From Limosilactobacillus coleohominis 101-4-CHN (GTDB taxonomy: Bacteria; Bacillota; Bacilli; Lactobacillales; Lactobacillaceae): a DNA stretch of 64,000 nt. Within the stretch, counting starts at the first letter, position 1. Each line of letters opens with the position of its first letter. The DNA is taken from NCBI RefSeq assembly GCF_000161935.1, contig NZ_GG698804.1, forward strand, positions 99,400 through 163,399, read 5' to 3'. This document shows positions 1-64,000 of the stretch, one piece after another. Below the pieces are notes generated by a model. That model was given only the letters and a program-made list of their open reading frames with translations, made no database searches and was not told where the DNA came from. The translations under genes and the position numbers were made by a program.

Positions 1-21
1 GTTCTTTGAACGGCTTTTTAA

Positions 22-222
22 TTACTGTCGCCATTGCATCAGCATTAAAACAAAAAGAATTACTAGGAGAACTGCACAATAGGCCGTTGCCAACCATGCG
101 ATAATTTGTACGAACGGCAGTGACGATACCACCGTAATTATTTCTAAAACAATCGCTAATACACACCACACAATTAACCGGGTTCGTACCCGCTCAATCG
201 CAGATTTCAAATTTCTTTTCAC
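22..222 (-). CDS. small two-helix membrane protein, unknown function
   Basis: A 66-residue protein with a basic N-terminus (MKRNLKSAIERVRTRL) followed by two hydrophobic stretches at about residues 17-35 and 41-62, so a small integral membrane protein is likely. It starts with GTG inside the GTGA that also ends the upstream glycerol facilitator gene, a 4-base overlap that implies translational coupling. I do not recognise the family. The context (aquaporin and a sugar kinase remnant) suggests an accessory role at the membrane, but that is inference only. Confidence 0.6.
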   Translation of the reverse strand: MKRNLKSAIERVRTRLIVWCVLAIVLEIITVVSSLPFVQIIAWLATAYCAVLLVILFVLMLMQWRQ

Positions 223-932
223 TTAACCATCTCTTCAACTAGCGTTGCAATAATTGCCCCTAGCAGCGGGCCAACCATTGGTACCCAAGCGTACCACCAT
301 TGACCGCTTGTTTTATGTGGTACTGGCAAGATCGTATAGGCCAAACGTGGCCCCCAATCTCGAGCTGGATTTAAGGCAAAACCGGTCGTCGTTCCCAAAC
401 CAGCACCAATGGCAAAAATCGATAATCCAACAATTAATGGTTTCAAACCTAACGTAAAATTACCCAAATTAATCAAAACCAGCATAAACATAAAGGTGGC
501 AATCACTTCACTTAATAAGTTTGCCCAACCGGACTTAATCGCTGGCACTGTAGCAAAAATGCCAACGGTATTTTGTTTCTTCTCTGGCGTTGCTTGGAAA
601 TGCACCCAAAACTGGATAATCACTAAAACCGCCCCTAAAAACGCCCCAATAAATTGGCCTAGAATATAGGGCACTACCTGTCGCCAAGGAAAAGTGTGGT
701 TAACCGCAAAAGCAATGGTAACTGCTGGGTTCAAATGTCCCAGTGAACCTAATGAACCGGCGGCATATACTCCCATTGTCACTGCTAGTCCCCAAGCAAA
801 AGCAACGTAAAACCAATCTTTCTGCTGACTACTGAAGGTGCAGTTTAAATTCAGTCCCGCACCTACCCCGCAGCCAATGGTGATTAAAATTAGCGTACCA
901 ATTAATTCACCAATAAAGCCATGCCATACCAT
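219..932 (-). CDS. glpF: aquaporin-family glycerol uptake facilitator
   Basis: Membrane channel of the MIP family, which passes glycerol and other small neutral solutes (and water) down a gradient. Six hydrophobic helices are visible. Both pore motifs are present: NPA in HLNPAVTIAF at roughly residue 70, and NPAR in ALNPARDWGPR near residue 190. Asp after NPAR is typical of the glycerol-facilitator branch rather than strict water channels. About 237 residues is a normal length. I place the start at the ATG at 932 (MVWHGFIGEL) because a GAGG ribosome site lies 6 bases before it; an in-frame GTG at 944 is possible but overlaps that site. The gene follows the broken fructokinase gene closely and is coupled to the small membrane gene downstream. 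Confidence 0.88.
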   Translation of the reverse strand: MVWHGFIGELIGTLILITIGCGVGAGLNLNCTFSSQQKDWFYVAFAWGLAVTMGVYAAGSLGSLGHLNPAVTIAFAVNHTFPWRQVVPYILGQFIGAFLGAVLVIIQFWVHFQATPEKKQNTVGIFATVPAIKSGWANLLSEVIATFMFMLVLINLGNFTLGLKPLIVGLSIFAIGAGLGTTTGFALNPARDWGPRLAYTILPVPHKTSGQWWYAWVPMVGPLLGAIIATLVEEMVK

Positions 933-943
933 CACAAACCTCA

Positions 944-1819
944 CTAACTCTCTAAGTTCTTGAGGGCCAAGGCAAAGTTACCAATCGTGGCCGAACTATT
1001 ATTCTTGGCTAGTGGCATCGTGATGTAGTCTTCCAACGGTTCACAATCAACATAGCCATTCATTAACTTAGCAAACTCACGCCGAACCTTCTTTAAGAAT
1101 TCTTCGCTGGTTACTCCTCCACCAAAAATAATTTTATCTGGCCGCATCATTAAGGTGGTATTCAAAGCCGCTTGGGCAACGTAATAAGCCATAATGTCCC
1201 AAACGTGATCCGTCAATGGTACCACTCGGCCACTCTTACCAAGCCGCGCATCAAAAGTCGGTCCGGCAACGAGTCCTTCCAAACAGTCCCCGTGGAACGG
1301 ACAGATCCCCTTAAAGTCTAAGTCGTCCGGGTGTCGTTTCAAACGAATATGTCCCATTTCTGGGTGCCCCATCGTGCCAATAAACTTGCCGTCCACAACT
1401 GCTCCAGCACCAACACCTGTTCCAATCGTGTAATAAACTAATGAATCCAGCCGTTGATTAAAGAGCGTTGACAAGACATATTCACCATATGCGGAGCCAT
1501 TAACATCCGTCGTCCAGAATACTGGAATATTAAGCGCCTGTTGGAGCTTGCCCACGACATCCGTATTACTCCAGCCCTTCTTTGGTGTATCGGTGATATA
1601 GCCATATTGAGGCGAATTACGCCGAATCTCAATCGGCCCAAATGATGCCACTGAAAGTGACTGTCATTCCGGAAACTTTTTAAAATAATCAATTGCCTTT
1701 TGCAACGTTTCAGCTGGCGTGGTTGTCGGAAACACCGTCATATCCTGAATCTGGTAATCCTCATTTCCGACTGCACATACAAATTTGGTACCGCCGCCTT
1801 CAATACTCCCTAATAACAT
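944..1819 (-). pseudogene. scrK: fructokinase (ROK family) interrupted by an in-frame TGA
   Basis: ROK-family sugar kinase that would phosphorylate fructose. Reading from the ATG at 1819 gives 51 residues starting MLLGSIEGGGTKFVCAVG, which carry the ROK phosphate-binding GGTK motif. A TGA stop follows at 1666-1664. The same frame then continues without any shift through ASFGPIEI, the GTGVGAG motif, the metal-binding cluster GICPFHGDCLEGLVAGPT and the C-terminus to the stop at 946-944. The lesion is therefore a single nonsense codon, not a frameshift. An internal start at 1651 could yield 235 residues, but they would lack the N-terminal ATP phosphate-binding motif and are unlikely to be active. 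A sequencing error is the main alternative. Confidence 0.85.
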
Positions 1820-1893
1820 TGTATCCACCTCATTTTTGAAATCGTTTTCAGAAACATTATCCCAGTTTTTATTTAAAATGGCAAGCGTTTAAC

Positions 1894-1935
1894 AAAAAAG
1901 ATCCTCATCGAACGAGCTCGATTGGGGATCTTTTA
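1894..1935 (-). terminator. rho-independent terminator of pgi
   Basis: Inverted repeat AAAAGATCC ... GGGATCTTTT with a further CGA/TCG inner stem, followed on the minus strand by a T run. It lies just downstream of the pgi stop codon. Confidence 0.85.
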
Positions 1936-1948
1936 AAATACATCGATA

Positions 1949-3307
1949 TTATTGGTTATCTGCCATTTCTTTACGGAGTTGGTCACCAATTTCCTCATAA
2001 CCTGGCTTACCTAGCAAACCAAACATGTTTGTCTTGTAGGCTTCAACCCCCGGTTGGTTAAATGGATTAATACCATTCAGATAACCAGAGATGGCAATTG
2101 CAACTTCAAAGAAGTAAATCAGGTAACCCAGGGTGTATTCATCTTCCTTGTCAATGTGGACTGTCATAACAGGAACACCACCAGTCGTGTGGGCAGCCAC
2201 AACTGCTTCATAGGCCTTGGTGTTCACCCAATCCATATTCTTGCCTTGTAAATATTCAAGACCGTCTAAGTTACTCTTCGCCTCTGGAATAGTCAGATCA
2301 TGATTTGGTTGGTCCAACTTAACGACCGTTTCCATTAAGAAGCGGCGCCCTTCTTGGATGTATTGACCAAGTGAGTGAAGATCCGTCGTGAAGTTGGCAC
2401 TTGATGGGTAAATCCCTTTTTGGTCCTTCCCTTCGGATTCGCCAGCTAATTGCTTCCACCATTCCGCAAACATCGTCATGTTCGGTTCATAATTTTCAAG
2501 CAATTCGGTTTCGTAACCCTTCCGATAAAGGATATTCCGGTAAGCTGCATATTGGTATGCTTCGTTCTTAGTTAAATCAGGGTCAACATACGTGTGTTCT
2601 GCAGCTGCTGCCCCTTCCATAAGCTTATCAATATCAGCACCAGAAGCTGCGATTGGTAACAAACCAACGGCACTCAGGACAGAATAACGACCACCAACAC
2701 CATCAGGAATTACAAAGGTTTCCCAACCAGCATCATCGGCCTCACTCTTTAATGCGCCCCGCTTTTGGTCGGTAGTAGCGTAGATTCGGTGGTTAGCTTC
2801 TTCTTCACCATACTTATCAATTAATTTTTGTTTGAAGATCCGGAAAGCAATTGATGGTTCAGTTGTTGTCCCAGACTTGGAAATTACGTTCACAGAAAAA
2901 TCCCGATCGCCAATTAATTCAATCAAGTCATATACATATGAAGAACTCAAGGAGTTACCCGCAAATAGGACTAATGGATTCTTGCGGTCAGCGGCTGCTT
3001 GAGCTTGATAGAAACTATTGTGCAAAAAGTCGATGGCCATCCGAGCACCCAAGTAGGAACCACCAATCCCGATCACTACCAATACATCTGAGTCATCTTT
3101 AATCTTGGCGGCAGCTTTCTTAATCCGGGAAAATTCTTCCTGATCATAGTCGCTTGGCAAGTGGAGCCAATCACGAAAGTCAGCACCAGCACCAGTTCCT
3201 TTCCGTAATTCATCATCCGCTGCATTGACCATTGCCTGCATTTCACCTAATTCATTTGGGTGAACAAACTTCTTTAAAGCACTACTATCAAATGAAACAT
3301 GCGCCAT
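1949..3307 (-). CDS. pgi: glucose-6-phosphate isomerase
   Basis: Cytosolic enzyme interconverting glucose-6-phosphate and fructose-6-phosphate. Family features seen: the [14 protein letters not shown] sugar-phosphate loop near residue 70, [12 protein letters not shown] (the first isomerase signature) near residue 135, the [14 protein letters not shown] region, and the C-terminal signature region [14 protein letters not shown]. About 452 residues matches the short Firmicute form. I chose the ATG at 3307 (MAHVSFDSS) because AAAGAGG lies 7 bases upstream; an ATG at 3331 only adds a non-conserved leader. It is monocistronic, with its own promoter and terminator. Confidence 0.96.
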
Positions 3308-3353
3308 TTGTCTAACCTCTTTCTTAATCATAGATATTAAACTTACACTTCAA

Positions 3354-3382
3354 ATCATATCTGTTTATGAATACCTTTTCAA
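3354..3382 (-). promoter_or_regulatory. sigma-A promoter of pgi
   Basis: On the minus strand TTGAAA (3382-3377), a 17-base spacer and TATGAT (3359-3354), about 50 bases before the pgi start codon. Confidence 0.6.
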
Positions 3383-3498
3383 TATAATTAATTAAAAAAT
3401 GTCAATTATTAACCTTTTCTTTTAGTCCTGGTGCATTTCTTAAGCCCAGGGTTCGTGATATACTGATAACCACAAAATGACGATTCGAGGACATAAAA

Positions 3499-4380
3499 AT
3501 GATTTTAAAAATAATTTTAGGACTGGTTTTTGTCTGTATCCTTTGGTTAGCAATTGAAATTTTCATCCATGCTAAAAAGGATCCAATGAGCCGGCCGCTT
3601 AAATTCAACCTGATTGGGTTCCTAATCGGTTTGATCACTGACTTCGGTGACACATTGGGAATTGGGAATTTCGGTACTACGACCACTCTCTACCGCTTCA
3701 CCAACTATATCCCTGATGAGCGTAAATTGCCGGGAACCCTCAATGCTATTCAGGCCATTCCAACAATGACTGAATCCTTCTTCTTTTTAACCGCGGTCCC
3801 GGTGGAATTAACTACGCTGATTCCAATGGTGATTGCCGCAGTGGTTGGCGCCTATTCTGGAAGCCGGATTGTGGTTCGGTGGGAAACCGCAATGATTCAA
3901 AAGGTAATGGCGATTGCCTTAACGATTACTTCACTCCTAATGTTAGCTAATAAAATGGGCTGGATCGCCCTCATTGCCACCAACAATAGCGCCTACGGTT
4001 TGCATGGCTGGTTGTTAGTGATTGGAATTGTGGGTAACTTTATCCTTGGCGTTCTAATGACCGCTGGAGTTGGATTGTACGCCCCATGTATGGTCTTAGT
4101 GTACCTGTTGGGGATGAAACCAATCGCCGCCTTTCCAATTATGATGCTTTCCTGTGCCCTTCTGATGCCTGTCGCCAGCTACAACTTTATTCAAGAAGAA
4201 CGGGTCTCCTACCGGGGCGTTTTTGGTTTCTTGATTGGTGGGATCCTTGGGGTTTATATTGCTGCTACCTTTGTAAAGAGCCTGCCGATGAAAGTACTAA
4301 CCTGGTTAATCGTACTAGTATGTCTTTGGACAGCCCTGCAGCTTTACCGTTCATCCGTTACCAATCAAAACAAATACTAA
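3499..4380 (+). CDS. TSUP-family (TauE/SafE) sulfite/sulfonate exporter-like membrane protein
   Basis: A 293-residue membrane protein with about eight hydrophobic segments and the internal duplication typical of the TauE/SafE family (TSUP), which moves small organic or sulfur anions. The N-terminal half holds DFGDTLGIGNFGTTTT and the C-terminal half the matching GVGLYAPCMVLVYLLGM. The start ATG has GAGGAC 6 bases upstream. The gene stands alone, convergent with the sugar transporter downstream, and shares a two-way terminator with it. The substrate cannot be told from sequence. Confidence 0.8.
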   Translation: MILKIILGLVFVCILWLAIEIFIHAKKDPMSRPLKFNLIGFLIGLITDFGDTLGIGNFGTTTTLYRFTNYIPDERKLPGTLNAIQAIPTMTESFFFLTAVPVELTTLIPMVIAAVVGAYSGSRIVVRWETAMIQKVMAIALTITSLLMLANKMGWIALIATNNSAYGLHGWLLVIGIVGNFILGVLMTAGVGLYAPCMVLVYLLGMKPIAAFPIMMLSCALLMPVASYNFIQEERVSYRGVFGFLIGGILGVYIAATFVKSLPMKVLTWLIVLVCLWTALQLYRSSVTNQNKY

Positions 4381-4386
4381 TAAGAT

Positions 4387-4437
4387 AAAAAATCCAGTGT
4401 TCGACTTTATCGAGCACTGGATTTTTTGATCATAACA
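4387..4437. terminator. bidirectional terminator
   Basis: AATCCAGTGtTCG ... CGAgCACTGGATT stem with A runs on one side and T runs on the other, placed between two converging genes. Confidence 0.85.
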
Positions 4438-4446
4438 TATTTTCGG

Positions 4447-5307
4447 TTAGGCAAAAACAGTTAATACTGCGCCCACAACTACGAAACATAGTCCGATTAT
4501 GGTGTAACGCATTTCAAATGGTGACTTGGTTTCTTTTAAGAAGTAAATTCCCCCTAATGTAGAAATCAAGACATTCATTTGACTAAAGATGAAAGCAACG
4601 GTAATCCCAATTGCTCGGGCACCAAAAATGTAGCTTAGTCCAGCAACTCCCCAGAGTAATCCGGAGAGAATGTTTGCATACTGACCACGCTGTTTAAATA
4701 CTTTTGGTCCTTCAGTCATCAGCTGGTAGACAGTTACCCCAAGCAAAATACCGATGGTTTCTGGTAAGTAAATGGCAATGGAATCAGTGTGCGCAAGCAC
4801 TGGGAAGCGTGGGAAGGCAGAATAAACAATGTAACCAAGGGTGGTGACCAGTAAGAATAAGATATCCTTAATCGTTACTGACTTACCTGCCGACTTGTCT
4901 GTGATGGAAGTCAGCATCGCACCAATCACTACCAGTGCCAAAGCGATGAAACCAATCACAACTTGCTTAGTTCCCGTCCATTCATGGAAAATACATACCC
5001 CAATTAAAGTGTTCCCAATTAATTGGAAAGCCGTTGAGAGGGGCATGGTGTTAGAAACCCCAATCTTTTTCATGGAAGCAAATTGACCAAATTGGCCAAC
5101 TGACCAACAAGCTCCAGAAATAACTGCCACTACAAATGGCACTAAATCGATGGACGGCCGCATCAATAACATACTAATTATTGAAACAATCAGTGCTCCT
5201 AAACCAATCCCAAATACTTGGTTACTGGAAGAACCACCAACCTTTGTCGTAAATAATGGAATAATCCCCCAACAAACTGCTGGGATTAAAGCGATTAAAT
5301 AACCCAT
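4447..5307 (-). CDS. glcU: GRP-family sugar uptake protein (GlcU/RbsU-like)
   Basis: A 286-residue protein with ten hydrophobic helices in the drug/metabolite-type fold. MGYLIALIPAVCWGIIPLF and the C-terminal GGIYFLKETKSPFEM are characteristic of the glucose/ribose porter family (GlcU, RbsU), proton-linked importers of unphosphorylated sugar. GAGGGAG lies 11 bases before the ATG. A 29-bp palindrome built from two CcpA-like half sites lies about 50 bases upstream, so carbon catabolite control is likely. Whether glucose or ribose is the substrate cannot be decided from sequence. Confidence 0.82.
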   Translation of the reverse strand: MGYLIALIPAVCWGIIPLFTTKVGGSSSNQVFGIGLGALIVSIISMLLMRPSIDLVPFVVAVISGACWSVGQFGQFASMKKIGVSNTMPLSTAFQLIGNTLIGVCIFHEWTGTKQVVIGFIALALVVIGAMLTSITDKSAGKSVTIKDILFLLVTTLGYIVYSAFPRFPVLAHTDSIAIYLPETIGILLGVTVYQLMTEGPKVFKQRGQYANILSGLLWGVAGLSYIFGARAIGITVAFIFSQMNVLISTLGGIYFLKETKSPFEMRYTIIGLCFVVVGAVLTVFA

Positions 5308-5355
5308 TGACTATTCAACTCCCTCTCTTAAAATCATAACTTTAACAGGATACAA

Positions 5356-5384
5356 TGAAAGCGCTCAATTGACAAGCGCTTTCA
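5356..5384. promoter_or_regulatory. 29-bp palindrome with two cre-like half sites
   Basis: TGAAAGCGCT, nine bases, AGCGCTTTCA on the minus strand: a perfect 10-bp inverted repeat. Each arm matches the first ten positions of the CcpA cre consensus (TGWAANCGNT). It lies before the sugar transporter and after the sensor kinase gene. No T run follows on the minus strand, so I favour an operator over a terminator for the kinase. Confidence 0.55.
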
Positions 5385-5402
5385 TAAAGTTTTCTTATTT
5401 TT

Positions 5403-6869
5403 TCACTTATCGTCAGAGCGATCTGGAAAGTAGATAGTAAAGGTCGTCCCGCGGTTAACTTTACTCTGAACAGTAATTTTACCGTGATGTAATTTAACTA
5501 ATTGACGAACGAGTGACAATCCAATTCCAGATTCTCCATACTTCGTATTCATTCGGGAGCGGTCAGCCTTATAGAAACGTTCCCAGATGTTCTTTAATTG
5601 TTCTTCCGTCATCCCGATTCCTGTATCCTGAATCGTAAATTGCGCCCCTTTCGGGAGACGTTCCCCACGGATCGTAATCTTTCCTTGCTGCGTAAACTGA
5701 ATCGCGTTTTGAATAATGTTAAACATAATTTGCACAAACCGGTCATAGTCAGCATACGTCCGTAAGGGATGCGGAGTCTGAATCACAATTTGATCACCCT
5801 GTTCCCGTGCGTTGGGCTCTAATTGATCCTTCAAGTTAGCCAAAACTTCGCTCGCGTCGAAAATTTGTCGATCCATTTTAATTTGATTGGTCCGAATCTT
5901 CTCATAGTTCAAATTATCATTTACCAAACGGATTAAACGTTTCGTATCTTTCTGCATCAATTCTAAACTATGCTTGCGGTCCTCTTCTGGAATGGCATCA
6001 TAAATTAAGCCTTCCAATAGGCCGTTGATGGTAGTCAATGGCGTTCGCATTTCATGGGCTGCGTCAGCGAGGAATTCTTTCCGCCGTTCTTCCTGTTCCT
6101 TGATCTCTTCTTGCGAAGCCTGCAAAGAATCCGCCATTTTATTGAAGTTCTCACTCAATTCAGCTAATTCATCCTTTCCTTGACTGGAAAGGTGGATATC
6201 ATAATTACCTTGAGCAATCTGGTTTGTCGCAGTTTTCATTTTATCAATTCGGCGGGTTAATGACCGTGCTAGAACGTAGCTAACTAATAGGGCCACCACG
6301 AGCGCAATCACAAAGTCCCATAACATTCGATGAAAAATCTGGCCATAAATTTGGCGCGCAGTCGACGAGAAGGTACTAATGTTAACGACCGCCACTAATT
6401 TATGATTAAAGAAGTATGGTTTCAGCATTCCAATCATTTGTGGCACCGGTACATTCTGGTGTTTTTTTTGCATTACCTTTTCATCCGGGTATGCAATTCG
6501 CTTTTTAATAATCTCGCCCTTGCGCAGTTTTTTCCAATCCTGCTTGTTAATCCGTGCTGAATATCCTTGACTATTATCGTAACGAGTATTACCTTTTGCA
6601 TCCAATACCGCAAAATAAACGTTCTGTCGCGACAATAATTTCGATTTGGAATCGATCGCTTGTTGCTGGAACCCCACAATTTGATTCGTCTTCCGGTTAA
6701 TGATCACTTCGTCATCTTGGATGAGACTATCAGCGTACTGGCTGAGTTGAAACCACGTTTGATGATACATGGTCTCATTAGCGACACTAACGAATGAAAC
6801 CATTAAAATGGCACACAGCACCACCACCACCGTGGTAAAGCCGAGAATTTGCCGCCATATTAATTTCAT
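5403..6869 (-). CDS. membrane sensor histidine kinase
   Basis: A 488-residue kinase partner of the response regulator 5 bases upstream. It has a signal-anchor helix at residues 10-30, an extracytoplasmic sensor region to about 180, a second membrane helix (DFVIALVVALLVSYVLA), a HAMP linker (about 205-260), the phosphoacceptor H-box FLADAAHEMRTPLTT near residue 275, and HATPase motifs: N-box FNIIQNAIQFT, G1 IQDTGIGM, F-box FYKADRSR and G2 GESGIGLSLV. The arrangement is that of class-I EnvZ/YclK-like kinases. The signal is unknown. The stop is followed by the CcpA-like palindrome rather than a clear T-tailed terminator. Confidence 0.9.
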   Translation of the reverse strand: MKLIWRQILGFTTVVVVLCAILMVSFVSVANETMYHQTWFQLSQYADSLIQDDEVIINRKTNQIVGFQQQAIDSKSKLLSRQNVYFAVLDAKGNTRYDNSQGYSARINKQDWKKLRKGEIIKKRIAYPDEKVMQKKHQNVPVPQMIGMLKPYFFNHKLVAVVNISTFSSTARQIYGQIFHRMLWDFVIALVVALLVSYVLARSLTRRIDKMKTATNQIAQGNYDIHLSSQGKDELAELSENFNKMADSLQASQEEIKEQEERRKEFLADAAHEMRTPLTTINGLLEGLIYDAIPEEDRKHSLELMQKDTKRLIRLVNDNLNYEKIRTNQIKMDRQIFDASEVLANLKDQLEPNAREQGDQIVIQTPHPLRTYADYDRFVQIMFNIIQNAIQFTQQGKITIRGERLPKGAQFTIQDTGIGMTEEQLKNIWERFYKADRSRMNTKYGESGIGLSLVRQLVKLHHGKITVQSKVNRGTTFTIYFPDRSDDK

Positions 6870-6874
6870 TGGTC

Positions 6875-7588
6875 TTAGACCTCACTATCGTCAAATTTAT
6901 AGCCGACACCCCAAACCGTCTGAATGACTTTCGGACCGACCTGCTCAATCTTTTGCCGCAACTTTTTAATGTGCGCATCAACGGTCCGTTCGTCACCATA
7001 ATATTCATAATTCCAAACCAGTTGTAATAACTGTTCACGACTAAAGACTTGCTTAGGTTTAGAAGCTAAAGTCTTTAGCAAATCGAATTCTTTGGGGGTT
7101 AAATCTTTAATTGGCTGATCATTTAAAAAGGCTTCCCGAGTCTTTGTATTCAATTTAAAGTGCGGGGTCTGAATATCAAAATCCGATTCACTGGCTGGTT
7201 CTTTACCGCCTACATTGCCCATTGCAATCCGGCGGTGTAATGCTTTAATGCGTGCAATTAACGTCAACGGGCTAAACGGCTTGGTAACGTATTCATCTGC
7301 TCCCATTTCCAGTCCTAACACTTGATCACTTTCGGAATCCCGCGCCGTCAACATAATAATTGGTACTACTGGTGAAATTCGCCGAATATCAGCCGCTACT
7401 TGCATTCCATCTTTTTTCGGCAGATTAAGATCTAGTAATACTAAATCCCACCGTTGAGGATCTTCATTAAACTTATCGACTGCCTTTACTCCATCATATA
7501 CAAATTCAGCCGTCCATTTTTCTTTTTTAAAAAACATTGCCATCATTTCACAAACTGAGTGATTATCTTCGACCATCAATATGTTCAT
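6875..7588 (-). CDS. OmpR/PhoB-family response regulator
   Basis: A 237-residue regulator. The receiver domain has the acidic pair in MVEDNHS, phosphoacceptor Asp in LVLLDLNLPKKDG (about residue 53), the Thr in IIMLTARDS and the Lys in YVTKPFSP. The C-terminal winged helix (about 140-232) shows DLTPKEFDLLKTLA and HIKKLRQKIE. It is the first gene of a two-gene operon with the kinase downstream. The upstream region is shared with the divergent ssrA promoter; a TATAAT lies near 7620-7625 on this strand but I see no convincing -35 box. Confidence 0.92.
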   Translation of the reverse strand: MNILMVEDNHSVCEMMAMFFKKEKWTAEFVYDGVKAVDKFNEDPQRWDLVLLDLNLPKKDGMQVAADIRRISPVVPIIMLTARDSESDQVLGLEMGADEYVTKPFSPLTLIARIKALHRRIAMGNVGGKEPASESDFDIQTPHFKLNTKTREAFLNDQPIKDLTPKEFDLLKTLASKPKQVFSREQLLQLVWNYEYYGDERTVDAHIKKLRQKIEQVGPKVIQTVWGVGYKFDDSEV

Positions 7589-7666
7589 GATTACACCCCT
7601 TATTTCGTCTTTAGTTCTACATTATAATTAATTCTTTGCAAAGTCTATGAAGATTTCTTGAATTTT

Positions 7667-7695
7667 TTGAAATTCCTGCGGGTTGTTGATATAAT
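7667..7695 (+). promoter_or_regulatory. ssrA promoter
   Basis: TTGAAA (7667-7672), a 17-base spacer and a perfect TATAAT (7690-7695). The mature tmRNA 5' end at 7712 lies about 10 bases beyond the expected start site, consistent with RNase P trimming. Confidence 0.85.
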
Positions 7696-7711
7696 GTTTA
7701 GTACACCTTTT

Positions 7712-8084
7712 GGGGACGTTTTTGGATTCGACGGGTATAGGTTGAATCTTAATTGCACTTCGAAGGTTGCGTCTTCGTAAAAACGCTCAGTTTTTAAATT
7801 ATAACTGCAAACAATAATTCAAACGCTTACGCATACGCTGCCTAGTCGGTAAGCATGCGTAAATCCGGCCGGACTCGTCCACGGTGCGTTACCGGGTTTC
7901 ATATTTAGTGGACTAACGTTACTAATTTCCGTTTGTAATTAGTAAAAGAGATTCATCAAGCTAGCTGATTATGCGTGCCTTGATTAGCGGCGTTTTAATT
8001 AGTGAATTTTAAATAGTTAATCTATGAGTGTAGAGATTAGGATGGCAATATGCCCGGACGCGGGTTCGATCCCCGCCGTCTCCA
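7712..8084 (+). ncRNA. ssrA: transfer-messenger RNA (tmRNA)
   Basis: The 5' end GGGGACGTTTTTGGATTCGA and the 3' end with GGGTTCGATCCCCGCCGTC plus encoded CCA are the two halves of the tRNA-like domain. The internal reading frame begins at GCA (7807-7809) and ends at TAG (7843-7845), giving the tag ANNNSNAYAYAA, whose YAA end fits a ClpP-type degradation tag. tmRNA acts with SmpB, whose gene lies near 28.1-28.6 kb, to rescue stalled ribosomes. Confidence 0.97.
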
Positions 8085-8094
8085 TAATGACGAA

Positions 8095-8130
8095 GCGGAC
8101 TGGAAAAATTTTCCAGTCCGCTTTTTTATA
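8095..8130 (+). terminator. ssrA terminator
   Basis: GCGGACTGGAAAA / TTTTCCAGTCCGC, a 13-bp perfect stem followed by seven T. Confidence 0.92.
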
Positions 8131-8143
8131 TTTTTTCAGCAAA

Positions 8144-8179
8144 AAAATGACTTTAAATGAGTCCATTCAAAGTCATTTT
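8144..8179 (-). terminator. terminator of the LPXTG surface protein gene
   Basis: AAAATGACTTT ... AAAGTCATTTT inverted repeat followed by a T run on the minus strand, 15 bases after the stop codon. Confidence 0.8.
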
Positions 8180-8194
8180 ATACATTAAAGTTAG

Positions 8195-10207
8195 TTAGTC
8201 GCGCTTCTTACCCAAGCCCAGGCAGATGGCTAGACTTGCACTGGCTAAGCCAAGCAATGCGAGTACACTATTTTGGTTACCAGTTTGTGGTAATTGAGTA
8301 GCATGTTCGTTTGCTGAAGCAGCAACACCCTTAGTAACTGCCTGATGTTGAACGACTGGCTTTGCTGGAGTTGAACCAGTTTGCTCATCAGCACTTTCGG
8401 ACTGATGATCTGGCTTCGTCAGCTGATCAGGCGTCTGTGGAGTTGGTACTGTGTCCTTGGCTACATGTACAATTTGCAGTGAGTGGTCCGCGCTGATGGT
8501 CAGTAATGGCTGACTGCCAACATAATGATAGCCATCGGGTAGAGAAAGCTTAATCGGATCATTTTCCTTACCTTCCTGATGGTCGGTTTTAACAACGTTC
8601 CCCTCCTGATCAACATAGCGAATAACGTTGAGAACAGGCTTATCAGGCACGACCACTGGGACATCAATTTGACTGTAGCCAATATTTACAACTGTATCTG
8701 AAGAATTTGGAGTGACCGTTTGTGCATCAACAATAGCCTGACTTGGCTTGTAGCCCGCATAGGTTGGTGCCGTGAACAAAGCCCATTGATGGTTATTGTT
8801 AGTTAATTCACTCCAGGAACTTTCATCTGCAGAGTTATTGCCCGTCAAAACCTTCCAAGGCGCATCGTTTAGTGGCTGGCCGGTAATGGCATCATAATCA
8901 CCAAACTGCTGGAATTGAACGGTTTGCTTAGTCGTGACGACATTGCCATCTGGTTGCATAACGTTGATGGTCCGTGTTTTGGTTAGTGGTGTTTGGTGAA
9001 GAGCCCCTGATTGTTTATTAATAACAACGAATTCGTAATTAAGCCCCTCCTCATTACCAACGGTGTCGTCTAATGATGGGTAGTCATCACTACTTTTGAT
9101 TTGATGTAATTTACCATCGTTACCAAAATAGCCATAAATTTGGTAATTGTCAGCCGATACACCAGCATTCTCAAGGTATTGACTAAGCTGCTGCCGAGCA
9201 AAATTATAAATAACGTTTTTGTCATACGTTTGTCCATAATTCAGTGGCGTCAACGCTGTCACGGCATTCCCAGATGGTCGTTTATCAGAGTAGGCATTAT
9301 ACAAGTTACCGTTCATGTCTTTAAACACAAGGTTTACGGGAGCAGACATGTAGATCTTATTGGCGTTTGAATTGTAATCTTCGGTGGAACCTTTACTACC
9401 ATGATAGGTTACAACCATTGTTCCCCGTTTAATTTCGTTAGTAATTGTTGCACCAGTCAGGTAGTAGTGACCATCACGCTTAATTATTTGGTCGTTAATC
9501 CCGAAAGGAAGCGATGGACGGTAGCCAGTTGGTACCCCAGAAGGCAGAACTAATTCTTGGTCGGGGATAGTCAGTGAGTGGCCATTTTGAACCAAGTAGA
9601 CATTCATAATTGGACGATCACCATCTGGTAGCGAATAAATGGTAACCCGGGCAATGTAACGGAAATAAAGATCCTGGTTACGCGAAACATTGTCAGCAGC
9701 GTCAAGGTGAATGCTTGGTACTGCGACTCCGTCCGGAACATAACCGGTAGGCAACGTCCAATCAAACGAGTCCCAATGTCCATTCACTGACTGTTGAGTT
9801 ATGGTTTGTTCAGTTTCCTTAACAGTTTGGCCATTATAGGCAAAACCGCTGGCCTGGATGTGAATAACCCGGTTGTATTCTTTGTCCGGCGTGGTCTGGT
9901 TATTTGCCACCGGCTGGTTCTCGTTAAGAACCGGCTGGGAGTTAGCAGCTTCCTGTGACGTTTGCGTAGCACTGGTGCTGTTTGCTGCATCATCAGTGGA
10001 AGATAAAGTAACAACTTGTTTGTTCTCTTGACTAGTAGTTAAGTCTTTCTGCGCACCACTAGTCGTTGGCATTGCTGGCGTTGCTGAATTTGTTTGATCA
10101 GCATGTGCGACCGTCATCCCCATTGTCAGAGAAAGCAAAACGGCAGAACAGCCGATTACCCATTGCTTTTTCTGTTTATATAATTTGTATCGCTTGATAA
10201 CACTCAT
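8195..10207 (-). CDS. LPXTG cell-wall-anchored MucBP/Mub-type adhesin
   Basis: A 670-residue surface protein. The N-terminus has a KxYKxxKxW-type signal peptide (RYKLYKQKKQW, then a hydrophobic core ending in AHA), then a Ser/Thr/Asn/Gln-rich spacer to about residue 110. Mub-like domains follow: one around residues 110-190, a long middle region with TRTINVMQPDGN at about 415-425, and a MucBP repeat (VIRYVDQEGNVVKTDHQEG) near 540-585. The C-terminus has the sortase signal LPQTG, a hydrophobic helix and the charged tail GKKRD. This family binds mucus or other bacteria at the cell surface. Domain borders are by eye. The gene is single, with its own terminator. Confidence 0.9.
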   Translation of the reverse strand: MSVIKRYKLYKQKKQWVIGCSAVLLSLTMGMTVAHADQTNSATPAMPTTSGAQKDLTTSQENKQVVTLSSTDDAANSTSATQTSQEAANSQPVLNENQPVANNQTTPDKEYNRVIHIQASGFAYNGQTVKETEQTITQQSVNGHWDSFDWTLPTGYVPDGVAVPSIHLDAADNVSRNQDLYFRYIARVTIYSLPDGDRPIMNVYLVQNGHSLTIPDQELVLPSGVPTGYRPSLPFGINDQIIKRDGHYYLTGATITNEIKRGTMVVTYHGSKGSTEDYNSNANKIYMSAPVNLVFKDMNGNLYNAYSDKRPSGNAVTALTPLNYGQTYDKNVIYNFARQQLSQYLENAGVSADNYQIYGYFGNDGKLHQIKSSDDYPSLDDTVGNEEGLNYEFVVINKQSGALHQTPLTKTRTINVMQPDGNVVTTKQTVQFQQFGDYDAITGQPLNDAPWKVLTGNNSADESSWSELTNNNHQWALFTAPTYAGYKPSQAIVDAQTVTPNSSDTVVNIGYSQIDVPVVVPDKPVLNVIRYVDQEGNVVKTDHQEGKENDPIKLSLPDGYHYVGSQPLLTISADHSLQIVHVAKDTVPTPQTPDQLTKPDHQSESADEQTGSTPAKPVVQHQAVTKGVAASANEHATQLPQTGNQNSVLALLGLASASLAICLGLGKKRD

Positions 10208-10328
10208 ATTAATTCCTCAAAACAAAAAGTGTAACTATCCGTAAAATAGTGTAACACAAATTGAGGAAGACAAGAAGTGCTATAAATGTTTTGATATTAA
10301 GACGAAAATCATAATCATTTTGTCTAAA

Positions 10329-10361
10329 AAACAGCATCAAGTTTCATCCTTGATACTGTTC
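10329..10361 (-). terminator. terminator of the AlkD-like gene
   Basis: AACAGtATCAAG ... CTTGATgCTGTT stem followed by six T on the minus strand. Confidence 0.82.
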
Positions 10362-10387
10362 AATAATCAGCTTAATTTGATATAGCA

Positions 10388-11050
10388 TTATAAATACTTA
10401 TTGGCTTCCCGAATCGACAAGGCGCTTAATCCCTCTTGATGTGTCTGAATAAACTGTCGCACCCATCGAGGATTGGTTTTGGAGTAGTCACGTAGCGCCC
10501 ATCCAATCGCTTTGTTAATAAAAAATTCCTTCCGGTCAAGGTTATTTTCAATAATCTCAGCCAGGAGGTTGATATTCATTTGTTCTTTCCGCAATAACTG
10601 GTGTTCGATCGCCACCCGTCGCATCCACTGGTCATGATCCAACGACCATCTTAGCATCACGGCATCTACGGCCGGTTCACGTAGTCCTAGCTTACCTAGC
10701 GGTTTAATAAGACTATCAATGGTATCCCACCACTGCTTAGTTCTTAAATAAGGTTCAATTCGTGGTAAATCTGCTAATGTTAAAAACTTTTCCATTTTCC
10801 ACAAATAATCACATACAAAATATTGCATTTCCCGATGGGGGTCAGCCCAAGCCTGGTCCAATAATTGCCAATCAATCCTACCGTTTCGGCGTTCGGTTAG
10901 TAAATCTTGATGATAAAGTCGTCGTCGAGCAGCGCTTTGGTAACCGTAAAATTCAAACTGGTTTCGCATATAAGCTGCCATTTGCTGTGCTAATTTCTGA
11001 TTTGCTCCCTGGGCAAAACGCGTTTTTAAATCTTCATATCTCACAATCAA
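10388..11050 (-). CDS. AlkD-like DNA alkylation repair protein
   Basis: A 220-residue all-helical protein of the HEAT-like-repeat AlkC/AlkD glycosylase superfamily, which removes bulky or cationic alkylated purines. Typical features are REMQYFVCDYL, the WWDTIDSL segment (conserved W and D around residues 109-113) and the C-terminal KAIGWALRDYSKTNPRWVR. The length is normal for the family. It is divergent from the peroxidase gene and has its own terminator. Substrate preference is unknown. Confidence 0.85.
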   Translation of the reverse strand: MIVRYEDLKTRFAQGANQKLAQQMAAYMRNQFEFYGYQSAARRRLYHQDLLTERRNGRIDWQLLDQAWADPHREMQYFVCDYLWKMEKFLTLADLPRIEPYLRTKQWWDTIDSLIKPLGKLGLREPAVDAVMLRWSLDHDQWMRRVAIEHQLLRKEQMNINLLAEIIENNLDRKEFFINKAIGWALRDYSKTNPRWVRQFIQTHQEGLSALSIREANKYL

Positions 11051-11184
11051 TTCGCCAACTTTCTCTTTTCTCAGCCCTTTATTATGCCGATAATTGAATT
11101 GCCCGTCAACTTATTCCTACTTGAAAATGCTATAATTAATAATGGTTAAATAATTGACGTTTCGGATGAAAGGAGATCTTTATC

Positions 11185-12129
11185 ATGGCAGTTAATCCGC
11201 AATTGGCGCAGGATGTTTGGAAAGACGCCGGTAGCAACGTCCTTTTTACCACCTTTGAACTTAAGCGAACAGATCAAGCGGCAGAACAAGCAGCAATTCA
11301 AGAATTTGTCGACCGCTATCAAGCAATTATTCGTTCCATGCGAATTCGCGCTGAAAAGGCCAACGTCCGCGCAGCACTCGGTTTTAGCAACGCTGCCTGG
11401 GACTATTTATTTCCAGATGCGCCAAAGCCAAAAGAATTGGAAACATATCAAACATTAACCGGACCTAAGTACTCGATGCCAGCAAGCAAGGGCGATATTT
11501 TTATTCACCTCCGTGCCAATGAAGAAGCGGTTCTATACGAAATGATGAGTCAAATGCAGCTCTTCTTAAAGGACTTCACGACCGTCGTGGATGAAACGAA
11601 GGGCTTCCGCTATTTTGAAGGTCGTGCCATCATTGGTTTTATTGACGGAACTGAAAATCCCCAAATGGAAGACGCCGTCAACTACGCAATCATTGGTGAT
11701 GAAGATCCCACATTTGAAAACGGCTCATATGCCTTTGCTCAAAAATGGCGGCATAATATGGATATCTGGAATCACCTCACCACGGAAACACAAGAAAAGG
11801 CCGTGGGCCGCAAGAAATTCTCGGACTTGGAATTAGCTGATGATGAGAAATTCAAAAATGCCCACAACGTCGCTTCACAAGCAACGATTGATGGAGTTGA
11901 GCAAAAAATCGTTCGCATGAACGTCCCTTACTCTGATCCAGCGAATAACAACACGGGAACCTTCTTTATTGGTTACTCACGATACTGGAAGGTTACCAAG
12001 ACCATGTTGCAAAATATGCTTGACCAAAATGATTATTTACTAACCTTCTCTGATATTTTGTCAGGTCAGCTCTTCTTTATCCCATCCCGTCCACTATTAG
12101 ATAAAATTGCGGACGGTGAACTAAATTAA
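11185..12129 (+). CDS. DyP-type haem peroxidase
   Basis: A 314-residue dye-decolourising peroxidase. The family signature GXXDG appears as GFIDGTENPQ (about residue 151), with the distal Asp and the downstream Arg region (PYSDPANNNTGTFFIGYSR). The proximal haem His is likely in KWRHNMDIWNHL. DyP enzymes oxidise aromatic substrates with hydrogen peroxide using haem. Lactobacilli generally do not make haem, so the enzyme would depend on exogenous haem (general knowledge, not shown here). AAAGGAG lies 11 bases before the ATG. A TATAAT near 11132 may be its promoter. It shares a two-way terminator with the converging reductase gene. Confidence 0.92.
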   Translation: MAVNPQLAQDVWKDAGSNVLFTTFELKRTDQAAEQAAIQEFVDRYQAIIRSMRIRAEKANVRAALGFSNAAWDYLFPDAPKPKELETYQTLTGPKYSMPASKGDIFIHLRANEEAVLYEMMSQMQLFLKDFTTVVDETKGFRYFEGRAIIGFIDGTENPQMEDAVNYAIIGDEDPTFENGSYAFAQKWRHNMDIWNHLTTETQEKAVGRKKFSDLELADDEKFKNAHNVASQATIDGVEQKIVRMNVPYSDPANNNTGTFFIGYSRYWKVTKTMLQNMLDQNDYLLTFSDILSGQLFFIPSRPLLDKIADGELN

Positions 12130-12142
12130 TTGTTCCATACTA

Positions 12143-12186
12143 AAAAGATCCACGGTTCAATCTATCACGAACTGTGGATCTTTTAT
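12143..12186. terminator. bidirectional terminator
   Basis: AAAGATCCACgGTTC ... GAACtGTGGATCTTT stem between converging genes, with A and T runs on opposite sides. Confidence 0.88.
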
Positions 12187-12192
12187 TTAGGA

Positions 12193-12723
12193 TTATTTTT
12201 GAATTGGCAAATCTTCTTTAACAATCATCTCTGCATATTCTTTACTCGACTTTTGCAAATCATCTAGTTCATAAATTGTAAACGGCTGACAAAATTGCAT
12301 TCCTAAATGAATACTCAGAACCTGAAATGGCTTTAGTAATTCATCAATCGTCGTCCGGTACTTACCATTCTTTGTAAAATCATAGGATGGTTCCGAATAA
12401 GCTACCGCTAATAGTAATTCCTTATTGGCAAGCACACTCTGACCACCTTTACCCGAATGGAGCCAATAATCATCAAATACTGCCTCTTTCCAACGCTGAA
12501 CTAGAGTCGGTGCATCATACCATTTCAGGGGGAACTGTAATACGACCCGATCTGCATTCATTAAAATTCGTCGTTCTGCGTCAACATCAATTGGTTGACC
12601 ACGATACAGGGCATACATATCACGAATGGTCACGCTCCGTTTTTGACCAGCCGCTTCAACTAATCTTTTATTAACTAACGAATGCTGCATGTCTGGATGG
12701 AATAACAATACAACCGTCTTCAC
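12193..12723 (-). CDS. flavodoxin-fold NAD(P)H-dependent oxidoreductase (KefF/MdaB-like)
   Basis: About 176 residues with the flavodoxin-like FMN-binding fold: VKTVVLLFHPDMQHSLVNKR at the N-terminus, the conserved QFPLKWYDAPTLVQRWKEAVFD loop in the middle and LLLAVAYSEPSYDF near residue 110. These are typical of quinone oxidoreductase/KefF-type reductases. I prefer the GTG at 12723 because AGGGGG lies about 9 bases upstream; an upstream ATG at 12744 would place that site inside the gene. It is monocistronic. The natural electron acceptor is unknown. Confidence 0.85.
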   Translation of the reverse strand: MKTVVLLFHPDMQHSLVNKRLVEAAGQKRSVTIRDMYALYRGQPIDVDAERRILMNADRVVLQFPLKWYDAPTLVQRWKEAVFDDYWLHSGKGGQSVLANKELLLAVAYSEPSYDFTKNGKYRTTIDELLKPFQVLSIHLGMQFCQPFTIYELDDLQKSSKEYAEMIVKEDLPIQK

Positions 12724-12778
12724 TCCTGGCGCACCCCCTACCAATCAAATTCTTTATAATTATCATACCATAGTTTTA

Positions 12779-12816
12779 AAAAAGGCGGAGACCACCCATG
12801 TGAAGATCTCCGCCAA
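12779..12816 (-). terminator. terminator of the LysM protein gene
   Basis: GGCGGAGA ... TCTCCGCC stem with a T run on the minus strand. Confidence 0.85.
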
Positions 12817-12835
12817 TGAATATTAATTATTAATT

Positions 12836-13369
12836 TTAGTACCAACCGTTGGCCATCCAGAATTGCTGAGCAGCAGTCCAGGAACCGTACCGGTTAGCAA
12901 CGTATTGGTCAGCCACCCGTTCTTGATTTTCTGGTGACAAATCACCATTTAAGTAAGATAAACTTAATTGATACTTACCGTAGTATTGACCGTTTTGCAC
13001 CGTGTACAAGCCACGGGATTCATGATAAGCAATCCAATCCTTCGCTGCTTGATCAGCGGCAGAAAGGTTTGAATTATTATTTGGAGTATAAGCTGTTTGT
13101 TCCATCTTAGCCTTAGGTTTAGCAGATTGCTTACTACCCTTGATTACCAACTTTTGACCAACGTGAATCGTATTGATGTCATCGATATTGTTCTTCTTAG
13201 CAATTGTGTTCACATCCGCATTGTTGAACTTAGCTGCAATCGAAGAAAGGGTATCGCCATTTTGAACAGTGTAAGTTGTGTCAGCATGACCGATCGCAGA
13301 AGTTGCGACCATTCCCAAAGCTGCCGCCCCAAACGTTGCGCTCATCTTCAATAGATTCTTGTTTAACAT
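12836..13369 (-). CDS. secreted LysM protein with transglycosylase-like C-terminus (Apf-type)
   Basis: A 177-residue exported protein. A signal peptide covers residues 1-29 (ending GHA), a LysM peptidoglycan-binding domain residues 31-75 (TYTVQNGDTLSSIAAKFN ... IHVGQKLVIKG), then a short linker. The C-terminal domain (WIAYHESRGLYTVQNGQYYG to WMANGWY) resembles the resuscitation-factor/lysozyme-like end of lactobacillar aggregation-promoting factors, with the Glu of YHES as the probable catalytic residue. It likely acts on or binds the cell wall. Single gene with its own terminator. Confidence 0.88.
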   Translation of the reverse strand: MLNKNLLKMSATFGAAALGMVATSAIGHADTTYTVQNGDTLSSIAAKFNNADVNTIAKKNNIDDINTIHVGQKLVIKGSKQSAKPKAKMEQTAYTPNNNSNLSAADQAAKDWIAYHESRGLYTVQNGQYYGKYQLSLSYLNGDLSPENQERVADQYVANRYGSWTAAQQFWMANGWY

Positions 13370-13620
13370 AAAGTATTAACCGTCCTTTACAAAATCTTTC
13401 TTTATCAACGTTCTATATGATACAAGGTGATTATTACTAATTGATTGCAAAAAGTTTGCTTTTCCACTGATTAACTCAAATGGCTGTAATATTCTGTAAC
13501 ATTTACCATTAATAAGCTATTAATCATTTTTTATTAATAGTGGATAGCCTGATAATGACGGTAACTTTAGGCTGGCCAAAACAATTCGTGAAAAACTGAT
13601 CATGTTTGATTGTTACTACT
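13370..13620. other. A+T-rich upstream region of the LysM gene, no gene seen
   Basis: About 250 bases without a credible reading frame. It contains ATTAATaagctATTAAT runs and a TGTAATattcTGTAAC pair (about 13484-13500) that resembles a WalR site but has a 10-base rather than the usual 11-base period. It most likely holds the LysM gene promoter; I cannot fix its position. Confidence 0.4.
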
Positions 13621-13658
13621 AAAAAAGTCGCCGAATTCAGCATTTTTCGGCGACTTTT
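13621..13658 (-). terminator. terminator of the HAD hydrolase gene
   Basis: AAGTCGCCGAA ... TTCGGCGACTT stem with a T run on the minus strand. Confidence 0.88.
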
Positions 13659-13678
13659 CTAACTATTTAAGGCTTATA

Positions 13679-14491
13679 TTACAAGTATTTTGCAAAAAAT
13701 TGTTCTAAATAAACGGCAACTCCATCATTATCATTACTAGACGTGAGGTGATTAGCCACTGCTTTTACTTGGGGCAAGCCATTGGCCATTACGACCCCAT
13801 CGGCAGCCGCTTTAATCATTCCTAAATCATTATCCGCATCACCAAAAGTCATTAGATTGGAATAATCCATTCCTAAATGTTGTAAAAGATGCTTAAGGCC
13901 AACCGCTTTATCCACCCCTTGAGGCAAAAATTCTAAGATGTGGGGTTGTGATTGGACCACATTAAAGTGTTGATGGATTTCATCGGGAATCGTCGGTATG
14001 ATTTTTTTCAAACGCTCCGCTGGAATCGCCATGACCATTTTAGCGTATGGATGGCCACCCATCGGTAAGTCCGCAAAGTGACGATCCAAAAATTCAATAT
14101 GCTTCACCGTCCCTTTGTATATCGAACGTGGCATATCCATAATTTCATACACCCGGTCAAAATCCAGCACATCCAGTGAGTAATCATGTTCATGAGCAAA
14201 GCGGTAGACAATCGCTAAATCATCCGCTGCTAGCCCCATTGAAAACAGTGGTTCCTTCGTTACGTTATTTACAACCAGGCCCCCGTTGAAGTTAATTGTA
14301 TAGTCGCCTTCTTCAGTTAGACCTAATTGCTCAATATAATGCCAAATTGCATTAATTGGCCGTCCCGTACATAGCACAACCTTAATGCCCTGGTTATGCA
14401 GCCGCCGTAACACGGCTTCGTTTCGTTGACTGATCTCTTTATCACTATTTAAAAGCGTATTATCAAGGTCAAGTGCAATCATCTTTATCAT
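13679..14491 (-). CDS. Cof-type HAD phosphatase
   Basis: A 270-residue HAD-superfamily hydrolase of the Cof/YidA subfamily, soluble. Motif I is ALDLDNTLLNSD with the nucleophile Asp at about residue 8. Motif II is the Thr in VVLCTGRP. The Lys of DKAVGLKHLL and motif IV (MTFGDADNDLGMIKAA) complete the site. These enzymes dephosphorylate sugar phosphates and related metabolites; the substrate cannot be assigned. It lies just downstream of the acyltransferase gene (11 bases apart), so the two may be cotranscribed. Confidence 0.9.
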   Translation of the reverse strand: MIKMIALDLDNTLLNSDKEISQRNEAVLRRLHNQGIKVVLCTGRPINAIWHYIEQLGLTEEGDYTINFNGGLVVNNVTKEPLFSMGLAADDLAIVYRFAHEHDYSLDVLDFDRVYEIMDMPRSIYKGTVKHIEFLDRHFADLPMGGHPYAKMVMAIPAERLKKIIPTIPDEIHQHFNVVQSQPHILEFLPQGVDKAVGLKHLLQHLGMDYSNLMTFGDADNDLGMIKAAADGVVMANGLPQVKAVANHLTSSNDNDGVAVYLEQFFAKYL

Positions 14492-14502
14492 TATTTATTC
14501 TC

Positions 14503-16356
14503 CTATTTTAAGAGGCTCTTAACAATCAATCGGGTAAATTGGACATTTCCTTTTTCATTCATATGGACATTATCACCAGCAAACCAATCCTGATGGGCAG
14601 CACTTTGCGCGTGCCAATCCACCACATGCACATTGGAATGTTTCCGCGCCGCTTGCTTGATTTGACGATTAACTGTCCGTTCCCAAGCCTTAGTTGGTAC
14701 GTGGGCGGTTACCCAGTAAATCTGGTGACCCTTACCAATCGCATCAATAATTTCATTAACCGTATCACCCGTCATGGCACCATTGGTTCCTAAGTTTAAA
14801 ACCACATTTTTATTTAAATGGCCATTGGCTTTCAGATCCCTAATTACTGCGGGCGCGTCACTTCCCTGACGACCAACTTTTGCTTCGACATACGCGTGAG
14901 GCATAACCTGCTGAAGACTATCAGAAGCGTCCGCCATCACTGAGTCACCAACTGCTGTCACCTTTAGCTTAGCCGCTCGTTTTAATTCACCCTTGGTTAA
15001 GCCATACTTCTTTTGTAATGATTTACTATTCACATTGACTTGCGGTGTCTTGCCCTCCGCAATTAGCTTATTGCGGACAGCAGTTGCATGCCGACTCTTT
15101 TTAATCCGCGTCTGAACGGCCGTATTTTTAGGTGCCCGGTCTGGTGTCGTAAACCCAGCAACCGCAACAAAAAAGACCACTAACGCCGGTGCAATGGCTA
15201 ACCATTGCTTCCAGCCACGTCGTTTAACATCAAACCAGTTCACAATCGTCAATGGTAAATCCCGCCATTGATAGTGGCGCAGCAGCCGTTCCAAAAACCG
15301 GTATGATAATTCACTAATTAAAACAATTAATAAAACTTCAACGATTGCATTTAGCATTGGATGTGCTCCTATTTGGACCTTTGCTTCATAAAAAATCATG
15401 ACTGGGTATTGGTAAACATAAATTCCGTAGGAACGTTCGCCAACCCACTTAAAGAACGGATTGGACAACCACTGGTTCATGTCAGCGCCTGGATGAACAA
15501 TTGTGGCCAGTAATAACATCCCAATCAAACTGTAGAAAAACATGAGTCCATGGTAAGTCCGTGCGCTTTGTCCATTTACCACAAAAAAGCTTACTAACGT
15601 TAATACCAAACTTCCTACGCCTACTACATTTAAGAACCTACTTTCGCTGGTACTTAACCCCATACGCAGCTTTTCTCGTGGCCAAATAAACGCCAGCCAA
15701 CTACCTAGTAATAATGAAAAAGCTCGCGTATCCGTCCCGTAGTACACTCGATTAATATTTTGCGGATCATATAAAATCCCCATTTCGATTGCAGAAAGAA
15801 TCGCTAAGCTTAACACAATCCATTTAACTGCCCGCTTCCCAAGAAACCTTAGTAATAAGATTAAAATCAGCGGCCATAAAACATAAAATTGAACTTCAAC
15901 CCCTAAGGTCCATAAATGGGTAAACGGCGATTCGCCACCAAAACGGTCAAAGTAAGATTGCCCATTAAAAATTTCCCACCAGTTATATACCCACAATAGA
16001 TTAGTCACAATGATCGCCTTAATGTGGTGCAATAATTGGCGCTGAAAAAGTGTAATGTAAGCCGTCGTTAAAACCAGCATGGTGACTAAGACTGGGTAAA
16101 GACGACTAAACCTGCGGCGATAAAAGCTCAATAAATCAACACCGCCCCGGTCCCATTTTTTGAGTAGCTGATTAGTCACAAAGTATCCAGAAATCAGTAA
16201 AAATAATGGTACCCCTAAAAAACCACCGACCATCACATTAGGTAGTAAGTGGTAAATAATGACCCCTAATACGGCAAGGGTCCGCATCCCATCAACACCA
16301 GTAACGTATTGATGGCGACGCGGTGGCAATTGATGTTCTTCAAAAGCTGGGCGCAT
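14503..16356 (-). CDS. oatA: OatA-type peptidoglycan/surface O-acyltransferase
   Basis: About 617 residues in two parts. The N-terminal half is a membrane acyltransferase-3 domain (about residues 15-360, ten or more helices, starting VDGMRTLAVLGVIIYH with FLGVPLFLLISGYFVT and RRFSRLYPV). An extracytoplasmic SGNH esterase-like domain covers about 460-617 with GDSVM, NLGTNG and DNVHMN, the catalytic Ser, Asn and Asp/His blocks. This fusion is the signature of OatA, which O-acetylates muramic acid and gives lysozyme resistance. I set the start at 16356 (MRPAFEEHQ) because GAGGAGGA lies 10 bases upstream. Other O-acyltransferase targets such as teichoic acid are possible. Confidence 0.88.
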   Translation of the reverse strand: MRPAFEEHQLPPRRHQYVTGVDGMRTLAVLGVIIYHLLPNVMVGGFLGVPLFLLISGYFVTNQLLKKWDRGGVDLLSFYRRRFSRLYPVLVTMLVLTTAYITLFQRQLLHHIKAIIVTNLLWVYNWWEIFNGQSYFDRFGGESPFTHLWTLGVEVQFYVLWPLILILLLRFLGKRAVKWIVLSLAILSAIEMGILYDPQNINRVYYGTDTRAFSLLLGSWLAFIWPREKLRMGLSTSESRFLNVVGVGSLVLTLVSFFVVNGQSARTYHGLMFFYSLIGMLLLATIVHPGADMNQWLSNPFFKWVGERSYGIYVYQYPVMIFYEAKVQIGAHPMLNAIVEVLLIVLISELSYRFLERLLRHYQWRDLPLTIVNWFDVKRRGWKQWLAIAPALVVFFVAVAGFTTPDRAPKNTAVQTRIKKSRHATAVRNKLIAEGKTPQVNVNSKSLQKKYGLTKGELKRAAKLKVTAVGDSVMADASDSLQQVMPHAYVEAKVGRQGSDAPAVIRDLKANGHLNKNVVLNLGTNGAMTGDTVNEIIDAIGKGHQIYWVTAHVPTKAWERTVNRQIKQAARKHSNVHVVDWHAQSAAHQDWFAGDNVHMNEKGNVQFTRLIVKSLLK

Positions 16357-16519
16357 GGACCAGGACTCCTCCTCAATTAATACGAATAAATACTTTATTA
16401 TTATAGTCAGAAACCCGGCTGGCGTACAGACCATTTCTTGATAATACAAGATTAAATTCAGTTAACTGAACTTTCCTTTTAGCTTGGACCATTTCCCGAA
16501 AGGGTTGGGGGGTTAACTA

Positions 16520-16552
16520 AAAAAGATCACCAAAGCACTGCTTTGATAATCT
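16520..16552 (-). terminator. terminator of the 103-residue protein gene
   Basis: GATTATCAAAGCA / TGCTTTGGTGATC stem followed by a T run on the minus strand. Confidence 0.75.
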
Positions 16553-16562
16553 CTTACTCTCC

Positions 16563-16874
16563 TTAACCAACATGATTTTCTGCAAGGATCGCTTGGACTA
16601 GTTTTTCCATCTCCGGGGTCTTCTTCCACTCTTCCCAATGATCCATCGATTCATCTTGCATCTGGTAGTGGCTATTAATGTAGTCTTCATATTTAATCAC
16701 ATTTTGTGAATGCGGAATGTTAAGCTTCAAAATACGCACTTGAGTAATAAAATTACGTTCTGCCGCTAGTTCAGCCCGCCCATTATGGACCATGTTGCCA
16801 ATTTCATAATATTTACTACCATCTTTACGCGTAATTTCTTCAATTAAATCTAATGTTCCTGGTTGGTCCGCCAT
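16563..16874 (-). CDS. small ABM-like (monooxygenase-fold) protein
   Basis: A 103-residue soluble protein. The pattern of an N-terminal strand, a tyrosine-rich middle and the C-terminal helix (EEWKKTPEMEKLVQAIL) resembles the dimeric alpha/beta-barrel antibiotic-biosynthesis-monooxygenase fold, in which a segment like HWEEWKKTPEM contacts the partner subunit. No cofactor motif is visible, so the enzymatic role is uncertain. Single gene with its own terminator. The resemblance is by eye and moderate. Confidence 0.55.
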   Translation of the reverse strand: MADQPGTLDLIEEITRKDGSKYYEIGNMVHNGRAELAAERNFITQVRILKLNIPHSQNVIKYEDYINSHYQMQDESMDHWEEWKKTPEMEKLVQAILAENHVG

Positions 16875-17028
16875 GATAATTCACCTCACTCTCTATCATA
16901 ACAAAAAACCACCGCCAGGGGGACGGTGATCGGCATAAGAGAGAAAGAGAATTGATTAGAAGGTAATTATTAATACCTTATGTTTGTATAATAGAACCTT
17001 TGTAAGCGCTGTCAATAAGTTCTACAAA

Positions 17029-17058
17029 AAAACGACTATTCAGCATAGTCGTTCATTT
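17029..17058 (-). terminator. glmS terminator
   Basis: AACGACTAT gctga ATAGTCGTT stem with seven T on the minus strand. A second weaker GC hairpin with a T tail lies at about 16905-16930. Confidence 0.88.
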
Positions 17059-17066
17059 TTGAAATA

Positions 17067-18884
17067 TTATTGGACAGTAACGGATTTGGCTAAATTCCGC
17101 GGTTTGTCAACATCCAAGCCCTTCCCTAGGCTAGTGTAGTAAGCTAATAATTGAGCTGGCAGGACACTTAATAAAGGTGTCAAAAGCGGATCAACATCTG
17201 GAATCACAATTGTATCATCTTCCTTTGCGAGATGCCGTGCCGCAATCGTCAACGTATTAGCGCCTCGTGCTTCCGTTTCTTCTAGATTACTGCGGGTTAA
17301 ACCAGCTGTCCGATCCTGGGTAACAATCCCGATTACTGGTGTGTTCTTTTCAATTAAAGCAATTGTCCCGTGCTTCAGTTCCCCAGAAGCAAACCCTTCA
17401 GCTTGGACATAGGAAATTTCCTTCAATTTCAGCGCTGCCTCTAATGAAACAGACCAGTCAATTCCTCGTCCAATGTAAAAGGCGTTCCGTGGCTTTGATA
17501 AGTAATGGGCAGCTAAGGATTCAATCTTGTCTTTGCTGTCAGTAATTGCTTGCATCCCATTGGCCACAATTCCCAATTGCTGTTTTAAAGCAAAGTCTTG
17601 CGCTTCTGGAATCTGTTTAAATTCACCCAAGGCCTTAGCTAAAATTGCTTCGACGGCAATTTGAGCTGTGTAGGCTTTAGTTGAAGCCACCGCAATTTCT
17701 GGGCCAGCGTAAAGCAGGAGAGTATAAGTGGCTTCCCGCGACAACGTCGATTTATCAACATTCGTAATCGTTAAACTTGGCCAGTGATGTTCGTTCACGT
17801 GAACCAGCACTTCTCGACTATCAGCCGTTTCACCACTTTGGGATAGAAAAATGAAGAATGGCTTGTTCGAAAGCAATGGTTGTTCATAAGCAAATTCGGA
17901 AGAAATGTGCACCGTTGTTGGTGTCTTCGTCAGGCGTTCGAACATCCGCGCTCCAATTAATCCAGCATGATAGCTTGTCCCAGCACCAACGATGTAGATG
18001 TGATCAGCATCAGCCATGTCTTGGAGCAACTTTTCGTCTAGTTGTGGTTGATCATCCTTAAAGTACTTTTGCACTAATTTACGCATTACCGCTGGCTGCT
18101 CGTCCACTTCCTTTAACATGTAAAATGGGTAAGCACCCTTATCTGCAGCGCTTGGATCCATATCAACAGTAAAAGTATCCCGTGTTTTTTCATTACCATC
18201 CAAGTCTTCGATCTTAACCGCATCTGGCTTGACGATTACTAATTCGTGATCGTCAATCTCCATAAAACGGTTAGTCTGCTTCAACATTGAAGTGGCATCA
18301 GACCCAACCATATTGTAGCCATCCGCCAATCCAACTAGTAATGGACTCTTGTTTTTAGCTACAAATAATGTATCTGGCTGTTCCCGATCCATCAATACGA
18401 ACGCATAAGATGAGTCCGGACTGATCAACCGAAGCGTCTTCAGCAAAGCTGACTTAGTATCTAAATTATACTTGGTAACAAACTTATCAACGAGCTGCAC
18501 AATGACTTCCGTATCCGTTTGGCTCTTAAATTGAACGTCTTCTAAATAATGATCACGCAGTTGTTGATGGTTTTCAATGACCCCGTTGTGAACTAAGTAG
18601 AAACGGTTGTCGTTGGAGTATTGTGGATGCGCATTAACCTCATTTGGTTCTCCGTGCGTTGCCCACCGTGTGTGCCCAATTCCGGCAGTTCCTTGAACTT
18701 CCGGTGTGAGAGCTTCTTCTAAATTGCTAATCCGTCCTGGACGTTTAACAAGGTAGTCATGACCCTGCTGGTCATTAACATAGATTCCTGCAGAATCATA
18801 GCCACGGTATTCCAACTTTTTTAAACCATTAATTAAAATTGAAACACTATTTTTATTTCCGGTTACACCGACAATTCCACACAT
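17067..18884 (-). CDS. glmS: glutamine--fructose-6-phosphate aminotransferase
   Basis: A 605-residue cytosolic enzyme making glucosamine-6-phosphate, the entry to UDP-GlcNAc and peptidoglycan. The N-terminal glutaminase domain starts MCGIVGV with the catalytic Cys at position 2. GHTRWATHG and the HNGVIEN motif follow. Two SIS domains occupy about 280-600, with SQSGETADS in the first and the C-terminal LAKSVTVQ end. The length is standard. It has its own strong promoter with an ~85-base leader. I looked for glmS-ribozyme core sequence in that leader and saw none. glmM, the next enzyme, lies just upstream but behind a terminator. Confidence 0.97.
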   Translation of the reverse strand: MCGIVGVTGNKNSVSILINGLKKLEYRGYDSAGIYVNDQQGHDYLVKRPGRISNLEEALTPEVQGTAGIGHTRWATHGEPNEVNAHPQYSNDNRFYLVHNGVIENHQQLRDHYLEDVQFKSQTDTEVIVQLVDKFVTKYNLDTKSALLKTLRLISPDSSYAFVLMDREQPDTLFVAKNKSPLLVGLADGYNMVGSDATSMLKQTNRFMEIDDHELVIVKPDAVKIEDLDGNEKTRDTFTVDMDPSAADKGAYPFYMLKEVDEQPAVMRKLVQKYFKDDQPQLDEKLLQDMADADHIYIVGAGTSYHAGLIGARMFERLTKTPTTVHISSEFAYEQPLLSNKPFFIFLSQSGETADSREVLVHVNEHHWPSLTITNVDKSTLSREATYTLLLYAGPEIAVASTKAYTAQIAVEAILAKALGEFKQIPEAQDFALKQQLGIVANGMQAITDSKDKIESLAAHYLSKPRNAFYIGRGIDWSVSLEAALKLKEISYVQAEGFASGELKHGTIALIEKNTPVIGIVTQDRTAGLTRSNLEETEARGANTLTIAARHLAKEDDTIVIPDVDPLLTPLLSVLPAQLLAYYTSLGKGLDVDKPRNLAKSVTVQ

Positions 18885-18977
18885 AATGATGTTCCATCCT
18901 TTGAATTAAAATTCCATAAATTGGTATAGATAACTTCTAACAACCAATTTATCTGTCAACGTTTAGACAATAATAAT

Positions 18978-19006
18978 ATAGTATAGATATTCACAAGGAT
19001 TGTCAA
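18978..19006 (-). promoter_or_regulatory. glmS promoter
   Basis: Consensus TTGACA (19006-19001), a 17-base spacer and TACTAT (18983-18978) on the minus strand. Confidence 0.82.
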
Positions 19007-19088
19007 TGTTTTTTAATAAAATTGGTCTACAATGTCAAACGATTATCATCAAGCCAATTCGTAACTTTTTCACTTCTTTTTCCATATG

Positions 19089-19137
19089 AAAAATGCCCTG
19101 CATTTCGACTAATCCAAACACGGGGCATTATTTTTTT
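19089..19137 (-). terminator. terminator of the cdaA-cdaR-glmM operon
   Basis: AATGCCC ... GGGCATT stem with T run on the minus strand, directly after glmM. Confidence 0.75.
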
Positions 19138-19139
19138 CT

Positions 19140-20492
19140 TTAGACTTCTAGTTCTGCCTTGGCAACCGCTGCAATCTTCATGACATAATCATGAACTAAT
19201 TCTTTAGTTGGCGCCTCAGCCATGATCCGTAACAATGGCTCCGTCCCGCTTGGTCGTACCAAGACCCGGCCATCACCATTCATTTCCGTTTCAACTTCTT
19301 TAATTACTGTTTGTAATTTGTCATTGTTCATTGCGGCTTGCTTGTCAGCAACCCGAATGTTGACTAATTCTTGCGGATAGGTTGTCACATCAGCGGCCAG
19401 TTCAGCAAGACTCTTACCAGTTAACTTCATTACTTGCAGTAATTGCAGTGCAGTCAGCATTCCATCACCAGTTGTATTGTGGTCGAGAAAGATAATATGG
19501 CCAGATTGTTCACCACCAAGGTTATAACCGTTCTTCAACATCTCTTCAACCACATACCGGTCACCAACTTTAGTCTTCACACTCTTCATACCATGTGCTT
19601 CCAGGGCTTTATACATTCCCAAATTACTCATCACTGTTGTTACCACAGTATCCTTCTTCAGACGACCATTTTCATCCATATTCTTACCACAGATGTACAT
19701 GATCTTATCCCCATCGACAATGTTACCTTCGGCATCAACGGCAATACAACGGTCACCGTCACCATCAAAAGCAATTCCCAGATCAGCTTGGTTTTCAACC
19801 ACCGCCTTTTGCAATCCTTCTGGATGCGTTGACCCACAATTTAAATTCGTGTTGAGCCCATCTGGCTGGTCGTTAATTGGTACAAAGTCGACTTCAACAT
19901 CCGCAAAAAGGTTAGAAACAAAGTCACTCGTGGCCCCATTAGCCGCATCAACAACCACCTTGAGCCCATTCAATTCTGTTGAAATCGTTTGTTCAAGGAA
20001 TGACGTGTACTTTAATGCGCCTTCCTTGTAATCTTCAACCACACCTAAGCCATCATCGGAAGGGCGCGGTAAATCATCATTTGGTGCATCAAGAATCTGC
20101 TCAATTTCATACTCTAATTCATCAGAAAGCTTAAAGCCGTCGCTACCAAAGTACTTAATTCCGTTATATTGGATTGGGTTATGAGACGCCGTAATCATTA
20201 CCCCAGCATCCGCTTCTTGGGCCCGAACTAAGTAGGCAACGCCGGGTGTCGTGACCACTCCCAGACGCAGCACTTCGATTCCAACCGAAAGAAGGCCAGC
20301 TACCAAAGCGTTTTCCAACATTTGACCAGAAATTCTAGTATCTCGAGATACTAAAACTTGAGGACGTTTCCGTTCTGAATGACGTGTGAGTACATAACCA
20401 CCAGCACGGCCAACCCGAAACGCTAATTCAGGGCTTAAATCTTTATTTGCAACTCCCCGCACACCATCTGTACCAAAATATTTTAACTTCAT
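19140..20492 (-). CDS. glmM: phosphoglucosamine mutase
   Basis: A 450-residue enzyme converting glucosamine-6-phosphate to glucosamine-1-phosphate for UDP-GlcNAc synthesis. Seen are the N-terminal YFGTDGVRG, the phosphoserine loop [14 protein letters not shown] (catalytic Ser near residue 100), the Mg-binding DGDGDRCI (about 240) and the C-terminal phosphate loop [12 protein letters not shown]. It is the last gene of the conserved cdaA-cdaR-glmM operon, 24 bases after cdaR. GlmM is known to bind and inhibit CdaA in several Firmicutes, so the linkage joins wall synthesis to c-di-AMP. Confidence 0.97.
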
Positions 20493-20516
20493 TCGTTTAC
20501 TCCTATCTAAAGTTGA

Positions 20517-21350
20517 TTAATCATTACTACTTGCACTGCTGGATGAGCTCTCCATATTTGAAGAACTATCATTATCGCTGTTCGAACTAGCACTATTACT
20601 ACTGCTGCTGGAACTAGTTGGCTCATTATTGCCTTGTTTTGAAACAGGAACTTCCACATTGATCGAACTTGGCATAATCACAACGTTAACTGTCCGGCCC
20701 TTTTTGTCAACCGCTTGCAGTGTAACCTGCCGGCTAAAGTTACCGTGGGCGTCCCTTGGCACGTCAACGTATGCAATCACCCGAGCAACGCGCTTTACTT
20801 GGTTCCGGGCACCAGTGATTTGCACCGTCTTCAAAGCTGGTCGTGGAGTACCAACATGGTAATTACCATCCACTGACTTTGAATTCAGCCGAACGTCGAC
20901 TGGTGCGGTGACCGTACTCCGTGGCTGGATATTGACTTTAATTTGTTGCGGCTTAATCGTAGAGCGCAACTCTGAATTCAGTCCACTCTCCTTTAAGGTT
21001 ACGGTATGAGTACCGATCCCCAACTTCGTTAAATCAGCGTAAACTTTAAAATTCTGGGTATTTGATACCGTCGTTACCATTGCAGATGGGCCCGAGACGC
21101 GGACCTTTACATATTGCGGATAACCAGTTACCACATACTTTTGCGAGTTCATTTTTAACTCCAGTGGCATTCGGATACTCATCGTTTTATTTGACATGAG
21201 AGCATTCCCACTATCTGATCCCCGGGTCGTTTGGCGTAAAAAACCATTTTTCTCACTATTGACATACATAAAAAGAAAAATAGCCAAGATTAATGAGGCA
21301 ATTCGCATAAACCAAACGCTACCAAAGATTGAACCTTTTTTACCGTTCAC
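20517..21350 (-). CDS. cdaR: CdaR, YbbR-domain regulator of diadenylate cyclase
   Basis: A 277-residue exported, membrane-anchored protein. It has one N-terminal helix (WFMRIASLILAIFLFMYVN) followed by about three YbbR repeats (around residues 55-135, 135-210 and 215-240) and a C-terminal Ser/Asn-rich low-complexity tail from about residue 245. CdaR modulates CdaA. The start overlaps the cdaA 3' end by 11 bases, so the two are translationally coupled. The serine-rich tail is probably a disordered surface extension. Confidence 0.92.
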   Translation of the reverse strand: MNGKKGSIFGSVWFMRIASLILAIFLFMYVNSEKNGFLRQTTRGSDSGNALMSNKTMSIRMPLELKMNSQKYVVTGYPQYVKVRVSGPSAMVTTVSNTQNFKVYADLTKLGIGTHTVTLKESGLNSELRSTIKPQQIKVNIQPRSTVTAPVDVRLNSKSVDGNYHVGTPRPALKTVQITGARNQVKRVARVIAYVDVPRDAHGNFSRQVTLQAVDKKGRTVNVVIMPSSINVEVPVSKQGNNEPTSSSSSSNSASSNSDNDSSSNMESSSSSASSND

Positions 21351-22191
21351 TATGCTTCCCTCCTTGCCAATGAATCTTAGTTAATAAATAACCGAATAAT
21401 CCACGATCCTTATGTTCTTCCTTCTTTTTATAAAGATGTGCCCGCATAAACTTCAAGTAATCTTTCTGCGACATATTGCGGAGTAGTTCATTATCTTTTG
21501 TAATGGAAACTTCCCCTGTCTCTTCAGAGATCACAATTGTCAGAGCATCAGTGACTTCACTAATCCCAACCGCTGCACGGTGACGAGTCCCCAATTCTTT
21601 TGGAATCAGCTTACTGTCTGAGAGTGGCAGATAAGCAGCTGCAACAGCGATCCGGTTGTTCTTGATAATCACCGCACCATCATGCAGTGGTGTGTTAGGA
21701 ATAAACGTATTGATTAAGAGCGCACCAGTAATATCTGCGTCCATTGGAATTCCGGTCTCAATATATTCTTCCAATCCGGTATCCATTTGAATACTAATCA
21801 AGGCACCAATCCGCCGTTTGGACATATACTGAATTGCTTGATCAAGCTGCTTAATCATTTCTTCTTCTTGCTCGTTGGCTGTCTTGTTCCGGGCAAACAA
21901 CGTGCCCCGGCCCAAATGTTCCAGCCCCCGGCGAATTTCTGGCTGAAAAATTACGACAATCGCGATGACACCCCAGTTAATAACCTGGTCCATTAACCAA
22001 GAAACGGTACTCAAACCAACATACCAACTGACGATCTTAATTAGGATAATCACCAGAATCCCCTTAAAAAGTTGGATGGCTCGTGTACCACGAATGAGCA
22101 TAATTAGCTCATAGATTAAAAACCAAATGACTAGGATATCGATTAAGTTAATCAAGTTTCGCCACGTTAATAAAGTAGCGATTGTTTGCAT
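21340..22191 (-). CDS. cdaA: diadenylate cyclase CdaA
   Basis: A 283-residue membrane enzyme that makes cyclic di-AMP from two ATP. There are three N-terminal membrane helices (to about residue 85) and then the DAC domain with the DGA motif TPLHDGAVII and the RHR motif GTRHRAAVGISE, both essential in the family. It is the first gene of cdaA-cdaR-glmM. c-di-AMP controls potassium and osmolyte transport and wall homeostasis. Confidence 0.96.
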   Translation of the reverse strand: MQTIATLLTWRNLINLIDILVIWFLIYELIMLIRGTRAIQLFKGILVIILIKIVSWYVGLSTVSWLMDQVINWGVIAIVVIFQPEIRRGLEHLGRGTLFARNKTANEQEEEMIKQLDQAIQYMSKRRIGALISIQMDTGLEEYIETGIPMDADITGALLINTFIPNTPLHDGAVIIKNNRIAVAAAYLPLSDSKLIPKELGTRHRAAVGISEVTDALTIVISEETGEVSITKDNELLRNMSQKDYLKFMRAHLYKKKEEHKDRGLFGYLLTKIHWQGGKHSER

Positions 22192-22224
22192 TGAACTAAC
22201 CCTCCGATCCTAAACTACCGTTTA

Positions 22225-22252
22225 ATTATATCATCTTCATCACCGAGCGCAA
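22225..22252 (-). promoter_or_regulatory. promoter of cdaA-cdaR-glmM
   Basis: TTGCGC (22252-22247), a 16-base spacer and TATAAT (22230-22225) on the minus strand, about 35 bases before the cdaA start. Confidence 0.7.
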
Positions 22253-22268
22253 TTATCGTAAAATCACT

Positions 22269-22295
22269 TTGTTTCACGTCACCGTCCGTTATAAT
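22269..22295 (+). promoter_or_regulatory. promoter of the DUF1361 gene
   Basis: A perfect TATAAT at 22290-22295 with a poor TTGTTT at 22269-22274. The expected start site (about 22302) falls on or just before the first possible start codon at 22303. Confidence 0.5.
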
Positions 22296-22302
22296 AGTCA
22301 CT

Positions 22303-22986
22303 ATGAGAGCAAAGGACGTGATTACAATTCAAACAACTCGTTTTTCTTACCGCTGGCAGCTGAGGGGGTTCTTCTTCCTGTGGATCATCTTTTTAAAGCT
22401 GGTCATGAAAGCTCCGTATAATTTTATGGCTTTTAATACTTTCTTAGGTTACATTCCCATTGAAATTAGCTTTCATTTGCCAAGACTCGCTGATCGACGG
22501 TCACTACTATTCTGGTTAACGTCATTAATCTGGCTGCTTTTCTATCCAAACGCCCCATACGTTTTAACGGACCTCTTCCATCTTTCCTGGTTGCATCCAC
22601 ATACCAATGTCAGTGGGATTTTAAAATCGACGCCATCAATTTGGTTAATTTTTGCCATCATGATCATTAGCGCATTTTGTTGTGTATTGATTGGCTCACT
22701 AGAATTACTGAATACCAGCGGATTAATTGCAAAGGTATTGGCACCCCATTATCCACAACTTCGTTACCTTTTAATGGTCATCTTTGCAACCTGCTCAAGT
22801 ATTGGAATCTATATCGGTCGATTTCTCCGGCTGCATTCCATCTACATGCTCATCACCCCTAGCTGGTTCTGGCGACAAATTTTATCTGTAATGACGTGGA
22901 ACGCCTGTCAGTTCATTATAATTTTAACTGTTCTCCAGTTAATCATCTGTTGGTTTGTTCACCTATTGCTCGTATTACGAAATTAA
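22303..22986 (+). CDS. DUF1361 membrane protein
   Basis: About 227 residues with six hydrophobic helices. LIWLLFYPNAPYVLTDLFHL is the hallmark of the DUF1361 family, whose function is unknown. The start is uncertain. The ATG at 22303 lies only about 7 bases after a TATAAT, which would leave almost no leader, while AAAGGACGTGATT inside the first codons closely matches the full ribosome-binding consensus and would serve an ATT codon at 22327. Divergent from cdaA. Confidence 0.8.
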   Translation: MRAKDVITIQTTRFSYRWQLRGFFFLWIIFLKLVMKAPYNFMAFNTFLGYIPIEISFHLPRLADRRSLLFWLTSLIWLLFYPNAPYVLTDLFHLSWLHPHTNVSGILKSTPSIWLIFAIMIISAFCCVLIGSLELLNTSGLIAKVLAPHYPQLRYLLMVIFATCSSIGIYIGRFLRLHSIYMLITPSWFWRQILSVMTWNACQFIIILTVLQLIICWFVHLLLVLRN

Positions 22987-23027
22987 AAATGACGATGTCA
23001 TAATAAATATTTCTAACATAAAATACG

Positions 23028-23072
23028 AATAGGGCTCCAGTGCTCGGTAAACCGAACTCTGGAGCCCTATTT
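23028..23072. repeat. dispersed hairpin element, copy 1 (also a two-way terminator)
   Basis: AATAGGGCTCCAG ... CTGGAGCCCTATT outer stem with an inner CGGT aa ACCG hairpin, between the DUF1361 gene and murB. The same layout recurs at 36664-36709 with compensating base changes in the stem. Confidence 0.75.
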
Positions 23073-23149
23073 ATGCTCTCTAAAAACTAACTACGTCTCA
23101 ACGTGATGAGAAGCAGAAACCAATGATGGATTCTGTTTCGTTCACTTTT

Positions 23150-24046
23150 CTAATCCCGGCCAATAATCCGGACTTCTGTTTCCAAATCAACACCAAATTT
23201 TTCCTTAACCGTTGCTTGAACATGATGAATAACGTTCAAGTAATCCGTTGCCGTTCCATGATTGATATTCACAATAAAACCAGCATGCTTTTTAGAAACC
23301 TGGGCCCCGCCTGATGTGTAACCTTGTAAACCAGCATCATGAATCAATTTACCGGCGAAATAACCTTTCGGCCGTTTAAAAACACTCCCGCATGATGGCA
23401 GGTCTAATGGTTGCTTGGCTGCCCGGCGCGCATTTAAATCATCCATTTCCGCCTTAATTGCCGTAAAATCACCTGGTTGTAAGGCGAAGTCGGCAGATAA
23501 CACAATTAAATGCTGGTCCTGGACTGCACTATGTCGATAGCCGAAATCAAGTGCTTGATTATCTAAATCAAAGATTTCACCCGTCCGGTTCATCACCGTT
23601 GCTTTGGCAACTGCATTTTTTGTTTCGCCACCATAAGCCCCGGCGTTCATAAAAACAGCACCACCGACACTCCCCGGGATTCCAGCAGCAAATTCAATCC
23701 CGCTCAAGGAGTGGTCGCGAGCAACTTTTGTGACTTCGATATACGCCGCACCAGCGTCAGCGGTAACCGTTTGGCCATGAACGGTAATGGACTTCATTGC
23801 CGTTAAAATTAACACTAATCCAGCAATGCCACCATCTTTAACAATTAGATTGCTGGCGTTACCCAGCACCATAATTGGTAAGTCATGTCCCTTAGCAAAA
23901 GTTACCAATTGCCGAACTTGATCAACATTCTTCGGAAATGCGACCCAATCGGCTGGGCCTCCCGTATGAGTAAAGGTATATTTTGCTAATGGTTCATTCT
24001 CTTTAATATCGATTTCTGGAAAACGTGTCTTAATATTTTCAGCCAT
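23150..24046 (-). CDS. murB: UDP-N-acetylenolpyruvoylglucosamine reductase
   Basis: A 298-residue FAD enzyme that reduces enolpyruvyl-UDP-GlcNAc to UDP-MurNAc with NADPH. It is the type IIb form: [14 protein letters not shown] near residue 27, the FAD-binding [14 protein letters not shown], the [18 protein letters not shown] block around residue 125, [10 protein letters not shown] with the proton-donor Ser and the final helix with Glu in ETEVRIIG. Single gene. Normal length. Confidence 0.95.
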
Positions 24047-24141
24047 TTTTAATCGTCCTTTGTTTGTTGATATTTAATATTGTATCATTATAAAATTAGA
24101 TTTAAAAACAATTCCACATCATGACTGGAGGTCTTTGAACT

Positions 24142-24678
24142 TTGAATTTTATTGCCATGGACTTTGAAACTGCTAGTCCAAAAAGATATAGTGCATGCTC
24201 GTTATCGCTGGCGATTGTACGAGATAATCAAATCGTTGATGAATTTTATTCATTGATTAATCCCCAAACACCCTTTAATTGGCGAAATATTCAAATTCAC
24301 GGCATTCATGAACGTGATGTAGCAAATGCCCCCATCTTTCCTGAAGTATGGAAACATATTGCGCCATTCTATACTCCAGATAAATTAGTTATTGCTCATA
24401 ATGCCACTTTCGATAATAGTGTTTTGAAAAACACCTTGGAACATTACAAGATCACACCACCAGCCTACCAAACTCTCGATACCCTGCGCACTAGTCAAAA
24501 GCTCTTGCCGCGATTACCTAATCACAAATTAAATACGGTGGCTGATGCATTAAAGATTGAGCTAAATCATCACCACAATGCTTTAGATGATGCCCAAGCA
24601 TGTGCTGACATTCTCATTAATCAGGTCGAACAGTTTGGCCCAAGTCGATTAAAACCATTTGTTAAAATGCTCGGCTAA
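24142..24678 (+). CDS. DnaQ-like 3'-5' exonuclease
   Basis: A 178-residue DEDD exonuclease related to the proofreading subunit of DNA polymerase III. ExoI is MDFETAS (Asp-x-Glu), ExoII is HNATFDNSVL and ExoIII is HHNALDDAQACA (DEDDh type). The gene appears to begin with TTG at 24142, with GGAGG ten bases upstream. Soluble, stand-alone, so probably a repair or RNA/DNA trimming exonuclease rather than a polymerase subunit. Confidence 0.85.
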   Translation: MNFIAMDFETASPKRYSACSLSLAIVRDNQIVDEFYSLINPQTPFNWRNIQIHGIHERDVANAPIFPEVWKHIAPFYTPDKLVIAHNATFDNSVLKNTLEHYKITPPAYQTLDTLRTSQKLLPRLPNHKLNTVADALKIELNHHHNALDDAQACADILINQVEQFGPSRLKPFVKMLG

Positions 24679-24735
24679 AAAATGCCACAGAACTTCAATT
24701 GCTTTTTTGCAAGTTAAAGTTCCGTGGCATTTTCT
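24677..24735. terminator. bidirectional terminator
   Basis: AAAATGCCAC ... GTGGCATTTT with inner GAACTT/AAGTTC pairing, between converging genes. Confidence 0.82.
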
Positions 24736-25244
24736 TAATGATTTACAAATTCCATCAGAATGACGTCTTGCTGTATCCTACGACTATCTTTATGGGAGGC
24801 CGTACTCGTTTGAATAAAACCTAACTTTTGATATAAATGACGGGCTCGTGAATTATTTTTGAAAACATCCAACACTAAATGGGCTAACGAACTATAGTTT
24901 TGAAACCAATAAATCGCTTCATTCACTAGGAGAGTGCCAATCCCATGATTCCAATACTTTTTCAGGACTGCAACCCCTAATTCACCTGCGTTTGCTTCTT
25001 CATCAACCTTTGTAATTGTGACGATACCGACTGGTTCTTGATCCAGCACTGCCAGTAATACTAAACAATCACTGCGAACACTCATCTCGTGAAGAGCAGC
25101 CTGTTCGTCAGCCACCGTTAACGACGATAGATGGTCAATCATAACCACTGCCGTTTCGCGATTAATTTGTCGTAGAAGCTGTAATACTGCCTTGGCATCT
25201 TCAGTCACTGCCATTTTGAGCGTTACTTCTTTGGTATCGCTCAT
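24735..25244 (-). CDS. GNAT-family N-acetyltransferase
   Basis: A 169-residue acetyl-CoA-dependent acetyltransferase. The core shows the beta4 strand GELGVAVLKKYWNHGIGTLLV with the Q/RxxGxG/A pyrophosphate loop modified to WNHGIG, and the C-terminal NNSRARHLYQKLGF. Its ATG overlaps the tsaE stop by four bases, so it is the last gene of ung-pta-tsaE-GNAT. The position after tsaE is where a RimI-type enzyme often sits, but this sequence looks more like a general GNAT. Substrate unknown. Confidence 0.85.
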   Translation of the reverse strand: MSDTKEVTLKMAVTEDAKAVLQLLRQINRETAVVMIDHLSSLTVADEQAALHEMSVRSDCLVLLAVLDQEPVGIVTITKVDEEANAGELGVAVLKKYWNHGIGTLLVNEAIYWFQNYSSLAHLVLDVFKNNSRARHLYQKLGFIQTSTASHKDSRRIQQDVILMEFVNH

Positions 25245-25693
25245 AGTGCATCCACCATTTTGATAAAATGATCGCCCCGCGGTTCAAAAGTCAGTACTCG
25301 ACTATTTTCATCATCGGTCCGACGAAACGTAATGGCCAAAAATTCATCAGGCAACTCCTCTTCAGCAAATTGTGCCCACTCGACCACGCTGACACCGTCG
25401 CCATCAAAATACTCATCCAATCCTAAATCTTCAGCTCCACCATTCTCCAGTCGGTAAGCATCCATATGGTAGAGTGGTAGCCGCCCATCCTGATATTCGC
25501 GAATAATGGTAAAGGTCGGACTCTTAATAACTTCACTAACACCAAGTCCCTTGGCAATCCCCTTCGTAAAAGTGGTCTTACCAGCACCTAAATCACCATT
25601 TAAAACAATCACGTCTCCAGCATGCAGAAATGGCGCCATTTTATCGCCTAAGGCAATGGTGTCTTCACGACTATTTAATGTGATTCGTTTCAT
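25241..25693 (-). CDS. tsaE: tRNA threonylcarbamoyladenosine biosynthesis ATPase TsaE
   Basis: A 150-residue P-loop ATPase of the TsaBDE complex that makes the t6A37 modification of ANN-decoding tRNAs. Walker A is LNGDLGAGKTTFTKG near residue 37; SPTFTIIREY and HMDAYRL are family motifs. The start is the ATG at 25693 (MKRITLNSRED), one base after the pta stop, giving tight coupling; a longer reading frame upstream only overlaps pta. Confidence 0.93.
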   Translation of the reverse strand: MKRITLNSREDTIALGDKMAPFLHAGDVIVLNGDLGAGKTTFTKGIAKGLGVSEVIKSPTFTIIREYQDGRLPLYHMDAYRLENGGAEDLGLDEYFDGDGVSVVEWAQFAEEELPDEFLAITFRRTDDENSRVLTFEPRGDHFIKMVDAL

Positions 25694-25694
25694 A

Positions 25695-26660
25695 CTAATC
25701 AACCTGGGCTGCTGTGATAATTGCGACTTTGTAAACTTCGTCTTCGTTGGTACCCCGGGAAAGGTCAGCCACCGGTGCATTCAAGCCTTGTAAAATTGGT
25801 CCAACTGCTTCAAACCCGCCAAACCGTTGCGCAATCTTATAACCGATATTTCCAGCCTCCAAACTTGGAAAGATAAAGACATTCGCGTGACCAGCCACCT
25901 TTGAATCGGGAGCCTTCAATTGACCAACCGTCGGTACAAATGCTGCATCAAATTGTAATTCACCATCCACAGCTAATTCTGGTGCTTGTTTGTGAACCAG
26001 TTGGGTAGCTTCTGCAACCTTTGTAACCATCTCACCCTTGGCAGATCCCTTGGTGGAGAAGCTCAGCATGGCCACTTTTGGATCAAGTCCAAATAACTTC
26101 GCCGTATGAGCACTTTCCATCGCTACTTCTGCCATCGTTGGTGCGTCCAGTTCAATATTAATGGCACAATCAGCGAAAACATAGCGTTCTGCACCCTTTT
26201 GCATAATGAATGCACCACTAATCCGCTTGGTCCCAGGTTTAGTCTTAATAATTTGCAAAGCTGGACGAACCGTATCACCAGTGGCGTGAACAGCGCCAGA
26301 AACCATCCCGTCCACTTTTCCCATGTACACTAACATCGTGGCAAAGTAACTAACGTCTTCCAACATTTGGTCCACTTGTTCTGGGGTATTCTTACCCTTC
26401 CGCCGTTCTAACAATGCATCATGCATCGCTTGCTTATCATAAGTTGCCGGATCGATAATCTCAATTCCAGTTAAGTTCCAACCGTGATCCTTAGCAACTT
26501 GTCCTAAATCGGCTTCGTTACCAAGTAGAATTGGTTGTAAAATTCCGTCATTATGCAGACGAATCGCTGCACCCATGATTCGTTCATCATTACCTTCTGG
26601 GAAAACAATCGTCCGTTGTTGTCCTTTTAAATCATTGGCTAGTTTTTCAAAAATATCCAT
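25695..26660 (-). CDS. pta: phosphate acetyltransferase
   Basis: A 321-residue enzyme that exchanges acetyl-CoA and acetyl phosphate. In lactic acid bacteria it works at the acetate branch with acetate kinase. MVYMGKVDGMVSGAVHATGDTVRPALQ and the MLSFSTKGSA region are characteristic, as is the C-terminal RGTNEDEVYKVAII. Short Pta form without the regulatory N-terminal domain. Second gene of a compact operon (11 bases after ung). Confidence 0.95.
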   Translation of the reverse strand: MDIFEKLANDLKGQQRTIVFPEGNDERIMGAAIRLHNDGILQPILLGNEADLGQVAKDHGWNLTGIEIIDPATYDKQAMHDALLERRKGKNTPEQVDQMLEDVSYFATMLVYMGKVDGMVSGAVHATGDTVRPALQIIKTKPGTKRISGAFIMQKGAERYVFADCAINIELDAPTMAEVAMESAHTAKLFGLDPKVAMLSFSTKGSAKGEMVTKVAEATQLVHKQAPELAVDGELQFDAAFVPTVGQLKAPDSKVAGHANVFIFPSLEAGNIGYKIAQRFGGFEAVGPILQGLNAPVADLSRGTNEDEVYKVAIITAAQVD

Positions 26661-26671
26661 GATATCTCCTC

Positions 26672-27403
26672 CTAATTTGTCTGAATATCAACGTGAGCTG
26701 GCAGTTGCCAATCAATTGGCTGTTCACCCATTGCTTTTAATGCTTCATTCGTCCTGGAAAATGGACGGGACCCAAAAAAGCCCCGACTAGCAGAGAGTGG
26801 ACTTGGGTGAGCGGATTCCAACACAATATTAGTGGTTGTATTGATTAAGGCTTTCTTAGCTTGTGCTGCCCGCCCCCACAAGATAAAAATAACTGGCTCA
26901 GGGCGGTTAGAGAGTGCCTGAATTGCAGCATCCGTTAGTTTTTCCCAACCATGTCCCCGGTGTGAATAGGCTTGACCATCACGAACCGTCAAAACCGAGT
27001 TCAAAAGTAATACCCCCTGATCAGCCCACTTTTTTAAGTAACCATGGTGGACTGGTGGATACCCGAGGTCATTTTGGAGTTCTTTATAAATATTTTGTAA
27101 GGATGGCGGTACCTTTACTCCTGGCAAAACCGAAAAACTGCACCCATGCGCTTGGTGAGGGCCATGATAAGGATCCTGACCTAAAATAACAACTTTAACT
27201 TTACTAAAGGGGGTCCATTCAAAAGCTTCAAAAATGTGATGCATCTCCGGATACACCGTGTGATGCTGATATTCCTGAATTAAAAACTGCCGTAATTGCT
27301 GATAATAATCGGCTTCAAACTGCGGTTTTAAAATGGGCCACCAATCATTATGAATAATTTGTTTCAATGCTGTCCACCTCGTAAATATTTTACCATATTC
27401 CAT
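26672..27403 (-). CDS. ung: uracil-DNA glycosylase
   Basis: About 243 residues. Family I glycosylase that removes uracil from DNA. Catalytic motif GQDPYHGP with the activating Asp near residue 80, and the leucine loop motif [13 protein letters not shown] near 200. The start ATG at 27403 ([10 protein letters not shown]) is preceded by an AGAGAG-type site; the longer frame upstream has no family similarity. First gene of ung-pta-tsaE-GNAT. Confidence 0.95.
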
Positions 27404-27492
27404 CTTTAAACTCTCTTTAGAAAACTGTTCAATTAAAAGTTCAACTGGTAAAATGAATTTAAACGACAAACGTTGGAAAAGCGGTGAATGAA

Positions 27493-28038
27493 ATGCGGAC
27501 CTTGTACCTAAAAAACCGGGCAAATGATCATTCAGCAACCATTATCCATGATAACTTCGATCAAGCATGTTATCTTCTGACTGGTAAGTGGGGACTTAGG
27601 AATGATGCATTGTCGCTTTATACAATGCAGGGACAGTTATTAGCAGAACTTAAACAACTATCACTTGGCTTGATGCCCAAGTTTGCCATTTACCAAAATC
27701 GGCAACGAATCGGCACCATTGGTAAATCATTGGGCTTTGTTCGTGAATTCATTTATATTCATGGCCTGAATTGGGTCATTGTTGGTAATGCCTTTACTAA
27801 TCACTATCGTGTTTTTCGCAATAACCACTTAGTATTTACCATGGAACCAGAGCAAAATGGATTATATTGCCGTATTACCATTAATCAACAGGCAGATGAA
27901 CCCATTGCAATTTTAATTGCCAGTGTTTTAAACCACTGGGCTAATAAACATGCTACCGCCAGAAAATGGCAACGGAGTCACGGTTGGCGTTGGAACCGAA
28001 ATTCGCTTCCGCAACTTGGTTGTTGTAAAACCAAATAA
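27493..28038 (+). CDS. LURP-one-related (tubby-like) family protein
   Basis: About 181 residues. The string of short beta strands ([45 protein letters not shown]) fits the LOR/YxjI family, which folds as a tubby-like barrel around a central helix. Function is unclear in bacteria; membrane-lipid or scramblase-like roles have been suggested for relatives. GCGGTGA precedes the ATG at 27493; an in-frame GTG at 27484 is the alternative start. Divergent from ung and convergent with smpB. Confidence 0.75.
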
Positions 28039-28040
28039 TA

Positions 28041-28076
28041 AAACGGTCAGAAGCAGCAAAATGCTTCTGACCGTTT
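28041..28076. terminator. bidirectional terminator
   Basis: AAACGGTCAGAAGCA / TGCTTCTGACCGTTT perfect 15-bp stem between converging genes. Confidence 0.92.
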
Positions 28077-28081
28077 CTTAT

Positions 28082-28555
28082 TTAATAATGTTTCATAACC
28101 CGCTCAATCTGGCGCTCCTGCTCACGTTTTTTAATATCATTCCGTTTATCATACTCATGTTTCCCTTTAGCGAGTCCTAATAAGACCTTTGCAAAACCAT
28201 GTTTCAGATAAACCTTGAGCGGAATTAAAGTTACCCCTTTGGCACTCATTTCGCCAGCTAACTTTTTGAGTTCTTTCTTGTGCAACAAAAGCTTCCGATT
28301 ACGTAGTGGATCATGATTAAAAATCGTTCCATTACTATATTCACTAATGTGAACGTTCATCAACCATAATTCACCATTGTGAAATTGGGCGTAACCATCT
28401 TTCAAATTAATTCGCCGGGCACGGACTGACTTAATTTCCGTACCCGTGAGCACCATTCCGGCTTCATAAGTCGCCATCACTGCGTAATCATGACGAGCTT
28501 TTTTATTTTGCGCTACTAGGTTATCATTTGGCGCCTGGTGCTTTTTGCCAGCCAT
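28082..28555 (-). CDS. smpB: SsrA-binding protein SmpB
   Basis: A 157-residue RNA-binding protein that delivers tmRNA to stalled ribosomes. [22 protein letters not shown] near the N-terminus, [25 protein letters not shown] and the basic C-terminal tail [18 protein letters not shown] are all diagnostic. Last gene of secG-rnr-smpB. ssrA itself lies about 20 kb away in this window rather than next door. Confidence 0.96.
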
Positions 28556-28570
28556 CCAATCACCTCTCTT

Positions 28571-30922
28571 TTAATGTCGCCGTTTACGATCGTGTTGGTA
28601 TTTGTCACCACCATGACGGGTTTGCCCACGGTTAATTTGTCGATTATTCCGGTGACCATTATCACGACCACCCTGGTGGTTATTACGGCGTTCATGACCT
28701 TGATGATGGCCACGGCCGCGTCCATGGCCATGACGACCATTATCACGGCCGACGCGCAGTTTGGTTACTGGAGCATCCTCTGGATTAACTAATTCAAAAT
28801 CAACTTCCCTTTGATCCTTGTCAACCCGCAACAGCTTGACTTTTACCGGCTGACCAATCCGGAAAATATGATGATTACTTCGTCCAACTAGGGCCATTTG
28901 CTTTTCAACATATTCATAATAATCATCATTCATTGCGCTAATGTGAATCAGCCCTTCAACGGTATTCGGTAATTCAACAAACAACCCGAATTTCATTACG
29001 GAACTGACCACTGCCTCAAAAGTTTCCCCAACGTGGTCTTCCATATATTCAGCTTTCTTCATACTGTCAACGTCTCGTTCAGTATCAATTCCACGCCGTT
29101 CAGTAATCGAAGTATGTTCCGCAATTTCTGGCAAGCGATCACGATACTTAGCCTTAGCGCTTTCACTTGTACCGTGTTCACGGTACCACTTAATCAAACG
29201 ATGAACGGTCGTATCTGGATAACGCCGAATTGGTGAAGTAAAGTGCGTATAGTATTCTGCACCCAAGCCGAAGTGCCCCAATTCATCCGCAGAGTATTTC
29301 GCCTGCTGCATGCTCCGGAGCATCATAACTTGAACCATTTCTTCCTCAGGAGTTCCGGCAACTTGTTTCAACACCCGTTGCAGCATTTTGGGTTTAACAT
29401 TATTTAAGTCACCCTTCATTTCAATCCCAAGAACACTTAGGAAGTCAGCAAAGTCCTTAATCCGGTCACCATCTGGCTTTTCATGAATCCGGTAAAGGAA
29501 TGGCACGTGAAGATGATCAAAATGTTCTGCTACTGTTTCGTTGGCCGCTAGCATGAAGGACTCAATCATCCGTTCAGATAATCCCCGCTCACGCAGTTGG
29601 ATATCAGTTGGGTGTCCCGTTTCATCAACAATGATCTTTGCTTCTGGTGCTTCAAAATCAATGGCTCCCCGCCGGTGACGGTGCTTGAACAAGATGCGAT
29701 GTAGTTCCGCCATTGTTTGGAACATTGGTACAAGTTCTTTGTACTGGGCCTTCGTTTTCTCATCATTAGCTTCTAAAATTTTGTTAACGGCCTTATAGGT
29801 CATCCGGGCATGTGATTTGATAACACTTGGAAAAATATCATGCTTTAAGATATTTCCTTGCTCATCAATTTCCATTTCACAAGACATTGCCAACCGTTCC
29901 TCATTTGGATTCAAGGAACAAATACCGTTGGATAATCGCCGTGGCAGCATGGGAATAACACGGTCAGTCAAGTAAACCGATGTCCCCCGTTTAAAGGCTT
30001 CTTCATCCAATGGCGTACCTGGTTGGACGTAGTGACTTACATCTGCTATGTGAACCCCTAAGTGATAGTGCCCATTATCCATCTTCCAAGCTACAACGGC
30101 ATCGTCAAGGTCTTTGGATTCAATACTATCAATTGTAACTAACGGCTGCTTAGTGATATCCTTACGACCTTGTTTCTCCTCTGGAAGAACCTTCAACGGA
30201 ATTTTATTTGCTTGCTCCATTGCTTCCTTAGGAAATTCATGCGGAACATCATGAGCATAGACCACAGATAGAATGTCAATTCCCGGTTCATTTTTATCAC
30301 CAACAACCTCTGTTACGGCCCCCGTCATCACCGCCGGTGCATCCGCACTTGGGTATTCAGCAATCGTTGCCGTCACAATTTCTCCATCTTGCGGGTGGAG
30401 TCCTTGATCAGATACATAAAATTTAAGGTGGCTCAATTTTTTATCTTTGAGAATAATCTCACCGATATAATTCCCCATCGTCAGATTTTTGAACTCACCC
30501 ACCACATGATCATAATGGTGATCCAAAATATCAGCAACCGCGCCTTCCGGACCCTGTCCAGAACGCGGATCACCGGCCCGCAAAATTTTAACTTGAACCT
30601 CGTCACCAGATAATGCATGCATGGTGTGATCAGGGTTAACATAGATATCCGGTAATGTTTCATCATAGGCTACAAAACCAAATCCCTTACTATTACCATG
30701 GAAAATTCCGGTCACCAGTTGTTGTTGAGGAATAATTTTAAATTCTCCTCGATCAGTAACTTCAACCTTCTTTTCCCGTTCCAACTGCGCGAGCGCTTGT
30801 ACAATCGGAGTAAAATCTTCCGCTGAATTCATCCCCAGCTTGCGGGCAATCTTTTCCGCAGACAGACTGATGGTCGGATTGGCCTGTAAATCTTCTAATA
30901 TTTTTGTTTTTAATTCAGTCAT
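28571..30922 (-). CDS. rnr: ribonuclease R
   Basis: A 783-residue 3'-5' exoribonuclease that degrades structured RNA and defective mRNA with tmRNA-SmpB. Seen are an N-terminal winged helix (residues 1-70), cold-shock domains (about 80-235), the RNB catalytic domain (from about 250) with KDLDDAVV and the HIADVSHYV block, and an S1 domain (about 640-720). The last ~50 residues are an Arg/His/Asn/Gly-rich tail (RDNGRHGHGRGRGHHQGHER and onward). Start at 30922 (MTELKTKIL). Downstream of secG with a hairpin between. Confidence 0.95.
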   Translation of the reverse strand: MTELKTKILEDLQANPTISLSAEKIARKLGMNSAEDFTPIVQALAQLEREKKVEVTDRGEFKIIPQQQLVTGIFHGNSKGFGFVAYDETLPDIYVNPDHTMHALSGDEVQVKILRAGDPRSGQGPEGAVADILDHHYDHVVGEFKNLTMGNYIGEIILKDKKLSHLKFYVSDQGLHPQDGEIVTATIAEYPSADAPAVMTGAVTEVVGDKNEPGIDILSVVYAHDVPHEFPKEAMEQANKIPLKVLPEEKQGRKDITKQPLVTIDSIESKDLDDAVVAWKMDNGHYHLGVHIADVSHYVQPGTPLDEEAFKRGTSVYLTDRVIPMLPRRLSNGICSLNPNEERLAMSCEMEIDEQGNILKHDIFPSVIKSHARMTYKAVNKILEANDEKTKAQYKELVPMFQTMAELHRILFKHRHRRGAIDFEAPEAKIIVDETGHPTDIQLRERGLSERMIESFMLAANETVAEHFDHLHVPFLYRIHEKPDGDRIKDFADFLSVLGIEMKGDLNNVKPKMLQRVLKQVAGTPEEEMVQVMMLRSMQQAKYSADELGHFGLGAEYYTHFTSPIRRYPDTTVHRLIKWYREHGTSESAKAKYRDRLPEIAEHTSITERRGIDTERDVDSMKKAEYMEDHVGETFEAVVSSVMKFGLFVELPNTVEGLIHISAMNDDYYEYVEKQMALVGRSNHHIFRIGQPVKVKLLRVDKDQREVDFELVNPEDAPVTKLRVGRDNGRHGHGRGRGHHQGHERRNNHQGGRDNGHRNNRQINRGQTRHGGDKYQHDRKRRH

Positions 30923-30949
30923 ATTATTCCTTTCTAATGAAGTTAGATA

Positions 30950-30992
30950 AAACAAAAGGCTGCGAAACAACTCCCGTCATTTCTCAGCCTCT
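30950..30992 (-). terminator. hairpin between secG and rnr (terminator or attenuator)
   Basis: AGGCTGaGAAA ... TTTCgCAGCCT stem followed by TTTGTTTT on the minus strand. rnr follows at once and I see no separate promoter, so partial read-through is likely. Confidence 0.65.
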
Positions 30993-31005
30993 CCTGTGTT
31001 TTTCT

Positions 31006-31245
31006 TTAATGCGCCGAAACATAGACCAGTGCCAATGCCAAAATAAAGAACAGAGCACCAACAATGGTTGTAACAATTTGCATTACGGCTTCAAAGCCAC
31101 GAGCTTTTCGACGTGAAAATAGATCACCAGCACCACCGGTTAAGGCTGACATGGCGTCATTATCATTCTTTGCTGGCTGCATCATAACACATGCGATCAA
31201 AACGACGCAGTCAATTAAGAAGAGGGTCATTAACATACTTTGCAA
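31006..31245 (-). CDS. secG: preprotein translocase subunit SecG
   Basis: A 79-residue membrane protein of the SecYEG translocon. Two hydrophobic helices (about residues 5-24 and 54-77) with GGAGDLFSRRKARGFE between, which is the conserved cytoplasmic loop. A TATAAT near 31267-31272 on this strand may be its promoter. It precedes rnr-smpB as in many Firmicutes. Confidence 0.92.
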   Translation of the reverse strand: MQSMLMTLFLIDCVVLIACVMMQPAKNDNDAMSALTGGAGDLFSRRKARGFEAVMQIVTTIVGALFFILALALVYVSAH

Positions 31246-31298
31246 GGTTCTTCCTCCTAATTTCCCACATTATAACTATTCAATGATACCATACTTTA

Positions 31299-32861
31299 CT
31301 ACTCTTGACTAGGTTGTTCATGCTGATGGGCAGCTTGATTAATTAAGCGCTGGTTTTCTAAGTGATGGTGACCCGTCAACTGAATCACCAAGGTATCCCC
31401 TACTTGAAGCTTGGTTTCACCGTGAGGAACTAATTCTTCCTCACCACGATAAATGCCTAGAACTAAACTGCCGGTTGGCCATCCAAAATCCTTAATCAGG
31501 GTTCCATCCAGTCGGGACCCCGCAAAGATTGAAACCGTCATTTGAGTGATACCCGTTAATTCTTTTCGTGGGCTACGGTGAATAAAATTGTTAAACATCG
31601 CCATGTAAACTGGCAGGCCCCCTAGAATATCATTCATTACGTACGCGGTGACCGCTACTACTGCCAATGGCATCAGATGGGTCATCGAGCCAACCATTTC
31701 CGTAATTAATAAGATGGCGGTAAACGGCGCTTTCGAAATACAAGCAAAATAACCCGCCATGGCATAGATAGCGTAATTTCCCAAGTATTCTTTAGGGACG
31801 AAGCCGAAAGAAACTAGCGTAGCACAATAGCATGCACCAATGACGGCCCCAAGCGTTAAGATTGGCAGAAAAATCCCTCCAGGAATTTCAGAACCATAGC
31901 TAACCATGGAAAAAGCAAACCGTAATAGTAAGAAACCAAATAATAATGGAATGGATAGTGGTAATTTTGGTAAAGAAATAATTAAATTATTTCCACCACC
32001 AAGTGTAACTGGCCAATACCACGCGATTGGAATAACCAGTAAAAACGGTATTACCGGGTACCAGCTAGGCTTAAACCACTTTATTTTACGACTCCAAGTA
32101 CCTAAATGAAGGATCACGTATTGATAAACTCGCCCCAGGATTCCTAAAAGCAACCCCAGAATAATTAAATGGATATACTGATTTGCTGGAAAAAGAACCT
32201 GATGTGGTAAATCAAGGTCCGGCCGTAATCCAAAGAAGGTCATTGAAACCCCATTGGCAACAACGGCACTAATAAATACAGACAGCCAGACGAGCGGTGA
32301 AAAGTTATGATAAACCTCTTCCAAAATAAACATTGAACTCGCAATCGGTGCATTAAATGCAGCTGATAAACCTGCAGCCGCACCAGAAGCAATCCCAACC
32401 CGCCGCTCAATTTTAGTAACGTGATTATGTTCCGCAATTCCTTGACCAATGGTGGCTCCCAACTGAATTGAAGGACCTTCTCGGCCTAAAAATAGGCCGG
32501 AACCAATCCCCAGAATACCACCAACAAATTTTCGCCAAAGAACCGGCCACCACTGCTCATCAAACTGTCCTGTCAATTGTCCTTCCACTTGGGGAATTCC
32601 GGATCCCTTAATGTTTGGATTTCTTTGAGACATTCTCCCCAAAAGCAAAGCAATAATGACGGAACCGATTACCCATGGAATTAACCAAATTGGCTGATGA
32701 TGAAAGAAATTAAAACAGGCAATTACCAGTGTTAATCCATGCTGGATTGCGGAGCGGAAGACACTCACAACTAATCCAGTCAGGATTCCAATGGCAATTG
32801 CCCGACCAATTTGACGAAGATTACTAAAGTTTAATTTTCCAAAATGTAATTTACTCAACAT
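31299..32861 (-). CDS. CLC-family chloride/proton or fluoride-type transporter with C-terminal RCK_C domain
   Basis: About 520 residues. A CLC core of many helices with the anion-site motifs GSGIPQVEGQL, GREGPSIQLGA (gating Glu) and GGIFLPILTLGAVIG. A soluble C-terminal domain (about residues 425-505; DLPT-like SRLDGTLIKDFGWPTGSLVL and GDTLVIQL) is a TrkA-C/RCK_C module that may sense a ligand. The gating Glu suggests an exchanger rather than a channel. Start at ATG 32861 with GGAG upstream. Possibly acid-stress related. Confidence 0.88.
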   Translation of the reverse strand: MLSKLHFGKLNFSNLRQIGRAIAIGILTGLVVSVFRSAIQHGLTLVIACFNFFHHQPIWLIPWVIGSVIIALLLGRMSQRNPNIKGSGIPQVEGQLTGQFDEQWWPVLWRKFVGGILGIGSGLFLGREGPSIQLGATIGQGIAEHNHVTKIERRVGIASGAAAGLSAAFNAPIASSMFILEEVYHNFSPLVWLSVFISAVVANGVSMTFFGLRPDLDLPHQVLFPANQYIHLIILGLLLGILGRVYQYVILHLGTWSRKIKWFKPSWYPVIPFLLVIPIAWYWPVTLGGGNNLIISLPKLPLSIPLLFGFLLLRFAFSMVSYGSEIPGGIFLPILTLGAVIGACYCATLVSFGFVPKEYLGNYAIYAMAGYFACISKAPFTAILLITEMVGSMTHLMPLAVVAVTAYVMNDILGGLPVYMAMFNNFIHRSPRKELTGITQMTVSIFAGSRLDGTLIKDFGWPTGSLVLGIYRGEEELVPHGETKLQVGDTLVIQLTGHHHLENQRLINQAAHQHEQPSQE

Positions 32862-32904
32862 TGCCACTCCAAAATTTTCATTCTTTTAGAGTGTACCACA
32901 TTCA

Positions 32905-34293
32905 TTAATGACTTGCTGATTGATCTTCCTTATGCCGCACTAGGTAAACGACCGTGGCAATAACTAATACCGCAGCACCGACAATCACCGAAATTCTGGT
33001 ATCGGGATTGATGAACATAAAGATAACAATTACAAAGAGCATTAGGAACGCAAAGTAATTAGATAGTGGATACAAAGGTAATTTAAAGGGATGATTCTCC
33101 ATGACATCGGGATTATTATGACGGAATTTTAATTCAGCCAATAAAATCACAAACCATGGCACCATTCCCGGTAGAACAGAAGAACTAAAGACAACCACAA
33201 AAAGGTCAGAAGTAGACTTGCTAAACATTGTAGCCACCATGTTTAGAATGAAGCCAATCAAGATCCCACCAGAAATTCCCAAAATAGCTGCATCCGGGAC
33301 AATGCGCTTGGAAAGCCGCCCAAAAATCTTTGGAGCATCTCCTTCATGTGAAAGCTTAAAAAGCATCCGACTGGAACTGTAAATTCCTGAATTAGCACCG
33401 GATAAGGCAGCTGTTAAGACCACAAAGTTAATAATCGAAGCTGCGGCAGTAATTCCAACCTTGGCAAACGTCGAAACAAACGGTGAACCAACCGCACTTA
33501 GCCGGTTCCATGGATAAATCGTCACAATCACAAAAATAGCCCCAACATAAAAAATCAGAATCCGTAATAGAACGGATTTAACCGACTTAACGATCGCTTT
33601 TTGCGGGTTTGCAACTTCCCCGGCCGAAATTCCCAATAATTCAATTCCTTCATAGGAACCTACAATAATCGACATTGAGAAGAAGAAACCTTTGACACCA
33701 CCAGTGAAGAAACCACCGTGAGCCCAGAGGTTGGAAAAACCTGTGGGGTGCCCGCCATTGCCAAAGCCAAAGAAAATCACCATGAAGCCCAGTAGGATCA
33801 TCATGATAATCGTGACCACTTTAATCATGGCAAACCAAAATTCAAGGGAGCCATAGGCCTTTGCACTAGCTAGGTTTGCTAGAACTAAGAAGATAATAAT
33901 TACAATTCCAGCAAACCACGTGTGTAAATGTGGCCACCAATATTTTAGATACTCAGTTGCTGCGACCACTTCAGACATCCCAACAACAATATATTCAAAA
34001 ACATTAGCCCATTTTGCAAGGTATCCCGCCAACGGATGCACATACTCAGTAGCATAATCAGCAAATGATCCGGTCCCAGGATTGATATAAATCATTTCAC
34101 CGAGCGCTCGCATCACGACATATAAAATTAAGCCAACAAAGGCGTATGCCAATAACACTGATGGACCGGTCCACTTAATTGTCGAGGTAGAACCCATAAA
34201 TAGTCCAACCCCAATTGCACCACCAAGCGAAATCATTTCCATTTGTCCAGCCGTCATTGTTCTTGACAATTCTGGAGCATCATTTTTTGCCAT
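32905..34293 (-). CDS. APC-superfamily amino acid permease
   Basis: About 462 residues and twelve hydrophobic helices. The first helix holds MISLGGAIGVGLFMGS, the substrate-binding unwound helix of the amino acid-polyamine-organocation superfamily. IYINPGTGSFADYATEYVHP and FEYIVVGMSEVVAA are typical of the AAT branch (proline, GABA, aromatic or histidine permeases). Specificity cannot be assigned. Start at 34293 with AAGGAG about 11 bases upstream. It lies downstream of the eno terminator. Confidence 0.88.
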   Translation of the reverse strand: MAKNDAPELSRTMTAGQMEMISLGGAIGVGLFMGSTSTIKWTGPSVLLAYAFVGLILYVVMRALGEMIYINPGTGSFADYATEYVHPLAGYLAKWANVFEYIVVGMSEVVAATEYLKYWWPHLHTWFAGIVIIIFLVLANLASAKAYGSLEFWFAMIKVVTIIMMILLGFMVIFFGFGNGGHPTGFSNLWAHGGFFTGGVKGFFFSMSIIVGSYEGIELLGISAGEVANPQKAIVKSVKSVLLRILIFYVGAIFVIVTIYPWNRLSAVGSPFVSTFAKVGITAAASIINFVVLTAALSGANSGIYSSSRMLFKLSHEGDAPKIFGRLSKRIVPDAAILGISGGILIGFILNMVATMFSKSTSDLFVVVFSSSVLPGMVPWFVILLAELKFRHNNPDVMENHPFKLPLYPLSNYFAFLMLFVIVIFMFINPDTRISVIVGAAVLVIATVVYLVRHKEDQSASH

Positions 34294-34382
34294 TGACCGA
34301 TTCACTCCTTCAAATAATTTCTGGAGTTATTATAAATAAGCTTAAATAAAAAATCAATGAGAAATTCTTAGCTGAATTTCAT

Positions 34383-34420
34383 AAAAAAAGGACTGAACAA
34401 ACAATGTTCAGTCCTTAAAA
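34383..34420 (-). terminator. eno terminator
   Basis: AAGGACTGAACA ... TGTTCAGTCCTT stem with seven T on the minus strand. Confidence 0.9.
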
Positions 34421-34438
34421 ACTAAGTTTTTGCTTTAA

Positions 34439-35841
<1,403 letters not shown>

Positions 35842-35851
35842 GTCTAAATAA

Positions 35852-36601
35852 TTAGTGGTTTACCAATTTTAAAAAGCTTTGCGGATCTAGACTAGCTCCT
35901 CCTGCTAGGACGCCATCAATGTCCTGACTAGCCATCAATTGATTGATATTATCACTGTTAACGCTCCCGCCATATAAAATTCTTACATTATTTGCAATAG
36001 TATCACCATACATATCAGCGATGGTTTGGCGAATTAGATAACAACCTTCTTCTGCTTGATCTGGATCCATGCTTTCACCAGTTCCAATTGCCCAACTCGG
36101 TTCATAGGCAATGGTCACCTTATCTACGTTTTCCGGCTTTAAGTCTTTTAAATCAGCTAAGATTCGACTAACTACCCAATGGACCTTTTTTCCTGCCACT
36201 CGGCGACCCATCGTTTCATCACAACAAACAATTGGGCAAAGGCCTGCATCTAATGCGGCATGCACCTTTAGATTAATAAGATGGTCTGTCTCGTTAAACA
36301 ATTTCCGCCGTTCTGAGTGGCCTAAAATCACGTGGTGAATACCCGCACTGTACAGAGTGGTGGGGCTAGTTTCACCAGTAAACGCTCCCGCGTCTTGATA
36401 ATAGCAATTCTCCGCAGCAATCTTTAATGGTGTTCCTGCTGCAGCCTTCACCATTGGCACAAGAGCAATAGTTGGTGCTGCCAACACTGTTTCTTGAACG
36501 TCCGGGTTTGGTAAATGATTCTTTATTTGATTCACAAATTCTACGGCTTCCTCAACCGTCTTATTCATCTTCCAATTTCCAGCAACAATTGGCGACCTCA
36601 T
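35852..36601 (-). CDS. tpiA: triosephosphate isomerase
   Basis: About 249 residues; interconverts dihydroxyacetone phosphate and glyceraldehyde-3-phosphate. N-terminal AGNWKMNK (catalytic Asn, Lys), ILGHSERR with the electrophilic His, AYEPSWAIGTG with the catalytic Glu, and YGGSVN with GVLAGGASL. The region CDETMGRRVAGKKVHWVVSR departs from the usual consensus, so this is a somewhat divergent member. Two ATGs (36604 and 36601) follow GGGGG; the second gives the family-typical MRSPIVAG start. Confidence 0.95.
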   Translation of the reverse strand: MRSPIVAGNWKMNKTVEEAVEFVNQIKNHLPNPDVQETVLAAPTIALVPMVKAAAGTPLKIAAENCYYQDAGAFTGETSPTTLYSAGIHHVILGHSERRKLFNETDHLINLKVHAALDAGLCPIVCCDETMGRRVAGKKVHWVVSRILADLKDLKPENVDKVTIAYEPSWAIGTGESMDPDQAEEGCYLIRQTIADMYGDTIANNVRILYGGSVNSDNINQLMASQDIDGVLAGGASLDPQSFLKLVNH

Positions 36602-36663
36602 CATCTAATCCCCCATTCTTAGTAATTAATAAAAAGATTGTTTTACCAGAATTGACATTACAT

Positions 36664-36709
36664 AAATGGGTTCCAGTGCCCGGCCAAGCCGCACTCTGGA
36701 ACCCAATTT
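36664..36709. repeat. dispersed hairpin element, copy 2
   Basis: AAATGGGTTCCAG ... CTGGAACCCAATTT with an inner CGGC/GCCG hairpin, between pgk and tpiA. It matches the element at 23028-23072 in layout, with paired base changes. Confidence 0.75.
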
Positions 36710-36726
36710 GTGCTCATTCAATAGAT

Positions 36727-37935
36727 TTATTTATCAGAAATTGCATCAATGCCTGGCAGAACCTTACCTTCAAGGTAAGTTAATGATGCACCACCACCAG
36801 TGGAAATATGGCTTAATTGGTCAGCAATTCCTAATTGCTTAGCTGCCGCAGTAGAGTCACCACCACCAACAATTGTGGTTGCGTCGCTCAGGTTACCTAA
36901 GAACTTACCAATAGCCAGAGTTCCCTTTGCAAAGTTTGGCATTTCAAAGACACCCATTGGGCCGTTCCAAACAACGGTCTTGGCATCCTTCAAAACATTT
37001 TCAAACTCTTTAATTGACTTTGGACCAATGTCTAAGCCCATCCAGCCATCAGGAATATCGCCTTCAACCACTTTGGTGTTCGCGTCATTATTAAAGGCAT
37101 CAGCAATCACACTGTCAACTGGAAGAACCAGCTTATCGCCAGCCTTTGCCATGATGTCCTTAGCAACATCAATCTTATCTTTTTCAACTAATGAATTACC
37201 AATCTTAATGCCCTTTGCAGCAAAGAAGGTGTAGGCCATTCCACCACCAATAATAATCTTATCAGCTTTGTTCAACAGGTGATCAATAACTCCAATTTTA
37301 TCGGAAACCTTGGCACCACCAAGAATAGCAACGAATGGACGAACTGGGTTGTCAACAGCGTTCCCTAAGAACTTAATTTCCTTTTCCATTAAGAAACCAA
37401 CCCCGGACTTGCCATCTCCAATATTTTGGGCAATTCCAACGTTAGAAGCATGTTGCCGGTGAGCAGTACCAAAGGCGTCATTAACGTAAACATCACCAAG
37501 CGAGGCCCAGTACTTACCCAATTCAGGATCGTTACCGGATTCACGCTTAACATTTTCACCATTCTTAACATCTTCGTAACGGGTGTTTTGAACCATCAAA
37601 ACATCACCGTCATTCATGTTGTTAATAGCATCCTCAAGTTGTTTACCTTCAGTTACTGGCACAAAAGTAACTGGCTTATTTAATAGATTGGAAAGCCGTT
37701 CTGCAACTGGACGCATTGATAAACCAGGCTTGTCTTCTTCCTTCTTAATCCGTCCTAAGTGTGAGAACAGGATTGCCTTACCATTATGATCAATTACATA
37801 CTTAATAGTTGGTAATGCCGCCACGATTCGGTTGTCGTCACCAACAACTCCATCTTTAATTGGCACATTAAAGTCAACCCGCATTAATACTTTCTTACCT
37901 TCCAAAGGTAAGTCTTCGACAGTCATTTTTGCCAT
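36727..37935 (-). CDS. pgk: phosphoglycerate kinase
   Basis: About 402 residues; makes ATP from 1,3-bisphosphoglycerate. [11 protein letters not shown], the SHLGRIK basic patch, [21 protein letters not shown] and the C-terminal [13 protein letters not shown] nucleotide loop are all present. Note [11 protein letters not shown] in place of the common SHLGRPKG. Start at 37935 (MAKMTVEDL) with AGAGGAG 8 bases upstream. Second gene after gap. Confidence 0.97.
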
Positions 37936-37957
37936 AATTAATTCTCCTCTTTCTGTC

Positions 37958-37992
37958 AAAAAGGTGGGCGGAGTTTCCTCCTCCCACCTTTT
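37958..37992 (-). terminator. gap-pgk intergenic hairpin (attenuator-like terminator)
   Basis: AAAAGGTGGG aggagg aaa ctccgc CCCACCTTTT stem with T tail on the minus strand, immediately before the pgk ribosome site. It would lower pgk transcription relative to gap or act as an mRNA processing or protection hairpin. Confidence 0.7.
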
Positions 37993-38012
37993 AATTAGTA
38001 CTTAGTTTTTGC

Positions 38013-39026
38013 TTACAGAGTAGCAAAGTGAAGTAAAGTACGGATCATGTTTGAAGTGAAACCGTATTCGTTGTCGTACCAAGCAACAGTCTTAACTAAT
38101 TGTGAACCATCGTCACCTTCCATGATTTCGGTTTGTGATGGATCAAATACGGAACCGTAAGTTGAACCGATAATATCAGTTGAAACGATTGGGTCTTCAG
38201 TGTAACCAAAGGCATCATTGCCATCAGTTGCCTTCTTCATTGCATCGTTAACTTGGTCAACTGTAACCTTCTTGTCAAGAATTGAAACAAGTTCAGTTAA
38301 GGAACCATCAACAACACCAACCCGTTGTGCGTGTCCAGAAAGCTTACCGTTTAATTCTGGGATAACCAGACCAATGGCCTTAGCAGCACCAGATGAGTGA
38401 GGAATCGTGTTAACACTTGCAGTACGGTTGTTACGCATCTTCTTACCACGAGGACCATCCAGGATAGCTTGAGTAGAAGTGAATGCGTGGATCGTAGTCA
38501 TAGTACCAACCTTGATACCAAAGTCCTTGTTAAGGAAGTAAGCCATTGGTGCAAGACATGAAGTAGTACATGAACCAGCAGAAACGATCTTGTCATCCTT
38601 CTTAAGAGTATCCAGGTTAACACCAGGAACAACAGTTGGGATGTTACCAGCAGGTGCAGAAATCAGGACACGCTTAGCACCAGCGTCTAAGTGTGCTTGT
38701 GACTTTTCAGCAGAAGTGTAGAAACCAGTACATTCAAGTACAAAGTCAACACCATCATTCTTAACCCAAGGAATGTTCCGTGCATCACGTTCAGCGTAAA
38801 CTGGGTATTCCTTACCATCAACAACAATACCAGTGTCGGTAGCAGAAACTTCACCAGGGAACTTACCATGAGTTGAGTCATACTGCAAAAGGTATGCAAG
38901 CATTGCAGGAGTAGTCAAATCGTTGATGGCTACAACTTCAATATCCTTAGCACCCAATTTGTGAATCCGACGGAATGCTAAACGACCGATACGGCCAAAA
39001 CCATTAATACCAATCTTTACAGTCAT
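38013..39026 (-). CDS. gap: glyceraldehyde-3-phosphate dehydrogenase, type I
   Basis: A 337-residue NAD enzyme. N-terminal [14 protein letters not shown] Rossmann loop, catalytic Cys in [15 protein letters not shown] (near residue 155), HAFTSTQ, and [21 protein letters not shown] is the ribosome site. First gene of the glycolytic cluster. The CggR repressor that precedes gap in many Firmicutes is not here; tRNA genes occupy that position. Confidence 0.98.
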
Positions 39027-39247
39027 ACTGCAAATTCCTCCTTTAGGAAAACATATAATTAAATGTACGTTATTATTTTAACACTGAAAATTAGATTGTA
39101 CAGTTCAAAAATTAACGCACATTTCCAACGCCCTTTATGATAACTGATTATTAGCAGAATGTCCATAATACTGCTAATTCCCCAACTAAATTTGAAAAAA
39201 CTATTGCAATTTGTTTCCTAATTCGATAAGATATTATTTGTTGTTAA

Positions 39248-39319
39248 GCGCCCTTAGTGTAATGGATCGCACGTGAGATTCCGGTTCTCGAGATCAGGGT
39301 TCGACTCCCTGGGGGCGCA
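39248..39319 (+). tRNA. tRNA-Arg (CCG)
   Basis: A 72-nt cloverleaf: acceptor GCGCCCT / GGGGCGC, anticodon stem TGAGA / TCTCG around loop TTCCGGT (anticodon CCG), T arm CAGGG TTCGACT CCCTG. It reads CGG codons. CCA is not encoded. Confidence 0.93.
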
Positions 39320-39327
39320 TTAACTTT

Positions 39328-39411
39328 GCCCAAGTGGCGGAATTGGCAGACGCGCAACGTTCAGGTCGTTGTATGGATTTCCATGTACAGGTTCGAATCC
39401 TGCCTTGGGCA
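39328..39411 (+). tRNA. tRNA-Leu (CAG), integration target
   Basis: An 84-nt class II tRNA: acceptor GCCCAAG / CTTGGGC, anticodon stem CAACG / CGTTG around TTCAGGT (anticodon CAG), a long variable arm, and T arm ending GGTTCGAATCC. Its last bases form the left copy of the 19-bp repeat that bounds the integrated element, so the gene stays intact. Confidence 0.95.
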
Positions 39412-39418
39412 TAATTAA
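39400..39418 (+). repeat. left att repeat
   Basis: CTGCCTTGGGCATAATTAA, running from the tRNA-Leu 3' end into the flank. Identical to 49788-49806. Confidence 0.93.
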
Positions 39419-39440
39419 ACCCTTTCGGGGTGTTTCAAAA

Positions 39441-39477
39441 TGTCTTAATCGTTGGTATTAAGGCATTTTTATTTTTG
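39441..39477 (+). terminator. element-supplied terminator for the tRNA operon
   Basis: TGtCTTAAT ... ATTAAGgCA stem followed by TTTTTATTTTT, just inside the element. Confidence 0.8.
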
Positions 39478-39512
39478 CCAAAACACCCTAAAACACCATT
39501 ATTTTTAAATTC

Positions 39513-39534
39513 TGCTACCAAACTGCTACCAAAA
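39513..39534 (+). repeat. left arm-type repeats
   Basis: Two tandem CTGCTACCAAA units (22 bases), identical to 49718-49739 next to the integrase stop. A degenerate pair TTGCTACCAACTGCTACCAA lies at 39600-39620. These look like integrase arm-binding sites. Confidence 0.78.
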
Positions 39535-39706
39535 TTGAACATCAAAAACCGCTTCTAACCAGCGCTTAGGCCACTTTCATTTTGAAGGTGGTTTTATTTT
39601 TGCTACCAACTGCTACCAAAATATGCTCTATACTGTTTATTTGTGTTCTATCTACCTATTATATGGACTTGTTCGCTAAACATTTAACACCACAAAACAA
39701 CACTGA

Positions 39707-40069
39707 TTAATAACCTTGCTCCATGATTGCATCAAACAGGGCGGGATAAACTTGTTTCAATTGGCTACCAAACTCTAATAATGCTTCTCGTTCGTGTACA
39801 TAGTATTGTGACTTGCTAATATTCAGCATTTTAATCACGGTATTCCCTTGCAATTGTTCCAGATACCGATATTCGATTAGCTTTTGATGGTCTGTAGTGC
39901 ATCCGCCAACCGCCTGTTCAATTGCTAGAAAACACTTTAAACATTGCTTACTTTCCGCCCTACGGTTTTTAATTTCACGTTTCGCCCATGCTCCAGACCG
40001 CAAGTAGATACTACGATAATCAATTCTAAAAAAGCCCCGCAAACTGCGGATGATGGTTTTACTATCCAT
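39707..40069 (-). CDS. ArpU-family late transcription regulator
   Basis: About 120 residues from the ATG at 40069 (MDSKTIIRSLRGFFRIDY). The N-terminus resembles ArpU proteins of Gram-positive phages (RFL-x-DY pattern and a YLRSGAW helix). The C-terminal segment QKLIEYRYLEQLQGNTVIKML-type region plus NISKSQYYVHEREALLEFG reads as a sigma-70 region-4-like helix-turn-helix. ArpU proteins switch on late packaging/lysis genes; in a satellite such a protein might respond to or hijack helper transcription. A longer frame from 40180 exists but is less family-like. Confidence 0.75.
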   Translation of the reverse strand: MDSKTIIRSLRGFFRIDYRSIYLRSGAWAKREIKNRRAESKQCLKCFLAIEQAVGGCTTDHQKLIEYRYLEQLQGNTVIKMLNISKSQYYVHEREALLEFGSQLKQVYPALFDAIMEQGY

Positions 40070-40211
40070 GCTGTTACCCCGTATAATATGAATTAGGGTT
40101 TCATTCGGGATATTCTCGGTATTAACAGCGCTAGTCAGTTTGACTTGTGCTGTTTTTATTTTGCTATTATCATATATCAATATGCGGGGGTCGCCCTCGT
40201 GATGGCTTTTT

Positions 40212-40246
40212 GAGTTCTGTATCTAGTGATACAGGGCTCTTTTTTG
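40212..40246 (+). terminator. terminator-like hairpin on the plus strand
   Basis: GAGttCTGTATC tagt GATACAGggCTC followed by TTTTTT, oriented against the ArpU gene. What it terminates is unknown; it may stop antisense transcription from the small-RNA locus side or be the mRNA leader fold. Confidence 0.6.
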
Positions 40247-40247
40247 T

Positions 40248-40281
40248 TATCAGTGCAAAATCTGCAATTATTGCACTGATA
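40248..40281. other. 11-bp inverted repeat
   Basis: TATCAGTGCAA, 12 bases, TTGCACTGATA: a perfect inverted repeat upstream of the ArpU gene. Possible operator or RNA hairpin. Confidence 0.55.
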
Positions 40282-40397
40282 CGATAATCATTGTACCAAT
40301 TCAAAAAACACTATCATTTGTCAGCATTCTACCAACATAATTAAACATCATAAGGGCTTCTGTGTTTGCCGTTAATCAATGAATCTAATTAGTTCCG

Positions 40398-40454
40398 TTT
40401 GTATGCAAGATTGCTATTTGTATGCAAGATTGCTATTTGTACGCAATCATTCTA
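40398..40454. repeat. tandem triplet of a 19-bp unit
   Basis: Two exact copies of TTTGTATGCAAGATTGCTA (40398-40416, 40417-40435) and a third diverged copy (40436-40454), just past the stop of the 118-residue gene. Confidence 0.9.
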
Positions 40455-40463
40455 TTACAGACG

Positions 40464-40820
40464 TTAATTACCAAGTTTCACTAACACGGATGTTATTACC
40501 TTATCATTTCTTAGACCTAGCCCCCCTACCCTAAAATTTTTTAAATTACCGCTTGCGTACAAGCTAACGGCAATGTGTGCGCTCTTGCTGTCAGCAGATA
40601 CGGGGCGGGGTAAATTAAAACGGTAACCATCCACCATTAGATAATTACCGTTGATTATTTTCTGTTCCTGTGCAAAGGCAATTAGTGCGTCTAAATCATC
40701 AATGCTTGCGTATTTGCGGATGAATGTTCTAGCATTTGACCGATACTGATACAGGCGGTTCTTTTCGGTGTGTCGTTTCTCATAGCGTCTAGTAGCGTTC
40801 ATTTGTGCCTGACTAACCAT
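40464..40820 (-). CDS. hypothetical basic protein of the element
   Basis: A 118-residue soluble protein. The basic N-terminus QAQMNATRRYEKRHTEKNR followed by a helix-rich segment (SNARTFIRKYASIDDLDALIAFAQEQK) resembles small ribbon-helix-helix-like proteins often found on lactobacillar plasmids and phages, and the C-terminal half is beta-rich (YLMVDGYRFNLP ... VGGLGLRNDKVITSVLVKLG). A nucleic-acid-binding role is plausible but not shown. AAGAGGG lies 6 bases before the ATG. Family not recognised. Confidence 0.65.
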   Translation of the reverse strand: MVSQAQMNATRRYEKRHTEKNRLYQYRSNARTFIRKYASIDDLDALIAFAQEQKIINGNYLMVDGYRFNLPRPVSADSKSAHIAVSLYASGNLKNFRVGGLGLRNDKVITSVLVKLGN

Positions 40821-40861
40821 GTTTAACCCTCTTTTCGTGTTCTATGATGTTTAAATATATC

Positions 40862-40889
40862 TTGTGTAGTGATAGATTTCTGATATAAT
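40862..40889 (+). promoter_or_regulatory. promoter of the element small RNA
   Basis: TTGTGT (40862-40867), a 16-base spacer and TATAAT (40884-40889). Confidence 0.7.
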
Positions 40890-40895
40890 TATATA

Positions 40896-40980
40896 TGTAA
40901 AAGGCGTTAGGTGATGTCAGCACCTAACGCCCGATAGTCTACTCAGTTAGTGAGAAACGTCCTACTTAGGGCGTTTTTTT
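40896..40980 (+). ncRNA. candidate ~85-nt antisense small RNA
   Basis: Starts about 7 bases after a TATAAT. It has a perfect 11-bp 5' hairpin (GGCGTTAGGTG atgtcag CACCTAACGCC, 40903-40931), a short CTCAgttagTGAG hairpin, and ends in a terminator AACGtCC tactta GGgCGTT with seven T (40956-40980). It opposes the 3' end and 3' UTR of the 35-residue peptide gene on the other strand. Confidence 0.68.
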
Positions 40981-41069
40981 ATTACCATAAACACAACATA
41001 AACTACCGTAATTAATACAGTAGCAAACAGCTTACCGTTAGAAATAGTAAGCGTGATTGTTATGTTCAC
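40962..41069 (-). CDS. 35-residue hydrophobic peptide, candidate type I toxin
   Basis: GTG start at 41069, TAG stop at 40964-40962. Begins MNITITLTISNGKLF, then a membrane helix (ATVLITVVYVVFMVI) and the basic tail KKRPK. GGAGAG lies 8 bases upstream. On this strand the perfect hairpin at 40931-40903 followed by TTTT would end its mRNA, so the mRNA 3' part is wholly covered by the opposite small RNA. The design (tiny membrane peptide plus 3'-overlapping antisense RNA) is that of txpA/bsrG/fst-class type I toxin systems. No family match is claimed. Confidence 0.65.
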   Translation of the reverse strand: MNITITLTISNGKLFATVLITVVYVVFMVIKKRPK

Positions 41070-41492
41070 AATAACAGCTCTCCACTAATTGAGTAGAAAC
41101 AAAAACTAAACATATTACGTCGCGCCCCTGTCTACTCGGATTGATGTAGACGCTGACGCAGTTTAATGTTTTGTAGACTATCTTGGTTCTTGGTAGGCTC
41201 ATGACTTCCTACCGCCAACCTGATTACATTTTATAGCTATCATACATATAACACAACGCAACAATTAAGCCGTTAGTCAGCAATTGACCAACGGCTTTTT
41301 AACTACGATTGTTTAGAAATGTCAACATTTTTCAACGGAAAAAATACCAGCTTAAAAAGCCCCTATTATTGCTCTAAATTGCGCTTCATTCATCCGCTTA
41401 ATGCTGATGAATCAACAATCATAGGTCACCAGACAAACACAATCATATTTAACTACTAATAGAAAAACAAATACATGTTTTGCGAGGTTGTT
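41070..41492. other. leader and intergenic region with hairpins, no gene seen
   Basis: Contains the leader of the 35-residue peptide gene, with a GTCTAC / GTAGAC hairpin around 41130-41151 and a copy of the small-RNA motif (41080-41096, minus strand CTACTCAATTAGTGGAG) that includes the ribosome site. It also holds GGTAGG / CCTACC at about 41190-41210 and a plus-strand terminator AGCCGTTagTCA ... TGAccAACGGCT with T run at 41267-41300. Confidence 0.5.
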
Positions 41493-41597
41493 TTATCGGA
41501 ACCTATGCACCATGTAAACCACCGCAACAATCAATAATAAAGCGCCGACTTCGTACGGTAAGAACTGACCATCAAAGAATAACAGCATTACTAACAT
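41493..41597 (-). CDS. 34-residue membrane peptide
   Basis: ATG at 41597, TAA at 41495-41493. MLVMLLFFDGQFLPYEVGAL then LLIVAVVYMVHRFR: one membrane helix and a basic end. A GGGGGG run precedes and may serve the second ATG (M4). Function unknown; such single-helix peptides are common in phage and satellite DNA. Confidence 0.5.
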   Translation of the reverse strand: MLVMLLFFDGQFLPYEVGALLLIVAVVYMVHRFR

Positions 41598-41734
41598 CCC
41601 CCCCATTTTTAACAACAATTAACAACATTCTTTTAACTATAAACATCCCCGATAATGTGCAATTTTGTGCACGTTATTTTAGCCAGATCACTGTTATATC
41701 AGCATTTCAGAATTGGACAAGGTACGGAACAGTT

Positions 41735-42118
41735 TTATTTGTTCTTAGTTTGTGACCTAATACCGATGTTCTTATAGGCGGTAGTTACTTTATTTTGATA
41801 GTAACCAGCATAAAAACGATGATGTTTTTGGTAGACAAAACCGAGTAGTTGCATGTTCTTTTTGAATTGACGGTTGCCTAATGGGGTAATCCCTTGCTGG
41901 TCACAATATTCTAAATAGTATTTATAGACCGTTGCGCATGGTGCATATAACCGCCGATTCTTAACCACGTTCGGGCTATAAACAAACTTAACTACATTCT
42001 TATCCGCTTGATCACGGTTTCTAATTCTGAAATAATTATCTTTCTTGTGTCGGCTTGCATCGAACCATTGCGATAAAGTCCGATGGTTCATTACATACCG
42101 CCCTTTATACCAGCCCAT
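41735..42118 (-). CDS. stand-alone primase C-terminal-domain-like protein
   Basis: A 127-residue basic protein. The segment VYKYYLEYCDQQGITPLGNR, QFKKNMQLLGF and HRFYAGY matches the pattern of the winged-helix tail of phage/plasmid D5/P4-type primase-helicases (Y..Y..WC...G..PLS...F...L...G). The helicase motifs themselves are absent here and nearby, so it is either a trimmed remnant or a separate DNA-binding subunit. GGAGGG lies 6 bases before the ATG. Confidence 0.6.
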   Translation of the reverse strand: MGWYKGRYVMNHRTLSQWFDASRHKKDNYFRIRNRDQADKNVVKFVYSPNVVKNRRLYAPCATVYKYYLEYCDQQGITPLGNRQFKKNMQLLGFVYQKHHRFYAGYYQNKVTTAYKNIGIRSQTKNK

Positions 42119-42188
42119 GCGATCCCTCCAAACTTATTTAAACTATTAATTAAAGAGTTAGGTCAACTAACCAGCCTAGTTCTTTTAA

Positions 42189-42278
42189 CTATCTTTTGAA
42201 CTGCGAAAAAATGAATTGAATAAGTACCCCTAGCAGCAAACCAAAAACTAAATTATTAACCATGTTTGTACTTATCAT
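42189..42278 (-). CDS. 29-residue membrane peptide
   Basis: ATG at 42278, TAG at 42191-42189. MISTNMVNNLVFGLLLGVLI then QFIFSQFKR: one helix with a basic tail. GAGG lies 5 bases upstream. Function unknown. Confidence 0.5.
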   Translation of the reverse strand: MISTNMVNNLVFGLLLGVLIQFIFSQFKR

Positions 42279-42406
42279 TTCCACCTCACAAAATACTTCA
42301 CCTTTTCCGCCTAATGTTCCTTTAATTACAAATGATCAACACTGATACAACGCTCTTTTCATCACATCAGCATTTGTCGGTGTAGCCATGCTTCAAGCGG
42401 ATGGAC

Positions 42407-42568
42407 TTAGTGTTTATATTCCACCAATACATAACCCATTACCGCCAAAACTACAATGATCAGCATTGCTATGTTGGTACGCCAATAGGCTTGGTCTAGT
42501 GTGATATGAAAGGCGTTAGCAATTAAGCGGTAAAACATCCAATCGTCGAAACTATTTAGAATTGTCAT
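42407..42568 (-). CDS. 53-residue single-helix membrane protein
   Basis: ATG at 42568, TAA at 42409-42407, with GAGAGG 7 bases upstream. An amphipathic N-terminus (MTILNSFDDWMFYRLIANAF) is followed by a helix NIAMLIIVVLAVMGYVLV and the end EYKH. Good ribosome site and composition support a real gene. Family not recognised. Confidence 0.6.
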   Translation of the reverse strand: MTILNSFDDWMFYRLIANAFHITLDQAYWRTNIAMLIIVVLAVMGYVLVEYKH

Positions 42569-42921
42569 TTTATTACCTCTCTTTTTTTAGGGTGTATGAA
42601 CTGCCTGAATTCTTTTTTAGGGTGTCTGAATTGTCATCTTTTTTTATGATGCGCCCTTACCGCCCTTATTAACTGCTGACAAACTTAAACATGATTACAA
42701 TTTAACTACGCCCGTTGCTGACAACAAGATAAGGGGGCTTTTTATTATGTTCTAATTCTCATTTTAAGGCTCTCTGACCAATTCTAGTGGTTACACGATT
42801 TTATATTAGTTCCCTGATATCCGCTACATAGCAGGGCAAAATTTGAGAATTAGCAAGGTAAAAGCGTAACAGTGTTTTCTTTTAGTCATGATTGTTAGGC
42901 ATCCGACCTTGTGTGAAACAC

Positions 42922-42993
42922 CTCTGTTACTATCTCCGCTACTATCTCTGTTACTACCTTTAACACTATCTCTGTTACTAAATCTGTTACTGC
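42922..42993. repeat. six tandem 12-bp units
   Basis: Units of CTCTGTTACTAT type with exact 12-base period: CTCTGTTACTAT, CTCCGCTACTAT, CTCTGTTACTAC, CTTTAACACTAT, CTCTGTTACTAA, ATCTGTTACTGC. Confidence 0.9.
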
Positions 42994-43144
42994 TACTACT
43001 TACCGTTGACAGTTGTAGTAATGTGATGCAACTATGCATCAGCTATATCCAGCTATCTAAACAGCTATATCGTGCATTTATCACTTCGGTCAACTCAATT
43101 AGGACAACTTGTCCGATTGCATAACATCAAGGGTTACGGATGTC

Positions 43145-43312
43145 AGTAGTGATAACTGTGTGCTTATTAGTGGTGTTATCAGTGTACTTAACAGTGTAGT
43201 TAATGCTGTATATGCCTCTGTACCTAACGATGGTACTAAACAGTACCAACATAGTTTACAAGGTGGTTTACATGTTAGTTGTCATGTTGGTTTACAAGAT
43301 AGTGTACATAGA
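43145..43312. repeat. fourteen-unit degenerate 12-bp-period array
   Basis: Read in 12-base steps the sequence aligns as AGTGTACTTAAC-like units (for example AGTGTACTTAAC, AGTGTAGTTAAT, TCTGTACCTAAC, AGTTTACAAGGT, GGTTTACATGTT, GGTTTACAAGAT, AGTGTACATAGA) with no length change across 168 bases. Confidence 0.75.
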
Positions 43313-43334
43313 CAAATACTGTCAGATAAGCAAT

Positions 43335-43366
43335 AAGGGGTGTTGATTGATATTTCAACGCCCCCT
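43335..43366. other. stem-loop in the origin-like region
   Basis: AAGGGGtGTTGA ttgatat TTCAACgCCCCCTT. No T run on either side is obvious, so a structural or replication role is as likely as termination. Confidence 0.55.
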
Positions 43367-43527
43367 TACTCCAGCATCTTCACCGATAACGGATTCCCCA
43401 TGAACGGCTTTTCAGTCAACGGCTCTTCAGTCGTACTAGTCAGAGTACGACCTTATTTCTCGTTGTGACCATCAGGGAACAACCTTATTTTTTGTCCAGC
43501 GACCTTATTTAAATACTTATTATTGGT

Positions 43528-43614
43528 TGTACTAAATGTCACCCCCCAGTTGTACTATTTGTCACCCCCTGCTGTACAAAATGACACCCCCTGTTGTACT
43601 ATTTGTCACCCTTA
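43528..43614. repeat. four 22-bp iterons
   Basis: TGTAC starts at 43528, 43551, 43573 and 43595 (spacings 23, 22, 22). Consensus TGTACTAWWTGTCACCCCCT; the third copy is TGTACAAAATGACACCCCCT. They lie about 40 bases past the stop of the putative initiator gene, which is the usual iteron-initiator pairing of theta-type replicons and satellites. Confidence 0.9.
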
Positions 43615-43653
43615 ACTTGAAAATTAAATACCGTATTTAAAATAATAAATACC

Positions 43654-44274
43654 TTAGTAAATTTTATTTACTTCGTTAAAAAATTCGGGAACTTCTTTTT
43701 CTGATTGATAATTAATGTTAAGTTCTAATGATCTTTGATGATTCTCACTTGGTAAGTAGAATACATAACTTTTTTGGTACAATTGTTTTAGATTCCGTTT
43801 GATGGAACGTTCACTCAGATTCAGTATCAAAGCCATTTTTTGGTTAGACAAGGTGCTTTGACGTTTCCCATTCTTGAAAGCATCATCATATATTAGACTA
43901 CAGATTATAGCTTCACGGTAGTTCAAAATCCCCCGTTGAACATCATTCAATATCTGATAAGGAACTGATAAATATGGTTTCTTGTTCCTTGCCAACGGGA
44001 AAATTTGCCAATTGGTTTTACCATCAGCATGATTATATTCAACAGCGACCCACCCTAAATTAGATAACTCTTGCACTTGTCTGCTAATGTAATCAACACC
44101 GCAATTCTGATACTCCGCAAGGGTTCGTCTACTTGCGTTAATTGTTTTGAATTTACGATTAAGCGCCAATAATTTTGCATACAAGATAGCTGATGATGGT
44201 TTACTACTTTGAACTAACGCCAACGGCAATTTGACTATGGGCGTTTTTAATTTTATTCCTTCTCCGTTACTCAT
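43654..44274 (-). CDS. putative replication initiation protein of the element
   Basis: A 206-residue basic protein. The N-terminal part (VKLPLALVQSSKPSSAILYAKLLALN ... SRRTLAEYQNCGVDYISRQV) looks like a winged helix, and the C-terminal part has a second helix-turn-helix-like block (LSNQKMALILNLSERSIKRN). Two such domains plus iterons just downstream fit a replication initiator or phage replisome-organiser. I did not find helicase or primase motifs. Codon use is more A+T-rich than in the flanking chromosome. Confidence 0.65.
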   Translation of the reverse strand: MSNGEGIKLKTPIVKLPLALVQSSKPSSAILYAKLLALNRKFKTINASRRTLAEYQNCGVDYISRQVQELSNLGWVAVEYNHADGKTNWQIFPLARNKKPYLSVPYQILNDVQRGILNYREAIICSLIYDDAFKNGKRQSTLSNQKMALILNLSERSIKRNLKQLYQKSYVFYLPSENHQRSLELNINYQSEKEVPEFFNEVNKIY

Positions 44275-44397
44275 AATTTATTCGCCTTATCAATTAACTA
44301 GAGCTCTAAATTCTGATAATATGAATAAAGCGAGCCAACTAAAAGCCCGCTTTATGAAAATATTTTTTCAAGTCGTTCCTGCTGTTTGATGTGGTAG

Positions 44398-44775
44398 TTA
44401 GTCAGCATGAACGGCTTTTTTTGTGTCCTTGAATTGATTGTAGTAATTCTGTTTCAAACGTTCCGCCCTCATCATCATCGAAAGTCCAGAGGTTCGGATG
44501 TTAGTGTAAGTACGCTGCAACTCCTCTTCGGTGCTGATCAAGTAATAGCCGTTATCCATTCCAATAGGGACACCCTCATTGGTCAAACGGGCAATAATAT
44601 TACTAACGGCTCTTACATCAACCCCTAAGGCATCCGCAACCCTGCTTCGTGATATGGGGTTCTCTGAACCATAAGGTAGTAGCCTTAATACCTTACGTTC
44701 GATATTGGTTTCACCTTTGACTGCTTGCTGGTCAATCGTCGGCAAATTGAATAATGCTAATTGCTCCTCACTCAT
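44398..44775 (-). CDS. winged-helix DNA-binding protein
   Basis: A 125-residue protein with a clear helix-turn-helix at about residues 26-70 (RKVLRLLPYGSENPISRSRV, ADALGVDVRAVSNIIARLTNEG) and wing GYYL, and a basic C-terminal helix (MMMRAERLKQNYYNQFKDTKK). It is placed before the initiator gene, so a replication or regulatory role is plausible. Its ATG overlaps the stop of the upstream 68-residue gene by four bases. Confidence 0.65.
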   Translation of the reverse strand: MSEEQLALFNLPTIDQQAVKGETNIERKVLRLLPYGSENPISRSRVADALGVDVRAVSNIIARLTNEGVPIGMDNGYYLISTEEELQRTYTNIRTSGLSMMMRAERLKQNYYNQFKDTKKAVHAD

Positions 44776-44978
44776 TCGTTGACCCCCTTAATTTCAATTC
44801 TCCAGTGCTTTTTAAACCACCTTAGTATTTCTACAACATGAACTGCTAAAACAGCGTACGGGCTTAAATACGCCCCGATAATCACGTTTAAAATGATCCA
44901 GAGTAGCAAAGCACCATTCTTTGTCAGTTCAATATCCATACATAAATTTAAATCATTCCGTATTTGTGTTCTCATCAT
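44772..44978 (-). CDS. small membrane protein of the element
   Basis: About 68 residues from the ATG at 44978 (MRTQIRNDLNLCMDIELTKN). One or two hydrophobic stretches (GALLLWIILNVIIGAYLSPYA and AVLAVHVVEILRWF) and a basic tail. A GGGTGG site sits 5 bases upstream, directly next to the first copy of the 32-bp repeat. Coupled to the winged-helix gene. Function unknown. Confidence 0.6.
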   Translation of the reverse strand: MMRTQIRNDLNLCMDIELTKNGALLLWIILNVIIGAYLSPYAVLAVHVVEILRWFKKHWRIEIKGVNE

Positions 44979-44985
44979 GTCCACC

Positions 44986-45017
44986 CATTCAAATACATAA
45001 CACTGCGCTGGTTAGCT
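44986..45017 (+). repeat. 32-bp exact direct repeat, copy A
   Basis: Begins CATTCAAATACATAACACTG and ends GCGCTGGTTAGCT. Identical and in the same orientation to 48571-48602. Here it lies between the stop of the Xis-like gene and the ribosome site of the small membrane gene. Confidence 0.95.
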
Positions 45018-45024
45018 ATGGTTA

Positions 45025-45291
45025 TTAATGACTATGTTTCTGACTGCGTGACTTGACCCATTGCTCTAAATCAGACTTGGTAAAACGGTAGCTACCACCG
45101 ATCACGGCAACGGGAAAGTCATCGTATTCTTTGATCCATTTATCAAGGGTTGCCCGTCCACATCCAAGAAACTTTGATGCTTGCTGTTTGTTAAGTACAG
45201 CAGGGAACGGATCAACTGGTTTATAAGTTTTCATGCGCTCCGTCAATGCGTCTTGTAAAGCGCTGTCGGGAATGGTAAAAGTAAATTCCAT
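45025..45291 (-). CDS. excisionase/AlpA-like HTH protein
   Basis: An 88-residue protein whose C-terminal half (VLNKQQASKFLGCGRATLDK ... VAVIGGSYRFTKSDLEQWVK) is the MerR-like winged helix of excisionase and AlpA proteins: a helix-turn-helix followed by a wing and the closing helix with W. The N-terminal 30 residues are unassigned. In satellites such proteins drive excision or early transcription. A second, shorter one lies at 46697. Confidence 0.78.
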   Translation of the reverse strand: MEFTFTIPDSALQDALTERMKTYKPVDPFPAVLNKQQASKFLGCGRATLDKWIKEYDDFPVAVIGGSYRFTKSDLEQWVKSRSQKHSH

Positions 45292-45313
45292 CTTCGATTG
45301 CCTCGCTTTCTAA

Positions 45314-45535
45314 CTAGCCCCATCTTGTAAAGAACTCATCTAGTGAAACCGTGATAAGTGGATGCGCTTTGGGCTCCAGTAGCTTGTTAATGATCTTGAT
45401 TGCTAAATCTATCGTGTGTTGATCGTATCTATTCAGAAACGGGACTTTTGCCCCTCCCGATTGAAAAACATGTAGTACATGCTTTGCTTCGTTACGATCA
45501 CTTTCAGTTAGTGCAATATCTTTTACATCAATCAC
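45314..45535 (-). CDS. hypothetical protein of the element
   Basis: About 73 residues from a GTG at 45535, with AAGGCGGTG 7 bases upstream and 13 bases after the previous stop. Soluble, mixed helix and strand (DVKDIALTESDRNEAKHVLH ... IKIINKLLEPKAHPLITVSL). Not recognised. It lies in a run of small same-strand genes typical of satellite early operons. Confidence 0.55.
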   Translation of the reverse strand: MIDVKDIALTESDRNEAKHVLHVFQSGGAKVPFLNRYDQHTIDLAIKIINKLLEPKAHPLITVSLDEFFTRWG

Positions 45536-45548
45536 GATTAACACCGCC

Positions 45549-45890
45549 TTATTTTTGAGAACCAACAATTACAAAAGCATCTTTGGTGCGTCTTTCATTA
45601 AGGGCAATTTGTAAACCATCATCCCATACCAGAACATGCGAATTGGCAATTGATGGATCAACTTGTGCAAATAAATACCCTTCTCCGGCGTAACTGATCA
45701 TTTCATTACCCGCAAGCGGTAGGATGCTGTTTCCGTCTACTTGACGATCAGCAAAGATTTTATTTTGACCGTCTTTGTTTTCCAGCAGTTTTGTTAATTC
45801 CAGCCCCTTTTTAGTAGCTGTATAAACTGCCTTTTCACAATAAACTTGGTCGCCTTGTGCTAATACAACAATATTTTGCGTGTTTTCCAT
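45549..45890 (-). CDS. hypothetical protein of the element
   Basis: A 113-residue soluble, probably beta-rich protein (NIVVLAQGDQVYCEKAVYTA ... GYLFAQVDPSIANSHVLVW). No membrane helix or signal peptide, no motif I can name. Accessory genes of phage satellites at this place sometimes act on helper phages, but nothing here shows that. Confidence 0.55.
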   Translation of the reverse strand: MENTQNIVVLAQGDQVYCEKAVYTATKKGLELTKLLENKDGQNKIFADRQVDGNSILPLAGNEMISYAGEGYLFAQVDPSIANSHVLVWDDGLQIALNERRTKDAFVIVGSQK

Positions 45891-45903
45891 GATTAAATAC
45901 CTC

Positions 45904-46203
45904 CTAGTCTGCTAATGCTTGTTTGAATTCGTCTGTGGTAAGTGAAGCCTTATCAACCAGCCGTGCGCCGTTGGCTCCATCAACCAATAAGTAATGGTTC
46001 CCGTAACCGTCTGTCACGGTGTCATAAGGCTTTAATGATACTGACTGACCATCTTTCTTAATCACTTCAGCAACTAACGGCATTTTGTCGGTTGTATCTT
46101 CCGTGTGATCAAACATCAAAGCACCAAAGTCATCATCGTTACGGTAAAAGGTGTTTTCAATTCGTAAAGTGTCGTCAAAATCTACACAAACTTTTTTCAT
46201 CAT
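45904..46203 (-). CDS. hypothetical protein of the element
   Basis: A 99-residue acidic protein (KKVCVDFDDTLRIENTFYRN ... YGNHYLLVDGANGARLVDKA). GAAGG lies upstream of two adjacent ATGs (46203, 46200). VDFDDT looks like HAD motif I, but the remaining HAD motifs are missing, so I do not call it a phosphatase. Function unknown. Confidence 0.55.
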   Translation of the reverse strand: MMKKVCVDFDDTLRIENTFYRNDDDFGALMFDHTEDTTDKMPLVAEVIKKDGQSVSLKPYDTVTDGYGNHYLLVDGANGARLVDKASLTTDEFKQALAD

Positions 46204-46230
46204 TCATTACCTTCAAAATTCTAGTATCTG

Positions 46231-46256
46231 GCATCCGCTCAACGGCGGATTTTTTT
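46231..46256. other. leader hairpin upstream of the 99-residue gene
   Basis: ATCCGC tcaacg GCGGAT followed by seven T on the plus strand. For the minus-strand operon it would be a hairpin shortly before the ribosome site. The same arrangement recurs at 46674-46698. Confidence 0.5.
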
Positions 46257-46350
46257 GTACGTGCTATCACGAACCCGTTTTTGAAACATTACATGTTGAC
46301 GTGGTTAATTTATCGAATTAACTAGGTTGCGTCCGTTTTTGCATAGCTAG

Positions 46351-46656
46351 TTATGTGTTACTCAAAAACCAGGGCTTTTTATGCAAATCTTGCAAATGTT
46401 TTTTCTGCAAATCGGTTAGCGGAACTTTTTCGCGGATATTAACCGTTCCGTTATCAATATCACCCTCTAACATGATTAACTGGTCTGCTACGTTGTAAGC
46501 CTTACGCTCGGGGTTCGATACATACTTTTCAAACTTGCGGGCGTGTTTCGGCTCATCCGTGTAAATGTGCCACGTTTCTGTTTCACGGTCATAAGTAATA
46601 ATCGTTTCCCGCTCATTGCGGGGCGCTGTTACTACTTGCCGTTGAATTTCTGTCAT
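46351..46656 (-). CDS. hypothetical phage/satellite early protein
   Basis: A 101-residue protein (NERETIITYDRETETWHIYT, DEPKHARKFEKYV) that resembles small proteins of unknown function common near the lysogeny region of lactobacillar phages. AAAGGAGG lies 9 bases before the ATG, an excellent ribosome site. No domain recognised. Confidence 0.6.
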   Translation of the reverse strand: MTEIQRQVVTAPRNERETIITYDRETETWHIYTDEPKHARKFEKYVSNPERKAYNVADQLIMLEGDIDNGTVNIREKVPLTDLQKKHLQDLHKKPWFLSNT

Positions 46657-46673
46657 TTGCTATTACCTCCTTT

Positions 46674-46698
46674 GCATCCACTCCAACGGATGCTTTTT
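46674..46698. other. leader hairpin upstream of the 101-residue gene
   Basis: GCATCC actccaac GGATGC with a T run on the plus strand, directly before AAAGGAGG on the minus strand. Confidence 0.5.
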
Positions 46699-46882
46699 AT
46701 TTGTCCTGAGTTGCAACAACAGTATGATCTTGCATGAACTTATCAATAGCTGACTTGCTAATGCGTTTTGACTTGCCAACTTTAACGGTTGGCAGTCCCT
46801 GCTTAATGTAAGTTCGCAAAGTATCTTGGGTTTTAAATCCCATATACTGCATAGCCTCTTTATAGCTTAGATATTCAGTCAT
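46697..46882 (-). CDS. AlpA/excisionase-like HTH protein, first gene of the leftward operon
   Basis: About 61 residues from the ATG at 46882 (MTEYLSYKEAMQYMGFKTQD): YLSYKEAMQYMGF ... LRTYIKQGLPTVKVGKSKRI and SKSAIDKFMQ form the helix-turn-helix and wing of the AlpA/Xis family. It is divergent from the repressor, exactly where PICIs carry alpA or xis, and probably activates the element or directs excision. Confidence 0.75.
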   Translation of the reverse strand: MTEYLSYKEAMQYMGFKTQDTLRTYIKQGLPTVKVGKSKRISKSAIDKFMQDHTVVATQDK

Positions 46883-46998
46883 AATTACGCCTTCTTTCTC
46901 CCGTTTCGGTAATAATGTTATTCTCCCATTACGGGAATGCCAACTATTAAATACCAAAATGGGATAATTCGTGTTAAAGTTTATACGGGTGATTTAGT
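46883..46998. promoter_or_regulatory. divergent operator region between repressor and AlpA-like gene
   Basis: Repeated half sites of CCCGT/CCCAT type: CTCCCGTTTCGG (about 46906), TTCTCCCATTACGGGAA (about 46921-46937, near-palindrome), AAAATGGGATAAT (about 46957) and TACGGGTGAT (about 46984). They are the probable binding sites of the tandem-HTH repressor. Confidence 0.55.
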
Positions 46999-47820
46999 AT
47001 GAATACAAACAAAAAGCCCCGCAATAGAATTGCGGAACTTAGAAAAGAAAAAGGGTTAACACTACAACAGGTTGCTGATGCCGTTAGCGTTGGTAATAAC
47101 ACTATCAGCCGTTATGAAACTGGAAAACGTGAGCCAAAACTAGAAACATGGATGAAACTTGCTAACGTTTTTGATGTTCCTGTGTCTTACATTATGGGAA
47201 CAGATAATATTAACGCTATCAGAGAAACAAGAATATTACACAATACCAGTTTAGGCTCATTAGCTGAAATGACAGGGATTTCAGAAAAAAGGCTCAAATC
47301 CATTGAACAGTTTGAAACAGTTCCAACAGTGCAGGAATGGTTTTTAATAGCCGAAGTACTTTGTGTTCCTGTATCTGAAATACAGGGAACCAGAAAAGGA
47401 ATAAACAATTTTAATTTACCTAATGAAAATTTCATTAAATTAGTCAATGAATTTGACGCAACAAATGAAAAAGGTGAAGTACCAAATATTAGCGGTTCCG
47501 AAGCCCATTTTATTGGTACAAGTATAGATGCATATAAACTGCTATTATCGAATTTAATTTCATTAGATCAAAAATATAAAACTGATGTTTATAAAAATTT
47601 TCTAAATACCGTTACCACTTTAACCACTCTTTTTGCAATAATTCCCGATAAAGGTAAAAACGAAACAGAAAGAAGAAAAATATATAAACTGCTAACTGAC
47701 CAACTTTCAGCATTAATACATAATATTGCTAAAACAAAAAGCGGAAAATTATTATTGGATATTAATGAAGAACCATTTAAAACGGATGATAAAGCCAATA
47801 ACTCTAGTAGTAAAAAGTAA
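46999..47820 (+). CDS. XRE-family master repressor with two HTH domains
   Basis: A 273-residue protein. The first XRE helix-turn-helix covers about residues 10-66 (IAELRKEKGLTLQQVADAVS ... TISRYETGKREP). A second, degenerate HTH spans about 74-130 (RILHNTSLGSLAEMTGISEK ... LKSIEQF). The C-terminal half is helical with no LexA-type Ser-Lys protease motif, so self-cleavage is not expected. Lack of a cleavage domain is typical of satellite (Stl-like) repressors relieved by a helper-phage protein. Confidence 0.82.
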   Translation: MNTNKKPRNRIAELRKEKGLTLQQVADAVSVGNNTISRYETGKREPKLETWMKLANVFDVPVSYIMGTDNINAIRETRILHNTSLGSLAEMTGISEKRLKSIEQFETVPTVQEWFLIAEVLCVPVSEIQGTRKGINNFNLPNENFIKLVNEFDATNEKGEVPNISGSEAHFIGTSIDAYKLLLSNLISLDQKYKTDVYKNFLNTVTTLTTLFAIIPDKGKNETERRKIYKLLTDQLSALIHNIAKTKSGKLLLDINEEPFKTDDKANNSSSKK

Positions 47821-47872
47821 TACCCATTACGTCCAAGCGTGATTGACGTTAAAAGCTATGGGAGGTTCATTT

Positions 47873-47989
47873 ATGAAAAAAGATGGTTTAGGTTTTGAAA
47901 GATTGTTGATCTTTCTAGCTGGTTTGAATTTGATTTTGCGTCTAGTCCTCTATGTTCAAGAAAAGCGTGAAGCCAATGAAAAAGATTAG
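47873..47989 (+). CDS. 38-residue membrane peptide next to the repressor
   Basis: ATG at 47873, TAG at 47987-47989, GGGAGG 8 bases upstream. MKKDGLGFERLLIFLAGLNL then ILRLVLYVQEKREANEKD: one membrane helix with a charged tail. It overlaps the start of the lipoprotein gene by 14 bases in another frame, which suggests translational coupling. Confidence 0.6.
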   Translation: MKKDGLGFERLLIFLAGLNLILRLVLYVQEKREANEKD

Positions 47990-48473
47990 TTTGATTTGCG
48001 CCGTTGCCCTTGCTGGTCTATCCTTAACCGCTTGCGGTAGCAACTCCAACAAGAAAACAAGTTCTAGTAGTAAAGTGTCTAGTTCAAAGGTGGTTAAGCA
48101 CCACAAGAAAGCCAAGCACTCAAAGAAAAAGGCTAGTTCTAGCAGTAATTCATCCGCTGCGAGTGCGTCTAATCAGCAGAACCAACAGCAAAATAACAGC
48201 GGTGATCAAGCCGATCCATTTGATGCAAGTACATGGGATAAACCATATAAAGGCTATCCCAGTTTTAACGCCTATTTGCACGATCATCCCGATACTCCTA
48301 ACATTCAATCACAAACAGCTCAAATTCAACATGATGAAAATGTGAGAAAAGGTATCGAAGACGCAAACGGTAATGAAACTCAAAACTTTAAAAATTGGGT
48401 TTCTGCTCGTGACAATGCTTGGGACAATGGGAACGATAATTTCCCAGACTATGATCAAAATCGCCAATGGTAA
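47976..48473 (+). CDS. secreted lipoprotein between repressor and integrase
   Basis: About 165 residues from the ATG at 47976. MKKISLICAVALAGLSLTAC is a lipoprotein signal with lipobox LTAC, so Cys is lipidated and the rest lies outside the membrane. A Lys/Ser-rich linker (about residues 21-60) leads to a Gln/Asn/Asp-rich domain with FDASTWDKPYKGYPSFNAYL. The position between integrase and repressor matches the phage TP-J34 gene ltp, whose lipoprotein blocks DNA entry of related phages. Sequence homology to Ltp is not claimed. Confidence 0.75.
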   Translation: MKKISLICAVALAGLSLTACGSNSNKKTSSSSKVSSSKVVKHHKKAKHSKKKASSSSNSSAASASNQQNQQQNNSGDQADPFDASTWDKPYKGYPSFNAYLHDHPDTPNIQSQTAQIQHDENVRKGIEDANGNETQNFKNWVSARDNAWDNGNDNFPDYDQNRQW

Positions 48474-48570
48474 TTAGTTGCTTTCCCCTTGTATGACGTT
48501 TTAACCATGTTTTGATTAATTACCCATCTATCCTTTTAAAAGCTCTCATGGGTCAATTCTGACCCCATAT

Positions 48571-48602
48571 CATTCAAATACATAACACTGCGCTGGTTAG
48601 CT
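48571..48602 (+). repeat. 32-bp exact direct repeat, copy B
   Basis: Same 32 bases as 44986-45017, here in the integrase upstream region, 26 bases before its start codon and just after a small GGGTCA/TGACCC hairpin. Confidence 0.95.
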
Positions 48603-48627
48603 GTGCGAAAAAAAGGAATGATAGAAA

Positions 48628-49713
48628 ATGAGTTATACGAAGAAAGTTAGTAAAGGATATTATGGTTACGCTACCTACTACGACAAGCACGGCAAGCGTC
48701 ACGTTAAAAGTGCGGGGCTTTTCAAGCTCAAACGACAAGCCCAACAAGCGGGCAATGATTTAGAGAAAGAGCTTGACCAGCGCAACATGGATTTACAAGA
48801 TATTACCTTGTTTGCTTACTATGAACGCTGGTTCAAGCTCTACAAACAACCAAATATTACGGATGTTACTAAGAACCGCTATAAAGTCATTGGTAAGGCA
48901 ATTCAAGATTATTTTGACGTTACTAAGCTAGTTAATATTCGGCGTTCTGACTATCAAGGCTTTATTAACTGGTATGGTGCTGATCATGCTAGGGATAGTG
49001 TTACTAAGCTCAATGGTGCATTAAGAAGTTGTGTCAGTTATGCAATTGACGATGACATTATTACCAAGGACTTCACCCATAACGTGCAAATCGTTTATGA
49101 CCGCTCCAGAAAAGTTAATGTGGAATACTTAACCAATGCTGAATTAGTGAGGCTCAAAGATGCGGTAGTACAGCACCTAAACCCATTAAGTACCAGCCGT
49201 TACATGATCTTGACGGCAATTTACACGGGGATGCGTAAAGCTGAGGTGCAAGCCTTAACATGGAAAGATATTGATTTCCTCCATTCCACCATTACCATCA
49301 ACAAGTCATGGGATGAAATAAAAAAAGCCTTTAAACCTACCAAGACTTCAACCAGTAATCGAACAATTAAAGTTAATCGTGAATTACTGAAACGTCTTGC
49401 AGATTTAAAGGCGAACGGTTCAACGCTGGTCTTTATGAATGGTTTAGGAACAGTTCCAACATCAACCGCTTTAAACAAATGTCTACACCGTATTATGAAC
49501 CATGTCGGTATCAAAAAGCAAAATTTCACGTTCTACTCACTACGGCATGTTCATGTTGCCTATTTAATCGGGCAAGGTGTCGATGTTTATGCAATTAGTA
49601 AGCGTCTAGGACACTCCAATATTACTACTACGTTGCGGGTCTACTCTTATTTGATTGATGAGTACAAGGCAAAGAATGATACTTTGATTATTAGCAAATT
49701 AGCTGACCTCTGA
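48628..49713 (+). CDS. int: tyrosine-recombinase integrase
   Basis: A 361-residue phage-type integrase. It has an N-terminal AP2-like arm-binding domain (KGYYGYATYYDKHGKRHVKS), a SAM-like core-binding domain (about 60-165) and the catalytic domain with Arg in YTGMRKAEVQALTW, Lys in the TSNRTIKVNR hairpin, the box II sequence FYSLRHVHVAYL, LGHSNITTT and the nucleophile Tyr in LRVYSYL. The first His of the usual HxxR box is Tyr here (YSLR). It lies directly inside the right repeat and reads toward it. Confidence 0.93.
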   Translation: MSYTKKVSKGYYGYATYYDKHGKRHVKSAGLFKLKRQAQQAGNDLEKELDQRNMDLQDITLFAYYERWFKLYKQPNITDVTKNRYKVIGKAIQDYFDVTKLVNIRRSDYQGFINWYGADHARDSVTKLNGALRSCVSYAIDDDIITKDFTHNVQIVYDRSRKVNVEYLTNAELVRLKDAVVQHLNPLSTSRYMILTAIYTGMRKAEVQALTWKDIDFLHSTITINKSWDEIKKAFKPTKTSTSNRTIKVNRELLKRLADLKANGSTLVFMNGLGTVPTSTALNKCLHRIMNHVGIKKQNFTFYSLRHVHVAYLIGQGVDVYAISKRLGHSNITTTLRVYSYLIDEYKAKNDTLIISKLADL

Positions 49714-49717
49714 TTTT

Positions 49718-49739
49718 CTGCTACCAAACTGCTACCAAA
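49718..49739 (+). repeat. right arm-type repeats
   Basis: Two tandem CTGCTACCAAA units, identical to 39513-39534, four bases after the integrase stop. Confidence 0.8.
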
Positions 49740-49787
49740 TCAGAGTAAAACATTGATATATCAACGTTTAGGACACGGTTTTTGTGT

Positions 49788-49806
49788 CTGCCTTGGGCAT
49801 AATTAA
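49788..49806 (+). repeat. right att repeat
   Basis: CTGCCTTGGGCATAATTAA, the 19-bp copy of the tRNA-Leu end. Confidence 0.93.
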
Positions 49807-49814
49807 TTACTTTC

Positions 49815-49841
49815 AACCGTTGATTACTCAACGGTTTTTTT
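49815..49841 (+). terminator. original tRNA-operon terminator, displaced by the element
   Basis: AACCGTTGA ttac TCAACGGTT followed by a T run, immediately outside the right repeat. Confidence 0.85.
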
Positions 49842-49850
49842 ATACATAAT

Positions 49851-49881
49851 AAAAGGCATCCTAATCAACAGGATGCCTTTT
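49851..49881 (-). terminator. terminator of the 213-residue protein gene
   Basis: AAAAGGCATCC ... GGATGCCTTTT stem, symmetric, directly after the stop codon. Confidence 0.85.
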
Positions 49882-49883
49882 CG

Positions 49884-50525
49884 TTACTTCAAATTTAAAT
49901 GAAGATCGTATTGTTTATTTGATACATCGTCATCACTTTTACCAAAAGCTTCGAATTTAAAACGCAATTTCTTAATATCATTAATATTCTTAACGTGATT
50001 AAATACCACTACAACATCACCAGTTTTAGATATTCCATTATCAATATCGCCATCAAAGTCTTGGTCGCCCATCATCGCATTTGCTTGTAAACCATTATTA
50101 GTCGAAACCGTTCCTTGAGTTGGGTAAATACTAATATCCTGGTTGGCTTTGATTGTCATATTAATTAGCATCACGCAATTGCCAGATTTACCATCAAGGC
50201 CGATTCTTTGATAATCTTTAGCCAATTTATAAATTGTCACACTATTAATCTTAATATTAGCATGATCCCAAGAATTAACGTCCCGGTTTAAATGATAAGT
50301 CTTTTGACCCGTATATTGGTATGAATCATACGTCAGTTTAATCTTCCCCTTAGCTTTTGCAGCGTGATCATCATGGTGATCAACCACTAGTCCCGTGCTT
50401 TCTCCTGTCGCTTGCAACCTATGAATTCCATGATAAGTTGCTACATCAGCAAGTACGATTAGAACCGCCAACACTGCCACAATTGAAACCCAGTAAACCT
50501 TATTATGGTACCAAACTCGCTTCAT
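49884..50525 (-). CDS. membrane-anchored extracytoplasmic protein, DUF5067/DUF4352-like
   Basis: A 213-residue protein with one N-terminal helix (VYWVSIVAVLAVLIVLADVA) and an exported beta-rich domain. The strand pattern INSVTIYKLAKDYQ ... CVMLINMTIKANQDISIYPT ... NGLQANAM resembles the immunoglobulin-like DUF4352/DUF5067 domains of lactobacillar surface proteins. It follows the zinc-ribbon gene by 18 bases, so the two are likely one operon. Function unknown. Confidence 0.7.
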   Translation of the reverse strand: MKRVWYHNKVYWVSIVAVLAVLIVLADVATYHGIHRLQATGESTGLVVDHHDDHAAKAKGKIKLTYDSYQYTGQKTYHLNRDVNSWDHANIKINSVTIYKLAKDYQRIGLDGKSGNCVMLINMTIKANQDISIYPTQGTVSTNNGLQANAMMGDQDFDGDIDNGISKTGDVVVVFNHVKNINDIKKLRFKFEAFGKSDDDVSNKQYDLHLNLK

Positions 50526-50543
50526 AACTAAATCCTCCCAAAT

Positions 50544-50936
50544 TTAACTCGCTAGAATTACAATAATCATTAACGATACGAAAAATACTAAATTAGCTAC
50601 AACGCTGATCAAGGCACCAATTCCCGCAGAATTTGCATTCATCGGTCGTTCTTTTCTCCACACTAAAAATAAAATCAACCCTACTAACGGGATGAAGAAG
50701 CCAAGTAAGGCCCAGCCAAAACTTCCTGAATCTACAGAATGGGAACGAACATTGTTTTCAACATTCGGTACGGTAGATTCAATTTTCTCCGCGGATGGTT
50801 CTGGCACTTGTTCTGAAGCTTTCAGTTGACTACTAGAATGATCATTTTCTAATGCTCCAGGAACTGGTTGACCACAATGTGGGCAAACTAGTAAGTGTTC
50901 CGCCATTGACTGGCCACAATATTGACATTTTTTCAT
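50544..50936 (-). CDS. zinc-ribbon membrane protein
   Basis: A 130-residue protein. An N-terminal zinc ribbon (CQYCGQSM ... CPHCGQPV), an acidic disordered linker (about 25-75) and two hydrophobic helices (about 73-92 and 103-130). The pattern is common in Firmicute membrane-stress or scaffold proteins with no known enzyme activity. First gene of a likely pair with the exported protein downstream. Confidence 0.75.
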   Translation of the reverse strand: MKKCQYCGQSMAEHLLVCPHCGQPVPGALENDHSSSQLKASEQVPEPSAEKIESTVPNVENNVRSHSVDSGSFGWALLGFFIPLVGLILFLVWRKERPMNANSAGIGALISVVANLVFFVSLMIIVILAS

Positions 50937-51101
50937 TTTAATCCTCCCTAAAAATTAACCTCCTAAATCGCTAAAAATATATCAAATTATCAATAATCAG
51001 TCAATGACCAGTCAATAATTCTATCTAGATATGAATATCATTATTGTTAAGTCAACGTTACAAGTGATATCATTCGATAAAAGTCGTTTGAGTGAAATCA
51101 C

Positions 51102-51132
51102 AAAAAAAGCAGGAATCAAATGATTCCTGCCC
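51102..51132 (-). terminator. terminator of the 43-residue protein gene
   Basis: GCAGGAATCA aa TGATTCCTGC perfect stem with a T run on the minus strand. Confidence 0.88.
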
Positions 51133-51153
51133 ATAATTTAATAATTAAACTGA

Positions 51154-51285
51154 TTACTTTTCGTCAGCTGGCTTTTCTTTAGCCCACTTACGAATTTCTT
51201 CAATCTTCTTTTCCTTCAATGCCCGCTTGTACTTAGGAGCAACTGGACGACGGCCTTGTACGCCATGTGGATGTGCTTTACGCAT
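51154..51285 (-). CDS. 43-residue basic protein, unknown
   Basis: ATG at 51285, TAA at 51156-51154, with AAAGGAGG 9 bases upstream. MRKAHPHGVQGRRPVAPKYK followed by the charged helix RALKEKKIEEIRKWAKEKP. Strong ribosome site and own terminator argue for a real gene. The basic, Pro-rich start suggests RNA or ribosome binding; that is inference. Confidence 0.7.
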   Translation of the reverse strand: MRKAHPHGVQGRRPVAPKYKRALKEKKIEEIRKWAKEKPADEK

Positions 51286-51553
51286 GTCAATATGCCTCCT
51301 TTAATATATTATCGTTAATAATCAACATTCCGATTATAACTAAATGCTGCAAAAAGCGCAACCTTTCCATCCAGAACCTGCAATTTTTAACTACTCCTTA
51401 AAATTAGACCATTTTATGCAAACGTTTATCAAAACTGTAATGATAAACTTCTTGATAACTATACCAATTTAAGATAATATGGAAACTGTTAAAAGATCAC
51501 GGTGTTTAACTTAATTAACCAATTCAAGCACCAAATTAATATGGAGGATTATT

Positions 51554-51673
51554 ATGTCCAAGCAAGACTTACAATTCAAAATGTTTGAAATTAAACCAGA
51601 TCAAGATCGGGATCAATTAGATAACGAATGTGCTGATTTAGAACTGGACCTAATTGCAGAAAACTTAAAATAG
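51554..51673 (+). CDS. 39-residue acidic protein, unknown
   Basis: ATG at 51554, TAG at 51671-51673, GGAGG 6 bases upstream. MSKQDLQFKMFEIKPDQDRD then an acidic end QLDNECADLELDLIAENLK. Followed at once by a strong terminator. A real small gene is likely; I do not recognise it. Confidence 0.65.
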   Translation: MSKQDLQFKMFEIKPDQDRDQLDNECADLELDLIAENLK

Positions 51674-51680
51674 TACTTGG

Positions 51681-51707
51681 GAGGTTGAAAAATTCAACCT
51701 CTTTTTT
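51681..51707 (+). terminator. terminator of the 39-residue protein gene
   Basis: GAGGTTGAA aaa TTCAACCTC followed by six T. Confidence 0.88.
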
Positions 51708-51717
51708 ATCAGTATTC

Positions 51718-51748
51718 CTTTGACCTTTCTTGACCTATAGGGTAAAAT
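51718..51748 (+). promoter_or_regulatory. clpP promoter with overlapping CtsR box
   Basis: TTTGACC tttc TTGACCT (51719-51736) is, on the minus strand, AGGTCAA gaaa GGTCAAA, a near-perfect CtsR heptad pair. TTGACC (51720-51725), a 17-base spacer and TAAAAT (51743-51748) form the promoter, so CtsR would block RNA polymerase directly. Confidence 0.88.
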
Positions 51749-51802
51749 ACAATCATACGTTAGCAATTAACGCTAATAAGTGCTAAAAGGAGGCCACTTA
51801 AT

Positions 51803-52396
51803 ATGAACTTAGTTCCAACTGTGATTGAACAATCATCACGTGGTGAACGTGCTTATGATATTTATTCACGGCTTCTCAAGGATCGGATCATTATGCTTTC
51901 TGGTCCCATTGAAGACGATATGGCAAATTCAATCGTTGCGCAACTTCTTTTCCTAGACGCGCAAGATTCAACCAAAGATATTTACTTATACATTAATTCA
52001 CCTGGTGGTGTTGTTACGTCCGGAATGGCAATTTATGATACGATGAACTTCATTAAGGCAGACGTCCAAACCATCGTTATTGGGATGGCTGCTTCAATGG
52101 CAAGTGTCCTCGTTTCATCCGGTGCTAAGGGCAAACGATTTGGTTTGCCACACTCCCAAGTGTTAATTCACCAACCTTCTGGTGGTGCACAGGGTCAACA
52201 AACCGAAATTGAAATTGCTGCCACAGAAATTTTGAAGACTCGTAAGATGATCAACGAAATTCTGGCAGAAAATTCCGGTCAACCAATCGAAAAAATTAAC
52301 CAAGATACTGAACGAGACCACTACTTAACTGCTCAAGAAGCGGTTGATTATGGTTTACTGGATGGCATCATGGAAAACAAGCCAAAGGCAGACTAA
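51803..52396 (+). CDS. clpP: ATP-dependent Clp protease proteolytic subunit
   Basis: A 197-residue serine peptidase that forms the tetradecameric chamber used with ClpX/ClpC/ClpE-type ATPases. Catalytic Ser in [15 protein letters not shown] (near residue 98), His in [16 protein letters not shown] (near 123) and Asp in QDTERDHYL (near 172). AAAGGAGG upstream. Heat-shock control by CtsR is indicated by the operator. It probably degrades tmRNA-tagged proteins. Confidence 0.97.
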
Positions 52397-52408
52397 GGCT
52401 ACTAATTC

Positions 52409-52447
52409 AAAAAAGGTGTTGCGAAATTATCGCAACACCTTTTTTTA
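52409..52447. terminator. bidirectional terminator
   Basis: AAAAGGTGTTGCGA aatta TCGCAACACCTTTT between clpP and whiA, which converge. Confidence 0.92.
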
Positions 52448-53377
52448 TTGACCACTTTTAATCTTATCCGCGTACGCATTCAACTTTCTTAATCGGTGAT
52501 TAACTCCTGACTTAGAAATTGGTCCACCAGGAACCAACTCCCCAAGCTCTTTTAAACTAACTTCCGGATGAGCCAAACGGGTCATCGCAATTTCCCGTAA
52601 TTTCTCTGGAATATTATTCAAACCGACATGCTGATCAATAAATTGAATGTTTGCGACCTGTCTATTAGCCGCATTGGCCACCTTATCCATATTGGCATTT
52701 TCACAATTAACAAGCCGGTTCACAGAATTGCGCATGTCACGCACAATACGAATGTTTTCGAATTCTAACATGCTATTTGTCGCCCCAATTAATTGTAAAA
52801 AGTCAGCAATCTTTTCTGCTTCCTTTAAATAGACGATATACCCGCTCCGCCGGGCAGTTGTCCGCGCGTTCAACTGAAAATGATTGATCATTTCGGCAAT
52901 CATCTCGTTGTGCTCTTCATACAAGGAATAAATTTCCAAGTGGTAGCGGGAGGTTTCAGGATTATTAACTGAACCGCCTGCCAAAAAAGCTCCTCTTAAA
53001 TAAGACTGAATCATCAAATCATTTTTCAACAGCTGAACTGGAACTCGCTCCATAATATGGAAGCCGTCTAAAATCCCCAATTCCGTTAATAATTCCTTCA
53101 CATGATACCGCAGACGGACAACATAGGTATTATTCTTTTTCAATTTCATTTTTCGTCGCACCACGATTTCTGATTCGACGTTATAGAAATCTTTTAACAA
53201 TGAATAAATTCGCCGGGCGATTGCCGGGCTCTCTGTCTGTACGCTTAGTACCATCTGCTGATTGGCAATTCCTAGTGACCCATTCATTCTGATTAAGGCC
53301 ATTAATTCAGCCTGTGCGTTATCCTTATGCACCGTTAAGCCAGTTAATTCTTTTTTGACCTGACTTGCGTATGACAT
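52445..53377 (-). CDS. whiA: WhiA, sporulation-regulator-type DNA-binding protein
   Basis: A 310-residue protein: N-terminal LAGLIDADG-like domain ([20 protein letters not shown] near residue 135) lacking endonuclease acidic residues, and a C-terminal helix-turn-helix (about 225-305; [33 protein letters not shown]). In Firmicutes WhiA affects cell division and nucleoid organisation. Third gene of the rapZ-yvcK-whiA operon, 15 bases after yvcK. Confidence 0.95.
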
Positions 53378-53391
53378 CTAATCACCCTTTC

Positions 53392-54375
53392 TCAATCAGC
53401 ATGAACATCGTGGAGACGGTTAAGCAATTCGCGCACCACCTTATCCCGATCATGGAATGCCCCATTATCACGTAACCGCAAGAAATTGGCTGAAATTACC
53501 CGACAGCCTTGCTCCCGTAATCCAGCAAAATCGTGCGTAACGGGTTGCGAAATCTCATTCCATTCCTGAAAATTAATGTAATCCTTTGGCACCGGCTGAA
53601 TATTAACTAACACCGTATCAATGAATGGCTCGCCGAGATGGCGGTTCAATACCCGGACATGATCGGCATCCGTAAAGTGATCCGTCTCGCCCTTCTGGGT
53701 CATAATATTACAAATATAAACAACTTCCGCCTTCGTTTTTTTCACCGCCTCACCAACATTACTAATCATGAGGTTCGGTAAAATACTAGTAAATAGGCTC
53801 CCGGGGCCCAGCACAATCTGATCGGCATCCATAATAGCATCAATCACCTGTTTAACCGCCATTGGTGCTTCTGGATCATCTGAGTCCGTTACCCAAACCC
53901 GTTGAATTTGTTTATGAGCAGCAGTAATTTCTGACTCACCTACTAACTTACTACCATCAGTAAATTCAGCATTCAAAGTTAATGGCTCATTCGCCACGGG
54001 GTAAATATGTCCATTAATCCGCATTAAATCAGATAATTCTTGCACCGCATCAAAAATATTTCCCTTCATCTCTGCCAGCGCAGAAATAATTAGATTACCA
54101 AGTGCATGCCCAGCAAAGAAATTATCTTTACTGTTAAAACGGTATTGGAAAATCTCTTTTTCAATCGTTGGTAATTCAGATAGCGCCACCAGTGCGTTCC
54201 GAATATCACCAGGTGGGACAACATTAATATAATTCCGTAAAATACCCGAAGAACCACCATCATCGGCCACCGTTACTATTGCTGTTACATCCACATTTTG
54301 GTCCCGCAAGCCACGTAAAATAACGGGGAGGCCGGTTCCGCCACCAATAATCACAATTTTAGGTTTATGAAACAT
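53392..54375 (-). CDS. yvcK: YvcK/GlmR, UDP-GlcNAc-binding regulator
   Basis: A 327-residue CofD-like Rossmann protein ([44 protein letters not shown]). GlmR proteins bind UDP-GlcNAc and stimulate GlmS in Firmicutes, tying this operon to the glmS and glmM genes in the same window. It sits between rapZ and whiA, 12 bases from rapZ. Confidence 0.93.
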
Positions 54376-54386
54376 CGTGCACCTCC

Positions 54387-55256
54387 TTAATGTGCCTTAT
54401 CCACATCACGGTGATGTGCATTCACTACATAGTCTTGCTTTCGCAGGTCCGCTGCCAGCCGGTTAGCAATTGTTACAGACCGGTGTTGCCCACCAGTACA
54501 CCCAATCGCAATCGTTAAACTGGTCTTACCTTCTTTAATATAACCAGGTAGCGCTGTGGTAATCAGCGAATAAAGATGTTGATAGAAATTTTGGGCCTCC
54601 GGACTTTGCATTACATATTCTTGAACCGCTGGATCGTTACCGGTTAAATGTTTCAAAGCTGGAACGTAAAACGGGTTAGGTAAAAACCGCACATCCATCA
54701 CAATGTCCGCATCCAATGGTAGCCCATACTTAAAGCCGAAGGACATCACATCAACATAGAAATCCGTCCCCTGACCATTATTAAAGATTTCTGTTAAGCG
54801 AATTCGTAAGTTCCGTGGCGTTAAATTAGTAGTATCAATTTTAACATCTGATTGTGAAGCTAATTCGCCGAGCAGCTTGCGTTCTCGTTCAATTCCGGCT
54901 AACACGCCGTCCTGTTTAGCTAACGGGTGCGCACGGCGAGTTTCCTTATACCGTGCAACTAGTTCGGCATTCCCCGCGTCTAAAAACAAAACTTTCACAT
55001 TTATATCATGACGTTGACGCAGCTGCTGAATGACCGGTAATACCTGATCATAAAACCCTTTTGCCCGGGTATCCATCACCATCGCCATTTTCGGAAAATC
55101 AGCAGATTGCTTAATAACATCAACAAATTTCTCAGCTAATGTTGGAATCATATTATCAATTACAAAGTAACGTAAATCTTCAAAGAGTTGAACCGCTACC
55201 GTTTTCCCCGCACCGCTCATTCCGGTAATAATTACGACTTCTAACTTTTGGGACAT
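54387..55256 (-). CDS. rapZ: RapZ/YvcJ nucleotide-binding protein
   Basis: A 289-residue P-loop protein. Walker [21 protein letters not shown] at the N-terminus, [25 protein letters not shown] and the C-terminal [28 protein letters not shown]. In enterobacteria RapZ senses glucosamine-6-phosphate; in Firmicutes the role is less defined. First gene of rapZ-yvcK-whiA. A terminator separates it from uvrA. Confidence 0.93.
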
Positions 55257-55325
55257 TGAAATGCCTCCTTTAATAAAATCATTTTCTATTGTAACATACC
55301 GGGCGTGTCATTTCCGTAACTCAGT

Positions 55326-55363
55326 AAAAAAGTCTAGGATCATTGCTCATCCTAGACTTTTTA
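55326..55363 (-). terminator. terminator of uvrB-uvrA
   Basis: AAAAGTCTAGGAT ... ATCCTAGACTTTT stem with T run on the minus strand. Confidence 0.9.
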
Positions 55364-55367
55364 ATTA

Positions 55368-58223
55368 TTATTTTTGTTGCCGTTTTGCAGCCCATTCACG
55401 GTCACGTTCCAACATTGGCTTCAAATATTGACCGGTATAACTTTCCTTTACCTTAGCCACTTCTTCTGGAGTTCCAGTTGCGACGACATAGCCACCAGCG
55501 TCGCCCCCTTCAGGGCCTAAGTCAATCAGCCAATCAGCTGATTTGACTACATCCAGATCGTGTTCAATCACTAGAACTGTATTTCCGGCGTCAACTAACC
55601 GTTGCAAAACTGCTAACAATCGTTTGATATCATCCATATGCAGTCCCGTCGTTGGTTCATCCAAAATATAGAAACTCTTACCGTTAGATTGCCGGTGTAA
55701 TTCACTCGCCAGCTTCATCCGTTGAGCTTCCCCACCAGATAAAGTGGTTGCCGGCTGGCCCAGGTGTACATAACCCAAACCAACATCTTGAATGGTTTGC
55801 AGCTTCCGGCGAATTTTTGGGATGGCGCTGAAGAAATCAAGCGCTTCATTCACGGTCATATTTAAGACCTGAGCAATATTCTTCCCCTTGTACTCAACTT
55901 CCAAAGTCTCTGAATTATAACGGGTTCCATGACAAACCTCACACGGAACGTAAACATCTGGTAAGAAATTCATCTCAATCTTTAAAATCCCATCACCGTG
56001 GCAAGCTTCGCATCGGCCGCCTTTAACATTAAATGAGAACCGGCCCTTTGTGTAACCACGCATCTTGGCTTCATTCGTCTGGGCAAATAGCGCCCGAATA
56101 TCATCAAAAACCCCAGTATACGTTGCCGGATTACTCCGTGGTGTCCGCCCAATTGGCGATTGATCAATATCGATGGTTTTCTCGATATTATTAACTCCAC
56201 TGACAGAACGGTAACGACCTGGTTTGGCAGAGTTATGATTCAGTTTTTGTGCCAAAATTCGTTTAAGAATTTGATTAACAAGGGTTGACTTCCCCGAACC
56301 GGAAACCCCCGTAACACAAATAAACTTGCCAAGTGGGAAACGAACATCGATATCTTTCAGGTTATTTTCAGCAGCTCCTTTCACCGTAATAGCCTTGCCA
56401 TTTCCTGACCGACGTTGTTCTGGTACCGGAATCATCTTTTTACCCGATAAATATTGCCCAGTTAATGATTTGCGACTCCGCATTACCTGCTTGGGTGTGC
56501 CGGCAGCCATGACCTGACCACCATTTTCGCCCGCACCCGGACCAATATCGACAATGTAGTCCGCAGCCCGCATCGTATCTTCATCATGCTCGACAACAAT
56601 TAGTGTATTACCCAAATTCCGCATCTTTTTGAGCGAATTAATCAACCGGTCATTATCACGCTGATGAAGCCCAATTGATGGTTCATCAAGAACATACATG
56701 ACGCCTGAAAGGTTAGAGCCAATTTGAGTTGCTAACCGAATCCGCTGTGCTTCTCCACCAGAAAGGGTACGCGCCGCCCGACTTAGCGTTAAGTACTCAA
56801 CCCCGACATTTTCCATAAACGTTAACCGATCAATGATTTCCTTTAAAATCGGCTTTGCAATTGCTGACTTTTGATCATCTAATTTTAGTTGCTGAAAAAA
56901 TGGCAAAGACTTACTAATTGGGAGATCAGAAATCTCACCAATGTTATGATCATCAATCTTAACTGCTAATGCCCGTTCATTCAGACGGTAGCCATGACAT
57001 GCCGGGCACGGTAGTTCCGCCATATACTTCCGCATTTGTTCACGAGTAAAATCGGAGTTTGTTTCCTTATAGCGACGGGCAACATTATTAATCACCCCTT
57101 CAAATGGCACATCAACGTCTCGTACACCGCCAAAATCATTTTCATAGTGAAAATGGAATGTTTTATCACCATTTCCATATAAAACTTTGTCACGCTGACG
57201 TTTTGTTAACTTGTTAAAGGGCTTATCCATATCAATTCCCTCTGATGTACAGAATTGCTCAAGCATTGATGGATAATATTGAGAAGAAATCGGGTTCCAC
57301 GGAACTAACGCCCCTTCACGCAAAGTTTTAGTCCGATCAGGCACCACTAAGTCCAAATCAACTTCCAATTTAGAGCCTAATCCTTCACAGACTGGGCAAG
57401 CACCAATTGGTGCATTGAAAGAAAAGAGCCGCGGTTCTAGCTCACCAACCGTAAAACCACAAATTGGGCAAGCATATTGTTCAGAAAATGGGATCGGCTC
57501 CCCACCAATCACATCCGCAATTGCGTAACCATCACTCAAGCGTAATGCAGACTCGAAAGAATCGAATAACCGAGAACGAACACCATCCTTAACAATAATA
57601 CGGTCAACCACAACATTGACCGTATGCTGCTTATTTTTATCCAGCTCCGGAACTTCTTCAACATCATAAGTTTCGCCATCAACCTGAACACGGACAAACC
57701 CTTCCCGTTTAATTTTATCTAGAACTTTCTTTTGGGTTCCTTTCTTGTCACGTACGATTGGGGAAAGAATTTGTAACTTCGTCCGTTCTGGCAATTTTAA
57801 AACGCGATTCACCATCTGTTCAGGTGACTGACTGCTAATCGGAATATGATCATTCGGACAAATTGGAGTACCAACCCGTGCCCATAATAAACGGAGAAAA
57901 TCATTAATTTCAGTCACCGTTCCCACTGTTGACCGTGGATTATGCGAAGTTGTTTTTTGATCAATTGAAATTGCCGGTGATAGTCCATCAATTGAATCAA
58001 CATCTGGTTTATCCATTTGGCCAAGAAACTGGCGAGCATATGCCGACAGACTTTCCACATACCGTCGTTGGCCTTCAGCATACAACGTATCAAAAGCCAA
58101 TGAACTTTTCCCAGACCCTGATAGGCCAGTGATAACCACTAACTTATTTTTGGGGATTGTGACATCAATATTCTTTAAATTATGGGCCCGTGCCCCATGA
58201 ATAACTATTTTATCGTTTGCCAA
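55368..58223 (-). CDS. uvrA: excinuclease ABC subunit A
   Basis: A 951-residue damage sensor of nucleotide excision repair. Two ABC ATPase modules with Walker [10 protein letters not shown] and GVSGSGKST and signature LSGGEAQR in each. Zinc-binding modules CPICGF ... CPVCEG (about residue 255) and CEACHGDG ... CEVCHG (about 740). Starts 3 bases after the uvrB stop. Operon uvrB-uvrA. Confidence 0.98.
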
Positions 58224-58226
58224 GAA

Positions 58227-60266
58227 TTACTTACCTCCCTGCTTAATTTTTTGCTTACCCTTTTGCTGAGCTGATAATTCCATTACTGTATCCCGCAAAG
58301 TGGCCGCTTGTTCAAAGTCTAACCGCTTAGCTGCCGAGCGCATTTGTTCTGTCAATTCATCCAGCATTTGTTGCTGTTCCTTAGCCGACAATTTGGCAAA
58401 GTCTTGGGCAGTAAACTCTGCACTTTGCTGATCATCTTGATCTTCAGCTGGTTTAACCGCTGAAATGGCTTCTTGAATTGGTTTGATAATTGTCTTCGGC
58501 GTGATACCGTGCTCTTGATTATACTTTTCTTGAATTGTCCGCCGCCGTTTCGTTTCATCAATCGCCGCCTTCATGGAGTCAGTGATTGTATCGGCATACA
58601 TAATTACCGCCCCATGTTCATTCCGTGCGGCACGACCAATCGTTTGAATTAGTGATCGTTCATTTCTCAAAAAGCCTTCCTTATCGGCATCAAGAATTGC
58701 AACCAAGGAAACTTCAGGAATATCTAGACCTTCCCGCAATAGGTTAATTCCCACTAGAACGTCAAATTTGCCAAGCCGCAAATCACGAATAATCTGCGTT
58801 CGCTCTAGCGTCTTAATGTCACTATGTAAGTATTTAACTTTTAAACCAAGATCTTTCAAGTAATCACTAAGATCTTCTGACATTTTCTTGGTCAGCGTTG
58901 TAATTAAGACCCGCTCATGTTTTTCAATTCGCTTGTTAATTTCACCAACTAGATCATCAATCTGACCCATGACCGGTCGGACTTCAATTGTTGGATCCAA
59001 CAACCCAGTTGGTCGAATAATTTGCTGAACCACATGGTCAGTTTGGGCTTGTTCATAAGGCCCGGGAGTGGCTGACATATAGATCACCTGATTGACGTGC
59101 TGTTCAAACTCGTCCAGTTTTAAGGGACGGTTGTCTAGCGCACTAGGTAACCGAAATCCATAGTCGATTAATTGTTTCTTCCGTGCACGGTCACCATTAT
59201 ACATTCCCCGCACTTGAGGCATCGTTTGGTGAGATTCATCCACTACTAATAAGAAATCCTTCGGGAAGAAATCTAATAGTGTGAATGGCGGTTCTCCCGG
59301 TTTCCGGCGGTCCATATAACGAGAATAATTTTCAATTCCGTTGGTATAGCCCATTTCCCGCATCATTTCAATATCATAAGTCGTGCGTTGCTGAATCCGT
59401 TCTGCCTCGAGCAACTTACCTTCTTTCGTAAACTGTTCGACCTGTTTTTTCATGTCGGCTTCAATTTCCGGCAAAGCCACCTTCATTGTCTCTTCGGTGG
59501 TTAAGAAGTGTGTAGCCGGGAAAATGGAAACATGCTCGCGATCACCTAATACTTCGCCAGTTAAGGCATCTACTTCACGGATTCGATCAATTTCATCACC
59601 AAAGAATTCCACCCGGAGTGCTTTTTCTTCCCGTGACGCTGGAAAAATCTCAACCACATCGCCGCGAACCCGGAAACGGCCTCGTTGGAAGTCAATATCA
59701 TTGCGATCAAATTGGATATTAACCAATTCACGCAGAAGCCGGTCACGCGAGATTTCCTGACCAACCCTTAACGAAATCACGTGATTCTGGTATTCAGCTG
59801 GCGAACCTAAACCAAAGATACTGGAAACTGAAGCAACCACAATCACATCATTCCGTTCCAGTAAAGAACTGGTTGCTGAGTGCCGCAATTGGTCAATTTC
59901 ATCATTGATCGAAGCATCCTTTTCAATATACGTATCACTAGAAGGAACGTAAGCCTCTGGTTGGTAATAGTCATAGTAAGAAACAAAGTATTCCACCGCG
60001 TTGTGTGGAAAAAATTTCTTCATTTCTCCATACAGCTGGCCAGCCAACGTTTTATTATGTGAAAGAATCAGTGTAGGTTTATTCACATTGGCAATGACAT
60101 TGGAAATGGTAAACGTCTTCCCCGTCCCCGTTGCTCCTAATAAAATTTGGGCCTTATCGCCATCTTTAATTCCCTTGGTTAATTGTGCAATAGCCTCCGG
60201 CTGGTCACCAGTCGGCTGATAATCAGAGACCAAGTCAAACATTTTATCTGCCTGACGGTAAATCAT
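58227..60266 (-). CDS. uvrB: excinuclease ABC subunit B
   Basis: About 679 residues. Helicase-like damage-verification subunit. Walker [12 protein letters not shown], beta-hairpin [29 protein letters not shown] (motif II), [17 protein letters not shown] (motif VI) and the C-terminal UvrC-binding helix pair ([20 protein letters not shown]). I set the start at 60266 (MIYRQADKM), with GAGGAGG 7 bases upstream. Confidence 0.97.
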
Positions 60267-60337
60267 AACCATTCCTCCTCATTTTCCGTAAGTAACTAGT
60301 CTAATTTTAACACGAACATCCATTCGTGGAAAAGGAT

Positions 60338-60384
60338 AAAAAAGGGCGTGACTGAAATCATTAATGACTTCATCTTCACGCTCC
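60338..60384 (-). terminator. terminator of the HD-domain gene
   Basis: GGAGCGTGA ... TCACGCCC imperfect long stem followed by TTTTTT on the minus strand. Confidence 0.65.
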
Positions 60385-60391
60385 AATCAAG

Positions 60392-61030
60392 CTACTGTTG
60401 AATAATCTGGGTGGTGGCAATTGCTAGCTGATTCTTCGCATTAGCATCTGCGTTATCCTTTAACAACTCAGGTAAAATCTTTTTCAAAAAATATTGGACA
60501 CTCGCCATTTCACGAAATTTCATAATAGCCGTTAAACTAGACTTATAAATATCCATATAGACCGGCTCCGGATTGCCCTTTTGAATTTCACCAAATGATT
60601 CATACATCAAATCGATCTTATCCGCAACCGATAAAATCTTTCCTTCCAAGGTATCATCCTTACCTTCAGCAAAACGCCGTTCATACGCTTTCTGAAATTC
60701 TTGTGGAATTTCCTTTTTAATAAAGTTTTCGGTCAATGATGTATCCACGCGGGCTAACATTTTCCGTAGTTCGTGAGTTGCATACTTAACCGGTGTTTTA
60801 ATATCACCAATGAACCGCTCAGTGTAATCATGATTGAGAGCTTTTTCATATAAAGAACGCCAATCAATTTTATTACCTGCTTGCTCTTCAATATCTCCTA
60901 ACATTTGGGCGGCTTGTGTCACCTTAAATGAGTGTGCAGCCACGTTATGTTGTTCAAATTTAAAATAACCAGGGGCCCGATTAATCATTTCTAAATCACT
61001 AAGACTTTTTAAATATTCATGCATGCCCAT
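60392..61030 (-). CDS. HD-domain nucleotidase/phosphohydrolase (YfbR/YqeK-like)
   Basis: About 212 residues. Metal ligands of the HD superfamily: HNVAAHSFKV (first His), the HD pair in ALNHDYTERFIGD and a later Asp in LSVADKIDLMYE. The pattern is that of 5'-deoxynucleotidase YfbR-like proteins. Start at 61030 (MGMHEYLKSL) with AGGAG 9 bases upstream. Substrate not determinable. Single gene. Confidence 0.82.
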   Translation of the reverse strand: MGMHEYLKSLSDLEMINRAPGYFKFEQHNVAAHSFKVTQAAQMLGDIEEQAGNKIDWRSLYEKALNHDYTERFIGDIKTPVKYATHELRKMLARVDTSLTENFIKKEIPQEFQKAYERRFAEGKDDTLEGKILSVADKIDLMYESFGEIQKGNPEPVYMDIYKSSLTAIMKFREMASVQYFLKKILPELLKDNADANAKNQLAIATTQIIQQ

Positions 61031-61090
61031 CAGCAATCACTCCTTTCAAAAAAGGATTGCCACGGTACCGCGTCAATCCCTTGATTTCAC

Positions 61091-62818
61091 TTAAGCTTCA
61101 GCAAATTCTTGCAAAGCTTTTTCGAATTCAGTCAGTTTTTGTTCAGCTGCGTCGTCCGTATCGGCACTAGTACCAATGTAGAACTTCAATTTCGGTTCAG
61201 TTCCTGATGGCCGAATAGCAATCCAAGTTTCATCATCTAAAACATAACGTAATACATTTGATTCCGGAATGCCTAATTCACTAACTTTTCCATCAGCAGT
61301 CTTCTTGGTGTTATTAGCGAAGTCTTCTGTTAATACCACTTGACGACCAGCAAAATCAGTTGGGGCTTCTTCACGGAACTTCTTCATCAGACTCTTAATC
61401 TTTGCTGGGCCTTCAACACCAGCGTAGGTATTAGCAATTGTCTTTTCTTTGAAGTAACCGTACTTTTGGAATAATTCTTGAACCCCATCATACATTGTCA
61501 TGTCACGGCTCTTGTAGTAAGCGGCAATTTCAGCAAGGAGCGTCAATGATTGGATAGCGTCCTTATCCCGTACAAATGGCTTAATAAGGTAGCCGTAACT
61601 TTCTTCAAAACCAAACATGAAAGTGTGATCAGCCTTGCCAGTTTCATATTGGTGAATTTGGTCAGCAATCCACTTAAAACCAGTCAACACGTTAATCATT
61701 TGTACACCATAACTCTCTGCAATCTTAGCCGCAAAGTTAGTGGAAACAATAGATTTGACCGCTGCTGCATTCTTCGGTAACGTTCCTGCCTGCCGGTGAG
61801 CTTCTAGAATGTAATTTAGCATTACAGAGGCAATCTGGTTCCCCGTTAACAGTTGGTATTCACCATCTGGTTGCCGAACCGCACAACCGAGACGGTCTGC
61901 ATCAGGATCTGTTGCAATCAGAACATCCGCGTCAATTTGTTTACCTAATTTAATTGACCGCACAAAGGCTTCCGAAAATTCCGGATTAGGGTGTTCCAAG
62001 CCAGGAAAATCCCCATTTGGTTGTGCTTCAGTTGGTTCGATTGTAAAGTTCGTAAAACCAGCTTGCCGTAATGCGCGTTCTCCTAACATCCGTCCAGTTC
62101 CACACAATGGTGAAAAGACAAACTTCATATATTGACCATACTTCTTGGCCAAGTCCTTATTGATGGTGACCGCTTTAGCATGTTCAAGGTAGGCGTGATC
62201 AACATCCTCGCCCATTACTACTTCCAAGCCACTATTCAGCATATCTTGTTCATCCGCCAATTGGATGTCAAAAATGTCCTTAATCTGCCGGATGTAGCCG
62301 GTCATCATATCAGATTCCTTTGGTGGCATTTGTCCACCATCTTCACCATAAATCTTGTACCCGTTATATTCCTTTGGATTATGGCTGGCGGTAATCATAA
62401 TACCAGCATACGAATGGTTGTACCGAACCGCAAAGGATAGTTCCGGAGTTGGCCGCACATTATCATAAATATATGTCTGAATTCCATGCGCACCTAACAC
62501 TCGTGCACAGTCATGGGCAAATTCCCGAGAATGGTGCCGTGAGTCATAACTGATTGAAACCCCGCGCTTCTTAATTTCGTCACCCAATGAATCCATTAAA
62601 ACTGCAAGACCTTCTGTGGCCTGGCGAACCGTGTAGATATTCATCCGGTTAATTCCTGGGCCCATTAATCCCCGCATACCAGCAGTTCCAAATGATAATG
62701 GGCCATAAAAAGCGTCTTCGATCTCCTGATCATCCTTCATGGCTTTCAACTCCGTCTTTAGGGCGGGGGCCATCTTTGGTTGATTCAACCATTCTTCATA
62801 GGTTTCTTTCCAACTCAC
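61091..62818 (-). CDS. pgcA: phosphoglucomutase (alpha-phosphohexomutase)
   Basis: A 575-residue enzyme interconverting glucose-6-phosphate and glucose-1-phosphate for UDP-glucose and surface sugar synthesis. FGTAGMRGLMGPGINRMN, the phosphoserine loop ITASHNPKEYNGYKIYG, DPDADRLG for Mg, GFEESYGYL and RPSGTEPKLKFY. Length fits the Firmicute PgcA/PgmB-type form. Confidence 0.96.
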   Translation of the reverse strand: MSWKETYEEWLNQPKMAPALKTELKAMKDDQEIEDAFYGPLSFGTAGMRGLMGPGINRMNIYTVRQATEGLAVLMDSLGDEIKKRGVSISYDSRHHSREFAHDCARVLGAHGIQTYIYDNVRPTPELSFAVRYNHSYAGIMITASHNPKEYNGYKIYGEDGGQMPPKESDMMTGYIRQIKDIFDIQLADEQDMLNSGLEVVMGEDVDHAYLEHAKAVTINKDLAKKYGQYMKFVFSPLCGTGRMLGERALRQAGFTNFTIEPTEAQPNGDFPGLEHPNPEFSEAFVRSIKLGKQIDADVLIATDPDADRLGCAVRQPDGEYQLLTGNQIASVMLNYILEAHRQAGTLPKNAAAVKSIVSTNFAAKIAESYGVQMINVLTGFKWIADQIHQYETGKADHTFMFGFEESYGYLIKPFVRDKDAIQSLTLLAEIAAYYKSRDMTMYDGVQELFQKYGYFKEKTIANTYAGVEGPAKIKSLMKKFREEAPTDFAGRQVVLTEDFANNTKKTADGKVSELGIPESNVLRYVLDDETWIAIRPSGTEPKLKFYIGTSADTDDAAEQKLTEFEKALQEFAEA

Positions 62819-62899
62819 TACAAAGCATCTCCAATCTCAAGATTTTTCATCATCACCATTTTACCAATACTTGCTTTCAATATCATTAATTTCCTGAAT

Positions 62900-63685
62900 T
62901 TAGTCTATAAATTGACTGAGAAATTGCGCAATCCCATCTTCTTCATTACTATTAATCACTTCAGTAACCTGCGTTTTGACCTCTGGAATGGCATTGGCAA
63001 CTGCAAGTGAATGGCCAACCACCTGCAACAGTGGCAAATCATTCTGGTCATCACCAACCCCCGCAATCTCACTCCGCTGGATGCCATGGTCAATCAAGTA
63101 TTGTACCAAGTTTCCCTTATTCACCCCGGCAGCATTGATGGTCAGGTAGCCATCACCCGAACTGTGGATAGAAAGATCAGAAAAGCGTTGTTGCAGGTGG
63201 TGCTGAACCTCACTAAACAATTGTTGATCTTTAATAATCAGCACAATTTGATCCGGTGCAGCAGTGTCCTGCAGTTGCCGACCAATAACTGGCTGAACTC
63301 CAGAATACTTCATTTCCTCCCGCATTGCCGGGGTCATTTTAGGAATATACCAGTGATCCCTCGTAATCCAGGTGAAGTCAACTTCTGGATAAAGAGACTG
63401 CAATTCAATAGCAAGCTGCCTTGCTAACTCTCGTGAGATAGCACATTCGCGTAAAACTTGGACTTTCCCCGCATACACTTGAAAAATTAATGCACCATTC
63501 ATGGCTAATTGCGGACCAGTTAACCCCAATTGATTAATAAATTCAACCATTGAATACGGGTTCCGCGCCGATGCTAAGCATAATTTAATTGATGACTGGC
63601 GAACTGCAGAAATCGTTGGCAAATCTAGTCGTCCATCGTTGTGTAAAAGGGTATGATCCATATCACTAATTAAATATTTCAACAT
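62900..63685 (-). CDS. Cof-type HAD phosphatase
   Basis: About 261 residues from the ATG at 63685 (MLKYLISDMDHTLLHNDG), with GAGG upstream. Nucleophile Asp in SDMDHTLL, Ser in KLCLASARNP (motif II), Lys in GVNKGNLVQY and AGVGDDQNDLPLLQ (motif IV). A second Cof-like enzyme in this window, distinct from the one at 13.7 kb. Substrate unknown. Confidence 0.9.
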   Translation of the reverse strand: MLKYLISDMDHTLLHNDGRLDLPTISAVRQSSIKLCLASARNPYSMVEFINQLGLTGPQLAMNGALIFQVYAGKVQVLRECAISRELARQLAIELQSLYPEVDFTWITRDHWYIPKMTPAMREEMKYSGVQPVIGRQLQDTAAPDQIVLIIKDQQLFSEVQHHLQQRFSDLSIHSSGDGYLTINAAGVNKGNLVQYLIDHGIQRSEIAGVGDDQNDLPLLQVVGHSLAVANAIPEVKTQVTEVINSNEEDGIAQFLSQFID

Positions 63686-63702
63686 GCTTTCATTCCTCAA
63701 AA

Positions 63703-63725
63703 AAAGCGACCACATCGGCCGCTCT
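63703..63725 (-). terminator. terminator upstream of trxB 3' end and after its neighbour
   Basis: AGCGGCC gatgt GGTCGCT followed by a T run on the minus strand, just after the trxB stop. Confidence 0.78.
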
Positions 63726-63731
63726 TCTATT

Positions 63732-64000
63732 TTATTTTAAATTATCAAAGTACTTAAATACTTCTTGACCAGCGAGCGCCCCATCGCCAACAGCAGTAGC
63801 AATTTGGCGAAGTAACGTCTCCCGGACATCACCAACAGCAAAGATACCAGGAACTTTCGTTGCCATATGATCATCGGTGATAACCCATCCCTGATCATCT
63901 AGAATCCCTAAGTCAGCAAATGGGGCCGTCATTGGTACATTTCCAACGTAAATAAAGACCCCATCCGCTTGCATCTCACCATCTTCGCCAGTGGCGTTAT
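63732..64000 (-). CDS. trxB: thioredoxin-disulfide reductase, C-terminal part (runs off the window)
   Basis: The last ~89 residues of an FAD/NADPH reductase; the 5' part lies beyond 64000. VFIYVGNVPMTAPF and the FAD-binding PGIFAVGDVRETLLRQIATA plus GDGALAGQEVFKYF are the TrxB C-terminal signature. The catalytic CxxC and NADPH domain are outside, so related ferredoxin-NADP reductases cannot be fully excluded. Confidence 0.85.
   Translation of the reverse strand, partial: NATGEDGEMQADGVFIYVGNVPMTAPFADLGILDDQGWVITDDHMATKVPGIFAVGDVRETLLRQIATAVGDGALAGQEVFKYFDNLK

Follow-up and report, generated by a model that had tools for sequence, protein, structure and literature searches.

A probable cos-type, PICI-like phage satellite in a tRNA-Leu gene of Limosilactobacillus coleohominis

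The window analysed here, a 64,000-nt stretch of contig NZ_GG698804.1 of Limosilactobacillus coleohominis 101-4-CHN, carries a 10.4-kb island inserted in a tRNA-Leu(CAG) gene, and the question is what kind of element this is and how it spreads. An initial annotation had called it a satellite resembling the phage-inducible chromosomal islands (PICIs). That assignment was right in kind: the tRNA, the att repeats, the divergent arms and a phage cos support it, and we consider it highly probable that the island is a cos-type, PICI-like phage satellite of Limosilactobacillus. On the best reading, this kind of satellite is already known and its Lactobacillaceae representative is new.

Boundaries and gene content of the island

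The attachment site is the 3' end of the tRNA-Leu(CAG) gene (39327–39412, + strand; identified by ARAGORN and Rfam, the latter giving nothing beyond two tRNAs). The attL core, CTGCCTTGGGCATAATTAA (39400–39418, +), is repeated exactly in the attR core (49788–49806, +), as had been claimed for the 19-bp terminal repeats. The two copies lie 10,388 bp apart and delimit a discrete integrated element. CTGCCTTGGGCATAATTAA is the sole word of at least 13 nt shared between 39300–39520 and 49650–49900, and the repeat can be extended to 27 nt at 89%. Inside the ends, TTCTGCTACCAAACTGCTACCAAA (39510–39533) has an identical copy at 49716–49739 and a 71% copy at 39597–39620; the identical pair may be arm-type repeats for the integrase. 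The left flank was searched in 50 genomes of the genus, and in the three inspected (G009, G006 and G039) this tRNA-Leu is not followed by the island, which provides the empty-site comparison proposed earlier. The G009 site retains ∼50 bp of island-end sequence.

We found PF00589 (1.6e-23) and phrog_1 matches in a tyrosine integrase (48628–49713, +) ending 74 bp before the right repeat; its 1185 matches in phage records are all below 60% identity. On the same strand lie a putative, low-complexity lipoprotein (47952–48473; weak phrog_33215 match, no defence family) and a candidate Stl-like master repressor with two HTH_3 domains (46999–47820). The repressor had been called non-cleavable and reliant on a helper inducer; the lack of any peptidase family in it at E≤1 is only consistent with that view.

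The opposite arm (− strand) begins with an AlpA-like HTH_17 protein (46697–46957), followed by four small early-operon ORFs of 84, 113, 99 and 101 aa (45314–46656; the last is phrog_1709) and a second AlpA-like HTH_17 protein (45025–45291), the excisionase/activator candidate. Next come a 70-aa protein of no family (44772–44984), 96% identical in G018, and a winged-helix protein of phrog_2113 (44398–44775) that is common to the relatives. The predicted replication initiator (43654–44274; 206 aa, two winged helices) matches HTH_36 and PHROG helicase-loader and initiator families. Its AlphaFold model (pLDDT 77) has a 'Replication initiator protein' as top viral fold match, and the PDB fold matches are weak. 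Four iterons ∼22 bp apart (43526–43613, +), found by repeat search and resembling an array in G018, are the probable origin.

Beyond the iterons, a winged-helix protein resembling the D5-primase tail (41735–42118; 127 aa) matches PF03288 at 8.8e-5 (Pox_D5-like, 23.3 bits against a cut-off of 21.4). It has homologues in L018, G036 and L208, and no tblastn match in phage records; its predicted fold was dropped as evidence, being too poor (pLDDT 48). Last in the arm is an ArpU/RinA-like late regulator (39707–40180; 157 aa), which reaches the DUF1492 cut-off (21.6 against 21.5 bits), matches phrog_248 at 1.4e-11 and likewise gave no tblastn match in phage records. The ORF strands and the profile matches thus bear out the divergent arms, initiator, iterons, tail-like protein and ArpU-like regulator of the initial annotation. 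So does the absence of virion and conjugation genes: the 17 ORFs of the island gave no convincing match to virion, lysis, terminase or conjugation genes, only weak ones (E of at least 0.0025) to the low-complexity lipoprotein, HTH proteins, the 99-aa ORF and the integrase. No capsid-size gene was recognised.

As listed in the accessible part of PMC6092414, Gram-positive PICIs have integrase/repressor and alpA/xis-rep arms that diverge, their own replicon with iterons, genes exclusive to PICIs, attachment sites never occupied by prophages and a typical size of ∼15 kb; they are also listed as induced by phages, interfering with the helper and moving between cells in phage-like particles. The island has the integrase and master repressor on one strand opposite the alpA/xis-rep arm, together with a predicted initiator and four iterons. 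Relatives of the initiator turned up in the same three genomes whether the search covered 50 of the genus or 396 of the family, and none in viral_contigs, genome_contigs or plasmids. The exact 25-nt attL word, a narrow probe for prophage occupancy of the site, occurred in no viral_contigs stretch. The relatives measure 10.4 and 13.3 kb, and other measured intervals 7.3 kb (G041, 12-nt repeat) and 25.5 kb (G423, two cos).

A phage cos region in place of a terminase gene

The region 40521–40610 (−) has the architecture of a phage cos: a C-rich block (GGGGCGGGG on the + strand, 40602–40610), AAGAG, cosN, an A/T block and a G-run (CCCCCC on the + strand, from 40521). It lines up with the physical genome ends of phage DT1, and alignment with these ends places the predicted 13-nt cosN, CGCACACATTGCC, at 40569–40581 (−). 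GGGGCGGGG was rejected as the cut site, as the DT1 ends put the cut after AAGAG; phage CHPC974 was rejected as a second physical end, its record starting elsewhere. The cos region is an addition to the initial annotation.

The cos pattern occurs once in the window and in none of 100 shuffles. Among 92 IMG/VR stretches carrying the motif, it immediately precedes a P27-type terS in 89, and the remaining three have at most 143 bp of sequence on that side; the terS frame opens 61–85 bp after the motif in 76 of the 89. The distal G-run, which lay outside the search pattern, is present in 91/92 phage stretches and 13/14 island or plasmid copies. The cosN letters of the island recur identically in 14 of the 92 stretches, and the same cosN is found in L. 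fastidiosus and L. oris prophages.

No terS was found in the island, in which a helper-type phage cos would replace it. The cos-type SaPIs SaPIbov4/5 provide the precedent: as described in the accessible part of PMC5052747, they are PICIs that carry the helper's cos rather than rely on their own terS. SaPIbov5 is described there with ccm for small capsids, whereas no such gene was recognised here.

A 118-aa ORF (40464–40820, −) reads across the cos region, its N-terminal 52 residues resembling phrog_2277 (1.7e-11). We dropped phrog_2277 as a phage packaging gene, as it was present in only 1 of 56 IMG/VR stretches with at least 2 kb on that side. It also lies near cos in one IMG/VR stretch with less sequence and in two prophages.

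The gene order raises the alternative that the island is the decayed, now inert remnant of an ordinary prophage, from which everything from cos to one of the att sites was deleted and in which cos, ArpU, the early genes and the integrase survive. Phages such as Sha1 and DT1 are likewise arranged as integrase, repressor, early genes, replication, ArpU, cos, with ArpU/RinA-like and HNH genes ahead of cos; the island has no HNH gene, and the ArpU of G018 is broken. A crude HNH motif was seen near cos in 37 of the 79 IMG/VR stretches long enough to reveal one, which does not show an HNH beside this cos for all of them. The window has cos flanked by the phrog_2277/tail-like genes on one side and by ArpU on the other, the terS side, an arrangement that simple deletion from the phage order does not produce. 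Together with the relatives described below, this makes a decayed prophage improbable.

Relatives, mobility and the link to helper phages

The search for the same block elsewhere, proposed in the initial annotation, recovered the layout in other genomes, where the attachment sites differ and the replication module is of one of three kinds. Several species of Limosilactobacillus, as well as Weissella confusa, have islands with the same cos and no terS, and these islands vary in attachment site, replication module and restriction cargo. A distant DNA search of 39420–47000 against phage records gave nothing, and the lead came from plasmid records instead. A 40-base match to phage JNU_P5 was also noted.

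Structural genes in longer relatives had been named as the finding that would turn the island into a deleted prophage. The nearest relative likewise has none, in favour of a satellite; on the other side, relatives of the integrase (62%) lie in 23–45 kb IMG/VR contigs that also have the AlpA-like gene in common, and rep and the tail-like gene are absent from the seen parts of those contigs. Comparison with G018 gave dN/dS values of 0.06 for the integrase, 0.08 for the AlpA-like protein (45025–45291), 0.10 for the tail-like protein and 0.22 for rep, which indicate purifying selection and argue against decay. arpU was left out of this comparison because its G018 piece is out of frame; G018 also has a stop in the tail-like gene. 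Its island is split over three contigs, of which the one with cos stops 256 bp beyond it on the terS side, leaving a gap.

A 10,428-bp circular L. reuteri record deposited as a plasmid (L018) holds a single att core that joins the right-end to the left-end sequence of the G036 island, as a rejoined attP would. Judged from its sequence, L018 is such an island in circular form, which again speaks against an inert prophage. The same record could suggest an integrating plasmid, kept by its iteron initiator, with an accidental cos and a normal spread other than phage packaging. The iterons and the two-winged-helix initiator are like those of plasmids and phages, and plasmids and plasmid-like records carry the same cos, so cos alone is no proof of a satellite. 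Yet cos persists in islands whose replication genes differ, the repressor and AlpA arms diverge as in PICIs, and the island in the window yielded no match to mobilisation or partition families. Moreover, in all three genomes where an island and a prophage carrying the motif were both seen, their cosN is identical, while it differs between genomes. A zero-distance match of L154 to G077 was disregarded, since L154 is G077 itself and has no terS. We therefore regard an integrating plasmid as very improbable.

Against a satellite, the L. coleohominis genome itself has no prophage with the exact cos motif, and the single P27-type terS it contains is located elsewhere and lacks the motif. In five other genomes of the genus (G013, G018, G031, G036 and G041) the motif occurs once, in the island, and has no helper copy.

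Several known elements resemble the satellite proposed here. Lactococcus bIL310 (14,957 bp), a 'putative phage-inducible chromosomal island' in the accessible part of PMC9930590, is laid out alike, its integrase and repressor diverging from an arm of early genes. Weak homology links the integrase, the repressor and a phrog_2113-like gene of the two elements, and bIL310 has a cos built in the same way at the end remote from its integrase; its antirepressor is weakly homologous to one in L018. It differs in a gene annotated as terminase (orf26), a helicase and its attachment site, and has no relative of the island's initiator or tail-like protein at E≤1e-3. The Streptococcus satellite Javan212 carries the exact DT1 cosN within the same flanking architecture as the island; of the reference proteins compared with it, only integrase and repressor gave a match. 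Javan212 and S. thermophilus StCI-301 reside in other hosts than the island.

A proposed life cycle and its significance

No virion genes were found and a phage packaging site is present; spread by packing into helper-phage particles is therefore most likely. A helper phage protein would lift the two-HTH repressor, and the integrase, with AlpA-like help, would excise a circle that the initiator replicates from the iterons into concatemers. The terminase of an HNH/P27-terS-type helper would then cut the island cos and pack the DNA into helper particles, and the DNA would insert again at the tRNA gene of the recipient cell. Because no capsid-size gene was recognised, a ∼40 kb head would, speculatively, most simply be filled by about four 10.4-kb copies. 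The accessible part of PMC10803314 describes comparable packaging for PICMI of Vibrio, with a small gene set, no capsid remodelling and concatemers in full heads, which would suit the island's size. Unlike the island, PICMI is described there with no identified cos, random concatemer ends and an unrelated host and target.

More tentatively, a guild of terS-less cos satellites may extend across the Lactobacillaceae, and Lactococcus and Streptococcus would have their own counterparts. Its members would exchange restriction cargo, replication modules and attachment sites, all the while keeping cosN matched to that of the local helper. Packaging of concatemers without capsid remodelling would hold several sizes near whole-number fractions of a ∼40–42 kb head (10.4 kb ×4, 13.3 kb ×3), a pattern resting on three islands and with no obvious fit for the 7.3 kb and 25.5 kb intervals. 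Spread of cos to plasmids may have produced natural phage-packaged plasmids.

Lactobacilli matter in industry and in the gut and carry many prophages, and little was found on their satellites in the literature searched. The cos signature allows satellites to be located with a short DNA pattern instead of through the genes they contain, and helper choice may be predictable by matching the 13-nt cosN. L. urinaemulieris and Weissella confusa, in which island and prophage occur together, suit the questions of how cohesive-end identity relates to helper specificity and copies per head to island size. Restriction genes are present in several of the relatives, and such satellites may thereby spread phage defence.

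The island at tRNA-Leu(CAG) and related islands

The window corresponds to bases 99400–163399 of contig 10 in a genome of 1.73 Mb. The initial annotation had proposed 19-bp terminal repeats at a tRNA-Leu(CAG) and an integrase next to one end. We found this tRNA at 39327–39412 and exact copies of the repeat at 39400 and 49788, with the integrase adjoining the right repeat. The ORF scans agreed with the remaining gene content that had been described. The repressor has two HTH domains and no peptidase family in the family scan, and the island further encodes two HTH_17 proteins in keeping with the AlpA-like arm, a winged-helix initiator, a D5-primase-tail-like protein and an ArpU-like protein; four iterons lie at 43526–43613. 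Scanning 17 island ORFs gave no convincing match to structural, lytic or conjugative proteins, consistent with the claimed absence of virion and conjugation genes. A scan of 10 island ORFs for defence families returned a single weak row (HEC-01B, 0.00088).

The initiator was modeled with a pLDDT of 77, and two winged helices are predicted. Among viral folds, a 'Replication initiator protein' matched it best (E 3.4e-8, TM 0.61, rmsd 8.1). The PDB fold matches are weak, a Rep-DNA complex (TM 0.42) being among them. Two non-coding arrays of 12-bp repeats (42920–42991 and 43252–43311) lie beside the iterons.

A left-flank search matched 49 of 50 genus genomes. The comparison with empty tRNA-Leu sites, suggested in the initial annotation, covered three of those 49 (G009, G006 and G039), and none of the three has an island after the tRNA. 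In G009, the tRNA is followed by ∼190 bp and then by the right flank of the window, the flanks being 96–97% identical. These ∼190 bp contain 50 bp of the island left end, so judging from the sequence G009 may have carried an island of this type earlier. G006 and G039 also lack the 1.3 kb that follows in the window. To the right of the island (49884–50936) are genes for a 213-aa protein like phrog_3727 and a 130-aa zinc-ribbon-like protein; neither gene was matched behind the tRNA of G006 or G039, and the stretch is present in G009.

The search for the same gene block elsewhere revealed a related island at the same tRNA in another L. coleohominis genome, G018, split over three contigs (pieces 79–92% identical), on which no structural genes were recognised. 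The dN/dS values between the two islands were 0.06 for the integrase, 0.08 for the AlpA-like gene, 0.22 for rep, 0.10 for the tail-like gene, whose G018 copy has one stop, and 0.23–0.39 for four small genes. A 35-nt sequence is repeated with 97% identity at 44986–45020 (3′ of the second AlpA-like gene) and 48571–48605 (directly 5′ of the integrase gene), and occurs at both places in G018 as well; it is perhaps a regulator or excisionase site.

A cos site in the island

In a distant blastn search of plasmid records, 40521–40610 matched an L. plantarum phage-like record directly upstream of a P27-family terS (small terminase gene), a 10,428-bp circular L. reuteri record and an L. fermentum plasmid. 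A search pattern built from these three matches has one copy in the window and none in 100 shuffles. It was found in 92 IMG/VR stretches, with a P27-type terS frame beside it in 89, opening 61–85 bp after the motif in 76 of these 89. The other three have 79, 86 and 143 bp of sequence on that side.

The alignment gives the order C-rich block, variable spacer, AAGAG, C[AG]CACACATT, A/T-rich block and G-run. The distal G-run, which lies outside the search pattern, is kept in 91/92 phage stretches and 13/14 island or plasmid copies; in G018 it is broken by one base. In the linear phage DT1 record, the last letters are ...CCCCCGCCCCC...GGAGAG and the first are CCACCACAAGGTG; these are the DT1 cos sequences given in PMC13376191. 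As the DT1 ends align with this architecture, it marks the genome ends in a phage. By this alignment, the 13-nt cosN (cohesive-end sequence) of the window is predicted at 40569–40581. The island is an integrated element with a cos, and no terS was found in it.

terS-less islands and their putative helpers

The motif is present in 10 of 50 genus genomes, with terS beside it in G002, G011, G027 and G030 and without terS in G000, G013, G018, G031, G036 and G041. In G018 this absence rests on homology because only 256 bp of contig remain beyond the motif on the terS side. Across the family, 15 of 396 genomes from 5 of 40 genera carry the motif, and a reversed control pattern was found in none of the 396. 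Among 15 genome_contigs stretches with the motif, terS is beside 8, is visible for a ninth (L134) in a longer piece of its contig (L126), and was not seen in 6.

An RNA gene lies 0.3–1.2 kb from the cos in seven islands: tRNA-Leu in the window, a tRNA called Glu in G013, G036 and L. urinaemulieris, and tmRNA in G031, G077 and Weissella G423. None was seen in the G041 stretch, the nearest seen in G411 (W. confusa) is 6.8 kb off, and in G018 a contig break separates the two. Replication modules vary, with the iteron initiator in the window and G018, a DnaD-like loader in G036 with a homologue in the L. reuteri circle, and a primase-helicase in G041. Several of the islands carry restriction genes. 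Those of G018 (two frames), G036 and L. urinaemulieris are MmeI-like and of type IIG; in G036 the N-terminal piece has its own frame, and the L. urinaemulieris locus is cut. G423 has a type III pair.

In G423, the 19-bp repeats that bound the island are separated by 25.5 kb. The island contains two cos copies (at 13066 and 27729 in the sequence joined from L193+L194, a distance of 14.7 kb), with the type III pair between them; it is perhaps two islands in tandem. The IMG/VR contig L212 likewise suggests tandem islands, as it has a further integrase next to a related island block. L. oris G027 contains a small island-like block (L007, ∼2185–7893) with integrase, repressor, AlpA-like and other genes, and an initiator at 26% identity; its contig has no cos motif.

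Three genomes were seen with both an island and a motif-bearing prophage: L. urinaemulieris c9Ua_26_M (L147/L143), W. confusa VTT E-062653 (G411; L140/L141) and W. confusa G423. The cosN is the same within each genome (CGCACACATTGCA, CACACACATTGCT, CACACACATTACT) and different between them, the pairs being few and two from one species. Judged from the ORF list, the G423 prophage may be defective as a resident helper, because insertion-sequence-like frames (L195, 15589–16691) are placed between two pieces resembling the large terminase gene. In each of the six genus genomes with islands the motif was found just once, so no helper carrying it in exact form was seen alongside the island. The one P27-type terS of the host genome sits in a region without the cos motif. 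The window cosN is also present in 14/92 IMG/VR stretches and in L. fastidiosus and L. oris prophages.

Excised form, known satellites and proposed cycle

The 10,428-bp L. reuteri circle (NZ_CP104439; its record lists no replicon) encodes an integrase, a repressor and AlpA-like, loader-like, tail-like and phrog_2277 proteins, and carries the cos. Its single att core occurs twice in G036 (9649 and 22986), and is flanked by the G036 right end on one side and the left end on the other, the junction that excision is expected to produce. The record may represent a circle kept free in many copies or one assembled from cells under induction; no plasmid record other than itself covers at least 80% of it. 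The motif also occurs in plasmid or plasmid-like records, in L. fermentum pike38 (L020, 1635) and in a contig of Lactobacillus sp. UCMA15818 (L201, 6385), whose 38 motif letters are identical to those of the circle. L. pentosus p4 (4.3 kb; L202, ∼1944–1997) has the cosN and A/T block and lacks the GGGGCGGGG block. These are possibly natural phage-packaged plasmids.

The cos architecture of the window island is shared by the known satellites bIL310 and Javan212. Of the PICI features listed in PMC6092414, the island shows those that could be tested, apart from size, site exclusivity and gene exclusivity, which point neither way. Satellites in lactobacilli are not new as such, because PMC10803314 already names these hosts for capsid-forming PICIs. 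In titles and abstract starts of open-licence papers, we found no description of cos satellites of Limosilactobacillus.

We propose that the repressor would hold the island silent until a helper factor relieves repression. Excision with AlpA-like help and replication from the iterons would then yield concatemers, which the helper terminase would cut at the island cos; other satellites are packaged as several copies in full heads, according to PMC6092414 and PMC10803314. Injection would be followed by re-integration.
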